From Actinomycetes bacterium (GTDB taxonomy: Bacteria; Actinomycetota; Humimicrobiia; Humimicrobiales; Humimicrobiaceae), in NCBI GenBank assembly GCA_022396035.1, contig JAIOXO010000018.1, forward strand, positions 1 through 34,455: DNA of 34,455 nt, written 5' to 3'. The translations under genes and the position numbers were made by a program. Positions 1 through 34,455 of this stretch are shown here, in pieces (positions within the stretch are counted from its first letter, which is position 1; each line of letters starts with the position of its first letter). Under the pieces are notes generated by a model, which saw nothing but the letters and a program-made list of their open reading frames with translations, was not told where the DNA came from and made no database searches.

Positions 1-589
1 GCCGGCGTTCCTTACTCATGCCGCTCATGCGGTATCCATCCTCATTTTTAACTTCAAAGTACAGCGTGGTCACGTCATAGAGTAGAAGCGAGAGTGCGCC
101 TTTGTCCATGCTCCTAAAACATGCATCGCTTAAGATACTGCGATAATCATTTTCCCCGGCCTTTTTTAGTGTCCTGTGTATTTTGGAATTTGATGGGGCA
201 TCCAGTCCCAGTTCACTTAAGACACGTATCGTGTCCAACTTAGATGTCGGCTCAATGATACGCGCCAGCACAAGCTGTTTGAAAACCTCGTCCCCAAGAC
301 TACCAAATCCGATATCGTAATATACTTTGGACAGCGCATCCCATAAGACGGCCGAGTATGTGCTCTCCAGCGCCATACCGGTGCCTGCTTTATAGCTGTC
401 GCCAAAATCCATCGACATCTGCCCTTTGCAAATGATATCTCTTGCGACCGCTCTTAGCTCGGCGATCTCTATATCATTGTGAGCGGTTCCGACATGGATA
501 GTCTTTTTCACGCTGCGCCCGTTTTTGAACACTGCCTGTATAACCGTTGCGCCGTTGCGCGCCTTATATTGTTTAATGAAGGCTGACAT
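1..589 (-). CDS. IS1634-family transposase, N-terminal part (cut by window edge)
   Basis: Reading the minus strand from an ATG at 589 gives 196 codons with no stop, running off the left edge. The start reads MSAFIKQYKARNGATVIQAV, as in IS1634/IS4-superfamily N-termini. Near the edge lies LLLYDVTTLYFEVKNEDGYR (about residues 165-184), the family's first catalytic-Asp block (YDVTT-YFE). The remaining DDE residues would lie outside the window. A stop lies 13 codons upstream with only TTG alternatives between, so the ATG is preferred. By eye it is richer in GC-ending codons (GCG, CGC, GAC) than the neighbouring genes, consistent with a recently acquired element. Whether the element is intact cannot be judged here. 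Confidence 0.85.
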   Translation of the reverse strand, partial: MSAFIKQYKARNGATVIQAVFKNGRSVKKTIHVGTAHNDIEIAELRAVARDIICKGQMSMDFGDSYKAGTGMALESTYSAVLWDALSKVYYDIGFGSLGDEVFKQLVLARIIEPTSKLDTIRVLSELGLDAPSNSKIHRTLKKAGENDYRSILSDACFRSMDKGALSLLLYDVTTLYFEVKNEDGYRMSGMSKERR

Positions 590-744
590 GGCTTCATTAT
601 ATAGCGGAATCGTCAATTCAGGTACCAATCAGGAACCACATTTTATGTATTTTTTACAATGAAAAGCCCCATTTAATCAGGTTTTTACAGTTTGAGTACA
701 TGAAAAATCGGATTAAGCGGTCAAGTCAGGGGAAAATGCCTGAA
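590..744. other. Gap between transposase and nikR, should contain one IS end
   Basis: This AT-rich gap lies between the transposase start and the nikR stop. The 5'-side inverted repeat of the insertion element should be here, but the other end is outside the window, so the repeat and any target duplication cannot be identified. I see no clear terminator hairpin and no convincing gene. Confidence 0.4.
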
Positions 745-1161
745 CTAAATGTCTTTGCCCAGAGTAGATTTAGCCAGAGAAGCATGTTTTACCCCTTTTA
801 CAGCCTTAAGTTTTGCCTCCAGCTGATACACCTGCCTCATTTTACCCTTTACTATTATAACCTCCATACACATCCTCTGGTCCATATGGATATGCTGGCT
901 GGATATTATAATTTCCTGGTGATGATGCTGAATATGCACCAGGTTATCCATTAGTTCTTTCTGGTGATGGTCATAAACCATAATAATGGCTCCAGCCACT
1001 ATTTCATTGCTCCTTACCCACTGGTTCTCCACTAATTCTTTTCTCACCAGATCCCTTATAGCCTGGGACCGGTTCTGGTAACCACTGGACTCCAGATACC
1101 GGTCAAACCTTTCCAGCAAATTCTGCTCTATAGATACCCCAAACCTTTTCAGCTTATCCAT
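745..1161 (-). CDS. nikR: Nickel-responsive transcriptional regulator NikR
   Basis: This 138-residue protein has the normal NikR length and two-domain layout. A ribbon-helix-helix DNA-binding domain (about 1-50, with KRFGVSIEQNLLERFD) is followed by an ACT-like nickel-sensing domain with a His-rich stretch (H79-H81), H90-x-H92 and C98, matching the known square-planar Ni ligand pattern H, HxH, C. The family represses nickel uptake genes when nickel is plentiful. A purine-rich ribosome site (AGAGGA) precedes the ATG. It sits downstream of the methyltransferase on the same strand and next to an insertion element; no nickel transporter or hydrogenase gene is in the window, so its targets are elsewhere. 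Confidence 0.93.
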   Translation of the reverse strand: MDKLKRFGVSIEQNLLERFDRYLESSGYQNRSQAIRDLVRKELVENQWVRSNEIVAGAIIMVYDHHQKELMDNLVHIQHHHQEIIISSQHIHMDQRMCMEVIIVKGKMRQVYQLEAKLKAVKGVKHASLAKSTLGKDI

Positions 1162-1180
1162 AATATTCCTCTTATTTTAA

Positions 1181-1936
1181 TTATTTATTTAACATTGCAT
1201 ACAGGCTTATATCCCGGCCATAGTCAAACTCTTTTTTACCCGAAGGCCCCAGCAATCTTATTTTTGAGTACCCCTGGTTACGGGCCATTCTTAAAAAAAG
1301 ATTTTTTTTAAGAGTGCACATCCAGGAACTGTTTACCCCAAACTGGGCCACTTCCTTCTGGGGCCCGATTTCAGTTATTATAAAATCTGCCCTGGTCTTA
1401 ATCCTGCCATATTCAAAGTGTTTCAAAAATATATACTGGTTCTTTCCCTCCATTACCACTTTGGGCTGGTAGTAGCAGTTTTCTTCTATAATGCTCTTAT
1501 TGAAATTTAAAAACTGAAACAGGGCTACCCCTCCCTTTGCCAGCTTATTGCGGCAATGTTTGAGGGCCAGTTTAACCTTCCTGCGGCTTCCCAGAAGGGG
1601 CAGGGTATTACCCAGGCTCATGATTAAACCAAAATCCTGCATATCCATATTGTTTAAATCCTCAAACCCTCCCACTCTTAAACATACATTGCCGGCTTTA
1701 ATAACATTCTTTCTGGCATACTCTATGGTATCCGGCAAGGGGTCAATACCTGTAAGCTGGTCCGCATAACCAGAAAGGGCCTGCAGGTGGTGGGCGGTGC
1801 CGCACCCAATATCCAGTACCCTGCTTACATCATACTCCTCTATTATTCCCGCCAGCAGTTCAACCTCCCTGTCCAGCCTGGCCTTCCAGTTTATCTGGAG
1901 GTCATAGAGCCGTGGGTCATATCTAAAATTCTTCAA
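1181..1936 (-). CDS. Class I SAM-dependent methyltransferase
   Basis: The 251-residue protein carries the SAM-binding glycine motif VLDIGCGTAHHLQALS (about 40-55). A second acidic motif follows (LTGIDPLPDTIEYARKN), then LIMSLGNTLPLL where motif II is expected. These define a Rossmann-fold class I methyltransferase of the Methyltransf_25/11 type. The substrate cannot be told from sequence. The start lies one base after the yhaN-like stop, so it is almost certainly co-transcribed and translationally coupled with the YhaO/YhaN pair; whether it acts with them is unknown. Confidence 0.85.
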   Translation of the reverse strand: MKNFRYDPRLYDLQINWKARLDREVELLAGIIEEYDVSRVLDIGCGTAHHLQALSGYADQLTGIDPLPDTIEYARKNVIKAGNVCLRVGGFEDLNNMDMQDFGLIMSLGNTLPLLGSRRKVKLALKHCRNKLAKGGVALFQFLNFNKSIIEENCYYQPKVVMEGKNQYIFLKHFEYGRIKTRADFIITEIGPQKEVAQFGVNSSWMCTLKKNLFLRMARNQGYSKIRLLGPSGKKEFDYGRDISLYAMLNK

Positions 1937-1937
1937 T

Positions 1938-4241
1938 TTATCTACTTTCTTCCATACAGATCAACTTGTTATCAGAAAATTGCTCCGCTGCCTCTTTTAC
2001 CTCTTCTTTTACTGTAAAATAGATAAAAGACCAGCCTTTTTCAGCCAGCTGGGCCAGTACCTCAAACTGCTGACTGAGCCTGGTTTTATCTGAATAGATA
2101 AAAGCGTCATCCAGTATAAAGAAACAAGGCTCCGGCAGTACTTTCTGGGCCAGGGCAACCCTTATAGCCAGGTATAATTGATCATAGGTCCCCCGGCTTA
2201 ACTGAACCGCATCCAGGATAGACTCATCCCTGTTTACCACTTTTACTCTCTTCTGGGCAGAGTCATAATAGATTCGATTATAGCGCTGTCCGGTAATCTG
2301 TTTAAAATAATCAGATGCAGAAAGAGTGCCGAAAATATCAGAAACCTTTAGCTGTTCTTCGCTACTGATTTGCTCAAAAATTGAAATTGCTTTTACTGCT
2401 ACTTCAAACCGCCTGTCTATATCCTGTATAAATTCTTCCAGAAAAGTCTCTGCCCTTGGAACCTTGGACAGGCTATCCAATTCCAGAATTTGGTCAATAT
2501 CCAGCTGGTTTAACCTCTTTTGAAAATCCCGCAGCCTTTCCTGGTGATCGGATAATTTTTGCCCTATTTGCTCTAACTGCTCCTCCAGCTGCAATAACTG
2601 TTGTTTTTTTTGCTGGTACTGCTCACGGTCTATATCCTGGTCCACCCTGGTAGAGCTGTAATCTTCCGGTCTCCGGTTAAGGGCAAGCTCCTGCATGATT
2701 GGAAGTTTTTTTTCAAGTTCATCCATACTCAAATCCGGGTCAGGCTCCATTCCCAGTTCCTTACCCAGCCATAAATAGATCTGTTTGCCTCTGTGCTGAA
2801 GATCCTTTTTTTCATCCAGGCATTTGGACAGCCCGGTAATATTTTCTGCTCCCACCTGGTTCAAAATATCAGCCATCTCTTGTTTATGATCAGAAATGAG
2901 CTTATTGTTTCTACCTATCTCTTCAATTATTCTCTGCCTCTGCCTGCTTTCCACTTCCAGCTCCTGTTCTAATTTTGTCTTGCTTTCTTCCAAAGATTTT
3001 TTCTCGTCCACAAACCTGCTAACAGACGAAGCCACTTCCTTGAGATCATGGGCCTTAAACCCCAGGTTGGCAAATTCATTTAGTAACCCCTCCACCCTGA
3101 CCTTGTAAGCCCTGAATTTCGACCATCGGTAAAAATAGGGCAAAAAGAAAGCTAAAAACATTACAGAAAAGGACAGGCTTAACCACAGATAAGTTAAATT
3201 TTGGTGCAGGGCCAGCGGTACAATGCTCAAGCCGGCCAGCAACAACAGAGCAAAGGACACCCACATAAGCAGTCTGGCCGGGCTGACCTGCTTCTGCTTC
3301 TGCAGCCCGGTCAACTCCTGTTTTAAATTATCCACCACTGACCATTTATCAGCATACGGCTTAACTTTTCCTTCAACATCTGCTTTTTTACCCTTTATAT
3401 CTGTTATCGCTCTGCCCAGGGCTTCTGCTTCTGAAGAGCTTGCTTTAATACTGGTTTCGGCTGCATCCATTTCAGACTCAAGCTTTATAAGCCGGTTATA
3501 ATCCTCATGGCTGTATTTTTTGTATTGCCGGTAATTTTTAACCAGGTCAGACAATTGCTCAAGATTACCTTCTATCTGTTTAAAATCATTATAGGCAAGC
3601 TGTTTTTCACTATAGGCTACTGCCTGTTTAGCCTGTTTGAGTTCCTCTGACAGTTTTAGCTTTTGAAGTTCCAGCTCATCCAATTCTTCCTCCCGGGCCC
3701 GGGCCATGTAACTATTCAGGTTCCCTGCAAGCTGTTCCGCCCTCTCCCGATTTTCTTTAATATTGCCATACTCTTTACGGTTGGAAAGGCTGCCCTGGTC
3801 TGTAAGCCGGCCATACTGCCTGAACATATCCACCATGCTTTCTATTCTTTCCGTCTGCAGGCCAGTAAGCCGGTCGGTAACCGTCCGATAGTATTCTTCT
3901 TCCAGGTTTATAGTTAAATCACTGTTTCTTATAGCCAGGATATTTCTGGCATCCTGCGGATTTAAGCCCATATGCTGACTCAAACTCTTATCCGTGCCTA
4001 TCTTGAGCTGTTGCCCCTGGTAGTCCTCTATTAACAGGTAACCTTCAGGCATGTGGTCTACCCGGTCTATGTTTTCAAAATCCTTTACAGTTTTACCCAG
4101 CATAAGTTTAAGCATGGCATCTATGGTCAGGGTTTTGCCGGCCTCATTTGGCCCCCATATAATCTGTATTCCCTTGCCTATATCCATATCCTGGCCGCTT
4201 ATGGGGCCATACTGGTTTAATACTATCTTTTTTAAAAACAA
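1938..4241 (-). CDS. yhaN: YhaN-like AAA ATPase with coiled coil and membrane hairpin (Rad50/SbcC-type)
   Basis: A 767-residue SMC/Rad50-like ATPase. From the chosen start the Walker A loop GPNEAGKT is at about 30-37. Long Gln/Glu/Leu-rich coiled coils flank two adjacent hydrophobic segments (about 325-375), a membrane hairpin seen in YhaN rather than SbcC. The C-terminus has the ABC signature-like LSRGTYDQLYLAIRVALA and Walker B FFILDDAF. A TTG at 4241, two bases past the yhaO stop and behind GAGG, gives MFLKKIVLNQYGPISG, the usual family start; a GTG at 4280 would add 13 residues overlapping yhaO. The partner nuclease lies just upstream. The family is thought to act in DNA end processing; its exact role is unsettled. 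Confidence 0.85.
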   Translation of the reverse strand: MFLKKIVLNQYGPISGQDMDIGKGIQIIWGPNEAGKTLTIDAMLKLMLGKTVKDFENIDRVDHMPEGYLLIEDYQGQQLKIGTDKSLSQHMGLNPQDARNILAIRNSDLTINLEEEYYRTVTDRLTGLQTERIESMVDMFRQYGRLTDQGSLSNRKEYGNIKENRERAEQLAGNLNSYMARAREEELDELELQKLKLSEELKQAKQAVAYSEKQLAYNDFKQIEGNLEQLSDLVKNYRQYKKYSHEDYNRLIKLESEMDAAETSIKASSSEAEALGRAITDIKGKKADVEGKVKPYADKWSVVDNLKQELTGLQKQKQVSPARLLMWVSFALLLLAGLSIVPLALHQNLTYLWLSLSFSVMFLAFFLPYFYRWSKFRAYKVRVEGLLNEFANLGFKAHDLKEVASSVSRFVDEKKSLEESKTKLEQELEVESRQRQRIIEEIGRNNKLISDHKQEMADILNQVGAENITGLSKCLDEKKDLQHRGKQIYLWLGKELGMEPDPDLSMDELEKKLPIMQELALNRRPEDYSSTRVDQDIDREQYQQKKQQLLQLEEQLEQIGQKLSDHQERLRDFQKRLNQLDIDQILELDSLSKVPRAETFLEEFIQDIDRRFEVAVKAISIFEQISSEEQLKVSDIFGTLSASDYFKQITGQRYNRIYYDSAQKRVKVVNRDESILDAVQLSRGTYDQLYLAIRVALAQKVLPEPCFFILDDAFIYSDKTRLSQQFEVLAQLAEKGWSFIYFTVKEEVKEAAEQFSDNKLICMEESR

Positions 4242-4243
4242 AC

Positions 4244-5305
4244 CTAATCCATCCTCAATTTGGAGAAATAAAGCCTGCACTGATTATCTATATCTTTTTT
4301 TATCTCCTGACTGAAATCAGCCTTCTCAAGCTTCTGTTTAAAATTAATATAAAGGGGATCCGAAAGCACTTCAGATATATCCCGGTAGGTTAAATCAATA
4401 TCCAGTTTTTCAGAATCATAGCCCTTAATAATATTATCTATTTGTGCTTTGAGTGTTTTCTCCCCCAGAGAAGTAAACCCGTCTATGGCAATGGTTAAAT
4501 GAGCATACCGGCAGTCATGTTCTCCCAGGGACTGCCTCAATTCTTCCATTACCTTATTTTCTATTTCTGGCTGAAATGAAAAATGCAAAGAATCATAATA
4601 TTTGCTGTCAATATAAGCCTGGCTTACCTGCCTGCTGTGGGCAGTATCCAAAATCGCCACTGCCCTTTTCCCCTGCTCTTTTTTGGTTACGGACACCGGG
4701 CTTCCGGGATAGACAAAGGTACACTTTTCTGAGATTTTTTGCACCATAAAACGACTATGGTAATGGCCGGCCAGGATATAATCAAAATCCAGTTCCGATA
4801 ATACCCTGGAACTTACCGGAAGGTATTTCTGGGCTTTTTCTTCCCCCAGGTCTTCCTGCTCTATAAAGGGGGCGTCCAGTGAGCAGTGCATCATCAAAAT
4901 GTTAATTTTATCCGGGCTCCTGCTTTCATTAACCTGGTATAAATACTGATTGAAATCCTGGCGGTAATAAGGTACCGCCACCACTCTTACATGCTCAAAA
5001 TCAATAATCTCAAAAGGCCTGCTATTGGCTACTTTGATATCATTGCCAAAAAACAGATCCCCTTCAAAGGAGCCGTAATCATGGTTGCCCGGAATTAATA
5101 TAACCTTGAATTTAAGGTTGGAAAATTTCTGCCTCAGCTGGGGGCGGTAATAATCGCAGTCTGCCTTGCTATCAAAAAAATCTCCGGCTATCAGCACCGC
5201 ATCTGCCTGTTGCCCGGCGCCCAGCTCCAGTATACGGTCCAAAGCTTCTATCCTCTCCGGATATTTTTGGTTTAAGTGTAAATCTGAACTATGTATTATC
5301 TTCAA
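4244..5305 (-). CDS. yhaO: YhaO-like DNA repair exonuclease (Mre11/SbcD metallophosphoesterase)
   Basis: A calcineurin-like metallophosphoesterase of the SbcD/Mre11 type. The N-terminus has KIIHSSDLHLNQ (metal-binding D and H). AGDFFDS and IPGNHDYGS (GNHD), then MMHCSL and LAGHYHSR, complete the two-metal site. The C-terminal third is the variable capping region. The TTG at 5305 is chosen because it places the SDLH motif at the usual distance and follows the upstream gene's TAA by one base; upstream in-frame TTG/ATG codons would add about 28 residues but lie inside that gene and lack a ribosome site. With the adjacent ATPase it should form a Mre11-Rad50-like nuclease complex. Confidence 0.87.
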   Translation of the reverse strand: MKIIHSSDLHLNQKYPERIEALDRILELGAGQQADAVLIAGDFFDSKADCDYYRPQLRQKFSNLKFKVILIPGNHDYGSFEGDLFFGNDIKVANSRPFEIIDFEHVRVVAVPYYRQDFNQYLYQVNESRSPDKINILMMHCSLDAPFIEQEDLGEEKAQKYLPVSSRVLSELDFDYILAGHYHSRFMVQKISEKCTFVYPGSPVSVTKKEQGKRAVAILDTAHSRQVSQAYIDSKYYDSLHFSFQPEIENKVMEELRQSLGEHDCRYAHLTIAIDGFTSLGEKTLKAQIDNIIKGYDSEKLDIDLTYRDISEVLSDPLYINFKQKLEKADFSQEIKKDIDNQCRLYFSKLRMD

Positions 5306-5306
5306 T

Positions 5307-5714
5307 TTATTCAGAAATGGTAGTTTTAACTTTTTCAGATAAGCAATCATCCAACCAACAGCCATGCCCTGTACAGGTATGTTTTCCAACCGTTTTGCTG
5401 CAGGTAAAAATCCTGCTTCTACTGCCGGAACCTACCTTTTCACCGGCAAACCGGCTTTTTCCTGATTTCCGGTTTATAAAGTTGAAATTCATCCCAGTAT
5501 CCGCTGCCATATTGCCATTAGAATCAGCTGGTGCATTCCAGGGTACATTCATTAAGGGAAAAAATTTCTTTCTACAGGCTACTAAAAAGATGTTGCTAAA
5601 TTCCGGTGCTGTCTCCATGCCGGCCTGTCCCTCCAGTAATTTTAGAGATAAATAACTGCCTACAGGCGCTTTTTCAAAATACTTTGTTATAGTCTCCAGA
5701 TAACTCTCTGGCAT
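5307..5714 (-). CDS. Hypothetical protein upstream of yhaO
   Basis: A 135-residue reading frame that I do not recognise. Its ATG at 5714 is preceded by a strong ribosome site (AGAGAGGA, 4 bases before the start) and its TAA ends one base before the TTG start of yhaO, the layout of a coupled operon gene. The N-terminal half looks folded (SYLETITKYFEKAPVGSYLS). The C-terminal half is Lys/Gly/Ser-rich with four Cys and no obvious motif. An alternative is that yhaO starts further upstream in another frame and this is a shadow, but the ribosome site argues against it. Confidence 0.5.
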   Translation of the reverse strand: MPESYLETITKYFEKAPVGSYLSLKLLEGQAGMETAPEFSNIFLVACRKKFFPLMNVPWNAPADSNGNMAADTGMNFNFINRKSGKSRFAGEKVGSGSRSRIFTCSKTVGKHTCTGHGCWLDDCLSEKVKTTISE

Positions 5715-5727
5715 CTATTCCTCTCTG

Positions 5728-5755
5728 TTTACTTGTATCCATGTTATATTATAAT
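5728..5755 (+). promoter_or_regulatory. Candidate sigma-A promoter for the MetH reactivation-domain gene
   Basis: A perfect -10 hexamer TATAAT lies at 5750-5755, with a weak -35 (TTTACT, 5728-5733) at 16-bp spacing. Initiation near 5762 would give a leader of about 27 bases before the GTG at 5789. The site lies in the 74-base gap between divergent genes. Confidence 0.4.
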
Positions 5756-5788
5756 GGTTAAAAATGCCAAAAAAATTAAGGGGACAAA

Positions 5789-6469
5789 GTGAAAATTTTA
5801 AATAATATAGAACTCAACATCCCGGAAGATGTTGGTAAAGATTTCCTGACCAGGCTAATGGGGGGAAGGCTGAACCAGCTGCTGGAAAACCTGCTGGAAC
5901 AAAAAAGAGCGCAGTGCATACAGGCCATAGAACCAAAAGCTGCTTATCAGCTGTTTAAAATATCCAAAGTTGAGCAGGACTCAGTTTTTTTTGAATCAGG
6001 CAATGTTTTTAACGGACCCAATATCTCCAAGATACTGAAAGGGTCCCGGGCAGCCCTTATATTTATATGCACCCTGGGCAGCAAAGTGGATCAGCTCATA
6101 AAAGAAACCAACAAAACTGGAGACACCCTGTCCACCATAGTAATGGATGCGATTACCACCAGCCTGCTTACTCTTTTGGGGGAACATTTTTCATCTATTG
6201 CCAAACAGGAAGGACTGCAGCAACCAGACTGGGAATCTACCTGTACCTACTCCCCCGGCCAGTATAAATGGACCATTGAAGAGCAAAAAGAAATTTTTAA
6301 AATGGTGGACGGAGAAAAAATAGGAGTTAAACTGAATTCCAGCTTCCTTATGGTTCCCTTTAAATCAATATCCGGGGTTTATGGATTCGGACCCCAGGAC
6401 CAGATAGATAAAACAAAAGTTGCCTGTGAGCTGTGCCCCAGAGAGGACTGCATATCCAGGCGAAATTAA
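5789..6469 (+). CDS. Stand-alone B12-dependent methionine synthase activation-domain protein
   Basis: This 226-residue protein resembles the C-terminal reactivation domain of MetH as a separate protein. The block YSPGQYKWTIEEQKEIF (about 154-170) followed by KIGVKLNSSFLMVPFKSISG matches the conserved SPG-W-EEQ and MxPxKSxSG segments that contact cobalamin and SAM. The tail has C213-x2-C216-x4-C221, a small Cys motif not part of classical MetH. It starts with GTG at 5789 behind AAGGGGA. In anaerobes such proteins are thought to reactivate split MetH or other corrinoid methyltransferases; no corrinoid protein is in the window. It converges on rnfB with a single base between stops. Confidence 0.78.
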   Translation: MKILNNIELNIPEDVGKDFLTRLMGGRLNQLLENLLEQKRAQCIQAIEPKAAYQLFKISKVEQDSVFFESGNVFNGPNISKILKGSRAALIFICTLGSKVDQLIKETNKTGDTLSTIVMDAITTSLLTLLGEHFSSIAKQEGLQQPDWESTCTYSPGQYKWTIEEQKEIFKMVDGEKIGVKLNSSFLMVPFKSISGVYGFGPQDQIDKTKVACELCPREDCISRRN

Positions 6470-6470
6470 T

Positions 6471-7319
6471 TTATTTCTTTAATGCCGGTTTATGGGGCAC
6501 CACATTCTTTAATTCTATCAGACGGTTATGGGGACAGGCTTCTATGCATTCTCCGCACATAATACACTTGGAGAAATCAAATTCAGGTATGCCTTTTTCC
6601 CTGTTCCATATAATTGCGTCATGTTCGCAGGCCTTAAAGCATTTTCGACAGTGCAAACACCCTTCATCGCACCTTTCTCTGCCGGGGATATCCTTTAAGG
6701 ATTCATAGCTGCACCTAAACACTATATTGGAATCAGCAGGAACCAGTTCTATTATCCCTTTAGAACACTGGTTTATACATAAACCGCACCCGGTACATTT
6801 ATCCGGGTCAACTACCGCCACATTCCTTACTTCATCTATGGTGATGGCATCCTGGGGACAAACCACAGCACAATCCCCGAACCCCAGGCAGCCATAAGAG
6901 CATCTCTTAAAACCACCAACCAGGCTGTTGGCTGCGTCACAAGTTTTAATACCCTCATAATCTCCCAGCGGCACGGTAACTCCATAACAGTGTACCACCG
7001 CTTTTTTATTCATCTGTGAAGTATCAATCTCCAGCCCCAGGGCTTCTTCTATACCGGACAGCATGCTCTCATCCTGGAGCACGGTAGCGCAGGGGTTCTT
7101 AGTGATAATATCCTTATCTTCTGCTGCTGCCTGAGCATAAGCAAAACACCCCGGATATCCACAGGCCCCACAGTTATATCCAGGCAGATACTGTGCCACC
7201 TGTTCGGCCCGTTTCAATGATTCAGGCTCCCTGGGAAGCACCTTGTTAACTATAAAAATAAGTATACCGCTAACCAGGCCTATTGCACTTAATATAATTA
7301 CAATCCAAATTACACTCAT
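6471..7319 (-). CDS. rnfB: Rnf complex subunit RnfB, polyferredoxin
   Basis: The 282-residue protein has one N-terminal membrane helix (about 4-26). A 4Fe-4S motif follows, CGACGYPGC (C50, C53, C58) plus C77. Then come several ferredoxin-type clusters: C140/C144/C150/C154, CTGCGLCINQC (175-185), CLHCRKCFKAC (221-231) and CIMCGECIEACP (252-262). In the Rnf complex RnfB takes electrons from reduced ferredoxin at the cytoplasmic face. It is the last gene of rnfCDGEAB, 26 bases after rnfA, and ends head-on against the MetH reactivation-domain gene with no room for a separate terminator. Confidence 0.96.
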   Translation of the reverse strand: MSVIWIVIILSAIGLVSGILIFIVNKVLPREPESLKRAEQVAQYLPGYNCGACGYPGCFAYAQAAAEDKDIITKNPCATVLQDESMLSGIEEALGLEIDTSQMNKKAVVHCYGVTVPLGDYEGIKTCDAANSLVGGFKRCSYGCLGFGDCAVVCPQDAITIDEVRNVAVVDPDKCTGCGLCINQCSKGIIELVPADSNIVFRCSYESLKDIPGRERCDEGCLHCRKCFKACEHDAIIWNREKGIPEFDFSKCIMCGECIEACPHNRLIELKNVVPHKPALKK

Positions 7320-7345
7320 TTTTTAAAAAAACTCCTTATAAAATT

Positions 7346-7921
7346 TTATACCATACCGCTGAATCCCATGAAAGCCATGGCCAGGAGAGCCGCAGTGATG
7401 AAAGCAATGGGCAGCCCCTTCATGGATTCAGGGCTTTCTCCCAGATCCAGTGTCTCCCTGATACCGGACATAATAATCAGAACCAGGCTGAAACCAACTC
7501 CAGCTCCCAGAGAACTTATGGTGCTCTGTAACACATTATAGCTTTCCTGGGAGTTAATCAAAGCTATACCCAGTACAGCACAGTTGGTGGTTATGAGGGG
7601 CAGGTATATACCCAGCGCATTATAAAGGATTATATTGGTTCTCCTTATGGTCAGCTCCACTATCTGAACCAGAGAAGCAATAACCAGGATATAAAGCACA
7701 ATCCTCATAAACTCTACATGGAAAGGTACCAGAAGGTAGTTGTAAATAACAGTAGTAGAAACAGAGGCCAGAAGCATTACAAAAGTAACCGCAATACCCA
7801 TGCTTATGGCATTGGATAACTTTTTGGATACTCCAAAAAACGGACATAACCCTAAAAACTTGGCCAGTACCATGTTGTTAACTATGGCCATAGCTATAAA
7901 AATGGAAAATAAATTATTCAT
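7346..7921 (-). CDS. rnfA: Rnf complex membrane subunit RnfA
   Basis: A 191-residue, six-helix membrane protein. It has the paired cysteines C26 (GLCPFFG) and C114 (TTNCAVLG) which, with the matching pair in RnfE, hold a membrane [2Fe-2S] cluster in Rnf/Nqr structures. Length and topology match RnfA. It overlaps the end of rnfE by 8 bases, showing translational coupling. It provides half of the pseudo-symmetric membrane core through which electrons cross and ion transport is coupled. Confidence 0.96.
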   Translation of the reverse strand: MNNLFSIFIAMAIVNNMVLAKFLGLCPFFGVSKKLSNAISMGIAVTFVMLLASVSTTVIYNYLLVPFHVEFMRIVLYILVIASLVQIVELTIRRTNIILYNALGIYLPLITTNCAVLGIALINSQESYNVLQSTISSLGAGVGFSLVLIIMSGIRETLDLGESPESMKGLPIAFITAALLAMAFMGFSGMV

Positions 7922-8588
7922 TATCCAACACTCCTATCCATCTAAATACTGCCAGCAGAGCGCCGATTACCAGAAAAGCTCCCGGGGGTGACACGAAGAA
8001 ACCCAGGGGACTGGTGGATAATATCGGTATCCTGAACAGCTGAAAACCAAATACGGCCAGGCCTCCTGTACCCAGTATCTCCCTGAACAAAGCAATAAGT
8101 ATCAGGGCCAGGGTAAAGCCTAAACCTATTCCAAAAGCATCAGCAATAGACATCACTATGCCGTTCTTGGAAGCAAACACCTCTGCCCTGCCCAGTATAA
8201 TGCAATTGACCACAATCAGGGATAAATAAATCCCCAGAGATTCATATAGCGGAGGGATATATGCCTCAAATAACAGGCTCAATATGGTTACAAAAGTAGC
8301 TATAATAACTATAAATATAGGAATCCTTACCAGATCTGGTATGGCATTTCTAAGCAGAGATATAATTATATTGGCCCCCAGCAATACAAATATAACTCCC
8401 GCTCCCATGCCCAGAGCATTATCTATGGTTCCGGTTACCGCCAGGGTAGGACACAATCCCAAAGCAAGCACAAATACAGGGTTAGAGAGTACTATCCCCT
8501 TGGCAAACTCTTTCCAGAACCCTGAACCTTTTTTGGTCTCCGGAACGCATTTCCCGCAGCTGCTGCATCCATTTATTTCATCATTCAT
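7914..8588 (-). CDS. rnfE: Rnf complex membrane subunit RnfE with N-terminal Cys motif
   Basis: A 224-residue, six-helix membrane protein homologous to RnfA, with C46 (GLCPTLAVT) and C129 (VVNCIILG) as the membrane [2Fe-2S] ligands. The recognisable RnfE core begins around residue 24 (FWKEFAKGIVLSNPVF). Ahead of it lies a short extra segment with C8-x2-C11-x2-C14 (GCSSCGKC) that I do not know from standard RnfE. The start is the only reasonable ATG, 12 bases after rnfG. The extra cysteines could bind metal or a small cluster on the cytoplasmic side; this is inference. Confidence 0.95.
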   Translation of the reverse strand: MNDEINGCSSCGKCVPETKKGSGFWKEFAKGIVLSNPVFVLALGLCPTLAVTGTIDNALGMGAGVIFVLLGANIIISLLRNAIPDLVRIPIFIVIIATFVTILSLLFEAYIPPLYESLGIYLSLIVVNCIILGRAEVFASKNGIVMSIADAFGIGLGFTLALILIALFREILGTGGLAVFGFQLFRIPILSTSPLGFFVSPPGAFLVIGALLAVFRWIGVLDNE

Positions 8589-8600
8589 TGCCGGTTATCC

Positions 8601-9131
8601 TTACTTTAAAACCTTTATCTTTTCTTCCATAGTTTGTTTTATGGCAGAAGTCACTGCTTCCGAGCTAATAGTTGCTCCTGAAATAGCATCAATTTCTCCG
8701 CCTGCCGAAGACAGCCCAACCTCCTGGGCTGACAGACCTTCAAACTGCCCGGTAAAAGCATCCCCGGTTACCCTGCTTCCCAGGCCCGGGGTTTCGGTAT
8801 GGCTTACAATGCTTACATCCTTTATATTCAAATCAGCATCCAGCCCCACCATTATACTTATCTCGCCGCCATAACCGTTGCCGCTGGCCAGAAAAGCGTA
8901 GCCTATCTCCTCCTGTCCATCCAGCACGGTATAAATCTCCTGTTCATAATTGAAATCAGTCATCTGGGGATAAATTTGTTCCAGCATTTCTATTATTTCT
9001 GCATTTTTCCTGGCTTCCACAACCGGCGAAGTCATGCTGTTTAACACCATAAGCAAGGTGACTGAAACCAGTACCACCACCGTTAATAGAATTATGGGAT
9101 ATGCTTTTGTCTCCTTAAATTTCTCAAGCAT
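8601..9131 (-). CDS. rnfG: Rnf complex FMN-binding subunit RnfG
   Basis: A 176-residue protein with one N-terminal membrane helix (about 11-31) and an extracytoplasmic FMN-binding domain. The covalent flavin attachment motif is DAISGATISS (about 148-157), with FMN expected on T154 through a phosphoester bond made by ApbE. HTETPGLGS at 111-119 is the other conserved block. It lies four bases after rnfD. In the complex it passes electrons across the outer face between RnfA/E and RnfD. Confidence 0.96.
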   Translation of the reverse strand: MLEKFKETKAYPIILLTVVVLVSVTLLMVLNSMTSPVVEARKNAEIIEMLEQIYPQMTDFNYEQEIYTVLDGQEEIGYAFLASGNGYGGEISIMVGLDADLNIKDVSIVSHTETPGLGSRVTGDAFTGQFEGLSAQEVGLSSAGGEIDAISGATISSEAVTSAIKQTMEEKIKVLK

Positions 9132-9135
9132 TTCT

Positions 9136-10086
9136 CTAAGCTGCTTCCTTTTTTTGAAAGCCGAACGGCTTCCTCTTTAAATATTTATCTATAAGTGGCG
9201 TAAAGGCATTCATTATTAATATAGAGTACGCTACTCCCTCGGGTAAAGCCCCGAACCTTCTTATCAAAACGGTAAGCAGGCCCAAACCTACCCCAAATAT
9301 TATCTTGCCATTGGAGGTGGTGGGAGAAGTAACATAATCGGTTGCCATAAAAAAGGCACCTATCATAAGTCCGCCTGCCAGTATACTGAACAATGGATCA
9401 CTGCCAAAAACATAACTTAACAGGGCCACAGTCCCAATATAGAAAACTGGAATTCGCCATTCTATAATCCTGAAGGCAAGAAGAAATATGCCTCCCAATA
9501 TTATAAGCAGTGCCGATGTTTCACCGATAGAGCCGCCGGTATTTCCAATAAACATATCCCAGTACAGGCTGGCCTTGCTGCCTTCATGGGCAAAACTCTG
9601 GCCCAGGGGGGTTGCGGTAGTAACCGCATCAGCATTAAAACCACTGGGAGCCACCCAGGTAGTCATTTGCTGGGGAAAAGAAACCGCAAGGAATGCCCTG
9701 CCCCCCAGAGCAGGATTAAATATATTATGTCCCAGCCCGCCAAAGGCTTCTTTTACCACAGCAATAGCAAATATAGCTCCTACTACCACCATCCATATGG
9801 GCATTCTGGGAGGTAAAACCAGGGCAAACAGAATGCCGGTAATAACCGCGCTTCCATCATTTACAAACTGCTTTTTACGAAACTTCTTTATTGCCAGCTC
9901 GGTTAAAAAACAGGTAATAACACTGGCTAAAATTATATAAACAGCAGATAAGCCGAAAAAGTAAATTCCAGCCCCCATGGGAAGCAGTAGAGCTATAACC
10001 ACCATATACATAAGTTTAGTAGTGGAAAAGCCTTTCCACAGGTGAGGTGAGTGCGATATCAGTATTTTATCTTTGTCTATATCCAT
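9136..10086 (-). CDS. rnfD: Rnf complex membrane subunit RnfD
   Basis: A 316-residue polytopic membrane protein of the NqrB/RnfD family. The first conserved block is SHSPHLW (11-17). GGLGHNIFNPALGGRAF (116-132) follows, then DAVTTATPLG (153-162), where T159 fits the covalent FMN site equivalent to the Thr of SGAT in NqrB. The helix-rich C-terminus carries YVTSPTTSNGK. It follows rnfC after a 54-base AT-rich gap. With RnfG it carries electrons through the membrane and is thought to form the ion pathway. Confidence 0.96.
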   Translation of the reverse strand: MDIDKDKILISHSPHLWKGFSTTKLMYMVVIALLLPMGAGIYFFGLSAVYIILASVITCFLTELAIKKFRKKQFVNDGSAVITGILFALVLPPRMPIWMVVVGAIFAIAVVKEAFGGLGHNIFNPALGGRAFLAVSFPQQMTTWVAPSGFNADAVTTATPLGQSFAHEGSKASLYWDMFIGNTGGSIGETSALLIILGGIFLLAFRIIEWRIPVFYIGTVALLSYVFGSDPLFSILAGGLMIGAFFMATDYVTSPTTSNGKIIFGVGLGLLTVLIRRFGALPEGVAYSILIMNAFTPLIDKYLKRKPFGFQKKEAA

Positions 10087-10140
10087 ATTCTTGTTCCTAG
10101 ATTTTATAAGTATAAATTAAACTTTTTTTTAGTTCAAATT

Positions 10141-11496
10141 TTATTTTTTATCTGCAATCTTCTTCTTGCCAGTTTTAATATAGCCCACAATAGGTATATT
10201 GGCAGGACATACATAGGCACAGGAACCGCATTCTATGCAATTTGATATATAATACTGCTTGCACTCCTCATGCCTTCCTTTTTTAACATACTTGGGATAC
10301 ATCAGCGGCATCAAATCCATGGGACAGGCAGCCACACAGCGGGCGCATTTTATACAATTCTGTTCCCGGCCCGCCTTTCCCTGCTTTATGAGCACACAGT
10401 TAAGGCCTTTGGTAACCGGATAACCGGTATCATTAATAGCTACACCCATCATGGGCCCTCCCAGTATAACATGATACTTATCCCTGTCCTGCAGTACACA
10501 ATAATCAACCAGTTCCGAAACAGGGGTGCCTATCCTGGCTAAAAGATTCTTGGGTTTCTGGAAAGCTCCGGTAACAGTTATTATTTTCTCTACCAGCGGC
10601 TTGCCTTCCAGAACTGCCTCTGCTACTGATTTACAGGTAGCCACATTATTGACTACCACCCCCACATCCATGGGCAGACCTCCCATAGGGACCTCACGGC
10701 CTACCAAAGATTTTATCAATGTCTTTTCAGCCCCCATGGGGTATCTGGAAGGAAGTGAAACCACATCCACCTTATCCTCCAGGCCCATTTCTACCACCAG
10801 CCTGTGCATATACTCTATGGCATCCGGTTTATTATCTTCAATTGCAATATAGAGGTTCTCCGGCTTAAGTACCTGGCTAATTATAAACATACCCAGCAGG
10901 ATATGCCTTCCAAATTCAAGCATAACCCGGTGATCGCTGGTAATAAAAGGCTCACATTCACAACCGTTTAAAATAAAGGTATCAATCTTTTTTTCCGGTG
11001 GAGGTGACAGCTTAACATGGGTGGGGAAAGCTGCGCCTCCCAGCCCTACCAGACCTGCTTCCCTGACCTTGCCCAGAATATCCTTGGCAGGAATTTTTTC
11101 GATCATAGCCAGAACCTGCCTTAAGTCATCTATGTCAGCAATTTTCTGTATAACCTCCATATCTATCCATTCATCCTGGCCATCCGATTCAATGGTTAGC
11201 GCCTCTACCACTGCGCCGCTTACCGGGTTTAAAACTTGCTTGTTCCTGGATACCTTCCCTGAAACCGGCGCATGTATAGGGGCCGAAACAAACTTGTCAG
11301 TATCAGCTATCTTCTGCCCTGTCTTTACTGTATCTCCCCTCTTCACTATAAACTCGCAGGGAGCCCCAATATTTTGCTGTACAGGTATTACAGCTACCTG
11401 GGGAAGGGAAATTTTTTCGACCGGTTCTTCTTCAGTTATTTTGTTTTCGGGAAGCTTTACCCCGGCAAAGGCGCTTCTTTTTTTAATTATGCTCAT
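10141..11496 (-). CDS. rnfC: Rnf complex NADH-binding subunit RnfC
   Basis: The N-terminal biotinyl-lipoyl-like domain includes APIHAPVSGKV. A flavin/NADH-binding Rossmann-type domain with GLVGLGGAAFPTHVK follows. The C-terminus has two 4Fe-4S motifs, CIKCARCVAACP and CIECGSCAYVCP. The length (451 residues) is normal for RnfC of anaerobes. An ATG at 11496 is chosen; a TTG four codons upstream is also open but the ATG sits behind a GGATAGAG ribosome site. RnfC is the site of NAD+ reduction. The stop of apbE is 15 bases upstream of this start, linking the flavin transferase to the complex it serves. Confidence 0.95.
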   Translation of the reverse strand: MSIIKKRSAFAGVKLPENKITEEEPVEKISLPQVAVIPVQQNIGAPCEFIVKRGDTVKTGQKIADTDKFVSAPIHAPVSGKVSRNKQVLNPVSGAVVEALTIESDGQDEWIDMEVIQKIADIDDLRQVLAMIEKIPAKDILGKVREAGLVGLGGAAFPTHVKLSPPPEKKIDTFILNGCECEPFITSDHRVMLEFGRHILLGMFIISQVLKPENLYIAIEDNKPDAIEYMHRLVVEMGLEDKVDVVSLPSRYPMGAEKTLIKSLVGREVPMGGLPMDVGVVVNNVATCKSVAEAVLEGKPLVEKIITVTGAFQKPKNLLARIGTPVSELVDYCVLQDRDKYHVILGGPMMGVAINDTGYPVTKGLNCVLIKQGKAGREQNCIKCARCVAACPMDLMPLMYPKYVKKGRHEECKQYYISNCIECGSCAYVCPANIPIVGYIKTGKKKIADKK

Positions 11497-11511
11497 AACT
11501 CTATCCAATCT

Positions 11512-12513
11512 TTAATTTTTAACATACTTAGATAAACCTTCGGACCTGAATATATTTCTATCATTATCAATTATTAGGGCCTCTACCCCATTCAGGCTGT
11601 TAACCAGGTCTATACCCTGCTGTGGCCCCAGTACAAAAATGGAGGTAGAAAGGGCATCAGCATCCATACAGCTGGTAGAGATAATAGTGGAACTGATACA
11701 CTGATTGGCAGAATAACCGCTTCGGGGATCAATCAGATGATGGGCCTCCCGGTCAGGATCAAAATACCTCTCGTAATTACCAGAGGTGGTTACCGCCTGG
11801 CCAGAAACCTTGAAAGTTTCAATGCTTTCCTGCTTATTGTCCGGATTCTCTAAGGCTATGGTCCAGAAACTTCCATCCGGCTTCTTACCGGTGGTCATTA
11901 TATCCCCACCTGCATTTACAAGAGCATACTCAATTCCCTTAGATTTTAATACTCCCATGGCTTTATCCACTGCATAGCCTTTGGCAATTCCCCCCAAGGT
12001 AATTTTCATACCTTCTTTTTCAAAACTTATACTATCTGCACCCATTATTATATAGTTAGAACCTACCGCTTCCATGGTCTGGTCTATCTTTTCCTGCTGT
12101 ACCTGTTCCGTTTCCTTCCACAGTCCTGCTTCCCATAATTCTAATAAGGGTTGTATGGTTATGTCAAAAGCTCCCTGGCTGATCTGGTAATAGTTCTTGG
12201 ATTCAGTTACCAGTTCTACCAGTACAGGTGAAGGATCTTTTATGAAACCTTCCTCATTTAATATTGAAATTTCACTGGCAGGGTCATAGGTGTTAGCGAT
12301 ACTTTCTATCTGTATCATCTTCTCAAATGCTGCTTCCATGGCATCATCTGCCTGCTGATTATCGGTAGCGTAAACAGTCATGGTCACCACCGTGCCCATT
12401 AATTCCCTGCTCTGTTCAAAACGGTCAAAGGTTTTAAGGTTGCAGCCAACAGAAAGGCAAACCAGCATTATTAAAAATAACCAGAAAATAGATTTTAATC
12501 TGTTAATAATCAA
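11512..12513 (-). CDS. apbE: ApbE-family FAD:protein FMN transferase lipoprotein
   Basis: ApbE transfers FMN from FAD to a Thr in flavoproteins such as RnfG and RnfD. A TTG at 12513, behind GGGAG/AGGA, gives a compact signal peptide ending in the lipobox LSVGC and a 333-residue lipoprotein; the alternative GTG at 12576 adds 21 residues unlike a signal peptide. Family landmarks are MGTVVTMTVYA, LGGIAKGYAVDKAM, LVNAGGDI, HHLIDPRSGY and MDADALSTSIFVLG, whose Asp/Thr residues bind the metal and FAD. Its place directly before rnfC fits modification of the Rnf subunits. Confidence 0.93.
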   Translation of the reverse strand: MIINRLKSIFWLFLIMLVCLSVGCNLKTFDRFEQSRELMGTVVTMTVYATDNQQADDAMEAAFEKMIQIESIANTYDPASEISILNEEGFIKDPSPVLVELVTESKNYYQISQGAFDITIQPLLELWEAGLWKETEQVQQEKIDQTMEAVGSNYIIMGADSISFEKEGMKITLGGIAKGYAVDKAMGVLKSKGIEYALVNAGGDIMTTGKKPDGSFWTIALENPDNKQESIETFKVSGQAVTTSGNYERYFDPDREAHHLIDPRSGYSANQCISSTIISTSCMDADALSTSIFVLGPQQGIDLVNSLNGVEALIIDNDRNIFRSEGLSKYVKN

Positions 12514-12681
12514 AGTTCCTGCTCCCGGTAAAACCGGCACCCCAGGCAATGCCGGCCTATTTCTAATCAGCCCCACTAAAGCCCTGGGCCTCTAAACTGC
12601 CTGGATGGCCAGGGCTACTGCCTGTTTATGCCAATAGCTGATTCAGATTAATAACAATCCTAGTAATTATAATATAAATAA

Positions 12682-13905
12682 TTAATTACTCAATGAAAAA
12701 TCAATAGAATCCAGCATTTCTGTATAAATATGGTTCATATCTTCAACATAATATTCTTCTGCCACCCCTGAAAAGATATAAAAGTAATCCCCGCCCTGTT
12801 CGAAGTTCAACCTCAACTCCCAGTAGTTTCCATCCGATGAATTATAGGTATATACATAACCGGTATCAGCCGGTTGGCTGGAAGCAAATTCAATGCCGTA
12901 TTCCTCTGCAATATTTTCAGTGGCCAGTCTTTGGCTGAACTCATCCCATTCTTTTTCAGCAGGAGCTTTATCCTTGTCCATAATCCATACTCCCAGCCTG
13001 AGATCCTGGACTGAATCCCGGGGTACAAAATTTATTTGATGGAAATTTTCAGTCTCTGTTTCCTCCGGCTCCAGCCATTGGGGAAGCTGCAGACTCAGGC
13101 CATAATCGTCATTCCTGTAAACTTGGTTGGCCTCAAGGTTGTTCTCTACCTCAAATGCTATGCTTCGGTCCAATCTTCCATCCACGTAGATATCTGCCCG
13201 GTAGGAGCCGAGTACCAGCCCCTTTCCCGATTCAAGCTTAAACACTCTGTGAGTTCTGTGCCAGTCATTGCCTTCCAGCACCAACTCCGATAAAGCCAGT
13301 GACTGATCTTCCCGGAACCACTCCACCCCCAGTTTTGTGCCATCAATTGAATAATTAATATCTAGATAAAGGTATATGTCCTGGCAGTTATGGAATTCTT
13401 CGCTGGTACCTGCAGGTTTGCCTTCTTCACTGATTTGGGAAGCAAGGCAAACCTGCAGTATTTTGAGCTGGGGCTGGGTAATATTAAAACTTTTACTATC
13501 CACCAGTTCTCTATTATGGAAAAACTCCACACGGTAGGTTCCCGGAACTGCAATAATTCCCTCTTCCGGTGATGCTTTAAGTGAACTGGCAAAATAGCCG
13601 CTAACATAATAGTTGGAATTTTCCATATACTGGCCGGAATTAGAAGCCAGAACCTGTCCGCTCTGTTCATTTGTCCATCTAAAGGACCAAAAATGGCTGG
13701 AATCAACATTACTTACCTCAATGGTTGCAAATATCTGTACGTCATCTACTTCAAACTCATCTTCTACAGCCAACGGGCGGTAAGTCTGGCTGTCTATCTT
13801 TCTGCATACAGCAAGCTCTCCAAATTCTGCGGCAGGGCTGCACCCAGCTGATATCAACAAAAAAAGTAAAATCAGGGAGCCTGCAACTATAAATTTCTTG
13901 TTCAT
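12682..13905 (-). CDS. Lipoprotein with a duplicated beta-sandwich-like domain and PsbP-like C-terminus
   Basis: A 407-residue secreted lipoprotein with signal peptide and lipobox ISAGC (C22). Two stretches, about 28-145 and 147-260, look like copies of one domain: each opens with a Cys-containing strand (LAVCRK and LQVCLA) and closes with a matching pair of strands (PGTYRVEFFHNRELVDSKSF and LGSYRADIYVDGRLDRSIAF). The last 140 residues begin YRNDDYGLSLQLPQWL, resembling PsbP/DUF1795-like surface domains. Function unknown. It lies between the cupin and apbE in the series leading into rnf, which may point to a role near the complex's outer face, but this is inference from position only. Confidence 0.75.
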   Translation of the reverse strand: MNKKFIVAGSLILLFLLISAGCSPAAEFGELAVCRKIDSQTYRPLAVEDEFEVDDVQIFATIEVSNVDSSHFWSFRWTNEQSGQVLASNSGQYMENSNYYVSGYFASSLKASPEEGIIAVPGTYRVEFFHNRELVDSKSFNITQPQLKILQVCLASQISEEGKPAGTSEEFHNCQDIYLYLDINYSIDGTKLGVEWFREDQSLALSELVLEGNDWHRTHRVFKLESGKGLVLGSYRADIYVDGRLDRSIAFEVENNLEANQVYRNDDYGLSLQLPQWLEPEETETENFHQINFVPRDSVQDLRLGVWIMDKDKAPAEKEWDEFSQRLATENIAEEYGIEFASSQPADTGYVYTYNSSDGNYWELRLNFEQGGDYFYIFSGVAEEYYVEDMNHIYTEMLDSIDFSLSN

Positions 13906-13917
13906 AGTTTCTATGGG

Positions 13918-14265
13918 CTAGGAAGGCTGACCTTCGTGAGGCACGACACATATAAAGGTTATGCCTTCTTCACCTGCTTTAATCTGGTGCAGTTCCGAAG
14001 GCTCAACCAGTATACAGTCATCCTTATTTATAGGGGTCACTCCATTTTCCTGAATAACATATCCGCTTCCGTCAATCACATAAATTTCATGCTCCCACTG
14101 ATGAGTATGCCGGGGACTGTATCCATTGGGTTCTACCTCAAACACCCTCATGGCAAAATTGGGAGCGCCGTCCTTTGCAGTTATCAATGGATAAAACCTG
14201 ACCCCCCTCATCTTATTATCATTCATTATCTCCGGCTTGAATTCTGATCTTCTTTTGATTTTCAT
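13918..14265 (-). CDS. Small cupin-domain protein
   Basis: A 115-residue single-domain cupin. The metal-binding motif 1 reads PRHTHQWEHEIYVIDGSG, giving H53, H55 and E60 (or H59) as ligands; H93 in VEPSELHQI supplies motif 2. The overall length suits a Cupin_2 family protein. Such proteins bind a divalent metal and act as small enzymes or sensors; the substrate is not evident. The stop of the MATE gene is two bases upstream, so the two are probably co-translated. Confidence 0.87.
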   Translation of the reverse strand: MKIKRRSEFKPEIMNDNKMRGVRFYPLITAKDGAPNFAMRVFEVEPNGYSPRHTHQWEHEIYVIDGSGYVIQENGVTPINKDDCILVEPSELHQIKAGEEGITFICVVPHEGQPS

Positions 14266-14267
14266 TG

Positions 14268-15641
14268 CTACCCCTCTTGTGTCTTTATTCTCTGATAATT
14301 TATCTTTCGGTTAAAAGTGCCAACTTCTTTAAATACCCAAACCAAAGTAACTATTATGGCTAAAAATTCTGCTACCGGTATGGACAGCCAAACTCCTTTT
14401 AAACCCAGTATAAGCGGCAGCCCCAATATAGCCGGTATAAGGAAAAGAAACTGCTTCAGCATGGTAATAATCAAAGCAGGAGCAGGTTTCCCTATGGCCT
14501 GGAAAAGGCCTCCCCCTATAATCTGCAGGCCCAAAAATGGTAAAAAAGTCATGGTTATCCTTAGGGGATTAATGCCCATGTTTATCAACAGAGGGCTGTT
14601 GCTGAATAATCCCAGCAGCTGCCGTGTAAAAACCAAAACCCCTATGGCGCCTGCCGCTCCAATAGCAGTAACCCAGATAGTGGAAATGGCTAAGACCATC
14701 TTTACTCTGGCATGCAGCTGGGCTCCATAATTAAAGCTGGCTATAGTGGAAAAACCCTGATTTATACCGATTATCGGCATTTGAATCAAGCTTAACATCC
14801 TGAATCCGATACCCATAACAGCAATATACAGATCATTTCCATAATAGCCAAGTGCACGGTTAAAAATAAGTATTATTACGCTGGACATGGAGGACCTTAT
14901 AAAAGAAGGAAGGCCCACACCCATGATTTCTTTCATCAGTCCTGGTCTAAACCGGAAGCAGCTGATATCTATTTTCACAAAATTTTTCCCTCTTAAATAA
15001 TAAGCCAGGATATAGGCACAGCTTAACCCCTGACTTATAACTGTAGCGATAGCAGCTCCCCTTATGCCCATACCAAAAACAAATATAAATAAAAAATCCA
15101 GTACAATATTGGCGGTTGCCCCTATAATCATTAAATACATAGAGGCCCTGGGGCTGCCTTCAGCCCTGATAAAATTATTTCCAGTAATGGAGAAAGAAAA
15201 GAAAAACAGGCCAATTAATATAATGCCCATGTATTGCCGGGCATACACCATAACCTGATCTGAAGCCCCAAAAAATATTAGAAGCTGATCCATAAAAATA
15301 TAACTGAGCACAACCAGGGTTCCGGAAAATAACAAATTGAGGATCACGCCGCTGCCAAGGGTGCGGGCAGCTCTTTGTGGATTTTTATTACCCAGCGACC
15401 TGGATATTACACTGGCTCCCCCTACTCCAATCATGGTACCCACCGACATCATAATTAACTGTATGGGAAATACAATGGAAAGGGCAGCAATAGCCAGAGC
15501 ACCAGAACTTCTTCCCACAAAAATAGTATCAACTATATTATATAAGGCACCCACTACCATTCCTATGATAGCAGGTGCCGAAAAGCTTAACAGTAAGCTG
15601 GTTATTTTACCCTTTAAAATATTATCCTGTTTTGGTTCCAT
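14268..15641 (-). CDS. MATE-family multidrug/sodium antiporter
   Basis: A 457-residue membrane protein with about twelve hydrophobic segments in two similar halves. The N-terminal half has the MATE hallmark GMVVGALYNIVDTIFVGRSSGALAIAALSIVFPI (two adjacent blocks), then GTMIGVGGASVISRSLGNKN. The second half repeats the pattern with GINQGFSTIASFNYGAQ. This is the MepA/DinF-like branch that exports cationic compounds using Na+ or H+ gradients. If sodium-driven it could use an ion gradient made by the Rnf complex encoded downstream; that link is inference. Confidence 0.92.
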   Translation of the reverse strand: MEPKQDNILKGKITSLLLSFSAPAIIGMVVGALYNIVDTIFVGRSSGALAIAALSIVFPIQLIMMSVGTMIGVGGASVISRSLGNKNPQRAARTLGSGVILNLLFSGTLVVLSYIFMDQLLIFFGASDQVMVYARQYMGIILIGLFFFSFSITGNNFIRAEGSPRASMYLMIIGATANIVLDFLFIFVFGMGIRGAAIATVISQGLSCAYILAYYLRGKNFVKIDISCFRFRPGLMKEIMGVGLPSFIRSSMSSVIILIFNRALGYYGNDLYIAVMGIGFRMLSLIQMPIIGINQGFSTIASFNYGAQLHARVKMVLAISTIWVTAIGAAGAIGVLVFTRQLLGLFSNSPLLINMGINPLRITMTFLPFLGLQIIGGGLFQAIGKPAPALIITMLKQFLFLIPAILGLPLILGLKGVWLSIPVAEFLAIIVTLVWVFKEVGTFNRKINYQRIKTQEG

Positions 15642-15663
15642 AACCAGTAACTATACAAAAAAT

Positions 15664-16935
15664 TTATTGATTTGCAACCCACTGGAAGAACTGATTCTTC
15701 TCTGCCTCATTGTAACCTACAGCGCTGGCTTTACCAAAATATTGGGGCCAGGAGTTAAAGGTAGTTATATTAATATTTTCCCTTCTTATGCTTAATAAGG
15801 TAGGAAGTATTTTGGCTGCCTGGTTCACAGAAATATTGGTCCACACATACTGTCTCATGGTATTTAAAAAGCTGGCCAGGTTGCTGGCATTAACCATGGA
15901 TCGCTTCTGCATCAGCAAATCTGTTAACAGCATAGCAGACTGTTTTTCCCTGGCATAGGCCCCACCGCCATACAGGGACCTTCCATGCCTTGCCCTTGCC
16001 AAAGCCAGGGCCTGGGTTCCATTTATAGTATGGGTACCCGGGGTAAGATAGCAGCCTGAAAAACTGTCAGCAATATTTTCTTCAACAGTAGTAGCAACCC
16101 CGCCAAAATAATCTATCAGAGGTTTGAAACCATCAAAGTCGGTTACCATATAAAAATCAATAGGAATGCCGGTAAACCGCTCAAAAGTTCTTACCGCCAG
16201 ATCATTGCCGCCAATAGCATGGGCAGCATTTATCTTCTGGTTGCTGTATCCGGGTATGGCTGTCCAGGTATCCCTGGGGATAGTAACTACCACTGCTTTC
16301 TTTGTATCCAGGTTAAGATGAACAAATATATTTATATCAGTTCTTCCGCTAACCCTTCCGCCAGGCCTATCTGAAGCACTGTCATCTCCCCAGATTATAA
16401 AGTTTACCTTATTTCCTCCCGTAAAACCGGTACCGGTACCCAGAGAACTGGTTAACGCTGGTGCGGAGGTCGATCCGGCAAAAGGATTTATACCATAGGA
16501 TGAACATAGCTGTGCAAATTCATCAGAACGCAAAAAACCGTCCAGTACCTGAGCCCTGGTTTGACCAGTTTTCATCCGGCCCAGCCAGGCATTCATGCCA
16601 TAGGAATCAGGCTGCCGGTTAAAGAAAGCCCGGTATAAAATAGTTACAAATTCAGAGTCACTATGGTTCTGGGAAATAAATTCCTGGCTAAGCACAAAGC
16701 CCTTGGCTACATCTTCTCCGGTTTTTGTTCCAGTCATTAATCGGTTTACCCATTCATTAAGGCCTGCCCGGTCCGGCTGCCTTCCCAGGCAATTTACATA
16801 AAACCTGGACACAAATGCCTGTACCTGTTCGGAAGTCCCGGCATTAAGAGTAACCGGGGTAAGCATACCCACTACCAAAACTACAGACAGAAAAATAACC
16901 GCATACCTTAATGGTTTTTTCCACAATTTTCTCAT
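15664..16935 (-). CDS. DUF4214-LCP fusion, cell-wall glycopolymer ligase-like protein
   Basis: A secreted or membrane-anchored protein of 423 residues. From the chosen ATG (16935, behind GGGAG at six bases) there is a signal/anchor helix, then DUF4214 with two copies of the FY-LGRQPD-GLNEW pattern (about 36-143). A Ser/Thr/Gly linker leads to a LytR-CpsA-Psr domain (about 177-350). LCP landmarks are SGRTDINIF, VVTIPRDTW, KINAAHAIGG and ALARARHG, supplying the Arg/Asp residues that bind the polyprenyl-pyrophosphate substrate. LCP proteins attach glycopolymers to peptidoglycan; DUF4214 occurs in secreted and S-layer-type proteins. A TATAAT-like -10 at 16973-16978 may drive it. Confidence 0.85.
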   Translation of the reverse strand: MRKLWKKPLRYAVIFLSVVLVVGMLTPVTLNAGTSEQVQAFVSRFYVNCLGRQPDRAGLNEWVNRLMTGTKTGEDVAKGFVLSQEFISQNHSDSEFVTILYRAFFNRQPDSYGMNAWLGRMKTGQTRAQVLDGFLRSDEFAQLCSSYGINPFAGSTSAPALTSSLGTGTGFTGGNKVNFIIWGDDSASDRPGGRVSGRTDINIFVHLNLDTKKAVVVTIPRDTWTAIPGYSNQKINAAHAIGGNDLAVRTFERFTGIPIDFYMVTDFDGFKPLIDYFGGVATTVEENIADSFSGCYLTPGTHTINGTQALALARARHGRSLYGGGAYAREKQSAMLLTDLLMQKRSMVNASNLASFLNTMRQYVWTNISVNQAAKILPTLLSIRRENINITTFNSWPQYFGKASAVGYNEAEKNQFFQWVANQ

Positions 16936-17001
16936 AGAGGCTCCCATCCTGATATTTAATACAATTTTTTCTATTATACATGCAAATCAAAAAGTATAAA
17001 A

Positions 17002-17790
17002 TCAAAAAATATATCCATCTTTCTTAATCCCCAGCCTGGTTAAGGCAAAATCGTATTTTATCGGGTCCCGGGGACAGATATTTTTAAAAGCAAGGGTTAT
17101 CTCCATTGCGGTTTTCATGTCAGCCTGTTTTCTGCAGGTAAGTCCCAGCTGTTTGGATATCCTATGCATATGAACATCCAACGGCACTATAAGCTTGGAA
17201 GCTTCTATCCCCTGCCAGCCGCCAGGATCTACATCATCTTCTCTTACCATCCATCTCAGATAAAGATTTAGTCTCTTTAAGGCGCTACTGCCGCTAGCTG
17301 AAGGAAACAGGCTGTTACAAAAGCTCCCCGGCCTGCAGGTAACCCTGCTGATAAATTTCAACAGCGGCTGCAGCACATTCTCCTGGCGGACGCTGTAGCC
17401 TTCCAAAAAACAGTTATTAAGCGAACCATATTTTTTTAAGGCATTCCGGAGACAGGCCAGCATAAACTCTACTTCATCCTCTGTGGTAAACCGGTGCTTG
17501 AAACCGGAAAACATACCTTTTATATTACTGTCGCTTAAATCAAGCAAAAAATCATGGGGGGAAGGCCCCAGCCGGTCCAGTACAGCCGAAACACTTTTTA
17601 TAATCTGGGCTACCCGACCGTAAGCCAGGGAAGAAGCAATAAAACCCACAATCTCCCTGTCTTCGGCACGGGGATAATTGTATAAAAACTGCAGAGGATC
17701 CGGACTTACATATTTTCTATGGTTATATCGGTCATAAAGCTTATCCAGCTTCTGTTTATCCACCATAACCGGCTTAATCCAGCTGGTCAT
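17002..17790 (-). CDS. TIGR02757 (DUF2400) family protein
   Basis: A 262-residue alpha-helical protein matching the DUF2400/TIGR02757 family. DPLQFLYNYPRAEDREIVGFIASSLAYGRVAQI is the family's N-terminal signature (two neighbouring blocks). The centre has RRCNLYLRWMVR-like text (LKRLNLYLRWMVREDDVDPG) and the C-terminus PRDPIKYDFALTRLGI. Some annotations link the family to helix-hairpin-helix DNA glycosylases, but no biochemical role is established. The ATG at 17790 overlaps the end of the flavodiiron gene by 17 bases; a second ATG at 17766 avoids the overlap. Either way it is coupled to that gene. Confidence 0.85.
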   Translation of the reverse strand: MTSWIKPVMVDKQKLDKLYDRYNHRKYVSPDPLQFLYNYPRAEDREIVGFIASSLAYGRVAQIIKSVSAVLDRLGPSPHDFLLDLSDSNIKGMFSGFKHRFTTEDEVEFMLACLRNALKKYGSLNNCFLEGYSVRQENVLQPLLKFISRVTCRPGSFCNSLFPSASGSSALKRLNLYLRWMVREDDVDPGGWQGIEASKLIVPLDVHMHRISKQLGLTCRKQADMKTAMEITLAFKNICPRDPIKYDFALTRLGIKKDGYIF

Positions 17791-18949
17791 GCTTGGTCTT
17801 GATCTCTGCAGCCAGATTATCCAGCAGATTAAAATCCTCTTCCCGGGGCAAGCCTTTTATTATTACCGGTTCCAGTATTTCTGCCTTCAGCGTGGAAACC
17901 AGATCAGCAATTATTTCCTTGGTTTTACCTCCCCATCCATAGGATCCAAACAGAGCCAGGTATCTGGTTTTGGGCCTTAAGGCTTTAATCAGGTAAGCAG
18001 CATATACCGCTGCCGGATGGGGCCCGGCCAGTACGGTAGGAGTAGCTAAAGCAATGGTTGCTGCATCCACTGTTGCCATGGCCAATTCTCCAATATCGGC
18101 GCCGGTTAGATTGAAAGTCTTTACCGTTATTCCCCTGTTCTCCAGCTCACCTTTAAAATGGTCCACCATTTCTTTGGTGCTTCCATGCATGGAAACATAG
18201 GCCAGTACTACCTCGTTCTTTACCTTATCCGAGGTCCAGTCCCGGTAAGCTTCAAGTATAAAATCGTAGTGGTTATAAATCTGGCCATGGCTGGGAGCTA
18301 TAATATCCAGCTCCAATTGCTGAACTTTATCCAGATGCTTTTTGGCCAGATTGGCAAAAGGCATCATTATCTCTGCATAATACCTCTTGGCATTTTCGTA
18401 GATTAACTGCTGGTCGGTCACATAAAGGTCATCAAAGGAATAATGTGAACCCAGATAGTCGCATGTAAACAATATCTTATCCTGTTTAAGATAAGTAAAC
18501 ATAGTTTCCGGCCAATGAACCCAGGGGGCTATCATAAATTCCAGGGTTTTGTCTCCCAGGGAAAGCGAGGAGCCATCTTCTACCACCAAGAATTTTTCTT
18601 CTTCTATATGCAGCAGATCCATCAGCATCCCCTTACATTTTTCATTGGTTACCACTTTTGCTTCCGGATATTTTTCTAAGACATGAGGAATGGAACCCGA
18701 ATGGTCCTGCTCGGCATGATTGGATATTACATAGTCTATCCGGTCTACGCCCAGCTGGTCCAGATGTTTAAAAAGCACATCCCTTTTAGCCGGATCTACG
18801 GTATCAATTAGTGCAGTTTTATCGCTCCCCTTAATTAAATATGCATTATAGGTAGTGCCATAGGGCAAAGGGATCAGCTCATCGAACAGCCTTCGGTCCG
18901 GATCCTTGGCCCCAACATAAAATATATTCGGCTTTATTTTCTCAGCCAT
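17774..18949 (-). CDS. fprA: Flavodiiron protein (FprA-type oxygen/NO reductase)
   Basis: A 391-residue A-type flavoprotein. The N-terminal beta-lactamase-like domain carries the diiron ligands H78-x-E80-x-D82-H83 (NHAEQDH), H145 (WVHWPE), D164 (FTCDYLGSH) and a His in APSHGQIY. The flavodoxin domain starts around 252 (VVLAYVSMHGSTKEM) and binds FMN. There is no rubredoxin extension, so a separate electron donor is needed. It reduces O2 to water (or NO to N2O), protecting oxygen-sensitive enzymes. It has an excellent ribosome site (AGGAGG) just after a hairpin separating it from ferritin, suggesting its expression can be tuned apart from the upstream genes. Confidence 0.94.
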   Translation of the reverse strand: MAEKIKPNIFYVGAKDPDRRLFDELIPLPYGTTYNAYLIKGSDKTALIDTVDPAKRDVLFKHLDQLGVDRIDYVISNHAEQDHSGSIPHVLEKYPEAKVVTNEKCKGMLMDLLHIEEEKFLVVEDGSSLSLGDKTLEFMIAPWVHWPETMFTYLKQDKILFTCDYLGSHYSFDDLYVTDQQLIYENAKRYYAEIMMPFANLAKKHLDKVQQLELDIIAPSHGQIYNHYDFILEAYRDWTSDKVKNEVVLAYVSMHGSTKEMVDHFKGELENRGITVKTFNLTGADIGELAMATVDAATIALATPTVLAGPHPAAVYAAYLIKALRPKTRYLALFGSYGWGGKTKEIIADLVSTLKAEILEPVIIKGLPREEDFNLLDNLAAEIKTKHDQLD

Positions 18950-18973
18950 ATTCGCCTCCTGTAATATATTAAA

Positions 18974-19007
18974 ATTATAATCGCACCATTTCGGGTGCGA
19001 TTATAAT
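18974..19007 (-). terminator. Strong hairpin between ferritin and flavodiiron genes (terminator or attenuator)
   Basis: Perfect inverted repeat: 18974-18987 pairs with 18994-19007, 14 base pairs, six-base loop. On the transcribed minus strand it is followed by TTTTAATATATT, giving terminator character, and then within about 20 bases by the fprA ribosome site. It may terminate most ferritin transcripts with partial read-through into fprA, or protect a processed end. Confidence 0.65.
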
Positions 19008-19037
19008 ATATAACTTTTTATATCTTTTTAAAAACCA

Positions 19038-19553
19038 TTATTCTTCAGCAGAAGCAGGCGGGGTATACACCCTTTTGCCCAGTTCCTGGTCTATCATAAA
19101 TAAACCATTTCCAGTATCACTTACCAGCTTGAGCTTTTTAACAATACCATCAGCAGTAGACTCTTCTTCAACCTGTTCCGCTACATACCATTGCAAAAAG
19201 TTGCTGGAAGCATGGTCTTTCTCATCTGCCGCCAGGTCTACCAGGTTATTTATGAGACTGGTAACCTTCTGCTCATGAGTATAAACATTTTCCATAACTT
19301 CCAGTGGGGATTTCCATTCTTTAGCAGGTGCCTGGATATCCGTTAAAGTTACTCTGCCGCCTCTTTCGTTTACAAAATCAAAGAACTTCATGGCGTGAAA
19401 TAACTCTTCCTGGGCCTGAACCCTCATCCAGTTTGCAAAACCGGAAAGGTCCACAGACTCAAAATAAGAGCTCATAGCCAGATAAAGATATGAAGAATAC
19501 ATCTCTGCATTAATTTGCTCATTTATAGCTGTTTCCATTTTTTTACTAATCAT
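19038..19553 (-). CDS. ftnA: Non-haem ferritin
   Basis: A 171-residue four-helix ferritin. Ferroxidase residues are in place: E17 (NAEMYSSY), Y24, E50 and H53 ([10 protein letters not shown]), E94 (HEQKV) and the later E/Q residues around [13 protein letters not shown]. No haem-ligating Met of bacterioferritin is apparent. It oxidises and stores iron, limiting Fenton chemistry when oxygen or peroxide enters. It starts four bases after the desulfoferrodoxin stop, so the two are one unit. Confidence 0.95.
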
Positions 19554-19557
19554 TTAT

Positions 19558-19932
19558 CTATCCTTTCCACAATCCATGAAGGTTACAATATTCTCTGGCA
19601 TAGAGGTCCTTACTGTTTACACAGAATTCAGCCTCTGGTGCATCTCCCGGCTTTAGAAACTTCCGGTAAGTCTTATCGCCATCCATCAGTTCAATCCATT
19701 CAATATAGTGTTTCTCCTCCATGGGATGGGCTACACTGCCTACTTTGACTTTTACCATATCCCCGTTTCTTTCTATTACCGGGACATGTTTTTCTTTGGC
19801 AGCATCAACCGTATTTTCCTTAAACAGTTTCATCGGCTCTTCGCAGCAAACCAGCTCTCCGTCACCCTCATGGAGAACCTCCACTATATTGCCGCATACT
19901 TCGCATTTGTATATTTGCATTTTTTTGGTCAT
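19558..19932 (-). CDS. dfx: Desulfoferrodoxin (two-iron superoxide reductase)
   Basis: A 124-residue 2Fe-superoxide reductase. The N-terminal desulforedoxin-like domain binds Fe through C10-x2-C13 and C29-C30. The catalytic domain has E47-K48-H49 (AAKEKHVPV), H69 (SVAHPM), H75 (EKHYIEWI), and C116/H119 (EYCNLHGLW). It reduces superoxide to peroxide without releasing O2, the standard anaerobe solution. Peroxide is then handled by the peroxiredoxin encoded 10 bases upstream. The usual donor rubredoxin is not encoded in the window. Confidence 0.96.
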
Positions 19933-19942
19933 ATCCTACCTC

Positions 19943-20584
19943 CTATATTTTTTTATGACAGAACCACCAGTCAAAGCAGTCATATTTCTTCATTCGGTCG
20001 CCAATAGCCCTTTCGTCGGTAGGAGGAGGAACAATAACCTCATCCTCTATCAGCTCATTATGGGGCCAGTTGGCAGGCATGGCTGCTCCATTTTTCTCTC
20101 CTACCTGGAAAGCCTCTATCATTCTTAATATTTCATCCATATTTCTTCCCAATTCCTGAGGATAATAGAGCATAGCCCTTATTTTGGCATTAGGATCAAC
20201 AATTAATACCGCTCTAACCGTATTGGTACCCTTTCCTGGATGTATGAAACCCAATTTTTTGGATATAGTTCCGGTATCATCAGCAATTACCGGAAACTTG
20301 ATTTCCACATCCAGATTTTCCTTAATCCACTGTATCCACTTTATATGGGAAAAAACCTGGTCAATACTTAGACCGATAAGTTCACAGTTCATTTTCTTGA
20401 ATTGATCATACCTCTTTTGGAAAGCCACAAACTCTGTAGTGCATACAGGGGTAAAATCCGCAGGATGGCTGAAAAGAATAAACCATTTGCCTGCATAATC
20501 AAGGGGCAGCTTAATTTTACCATGGGTAGTTGATACTTCCATTTCGGGGAATACTTCGCCTATCAAGGGCATTCTCTCTTCCAT
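19943..20584 (-). CDS. Prx6-type (archaeal-like) thioredoxin peroxidase
   Basis: A 213-residue peroxiredoxin. The peroxidatic site is [12 protein letters not shown] with C48, and TVRAVLIVD supplies the conserved Arg. Near the C-terminus it has C203-FDWWF-C209, the paired cysteines typical of Aeropyrum-type enzymes that resolve the sulfenate. It reduces hydrogen peroxide and organic peroxides. The ATG at 20584 is behind a perfect GAGGAGG ribosome site. It is the first gene of the prx-dfx-ftn(-fprA) oxidative-defence unit and has a good promoter upstream. Confidence 0.94.
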
Positions 20585-20629
20585 TATTCCTCCTCAATTA
20601 AGAATAAATCTTAAATAATAATACATATT

Positions 20630-20658
20630 AATATAGCAGTCCCTTGAACTACTGTCAA
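20630..20658 (-). promoter_or_regulatory. Near-consensus promoter of the prx-dfx-ftn operon
   Basis: On the minus strand, -35 TTGACA (20653-20658) is followed after exactly 17 bases by -10 TATATT (20630-20635). The start would fall near 20623, leaving a leader of about 40 bases before the prx ATG. The -35 is covered by a small palindrome, a likely repressor position. Confidence 0.68.
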
Positions 20659-20663
20659 CAGTA
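20650..20663. promoter_or_regulatory. Candidate operator over the prx -35 box
   Basis: The sequence TACTGTCAACAGTA is a 6-2-6 inverted repeat (TACTGT, CA, ACAGTA) overlapping the TTGACA -35. Binding here would block RNA polymerase. I cannot assign a regulator; it does not match the classic PerR, Fur or Rex boxes. Confidence 0.35.
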
Positions 20664-20704
20664 ATAATTATATTTCTAATATTATGTTGATTTCAACTAA
20701 CCTA

Positions 20705-20719
20705 AAATTATGATAATTT
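20705..20719. promoter_or_regulatory. Fur/PerR-like 7-1-7 palindrome upstream of the DOMON gene
   Basis: AAATTATGATAATTT is a perfect 7-1-7 palindrome 26 bases before the DOMON lipoprotein start and about 50 bases upstream of the prx -35. Its layout resembles 7-1-7 Fur-family boxes (PerR consensus TTATAATnATTATAA), but the half-sites differ, and AT-rich palindromes also arise by chance. Confidence 0.35.
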
Positions 20720-20745
20720 AGAACTAAAATATAATAGGAGAAAAA

Positions 20746-21333
20746 ATGAAAAGAACCATCCCTATATTTTTATTTTGGGCAATGCTTGCACTAATGCTAT
20801 CCGGGTGTGCCCAACAATCCCCACAGTTACAATCCACCGATATAGACCAGTACTCCATCCAGGACATAAATATCGATGGAGACATATCCGAAAATGAATA
20901 CCGGTATTCTTTAAATGACAGTGCCACCGGGCTTACTGTATACTGGTCCAATGATGACAGCAATGTGTACCTGGCAATAAGATACCAGGAACCAGGCTGG
21001 GTAGCGGTGGGTTTTAATCCCAGCTTTGCCATGAAGGATGCTAACATAATAATGATGGCCTTTCAGGACAGGCAGGCTATGGTAAGGGATGATTATGGTA
21101 CCGGTAACTTCAGCCACCAGCAGGATGAGCAACTGGGCGGAACCAATGATATTGTAGAATATGCAGCTACCAGCGAAAGTTTTGAGCTGGTTATACCCCT
21201 GGACTCCCAGGACCAATACGACCAAGAATTGCAGCCGGGTAACAGCTACAAACTGATACTGTCCACCGGCAGCAGCTATGATTTTGATACCAAGCATTCA
21301 AAAAGATCAACAGCTACCATAAGCCTGGATTAG
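20746..21333 (+). CDS. DOMON-domain lipoprotein, probable haem-binding
   Basis: A 195-residue lipoprotein: signal peptide with lipobox LSGC (C21), then a DOMON-like beta-sandwich. GWVAVGFNPSFAMKDANIIM (84-103) matches the domain's core motif with M96 as one possible haem ligand. H184 near the end (DTKHSKR) is positioned to be the second, as in the cellobiose dehydrogenase cytochrome domain. DOMON domains outside the membrane bind haem b or sugars and pass electrons. It starts behind AGGAG, and its stop overlaps that of the convergent 2-TM gene by four bases. Haem binding is inference. Confidence 0.8.
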   Translation: MKRTIPIFLFWAMLALMLSGCAQQSPQLQSTDIDQYSIQDINIDGDISENEYRYSLNDSATGLTVYWSNDDSNVYLAIRYQEPGWVAVGFNPSFAMKDANIIMMAFQDRQAMVRDDYGTGNFSHQQDEQLGGTNDIVEYAATSESFELVIPLDSQDQYDQELQPGNSYKLILSTGSSYDFDTKHSKRSTATISLD

Positions 21334-21521
21334 CCAAAATAAAAGATTAGAGCCAGGATAGCATGTATGGTGGCCAGGCTTATCCCCGCTATACCTGCAA
21401 TCCGGTGAATCTTGTAATACACCTTTTTCCTCTTGATCCTGAAGCCAGCCAGGCCGATGAGGGCAACCAGTATTGAAAGATACGCGGTTATGCCCAGAGG
21501 CAGAATATAGCTGTAAATCAT
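21330..21521 (-). CDS. Small 2-TM membrane protein with a His-x13-His pair
   Basis: A 63-residue membrane protein with two hydrophobic helices (about 5-27 and 40-62) joined by a basic loop (RIKRKK). The second helix carries H39 and H53, the 13-residue spacing used by cytochrome b helices to face haem irons on each side of the membrane. GGAG precedes the ATG, and it starts eight bases after the Moco-fold gene, so it is the last gene of that operon. It resembles truncated ferric-reductase/cytochrome-b-like helices; it may need a partner to complete haem coordination. It matches no named family that I recognise. Confidence 0.65.
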   Translation of the reverse strand: MIYSYILPLGITAYLSILVALIGLAGFRIKRKKVYYKIHRIAGIAGISLATIHAILALIFYFG

Positions 21522-21529
21522 TATTTCTC

Positions 21530-22711
21530 CTATTCAAATCTCTGCTGGGGTTGGTCTCTTCCTGCATAATCAGACCAGCCCCTGCTTTCCCAATATCCTT
21601 TATAGTCATAATCTACAAATTCTATACGGTTAATCCATTTTGGCCACTTCATTCCATACTTGGCAGGCACCACCATCCTGACCGGAAAGCCATGCTCTGC
21701 ACTGAGCTGACGGCCATTCATATGATAAGCAAGCATTACCCCCGGCTGCCGGGCTTCTTCTATGGTTATACTGGTTGAATATCCGTCCAGGCAGTAAAAA
21801 ACTACTTCCACCGCCTGATCACTGTAGCCAGCCATATCCATAATATGGCTAAAAGGTACCCCGGTCCATATTGCATTGCCAATCAGGGAACCGCCCTGGG
21901 GATTGGAAATAGTTTCCAGCGTAGCATATACCGATTCCTGGGGCATATTTATAAGCTGCTGGTAATCCAGAGTCACGCTATTTGCCACCATCCCCTCTAT
22001 CTCCAGGATCCAGTCCTGCTTATCAACCTCGGGTATAGGGCCTATAGCCAGGACAAACATACTCTGCTGGGAAACAAATTCCATCATTTCTTCATCCGGA
22101 CCCTCTTTTATATCCGCCAGCTGCCTTAACTCTGAAATAAAATTAAACAGGACCGGATTTTTTACCCAGTTATAGGTGGGGCCGTTATCCTGCACAATTT
22201 TTAAAACCCCATCCTGGGAAGGCACCATATATTCCCCTTCCCTTTTCCACACCAGATAGATGCCCTTATACAGGTCATCTGCACTAAAATTGGCAGCATA
22301 AAGATCGGTAGCATATACAGTTACATCCTGTGCCTGATCCAGTAAGTCCAGATCAGCCATAATATGCTTAAGGTCTATTCCGGTATATTCAATATCCACT
22401 TCTTCGCCATCCGAGCGGACCCCGTGTATGGTTCTGGTTTCTGTCAGGTGTCCGTAGTTTTCAATAACCTGGCTAAAAGTTAGTTCTTTTTCATCCTTTA
22501 GTAAACCATTAAACAGCAACTTGTAATCAGGTATGGCCTGGGCAAATTGAACATCAGTTTCAATCTGGCTGATATCTATATCCTGGGGATTAAAACCAGC
22601 CGGCTCCTGCTGGTTTTTCTGCCTCTGGTTGCTGACAATAAAATAGGACAGGAAGGCCACCAGGGCTATTATGACCAATGTAATTGAAATGTAAAATAAT
22701 TTCTTGTTCAT
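21530..22711 (-). CDS. Membrane-anchored protein with tandem sulfite-oxidase-type Moco folds, Mo-ligand Cys replaced
   Basis: A 393-residue protein with an N-terminal membrane anchor (about 5-26). The C-terminal domain (about 230-366) is a molybdopterin oxidoreductase (SUOX/YedY) fold: ILEIEGMVANSVTLDYQQL, WTGVPFSHIM, CLDGYSTSI, HGFPVRMVVPAKYGMKWPKW. Where the family has TLEC-SN with the Mo-ligand Cys, this reads TLETISN, with Thr267 (codon ACT). The preceding region (about 61-195) looks like a second, diverged copy (YKLLFNGLLKDEKELTFSQV, then YTGIDLKHIM), also without that Cys. The ATG at 22711 overlaps the upstream stop as ATGA. It may bind the cofactor differently or be structural. Confidence 0.8.
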   Translation of the reverse strand: MNKKLFYISITLVIIALVAFLSYFIVSNQRQKNQQEPAGFNPQDIDISQIETDVQFAQAIPDYKLLFNGLLKDEKELTFSQVIENYGHLTETRTIHGVRSDGEEVDIEYTGIDLKHIMADLDLLDQAQDVTVYATDLYAANFSADDLYKGIYLVWKREGEYMVPSQDGVLKIVQDNGPTYNWVKNPVLFNFISELRQLADIKEGPDEEMMEFVSQQSMFVLAIGPIPEVDKQDWILEIEGMVANSVTLDYQQLINMPQESVYATLETISNPQGGSLIGNAIWTGVPFSHIMDMAGYSDQAVEVVFYCLDGYSTSITIEEARQPGVMLAYHMNGRQLSAEHGFPVRMVVPAKYGMKWPKWINRIEFVDYDYKGYWESRGWSDYAGRDQPQQRFE

Positions 22712-23013
22712 GATAGGGCAAAATAAGTAAAACCAATTATAAAAATCAGTCCGCATAGAAGCAGCAACAAGTCCACGCTCCTGCCCTTGATTCTGTTCCT
22801 GGCCAAGGCAAACCTTATGCTTAGGCCGGCATGCATGGTTACCATCACCAGAAAACTGATATTTATATATACCTGGTGCAGCAAATTAGCAATGCCCCGG
22901 GTAAAGAAAGTAAAATAGCCTACCTGCCGGTAGCCGGTAATCATAAGTACTATAAATAAGGGCATGAGAAGGTAACCCAGGATCCGGTTAAGCTTTCGTA
23001 AAAATTTTTCCAT
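22708..23013 (-). CDS. Small 3-TM membrane protein, probable b-haem subunit
   Basis: A 101-residue membrane protein with three hydrophobic segments (about 11-27, 45-69, 80-99). The middle helix carries H46 and H61, a His pair at cytochrome-b-like spacing. Its stop overlaps the start of the Moco-fold gene (ATGA) and it starts one base after the FNR-like gene ends, so the three are tightly coupled. By analogy with MsrQ/YedZ, which passes electrons from a flavin reductase to the Moco enzyme MsrP, I infer it relays electrons across the membrane. It is much shorter than MsrQ and not clearly homologous. Confidence 0.7.
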   Translation of the reverse strand: MEKFLRKLNRILGYLLMPLFIVLMITGYRQVGYFTFFTRGIANLLHQVYINISFLVMVTMHAGLSIRFALARNRIKGRSVDLLLLLCGLIFIIGFTYFALS

Positions 23014-23014
23014 A

Positions 23015-23689
23015 TCAATCGTATCCAGGAAAGTAGTCTTTCTTTATATTCCGGTTCCCTATACCCTGATCCCTTAACTGCTGTTCAATACCTTTTACCA
23101 TACCCATAGGGCCGGATACAAAATACTGCTTTTCACTGAAATCTTTTAGCCCCTGCTTCAAGTTATCTGAATCTATCCTGTCTGGGATTATGTTCATTTT
23201 AAAACTTTTTCTTCTACCCTCCAGTCCATCAAGTTCATCTTTGAAAACCGGAGGCTTATCTTGAGTAGCATAAAATAATTGTATATTCCCCATCTTTTCC
23301 CTGTAATCCAGGTCAAGTAGAATAGACCTAAAAGGGGTGATCCCTATTCCCCCGGCTATCATTACAGCTTTTCTCCTATATTCGGTTAACCTGAAATTTC
23401 CCCTGGGACCGGCAGACTGGATACTGTCCTGAGGCTTTAACTGCATCAGTTTCCGCTTAAAGGAGCTTCCCTCTTCTTCAAGTATTCTGGTAGTCACCAT
23501 CACCACCTGCTCATGGGGAGCAGAAGCAATGGAAAAAAATCTTTTTATCCCCCTGCTGTCCGGATTTTCATGGGGCAGGATAAACTGCATATACTGCCCT
23601 GCCTGCCAGGTCAGGCTGCCCTGGGGACTGAATATAAATGAATATACCCCATCGGTATTTTTCATGCGTTTTTCTAAAATCAGCTTCAC
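23015..23689 (-). CDS. FNR-like FAD/NAD(P)H oxidoreductase
   Basis: A 224-residue cytoplasmic flavoprotein of the ferredoxin-NADP reductase superfamily. R50-FFSIAS is the FAD-binding motif; GPRGNFRL is the second FAD contact. GGIGITPFRSI (113-123) and FVSGPMGMVKG bind NAD(P)H. The C-terminus KKDYFPGYD is typical of the stand-alone group. No 2Fe-2S domain is present, so electrons probably pass from FAD to a protein partner. It precedes the 3-TM His-pair gene by one base, making that protein the most likely acceptor. Confidence 0.88.
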   Translation of the reverse strand: MKLILEKRMKNTDGVYSFIFSPQGSLTWQAGQYMQFILPHENPDSRGIKRFFSIASAPHEQVVMVTTRILEEEGSSFKRKLMQLKPQDSIQSAGPRGNFRLTEYRRKAVMIAGGIGITPFRSILLDLDYREKMGNIQLFYATQDKPPVFKDELDGLEGRRKSFKMNIIPDRIDSDNLKQGLKDFSEKQYFVSGPMGMVKGIEQQLRDQGIGNRNIKKDYFPGYD

Positions 23690-23696
23690 TTTTCTC

Positions 23697-24983
23697 CTAA
23701 TCTTCTACAAGCCAGCCCACAAGATCTATGATCTGCTCTGAGCTGACTAAAGATGCGGTTTGTCTGCTCTGTAAATTATGTATCTGTATATCTGTATTTT
23801 CAACAAATTCATAATTGCTATCATAATTATATTTTAAATAAGCTACCTGTTCTCCGTGGGGAGAGAATATGGGTTTTGCCGCCCCCAGGTCAAATTCAGT
23901 AATCTTTTTATGTTGCTGCCCCTCCAAGACATATATATCCCCTGAAGGCATACTGTAAGCTAAGGTACCATACCGGGGAACCCCTACATAGCATAATTTA
24001 CCCTCCGCAACATCAGGCTGCTGCTCCCTTAGCTGGGAATCGGAGGTCACCTGCTCTATGCTCTGCTCCTGAAGTATATAGCGGTATATATCTCCATCCT
24101 CTTCAAAATCTCCCAATATTTCAAATACTATGCTGTTTTCCCATAACCTGAAATTGGAAAAGCTCTGTACCTTCTCTACCTGATCAAAGTAGTCTACATC
24201 CATGATCTGGGTAATATCTGCAGATTCTAAATCCATCAGGTAAACCTCTTCATTTATGGAGTAAATGTCAGTCTCGTCCTGGGCTGAACTATAAAAGCCA
24301 TGGTAAACTACTGCCAGTTGGCCATCAGGCAGAAAGAGTACCGGCTGCATGAAAGTTAATTTGGTAGCGCACATTCCTCCTATCCTGGGTATAACCTGTT
24401 TGACCTCTTTTGAATTCAGGTTATATACCTGTATCCAATCTGTATTATAGCTCTCGGCCCGGGGTTCTGGAGGAATATTTATCACCTCATAAGCCAGCAT
24501 TGATCCATCCGGTGACCATACCGGTTGTCCATAAACCTGTTTCTGTTCACCTTCAATACCCTCCCGGGTATAATCAAATTCAACTATCTGCTCCAGATCG
24601 CCGGTTTTAGTATCTATTAACGATAGGCTTCTATAAGCGCCCCTCCCTCCTTCAAAAAAAGAACAAACCAGCCATCTACCATCAGGGGATACGCTGTATA
24701 CCCTGCCCAGATTCCAGGGGTAATCTATATCCGAAAATATCAGTTCCCGGTCCGAGCCTTCAGTGCCTATACTATAAATATTGGCCACCCTGTGCTCAAA
24801 ATGGGTGGACTGGGCATCGATGCCAATCTCCAGATATATTATTCTATATTCTGGCCCGGTTTCCTGAACTGCTGGTGGCTCTTCCTCCGGCTCCGGGGTC
24901 ACCGGCTCAACTACCTGAGGGCTGCAGCCCACCAGCACTAAAAAAAGTATGGTCCATAAACCTGTAATTAATTTTTTCATCAA
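23697..24983 (-). CDS. Lipoprotein with TolB-like beta-propeller repeats
   Basis: A 428-residue lipoprotein: signal peptide and lipobox LVGC (C20), then a Pro/Glu-rich spacer. The rest is a beta-propeller with PD40/TolB-type repeats: SVSPDGRWLVCSFF, VWSPDGSMLAYEV, LFLPDGQLAVVY, IFSPHGEQVAYLK, and inter-blade ID/DI strands. These are ligand- or protein-binding scaffolds with no catalytic motif. It is the first gene of the minus-strand operon leading through FNR, 3-TM, Moco-fold and 2-TM genes, seven bases ahead of the FNR gene, so it may be an outer-face partner of the complex. Confidence 0.82.
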   Translation of the reverse strand: MMKKLITGLWTILFLVLVGCSPQVVEPVTPEPEEEPPAVQETGPEYRIIYLEIGIDAQSTHFEHRVANIYSIGTEGSDRELIFSDIDYPWNLGRVYSVSPDGRWLVCSFFEGGRGAYRSLSLIDTKTGDLEQIVEFDYTREGIEGEQKQVYGQPVWSPDGSMLAYEVINIPPEPRAESYNTDWIQVYNLNSKEVKQVIPRIGGMCATKLTFMQPVLFLPDGQLAVVYHGFYSSAQDETDIYSINEEVYLMDLESADITQIMDVDYFDQVEKVQSFSNFRLWENSIVFEILGDFEEDGDIYRYILQEQSIEQVTSDSQLREQQPDVAEGKLCYVGVPRYGTLAYSMPSGDIYVLEGQQHKKITEFDLGAAKPIFSPHGEQVAYLKYNYDSNYEFVENTDIQIHNLQSRQTASLVSSEQIIDLVGWLVED

Positions 24984-25078
24984 TCAAAACCCTTTATAAG
25001 AGTTGACATATTAATTACATTATAACCATAAAATCAAAAGTCGAAAGCAATCAAATTTTAAAAAAATAAACTTATCCT

Positions 25079-25101
25079 AACAAAATCAGTCCCTCATACG
25101 T
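25079..25101 (+). promoter_or_regulatory. Possible ECF-sigma type promoter
   Basis: The AAC at 25079-25081 and CGT at 25099-25101 are separated by 17 bases, resembling ECF promoters (-35 with AAC, -10 with CGT). It precedes the Gln/Cys-rich gene by about 36 bases, and an ECF sigma gene lies just downstream. A TATAAT at 25107-25112 offers a sigma-A alternative without a good -35. Short motifs like these occur by chance, so this is tentative. Confidence 0.3.
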
Positions 25102-25136
25102 TTATATATAATAAACAGAGACGAAAGGAATATAAG

Positions 25137-25469
25137 ATGATTAAGAAAACAGTAACAGCAGTGGCAATAGCAGCGGTAGTCCTTCTAAGTTCTGCGGGCT
25201 TTATATATGCCTACAATAATGAGAATCAGGAACAAAACCAGACCGCTTTTACCGACTGTATCTCCACCCAGGGCCAGGCTTTATGCCAGCAGGAACGCCA
25301 TGAATGCAGATACCAGTACAACCAGGACGCTCAGGATTGTGAAGGGCAGTACCAGCAGCTTAGAAACCAGGAGAGATTAGCCCAAGACGGACAGTCCCAG
25401 CAGCCGCAACAGGAGTGCAACCAGTTAAGATCTAACCAGTCAGGCCAGAGCAGAAGGGGCAGAAAATAA
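25137..25469 (+). CDS. Secreted Gln- and Cys-rich small protein
   Basis: A 110-residue protein with a clear signal peptide or anchor (about 4-26). The mature part is hydrophilic, rich in Gln, Asn, Arg and Glu, with cysteines C41, C50, C57, C68 and C94. The internal pattern C-Q-Q-E-R-H-E-C and D-C-E-G-Q suggests disulfides or metal binding. It has no recognisable domain; the basic tail SRRGRK ends it. AAGGA precedes the ATG. Its stop overlaps the next start as TAATG, so it is made together with the DUF4405-like membrane protein. Function unknown. Confidence 0.72.
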   Translation: MIKKTVTAVAIAAVVLLSSAGFIYAYNNENQEQNQTAFTDCISTQGQALCQQERHECRYQYNQDAQDCEGQYQQLRNQERLAQDGQSQQPQQECNQLRSNQSGQSRRGRK

Positions 25470-25777
25470 TGAGGTTGAAAATTAAGTTAAAAATAATTAC
25501 CGATATTTTTTTACTATTTTTTGCACTTATCAGCGCCATAACCGGAGTCCTGCTGCTGGCCACCCCTTCCGGTCCCGGTACCCGGGCCGGGTTTGAGGTT
25601 GGCGCCAGTATACTGGATCTCACCTCAAAAAGTTCCTTGAAATTGTTCCATGACTGGAGCTCCATATTGCTCATAGCTATGGTTGTTTTTCACCTGATGC
25701 TTAACGGCAGCACCATAGCCTGTTACTTTAAGAAATATTTTAGGACGCTAAAGAATAATAGCTGTGAAAAGATATAA
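25469..25777 (+). CDS. DUF4405-like 2-TM membrane protein with a His-x13-His pair
   Basis: A 102-residue protein with two membrane helices (about 9-31 and 63-82). The segment between them is Gly/Ser-rich (ATPSGPGTRAGFEVG). The second helix carries H61 and H75 in KLFHDWSSILLIAMVVFHLMLNG, the DUF4405-type H-x13-H pattern seen in small putative haem-binding membrane proteins. Translation is coupled to the secreted Cys-rich protein (TAATG). It shares the His spacing of the two small membrane proteins in the operon on the other side, suggesting a common haem-based role. Confidence 0.72.
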   Translation: MRLKIKLKIITDIFLLFFALISAITGVLLLATPSGPGTRAGFEVGASILDLTSKSSLKLFHDWSSILLIAMVVFHLMLNGSTIACYFKKYFRTLKNNSCEKI

Positions 25778-25822
25778 ATAAATAAGGTATAATATCTGGT
25801 AAAAACAAAACAAACACAATCA

Positions 25823-26383
25823 TTGGACAATTTAGACTTATACCTTAGACAGTATAGAAAAAGCAATGACCGGATCTGGTTTGAAAAGATTTACAACCGG
25901 TTTATGCCTCAACTCTTCCGGTACTGTTATTACCGTACCGGAAGTAAGCAGGAAGCAGAAGATCTCTGTAGTGAGCTGGCCTTAAGGGCTTACAATAACC
26001 TGGGCCGTAAAAAATTTAACAGCCGGCAATTTTTTGGGTGGCTTTATCGGGTAGCCAGAAATCTGCTCATCGATTATTACCGTAAACAGGGCAGGTCAGC
26101 CGTGCAGTCCCCTCCGGATAAAGAGCAAGTATCCAGTGAAAACAGTGGTTTAATTGATAACAGCCCTTATCTTTCTATTGAACTGGGAATAAAAAATGAA
26201 AAACTGTTTAAAGCCATGTCCAGGCTCACCGATCTGCAGAGAGAGGTAGTAATTTTAAAATTTATAGAAGATTTTGACTATAAACTGATATCCAGGATAA
26301 CCGGTAAAAGGCAGAATACCTTAAGGGGCATCGTATTCAGGGCCCTGGATGGCTTAAAAAGATATATGCAGGAATATGAATAA
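25823..26383 (+). CDS. ECF-type RNA polymerase sigma factor
   Basis: A 186-residue sigma-70 family protein. Region 2 (about 10-85) includes RQYRKSNDRIWFEKIYNRF, AEDLCSELALRAY and QFFGWLYRVARNLLIDYYRK. Region 4 (about 128-183) has LTDLQREVVILKFIEDFDYKLISRITGKRQNTLRGIVFRAL as helix-turn-helix (two adjacent blocks). There is no region 1 or 3, as in ECF factors. The best start is a TTG at 25823; no ribosome site is visible, but a TATAAT at 25788-25793 gives a short leader. It overlaps the next gene by eight bases, a usual sigma/anti-sigma arrangement. Confidence 0.88.
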   Translation: MDNLDLYLRQYRKSNDRIWFEKIYNRFMPQLFRYCYYRTGSKQEAEDLCSELALRAYNNLGRKKFNSRQFFGWLYRVARNLLIDYYRKQGRSAVQSPPDKEQVSSENSGLIDNSPYLSIELGIKNEKLFKAMSRLTDLQREVVILKFIEDFDYKLISRITGKRQNTLRGIVFRALDGLKRYMQEYE

Positions 26384-27026
26384 AAAACATATACAAAATA
26401 TAACCGACAAATGCCTGAGCCTTATGGAAAAAGGCTACAGCCTGTCATACTGCCTTGAAAAATACAGCTACTGCCGGGACACTCTGGAACCTTACCTTAA
26501 AACTGCGATGCAGACTAAGGGCTTAAAGTCACTGCAGCCTGATGAAAATTTCAGGAAGTCTACTTTGCAGCACATATTAAGTCAGGTTCCGCAAAAAAGA
26601 CCCGGGCCAAGATGGCTCAAGCCGGCAATTGCTTTTATTGCTGCGTTTATGATTGTCTCTTTCTCTTTTGCCGGCACCGCTTATGCATCCCAGGACAGTA
26701 TACCCGGGCAGGCGTTTTATCCGGTTAAAAGAACCGTAGAAGAGGTGCAGCTATTTATTTATCCCCCTGCTCAAAAGGCAAAACTTCACCTTAATATGCT
26801 AAACAGGAGAATAGAAGAAGCCAGACAGGTTATGGCATCCGAAGATACTCCCCAGCAGCTGGCTGACCAGGTTATGCAAAATATTGACCAACAATACGGC
26901 CAGTGCAAGCAATATGGATGCCTGTCTGCAGAAAACCAGGACCAGATTATAGAAGATATTGAAAGCATAAACAGCCGATATCAGAAACGATACGGCCAGA
27001 AAAACCAAAACCGGCATAATCAGTAG
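26376..27026 (+). CDS. DUF5667 membrane protein, putative anti-sigma factor
   Basis: A 216-residue protein with a cytoplasmic N-terminal region of about 80 residues (with C13, C26, C33). One membrane helix follows (about 83-103), then an extracytoplasmic DUF5667 domain. ASQDSIPGQAFYPVKRTVEEVQLF is the family signature in two blocks, followed by AKLHLNMLNRRIEEARQVM and a Gln-rich tail. DUF5667 proteins are commonly found beside ECF sigma genes and are assumed to sequester them. The coding overlap with the sigma gene supports this. Its stop overlaps the convergent M48 peptidase gene by seven bases. Confidence 0.83.
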   Translation: MNKKHIQNITDKCLSLMEKGYSLSYCLEKYSYCRDTLEPYLKTAMQTKGLKSLQPDENFRKSTLQHILSQVPQKRPGPRWLKPAIAFIAAFMIVSFSFAGTAYASQDSIPGQAFYPVKRTVEEVQLFIYPPAQKAKLHLNMLNRRIEEARQVMASEDTPQQLADQVMQNIDQQYGQCKQYGCLSAENQDQIIEDIESINSRYQKRYGQKNQNRHNQ

Positions 27027-28204
27027 GCGCTATCAACCATTCTTATCCTCTCCATTATGGGAGGATGGCTGTACCACAGGTATCTGATTAAGGGATGGGG
27101 CTCTACATTAGAGTAATTAGTCTGGGCCAAATTTACAAACAGCCCTGCCACGGCCTGAGGATCACTGGTGAGCTCCAGCGTTATCAAGTCAGCCTTTCTT
27201 TCAAAGTTACGGGATATAAGATTCTGAACCGGGGCAGTAACGGTGGATAACAAAATATATACTACAATAACTATCATTACCCTGGTCAGTACCTGCCCGC
27301 CCAGACTCCGGGTAACCCAATAGGCTATCGCCATAAATAAAAAGAAGACCGGTACCGAAACGAGAAACCATTTAACCAGGTGCTTTGACTTCCAGTGTCC
27401 CATTTCGTGAGCTATAACCGCCAGTACCTGTCCGGAACTAAACCTGTTAAGCAGGTTGTCATAAATGACAATTCTTTGGGTTCTGCCCAGTCCGGTAAAG
27501 TAAGCATTGGCCTTTACTGTCTTCCGGCTGGCATCAGCTACCAGAACCTGATCTATATTTATACCCGCCTTATCGCCCATCTGTTTTATACTGGTTACCA
27601 TTTTCTGGTCTTCAAGAGGCTTAAAATTATAAAAGAGCGGATCAATTATCAAAGGATATAATATGGTCGCAATTAGGGAAAACAGCACCAGGGTCACCCA
27701 GGCCAGCAGCCACCAGCTCCGGGGAAAATGGCCGATTAAAAAATACAGCCCGCAGTAACCGGCAAAAGAGATAAGAAAGGATACCATAACCGACTTGCCA
27801 TAGTCCAGCAACCAGGCTCCAAAGGATTGGTTAGATAACCCAAAACTTTTTTCAATTAGAAAGCCCCTCCACCAGCTCAGGGGAAAAGTAGCTGCATACA
27901 TTATTACAAGAAACAAGGCCAGAAATATAATAGCTTTTATGGTCCGGTAGTTGCCTGCCCTGGCTATCCATAAAAAAAGAAAAACAAAGCCTGCCCAAAT
28001 TATTTTATTCAAAATATATGGCAGCCACTTTACAGCATTGTAATCAGCAGCTTTTTGCAAAAATGGTGTTCCAAACAGGCTAACTGCTTCATTGCTGTAA
28101 GCTGGTTTTACCCCCACCCCGAATATAAGTGTAATCAGCATCAAAACGCCATAAAGGCACAATATTGTCCATAAAAAAGAAGCTGCCATGTTTTTTGGGC
28201 CCAT
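27020..28204 (-). CDS. M48-family CAAX/Ste24-type membrane zinc protease
   Basis: A 394-residue membrane metalloprotease. The N-terminal half holds an M48_N-type block of five or so membrane helices (FPLSWWRGFLIEKSFGLSNQ is the family landmark). The catalytic HEMGH sits in VLAVIAHEMGHWKSKH at about 277. The third zinc ligand is the Glu of NFERKADLITLEL. The C-terminus has HPLIRYLWYSHPPIMERI, typical of Ste24/HtpX-like enzymes. In bacteria the family is linked to membrane-protein quality control. Its ATG directly follows the DUF362 stop (TAG ATG), showing tight coupling. Confidence 0.92.
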   Translation of the reverse strand: MGPKNMAASFLWTILCLYGVLMLITLIFGVGVKPAYSNEAVSLFGTPFLQKAADYNAVKWLPYILNKIIWAGFVFLFLWIARAGNYRTIKAIIFLALFLVIMYAATFPLSWWRGFLIEKSFGLSNQSFGAWLLDYGKSVMVSFLISFAGYCGLYFLIGHFPRSWWLLAWVTLVLFSLIATILYPLIIDPLFYNFKPLEDQKMVTSIKQMGDKAGINIDQVLVADASRKTVKANAYFTGLGRTQRIVIYDNLLNRFSSGQVLAVIAHEMGHWKSKHLVKWFLVSVPVFFLFMAIAYWVTRSLGGQVLTRVMIVIVVYILLSTVTAPVQNLISRNFERKADLITLELTSDPQAVAGLFVNLAQTNYSNVEPHPLIRYLWYSHPPIMERIRMVDSAY

Positions 28205-29296
28205 CTACTTTATTTCTTCCATATTATAATGGTTATTTCCCAGTCCCCGGTCTTTTAGCTTTTGTATCTGTAGGAAGGGGTCCTTGCCATGGATTTTTTC
28301 AAACAGATGATCCCCCGGGGTCAGCTTTCTTCCCTCAGGCAGAGAACCGGGCAGAAGCTTATCGTCATCTATTAAATCCAGGGAAGCCTGCTCGATAGCC
28401 ACCATGTCATCAGAGGCCAGTATGCCTATGTCCGGTACCAGAGAAGGAGTGGAAAGGCCCCAGCAGTCACAAAGAATAGTTATATTAAGCAAAAAATTTA
28501 TATAGTAAACACTATCCGGTTCAAATGTTTCCAGCACCTTCTGGGTAGCTATGGCCATGCCTTCCTGGAAATCCTCATATTTTTTTCCCTCCAGTGTTAG
28601 GGCTTCATTGGGGCATACATCTATGCAGTGCTGGCAGTAAGTACAGTGATGGTAAAATATCTCATAGTTGCCATCATCATCAAATTTGTTGGCACTATAA
28701 CGGCATGAATCCACACAGGCATTACAATGGTCACACAGATCCTTATTCCAGTTTATTCCGCCTTCCAATGCATGGATATCCCCTCTGGTTTTTCTGGTAA
28801 CGCATCCCATAGCAATATTTTTGCAGGCCCCGCCATAGGCGCAGACCCCATGGCCCTTTACATGGGAAAAATCTATTAAAACATCTGCATCCTGTATATG
28901 TCCTGCTATCTGTACTTGGTCCAGAGTTTTAAAATCAACCGGATGGTTATAATAGTATTTATCAAAAAGCCCGGTAGTGGATATAAGGGGAACACCCAGA
29001 ACCGCCTCTCCATATCCCCTGTCTTTGGCACAGGTTACCGAGGATTCCAGGTCAGTTATAAACACCTGGCCTCCTGCTTTTTTCAGCTGGTCTACTATAA
29101 TTTTTACAAATAATGGATGGATGGTGGTATAACCAAGATTGGTGCCCAGGTGCATTTTCAGGGCAACCGATTTATCTTCTACCATATCTTTTAAATCCAG
29201 GGATTGGAGCAGCCTGGTCAGTTTGGCCGGAAGTGTAGCCTTAGCGTCAAGCTGATCATAGTTTACAGAAGCAAACTTTACTAAAGATTTTTTCAT
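28205..29296 (-). CDS. DUF362 protein with two inserted 4Fe-4S motifs
   Basis: A 363-residue DUF362-family protein. The first half has the family core: VALKMHLGTNLGYTTIHPLF, VFITDLESSVTCAKDRGYG and DVLIDFSHVKGHG. Two ferredoxin motifs follow: C188-x2-C191-x2-C194-x3-C198 and C218-x2-C221-x2-C224-x3-C228-P. The C-terminus includes CWGLSTPSLVPDIGILASDD, also typical. Such proteins are predicted cytoplasmic iron-sulfur electron carriers or oxidoreductases, with no proven reaction. A good ribosome site (GGAGGGG) precedes its ATG. It is the first gene of a pair with the M48 protease. Confidence 0.88.
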   Translation of the reverse strand: MKKSLVKFASVNYDQLDAKATLPAKLTRLLQSLDLKDMVEDKSVALKMHLGTNLGYTTIHPLFVKIIVDQLKKAGGQVFITDLESSVTCAKDRGYGEAVLGVPLISTTGLFDKYYYNHPVDFKTLDQVQIAGHIQDADVLIDFSHVKGHGVCAYGGACKNIAMGCVTRKTRGDIHALEGGINWNKDLCDHCNACVDSCRYSANKFDDDGNYEIFYHHCTYCQHCIDVCPNEALTLEGKKYEDFQEGMAIATQKVLETFEPDSVYYINFLLNITILCDCWGLSTPSLVPDIGILASDDMVAIEQASLDLIDDDKLLPGSLPEGRKLTPGDHLFEKIHGKDPFLQIQKLKDRGLGNNHYNMEEIK

Positions 29297-29352
29297 AATT
29301 TTACCCCTCCTATTTTTGTATATATTTTACAACAAACTCTTTTATAAAAAAA

Positions 29353-30504
29353 TTACAGGTAATTTGAGGGATTCTGGCAGACTCCGTTAACTCTTACTTC
29401 AAAATGAAGATGGGGGCCGGTGGTCCAGCCAGTGGTACCTACATAACCTATTGTCTGACCTCTTTTAACCTCCTGACCGGCGGAAACCGCAAAACCGGAA
29501 AGATGGGCATAGAAAGTAGCCACCCCTCCACCGTGATAGATAAGCACTGAATAGCCATAACCTCCCACATGGGCTGCCTGTATTACCTGTCCTCCATCCG
29601 CAGCAATTACCGGGGTACCGGAATCACAGGCTATATCTACCCCCGAATGAAGCCTGGTGGCCCCGAATATGGGACTGCTCCGGTAACCAAATCCTGAAAT
29701 CAGAATACCATTGGTAGGCCAGGCCAGTCTGCCGCTGGGTGCATTTCCATAGCGATAGCTTTCCAGAGTCTTCTTTATTTCCGCTTCTTTGGCTGCCAGC
29801 TGTTTTTCCATGGCCAGCAGAGTATTTTTATTAGCTATAGTTTCAGATAAGAGTTCTTTTTTTTGCTCATAAATTCCTTCAATATCTTCTTTTTTGCTCT
29901 CCTGGCTTTCTATCAGACTTTCTAAATCCTGTTTCTGGTTTTCCAGCACCTGATTAAGTTTTAATATATTGTTCTTTATATTTATGATGGCTTGCCTTTT
30001 AACCTTAACCTCCTGGATAATCTTCGCATCCTGGTCTGCAATCATGGTCATCATCTTAAATTTGGACACAAAATCCATAAAACTTTCAGAATTCAGGACA
30101 ACTTCTATCAAGTTGATGTCTTTATGTTTGTATATGCTGGATACCCTGCTATTAAGTATCTCCACCCTGTGTTGAAGATCCTGTTCGGTTTGTTTTAGTT
30201 CTTTTTGATTGATCTCCAGTTCCAGACTGGTTTTATTTATCTCTGCCTCAAGAGCATTCAGTTCCTGGTTTAATTGTTCCAGTTGCTCCAGTACTGCTAC
30301 CATTTCCTGTTCGACAGACTCTATCTGTCCCAGATACTGCTGCTCTTTTATTTTTTCCTGTTCAATCTGTTTGCTGGTATTTTCCTTTTCCTGTTGGACC
30401 TGATCCAGCTTTTCCTCCAGGTTTTCAGCTAACAGCTGCTGGGGCAATAGCACCAGGGATAAAGTTATAATTATCGATATAAAAATTGTGGAGGTTTTTC
30501 TCAT
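29353..30504 (-). CDS. Coiled-coil M23 peptidoglycan hydrolase (EnvC/CwlO-like)
   Basis: A 383-residue secreted protein: signal peptide (about 1-26), a long coiled coil rich in Glu/Gln/Leu/Lys (about 27-250), and an M23/LytM peptidase domain (about 280-375). Zinc ligands are complete: HSGVD (H and D) and HLHFE (H365 and H367). GFGYRSSP and TTGWTTGPHLHFE are family landmarks. It is therefore probably an active endopeptidase cutting peptide cross-links, unlike LytM-degenerate activators. The coiled coil suggests control by FtsEX-like partners, none of which is in the window. A promoter lies upstream at 30568-30595. Confidence 0.92.
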   Translation of the reverse strand: MRKTSTIFISIIITLSLVLLPQQLLAENLEEKLDQVQQEKENTSKQIEQEKIKEQQYLGQIESVEQEMVAVLEQLEQLNQELNALEAEINKTSLELEINQKELKQTEQDLQHRVEILNSRVSSIYKHKDINLIEVVLNSESFMDFVSKFKMMTMIADQDAKIIQEVKVKRQAIINIKNNILKLNQVLENQKQDLESLIESQESKKEDIEGIYEQKKELLSETIANKNTLLAMEKQLAAKEAEIKKTLESYRYGNAPSGRLAWPTNGILISGFGYRSSPIFGATRLHSGVDIACDSGTPVIAADGGQVIQAAHVGGYGYSVLIYHGGGVATFYAHLSGFAVSAGQEVKRGQTIGYVGTTGWTTGPHLHFEVRVNGVCQNPSNYL

Positions 30505-30567
30505 TTTACTTTTATGTATTATATAAGTAAAAAATATACTATTATCTTAATATTTTTATACAAATTA

Positions 30568-30595
30568 ATAATACAACCTTGGTAACATTTGTCAA
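30568..30595 (-). promoter_or_regulatory. Candidate promoter of the M23 hydrolase gene
   Basis: On the minus strand a perfect TTGACA (30590-30595) is followed by a 16-base spacer and TATTAT (30568-30573). Initiation near 30561 would leave a leader of about 57 bases. It lies in the 107-base gap after the ZnuA-like gene, allowing the hydrolase to be made independently of the upstream operon. Confidence 0.52.
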
Positions 30596-30611
30596 CAAAG
30601 AAGGTGAGGTA

Positions 30612-31514
30612 TTAATCTAAACCCTTGCTAAGCTGGTCCAGATTATAATGCATAAGCTGGATGTAGGAATCCCTTCCCCCGGCTCCCCCCAGCGGGTCCA
30701 GTACCAGTATTTGTAACTCCAGATCTTGGGCCAAGTAATTAACCATATCTGCAGAAAGCTGGGGCTCTATAAAAATGGTATCAATTCCGTATTGCCTGAC
30801 CGTTTCATATAGTTCTATAACATAATCGGGGGCAGGTTCTTTGCCCGGGAAAGGCTCCACAGACATCACCTGAACTATATTTAAGTCCCGGGCCAGATAA
30901 CTCCAGGCATCATGAAAAGCAATAAACTCTCTCTTTTTAAATTTCTCAGCATCATTTTCACCCCGGGTTTCCAGGCTTTTTAGCTCTTGTAAATATTTTT
31001 GCTTATTTTCCTCAAATTCTTCCCTGTACTGGGGAAAAGACTGGATAAGCTGATCAGTAATATTTTCCACTATTATCATGGAATTGGAAATAGAAAGCCA
31101 TATATGAGGATTGGCTATATTATCTTCTCTGATCAAATCTATCCGGTCGTTCACCTCTACTACAGCGGTATCCATTCCCAGCCCTGCTATGGTGTCATCC
31201 AGCCAGTCATCCAGTCCCAGACCCACCTTAAATGCAATCTCTGCTCCCTGCAGCTGTTTCACCCGGTCAGGGGTCAATTCAAAGGTGTGGGGGCTCTCTC
31301 CAGGCTGTATAATATAAACCACTTCCAGCCTGTCTTCAGCAATATTTCTGGTAATATCATAAAGGGGATATATAGTAGTAAGGACTTTTAAGCTATCCTG
31401 TTGCTGGATTTGCCGGCTGCAGGAAATAGCTGGCAGCAACAAAGAAATTAGCAGTATGCACAGCCCGGCAATGCTAACTTTTAATTTTTCTTTTGTATTT
31501 ATACATTTTTTCAT
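30612..31514 (-). CDS. ZnuA/TroA-like metal ABC transporter substrate-binding lipoprotein
   Basis: A 300-residue cluster A-I solute-binding protein. A signal peptide precedes lipobox AISC (C32). Metal ligands H76 (GESPHTFELTPD), H137 (NPHIWLS), H201 (AFHDAWSYL) and D273 (LDPLGG) form the usual Zn/Mn site. No His-rich loop is present, hinting at manganese or a low-abundance zinc site rather than a Zn sink. The ATG at 31514, behind AAGGA, lies inside the end of the broken GGDEF reading frame. No permease or ATPase gene adjoins it, so its transporter must be encoded elsewhere. Confidence 0.88.
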   Translation of the reverse strand: MKKCINTKEKLKVSIAGLCILLISLLLPAISCSRQIQQQDSLKVLTTIYPLYDITRNIAEDRLEVVYIIQPGESPHTFELTPDRVKQLQGAEIAFKVGLGLDDWLDDTIAGLGMDTAVVEVNDRIDLIREDNIANPHIWLSISNSMIIVENITDQLIQSFPQYREEFEENKQKYLQELKSLETRGENDAEKFKKREFIAFHDAWSYLARDLNIVQVMSVEPFPGKEPAPDYVIELYETVRQYGIDTIFIEPQLSADMVNYLAQDLELQILVLDPLGGAGGRDSYIQLMHYNLDQLSKGLD

Positions 31515-32004
31515 CAGCGATCCTTATGCACTCGTCGATATCCTGTTTTTTAACCATGGTTATTCCCCAGGCTAAAGATACCAGGTCATTTTTAGCTTTT
31601 ATTTTATCATCCATCCTTGCTATAGCCTCCCCGGCCGGGCTTATGCTGCTGTCGGCCATCAATAACAAAAATTCATCTCCGCCTCACCTGAAAGCGGTAT
31701 CCAGCCCATTTCTTAGGTCATTGGTTTAAATCTGTCCAAGTTCTACCAATAGCTGATCGCCCTGATTGTGCCCTAAACGGTTATTCACTGTTTTGAAATT
31801 ATTTATATCCTTCACTGCCGGTACCAGCTTGTAGCCAATCCGGGCAGCCCTGTTTATTTTCTTGCTGATTATCTGGTAGAAATAATGGCGATTATAAAGC
31901 GAGGTTAGCTGGTCCTGTAATATCTTTTCGGCTACCGGCTCTGCATTAATGCTTATATGTTTATACTTTATGAACTCATCCATAACTTTGTTATCTATCC
32001 TCAC
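31474..32004 (-). pseudogene. GGDEF diguanylate cyclase gene broken by two in-frame stops
   Basis: A single open frame of 177 codons from the ATG at 32004 to the stop at 31474 encodes a GGDEF domain but contains two internal stops: TAA at 31726-31728 and TGA at 31684-31686. Flanking residues are still recognisable: DQLTSLYNRHYFYQII, KDINNFKTVNNRLGHNQGDQLL, then (after the TAA) TNDLRNGLDTAFR, stop, GGDEFLLLMADSS and KMYKYKRK. The catalytic GGDEF is intact and there is no frameshift, so the loss is recent or partial. It overlaps the HD gene by 14 bases. Made as is, it would end before the active site. Confidence 0.85.
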
Positions 32005-32497
32005 CTAAGTATATTTGCCGGGCAAGTTTATTGCCGGTTTCAGTAATAAATAATTCCTCAATAAGCTCATTTTTCTTTTCATTATTTTTTTGGCTATAGT
32101 GGGCAGCAAAGTTTACCAGCCAATCAGCATCCCATATTATGTGGAAATTAATAGTGTCTATAACCCCCCGGGTGTGATGGCTGCCTACTATATCACATAC
32201 TTCTGAAATCAAATCCTGGCTTGCCCCTGCTTCCTCCAAAATCTTTCTGGCAACAGGAGGACCTTCTATCTGCTGATATTTGCCGGCATAAGAATTATAT
32301 TTTTCCATGCTTTCCAGCAAGCCGATATCATGCAGAAGAGCTGAAGCAATAATTACCTCCCTGTCTCCCCCTTCTTTTTTCATTATTTGCCTGGCATATC
32401 CCAAAACTTTCCTGGTATGCTCGATGTGTTCAGGATGCTGATTAAAATATTGCTCCATCTCTGTAGTTACTTTTTTTTCCAAATCACTGATCTCCAT
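31991..32497 (-). CDS. HD-domain phosphohydrolase
   Basis: A 168-residue single-domain HD protein. H27 (EHTRKVLGYARQIM), the H56-D57 doublet (ALLHDIGLLES) and an Asp in IIWDADWLVNF complete the metal-binding H, HD, D set. The family hydrolyses phosphate esters, often nucleotides. The GSHHTRG segment resembles YfbR/uncharacterised HD proteins; it is not an HD-GYP. GAAGGAGA precedes the ATG. It heads the operon with the broken GGDEF gene and the metal-binding lipoprotein. Confidence 0.87.
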   Translation of the reverse strand: MEISDLEKKVTTEMEQYFNQHPEHIEHTRKVLGYARQIMKKEGGDREVIIASALLHDIGLLESMEKYNSYAGKYQQIEGPPVARKILEEAGASQDLISEVCDIVGSHHTRGVIDTINFHIIWDADWLVNFAAHYSQKNNEKKNELIEELFITETGNKLARQIYLGEDR

Positions 32498-32553
32498 GTA
32501 TTCTCCTTCTTATTTAAAAATTTCTCTTACATAAAAAATTTGCCTATACATTA

Positions 32554-32931
32554 TTACAGGGTTTTTAATCTGAGCAGATGAACGGTTACTCCAATGGCTA
32601 CTAATACCAGTATTATTCTAACCCATATAATACTGGTAGCAAAAATTGCAGAGCTTAAAATGGTTGCCCACAACAGTATAAGAGCAACTAGCTTGGCCCT
32701 GGCTTCAATACCCCTTTTCTCTCTGTAATCCTTAATATATTTACCCAGGATTCTGTGGTTCAGCAGCCAGTTGTAGAATTTTCTGGATCCCTTTGCATAG
32801 CAGGCTGCAGACAACAGCAGAAACGGGGTAGTGGGTAAAATTGGTAAAAAAATTCCTACCACCCCTATACTTAAAAACAGGGTGCCCGAAGAGAGAGCGA
32901 CATATTTTATCCACTTTTTTTCTGTAATCAT
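32554..32931 (-). CDS. YbaN-family (DUF454) inner membrane protein
   Basis: A 125-residue membrane protein with about three to four helices. FLSIGVVGIFLPILPTTPFLLLSAACYAKGSRKFYNWLL is the DUF454 signature (adjacent blocks at about 19-57), followed by HRILGKYIKDYREKRGI. Length and layout match YbaN. The function of the family is unknown. Its ATG directly follows the stop of the upstream flavodoxin-like gene (no gap), so they are co-translated. Confidence 0.9.
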   Translation of the reverse strand: MITEKKWIKYVALSSGTLFLSIGVVGIFLPILPTTPFLLLSAACYAKGSRKFYNWLLNHRILGKYIKDYREKRGIEARAKLVALILLWATILSSAIFATSIIWVRIILVLVAIGVTVHLLRLKTL

Positions 32932-33423
32932 CTATTCATCTTTTATTCCATCATTTAAAACAGCAGCAAAATTATCTATGTTTTCAGGTAAAAGCCTGGA
33001 AACATCCTGATCGGTTTTAAGCATCTTTTTCATCATTCCCCTGAACAGAAAATTCAGCTTCTTAAGCTCTATTTCTCCCCCGAAAAAACCTCTGGCTATT
33101 GCCCTTTCTACCAGCTGGGTCCCAAACCCGTCTTCCATTTGCTTTTCTGCCTGTTTCCCATGCTCCAGGCAGCAAAGAAAAAGCCCAACCTTCTTATTCA
33201 GTAAAGTATCCAAATTCTTCTTAACATAGCCGGCCACTTCCTTATTTATTTTACCGGCCATAATGGAACCGCCTATTATGATTTGGCTATATGGCTCCAG
33301 AGCTATATCCTTAGATCTGGCCAGGTTCTTTACATCCACCTGTCCCTTTATTTTATCCGACAGTTGATTTGCACATTTTTCAGTGCATCCGTATCTGGTA
33401 GCATACAGTATCAAGGTTGACAT
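32932..33423 (-). CDS. Flavodoxin-domain protein (HemG-like)
   Basis: A 163-residue flavodoxin-fold protein of the Flavodoxin_5/HemG-like type. The FMN phosphate loop is LILYATRYGCTEKCA (4-18), and YSQIIIGGSIMAGKI and FLCCLEHGKQAE supply the later flavin-binding loops. HemG itself oxidises protoporphyrinogen, but many anaerobes without haem synthesis have related proteins of unknown role, so the reaction is unassigned. It is coupled to the YbaN-like gene downstream. The divergent 217-base gap to the TIGR00725 gene holds its promoter. Confidence 0.86.
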   Translation of the reverse strand: MSTLILYATRYGCTEKCANQLSDKIKGQVDVKNLARSKDIALEPYSQIIIGGSIMAGKINKEVAGYVKKNLDTLLNKKVGLFLCCLEHGKQAEKQMEDGFGTQLVERAIARGFFGGEIELKKLNFLFRGMMKKMLKTDQDVSRLLPENIDNFAAVLNDGIKDE

Positions 33424-33555
33424 AGTCTTCCCCTTTTTATAATGTTTTGTAACTATTTTAGCTAATAAAGGATAATAATTAAAACTAATTTTGTACAGGC
33501 AAGCTATCCCAAAGTTACGGTTACTCCCTGTGGTAGTTTGCAGCCTGTCTATAAT

Positions 33556-33571
33556 TTTTATAGCTATAAAA
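33556..33571. promoter_or_regulatory. 16-bp palindrome in the divergent gap
   Basis: TTTTATAGCTATAAAA is a perfect 16-base palindrome, part of a near-perfect 25-base one (33551-33575, one extra T on the left arm). It sits in the 217-base gap between the flavodoxin-like and TIGR00725 genes and could be an operator. Nothing else in the gap (33424-33640) looks like a gene. Confidence 0.35.
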
Positions 33572-33640
33572 TTATGTTAATATGATTATCTGAATAATAT
33601 TTGGGTATTATTTCTTAAATTTAAAGTTGAGGGGAAGGCT

Positions 33641-34144
33641 ATGCTGGAAAAAACCAAACAGTTAATAAAAATATCAGTAATCGGAGGCAGCAGAATAAAA
33701 CCGGGAAGCCCTGTCTATAATGCTGCCTTTAAAGTCGGCCAGAACATTGCCAGCAGCGGAGCAATACTGGTCTGTGGCGGCCTTACCGGTGTAATGGAAG
33801 CTGCCTGCAGGGGGGCCAAGGACAAAGGAGGGTTAACCATAGGCATACTCCCCTCTACCGATAAAGCCTCTGCTAACCAGTGGGTGGACATACCTATTCC
33901 TACCGGCCTGGGTTATGCCAGGAATTCACTGGTAGTACTTTCCGGAGATGCAGTAATTGCAATAGACGGAGCAGACGGAACCTTATCAGAAATTGGTTAT
34001 GCCCTTACCTTCAGTAAACCCTTGATCGGACTGAATACCTGGAACATAGAACCGTGCGGCAGTGTAGCTGCTCCCAGAATAATACCGGCTGCATCACCTG
34101 CGGAAGCAGTAGCCAAAGCTATGGACTGCGTTATAGACCGATAA
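33641..34144 (+). CDS. TIGR00725 (SLOG-type) family protein
   Basis: A 167-residue Rossmann-like protein of the LOG/SLOG group. ISVIGGSRIKPGS starts the fold. CGGLTGVMEAACRGAKDKGG (45-64) is the nucleotide-binding GG-x2-G-x-ME motif, and GADGTLSEIGYAL (110-122) corresponds to the PGGxGTxxE loop of LOG proteins, with E117. TIGR00725 proteins lack a proven function; relatives hydrolyse nucleotide N-glycosidic bonds or bind nucleotide signals. A GAGGGGAAGG ribosome site precedes the ATG. It converges on the DUF1844 gene over a shared terminator. Confidence 0.9.
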   Translation: MLEKTKQLIKISVIGGSRIKPGSPVYNAAFKVGQNIASSGAILVCGGLTGVMEAACRGAKDKGGLTIGILPSTDKASANQWVDIPIPTGLGYARNSLVVLSGDAVIAIDGADGTLSEIGYALTFSKPLIGLNTWNIEPCGSVAAPRIIPAASPAEAVAKAMDCVIDR

Positions 34145-34180
34145 ACTTGTCGCCTCCAGCAGCCATCAGGTAAAAATTAT

Positions 34181-34249
34181 TACCATATCCGGTTAAGGTA
34201 AAAGAAAGAACTATATGCCGGTCTTTACCCGGCCTGGCCGGATATGGTA
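34181..34249. terminator. Bidirectional intrinsic terminator
   Basis: Perfect 12-bp inverted repeat: TACCATATCCGG (34181-34192) and CCGGATATGGTA (34238-34249). A 45-base loop holds an inner hairpin (GCCGG 217-221 with CCGGC 229-233 in the last three digits). On the plus strand the right arm is followed by TTTTT; on the minus strand the left arm is followed by AATAATTTTT. This serves both the TIGR00725 gene (plus) and the DUF1844 gene (minus). Confidence 0.65.
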
Positions 34250-34254
34250 TTTTT

Positions 34255-34455
34255 CTATTTAAATATCTTTACAAAGTTGAGCTGGAGATTGGAAAGAGAG
34301 GAATTAAGGTTTTCCCTTTCTTCCGCTGAAAGCTCGTCATTTACCACTTTTAACAGTGAATCAAAAGCATCAACTGCCAGCTTGGCATCCTCCTGGTTTT
34401 TAAACCGGTCATTGGTTCCTGCCGGCAATCCCATCTTCTTATAGGCCAGACTGGA
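34255..34455 (-). CDS. DUF1844 family protein, C-terminal part (cut by window edge)
   Basis: Reading the minus strand from the right edge gives 66 codons and a TAG at 34255-34257. The text includes LAYKKMGLPAG, QEDAKLAVDAFDSLLKVVND and LSAEERENLNSSLSNLQLNF. This matches the C-terminus of DUF1844 proteins, whose hallmark is a D-x3-A-x2-A-I/V-D run followed by LTEEE-x-L-x2-L-x2-LR-x-Y. The N-terminus is outside the window. The family is short, helical and uncharacterised. A shared hairpin terminator lies just past its stop. Confidence 0.75.
   Translation of the reverse strand, partial: SSLAYKKMGLPAGTNDRFKNQEDAKLAVDAFDSLLKVVNDELSAEERENLNSSLSNLQLNFVKIFK

Follow-up and report, generated by a model that had tools for sequence, protein, structure and literature searches.

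The question raised by this locus is whether genes for a flavin reductase, small membrane proteins with paired histidines, a SUOX-fold protein and two kinds of lipoprotein, all lying close together in a Humimicrobiaceae actinobacterium, act as one trans-membrane electron-transfer module. The original prediction had answered that they do, as a five-gene unit passing electrons from NAD(P)H through FAD and b-haem to an outer-face Moco-fold protein and a DOMON haem relay. The window, that is the whole stretch of DNA that was analysed, comprises 34,455 nt (GCA_022396035.1, contig JAIOXO010000018.1, positions 1-34,455). The host genome (G000) has 1.6 Mb and is 97.8% complete. It belongs to an uncultured sediment bacterium; Candidatus Humimicrobium oleiphilum is among its named relatives, which are Actinomycetota MAGs.

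Five genes run on the minus strand from 24983 down to 21330, separated by 1-8 bp or, in one case, overlapping by 4 bp. They encode a lipoprotein with a PD40/TolB-like beta-propeller (23697-24983; PD40 domain match), an FNR-like NAD(P)H:flavin oxidoreductase without a 2Fe-2S domain (FNR; 23015-23689, with a GTG start, a domain match and RFFS and GGIGITP motifs), a 3-TM His-pair protein of 101 aa (22708-23013), a membrane-anchored tandem SUOX-fold protein of 393 aa (21530-22711) and a 2-TM His-pair protein of 63 aa (21330-21521; H39 and H53 invariant). The four junctions are, in this order, a 7 bp gap, a 1 bp gap, a 4 bp ATGA overlap and an 8 bp gap. On the plus strand, the gene for a DOMON lipoprotein (20746-21333; DOMON match 5e-14) meets the 2-TM gene tail to tail, stop on stop, in a 4 bp overlap. 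Beyond the other end of the run, also on the plus strand, a gene for a secreted Cys-rich protein of 110 aa (25137-25469) sits with that for a DUF4405 protein (25469-25777; DUF4405 5e-12), and genes for an ECF sigma factor and a DUF5667 protein adjoin. The DUF4405 gene probably belongs to this ECF-sigma cluster, and the Cys-rich protein probably lies outside the core described below. The frames of all listed genes are intact, and orthologues in the congener G002 (L021) keep the same order at 54-83% identity; together with the domain matches, these observations bear out the genes and their arrangement.

The SUOX protein was then followed through other genomes, and the 3-TM family was also looked for in 397 genomes of the phylum. 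Full-length SUOX relatives were found in five more Humimicrobiaceae genomes (six with the host) and, when 84,980 species genomes were scanned, in one Spirochaetota MAG, whose protein is 51% identical. In 7/7 of these genomes, six Humimicrobiaceae and one Spirochaetota, the 3-TM gene lies directly upstream of the SUOX gene; elsewhere among the 397 phylum genomes the 3-TM family gave weak matches only. Three of the seven (G000, G002, G007) have both the 2-TM and the DOMON gene, and neither was seen beside the core in the other four (G001, G003, G023, spirochaete). An FNR gene borders the core in three or four (G000, G001 and G002, plus a partial match at a G007 contig end), with none beside it in G003, G023 or the spirochaete, and the propeller, Cys-rich and DUF4405 genes were restricted, among the neighbourhoods read, to G000 and G002. 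By gene order and conservation, the conserved core, spanning two phyla, is the 3-TM gene plus the tandem SUOX gene. Because the 2-TM, DOMON, FNR and propeller genes come and go between relatives, the five families are no fixed module and the shell around the core is variable, so that the proposed five-gene unit did not survive the co-occurrence check.

The core is embedded in an island of oxygen-defence genes. A minus-strand run at 17774-20584 encodes a peroxiredoxin (19943-20584), a desulfoferrodoxin, i.e. a superoxide reductase (19558-19932), a ferritin (19038-19553) and a flavodiiron-type protein (17774-18949). The peroxiredoxin gene adjoins the core on its far side in five Humimicrobiaceae genomes (G007 has a Fur-family gene between), while G023 and the spirochaete showed no such oxygen-defence neighbourhood. 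These neighbours indicate a role in oxygen defence, and we infer that the core carries out an envelope redox step there. The FNR matched PF00175 (NAD-binding) at 1e-7, above the cut-off, and FAD_binding_6 below the cut-off, with an RFFS-type motif present; from its FAD and NAD(P) motifs it would be a flavin reductase and a variable partner of the core. Its gene lies 1 bp upstream of the 3-TM gene or overlaps it in G000, G001 and G002 (in G007 the match is partial, at the contig end), a spacing that suggests co-translation. This speaks against a reading in which the FNR donates electrons to a cytoplasmic superoxide reductase or peroxidase, is unrelated to the membrane proteins, and the array has brought oxygen-defence genes together by chance. 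We consider such a reading less likely than not. In its favour, the closest FNR of G023 is encoded 75 bp upstream of a desulfoferrodoxin gene, with the 3-TM/SUOX pair on another contig, and the G003 core has no adjoining FNR. A DUF2400 gene likewise lies just downstream of the G023 FNR, and the window holds homologues of desulfoferrodoxin and DUF2400 beyond the peroxiredoxin gene.

What, then, are the two core proteins? The 3-TM protein carries two histidines, H46 and H61, 15 residues apart in one helix; neither these residues nor a TGY motif vary among 11 sequences, which come from three phyla. It matched no Pfam family, neither Ferric_reduct nor DUF4405, and a search for relatives with a solved structure found none. 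For the SUOX protein, the true start lies at residue 16 of the listed ORF, where the alignment of orthologues begins and where the ATGA overlap with the 3-TM gene is formed. This protein matched PF00174 (Oxidored_molyb) at 1.8e-53 in two stretches, domain 1 alone scoring 24.2 bits, barely above the Pfam cut-off of 24. Its predicted structure (mean pLDDT 80.6) comprises two SUOX domains after a single N-terminal helix, and Foldseek (E 5e-15) returned SorA, SoxC, YedY, sulfite oxidase and PruR. Domain 2 resembled the sulfite dehydrogenase SorA, SoxC, YedY/MsrP and sulfite oxidase, and PruR more weakly. A viral structure library yielded no meaningful match. The tandem SUOX fold of the supposed Moco-fold protein is therefore confirmed at the level of structure prediction and Foldseek.

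The metal site gave a different result. In SUOX enzymes, Mo is held by two dithiolene sulfurs and one cysteine (PMC7759655). In our ligand-site alignment and tree of 63 proteins, the cysteine position holds Cys in 54, Ser in two archaeal proteins and Thr in seven, the last being exactly the 7/7 tandem SUOX proteins (Thr267 in the host). These seven are monophyletic (support 0.91) and nest inside cysteine-bearing proteins, from which it appears most likely that the Mo cysteine was lost once. The remaining pterin-pocket motif is kept (H340, G341, R345, K355). Another cysteine, Cys307, 40 residues past Thr267, is invariant in 7/7 and is otherwise found only in two cysteine-bearing Hydrogenothermaceae proteins. 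A normal Mo site in this clade is unlikely, and the normal Moco step that had been proposed for the protein is not supported, the ligating cysteine being absent in every member.

The sister clade of the Thr proteins, from Hydrogenothermaceae, has kept the cysteine. In four of its six cases (L074, L079, L081, L082) a homologous 3-TM gene stands about 10 bp upstream of the cysteine-bearing SUOX gene, directly upstream as in the host, and the equivalents of H46, H61 and TGY are invariant in all four homologues (hhalign 76%, E 2e-5). Because these cysteine-bearing relatives have the homologous gene upstream, the 3-TM/SUOX pairing probably predates the cysteine loss. The Hydrogenothermaceae SUOX proteins have a single domain, the cysteine and mostly a Tat motif, whereas those studied here are tandem, carry Thr and have no Tat motif. 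We know of no name for the Hydrogenothermaceae pair. In two archaeal SUOX relatives (L047, L050) there is instead a membrane domain at the C-terminus that weakly resembles DUF4079 and b561; the link between SUOX domains and candidate b-cytochromes has therefore arisen more than once.

The SUOX protein might still be a Mo or W enzyme with Thr267 or a relocated Cys307 as ligand, reducing an oxidised envelope substrate, e.g. methionine sulfoxide. We regard this as rather unlikely, and the evidence points in both directions. All other pocket motifs are conserved, and Cys307 is fixed; within the DMSO reductase family, Ser or Asp can serve as the ligand (PMC7759655), and the C185S variant of chicken sulfite oxidase has been crystallised (3hbg, among the Foldseek matches). 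Moco genes are present in the host, in one cluster with FdhD and a tungstate-type transporter, and hence allow for Mo or W binding. Against this, a Thr-ligated SUOX enzyme was not found in the literature searched, and the RRxF (Tat) motif occurs in 0/7 clade members versus 5/6 sister-clade proteins. Several cysteine-bearing SUOX proteins also have no RRxF, for which reason its absence was rejected as proof of no Moco. In G002, which has the whole module, there were no matches to MoaA, MoaC or MoeA. This point is weakened by the AFOR tungstoenzyme gene that G002 has kept; with that gene and the single Moco cluster of the host, an assembly gap is a possible explanation, and G002 gene content was dropped as proof of Moco independence. 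More specifically, a Thr-for-Cys SUOX metalloenzyme, its thiol perhaps moved to Cys307, could be fed by the 3-TM (and 2-TM) protein as a mini-cytochrome that carries haem on a single helix, a combination that we consider quite improbable.

A loss of the Mo cysteine is also known from PruR, a SUOX-fold protein that binds pterins (PMC13259868) and whose structures were among the Foldseek matches. On this precedent the host protein could be a cofactor-free or pterin-binding sensor or scaffold, signalling via the 3-TM protein with no redox catalysis. We give this little credence. PruR is a soluble periplasmic protein of one domain that has Trp in place of the cysteine and DcpA-type regulators as partners; in contrast, the protein here is tandem and membrane-anchored, has Thr at the site, and no DcpA-like gene is adjacent. 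Furthermore, the Hydrogenothermaceae cousin pairs keep the cysteine, which points to redox ancestry.

The likeness to MsrPQ lies in an outward SUOX-fold protein encoded beside a His-rich membrane protein, with a flavin reductase nearby and a setting of oxidative stress. This analogy, part of the original prediction, holds for the two-gene core with its conservation across two phyla and its cysteine-bearing Hydrogenothermaceae cousins; the prediction as a whole is supported in part. The SUOX protein scored 62 bits with the NCBIfam MsrP model against a cut-off of 207. MsrPQ has the Mo-ligating cysteine, a Tat signal on its SUOX subunit and an MsrQ-type six-helix Ferric_reduct partner, whereas the proteins here have Thr in all seven members, no RRxF in any, tandem SUOX domains and a 3-TM partner that does not match Ferric_reduct. 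The host pair is not MsrPQ but a divergent relative within the SUOX/membrane-cytochrome type; it resembles this known protein-repair system, although its chemistry is probably different.

Haem in the putative membrane carriers is plausible from their ligands. Haem b binding has been shown for DUF4405-type His proteins (PMC11334425), and the DUF4405/FezC cytochromes are likewise small proteins of the membrane in which His pairs are conserved. The locus has a DUF4405 gene close by, but the 3-TM protein has no DUF4405 match and the 2-TM protein only a weak one. Helices of ferric reductases, DUF4405 proteins and b561 are weakly similar to the 2-TM protein. Homology between the 3-TM and 2-TM proteins was looked for and not found (hhalign 0.6%). 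In haem DOMONs a Met and a His separated by 84-93 residues are used (PMC10784544, PMC10691727), and the DOMON lipoprotein is a candidate b-haem protein via Met96 and His184, which are invariant in three sequences at a spacing of 88 and were placed by motif and spacing only; its structure model (pLDDT 50) was too poor for a structure search. The DOMON and 2-TM proteins look like a split CYBDOM, in which a His-pair membrane protein is coupled with a DOMON whose candidate Met/His pair has a fitting spacing, and they differ from it in their separate genes, the 63-aa size of the 2-TM protein and the lipoprotein form of the DOMON. Ferrochelatase, siroheme decarboxylase and AhbD-level matches were absent from G000, G002, G007 and G023, so that no known terminal haem-b enzyme was found in the host genome; G003 gave strong matches to AhbD and siroheme decarboxylase. 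Haem would therefore need uptake, or the His pairs serve something else.

Taken together, we judge the chances about even that the core is an envelope redox pair, made up of a 3-TM carrier and an altered-site SUOX protein and working by MsrPQ-like logic. Gene order, conservation, residue changes and phylogeny were read directly, while haem, topology, the direction of electron flow and function are inferences from sequence. A 3-TM dimer, or the 3-TM with the 2-TM protein where the latter is present, would form a two-haem membrane wire of the MsrQ/PepSY type. By analogy with MsrPQ, electrons would pass via haems between paired helices to the outward-facing, membrane-anchored tandem SUOX protein. 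The latter, descended from a cysteine-ligated ancestor, most likely has its normal Mo site lost or altered, and may work as a pterin-type redox carrier or an altered-ligand enzyme. The FNR would be a plausible, non-obligatory electron donor, and the DOMON lipoprotein with the 2-TM protein, where present, could provide another exit for electrons, in the manner of a CYBDOM (b561+DOMON) reductase split over two genes. From its setting, the role of the 3-TM/SUOX pair would be defence against oxygen or oxidised envelope components.

In summary, what is new here is a form of the SUOX-plus-membrane-cytochrome type in which a two-gene core is surrounded by variable neighbours and the metal-ligand site has changed. 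The cysteine is regarded as a defining ligand of sulfite-oxidase-family enzymes. A clade spanning two phyla in which it has been exchanged, and which shares its cytochrome-like membrane partner with cysteine-bearing cousins, is a natural test of what this ligand is for, and equally of how the SUOX fold shifts among the roles of enzyme, carrier and sensor. The 3-TM protein, for its part, may represent a minimal kind of membrane cytochrome, as yet without a name, that pairs with SUOX proteins.

A complete Rnf operon (B, A, E, G, D, C), together with a gene for an ApbE flavin transferase, occupies positions 6471-12576 of the window; its RnfG carries an FMN-binding domain. A cluster on the plus strand (25137-27026) comprises a Cys-rich secreted protein, a DUF4405 protein, an ECF sigma factor and a DUF5667 protein, and was found in both the host window and the congener G002. 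The match of the Cys-rich secreted protein to the bufferin BufA2 was weak and fell under the cut-off. In another Humimicrobiaceae genome, G001, we observed a second FNR paralogue (L106:2403-3086); its neighbours include a radical SAM gene as well as one for a protein of 71 aa.

Known terminal enzymes of haem-b synthesis (ferrochelatase, siroheme decarboxylase and AhbD) were not detected in the host genome, G002, G007 or G023, which make up most of the Humimicrobiaceae genomes tested. Despite this, several candidate haem proteins are encoded in the genomes of the host and G002 at least.

Two archaeal SUOX proteins (L047 and L050) have a membrane domain at the C-terminal end, weakly resembling DUF4079/b561, and serine occupies the Mo-cysteine position in two further archaeal proteins, L055 and L067. 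In the sister clade Hydrogenothermaceae, a cysteine-bearing SUOX protein is paired with a 3-TM His-pair protein (L074, L079, L081 and L082), and the latter may represent a small putative cytochrome type that has possibly gone without a name so far.
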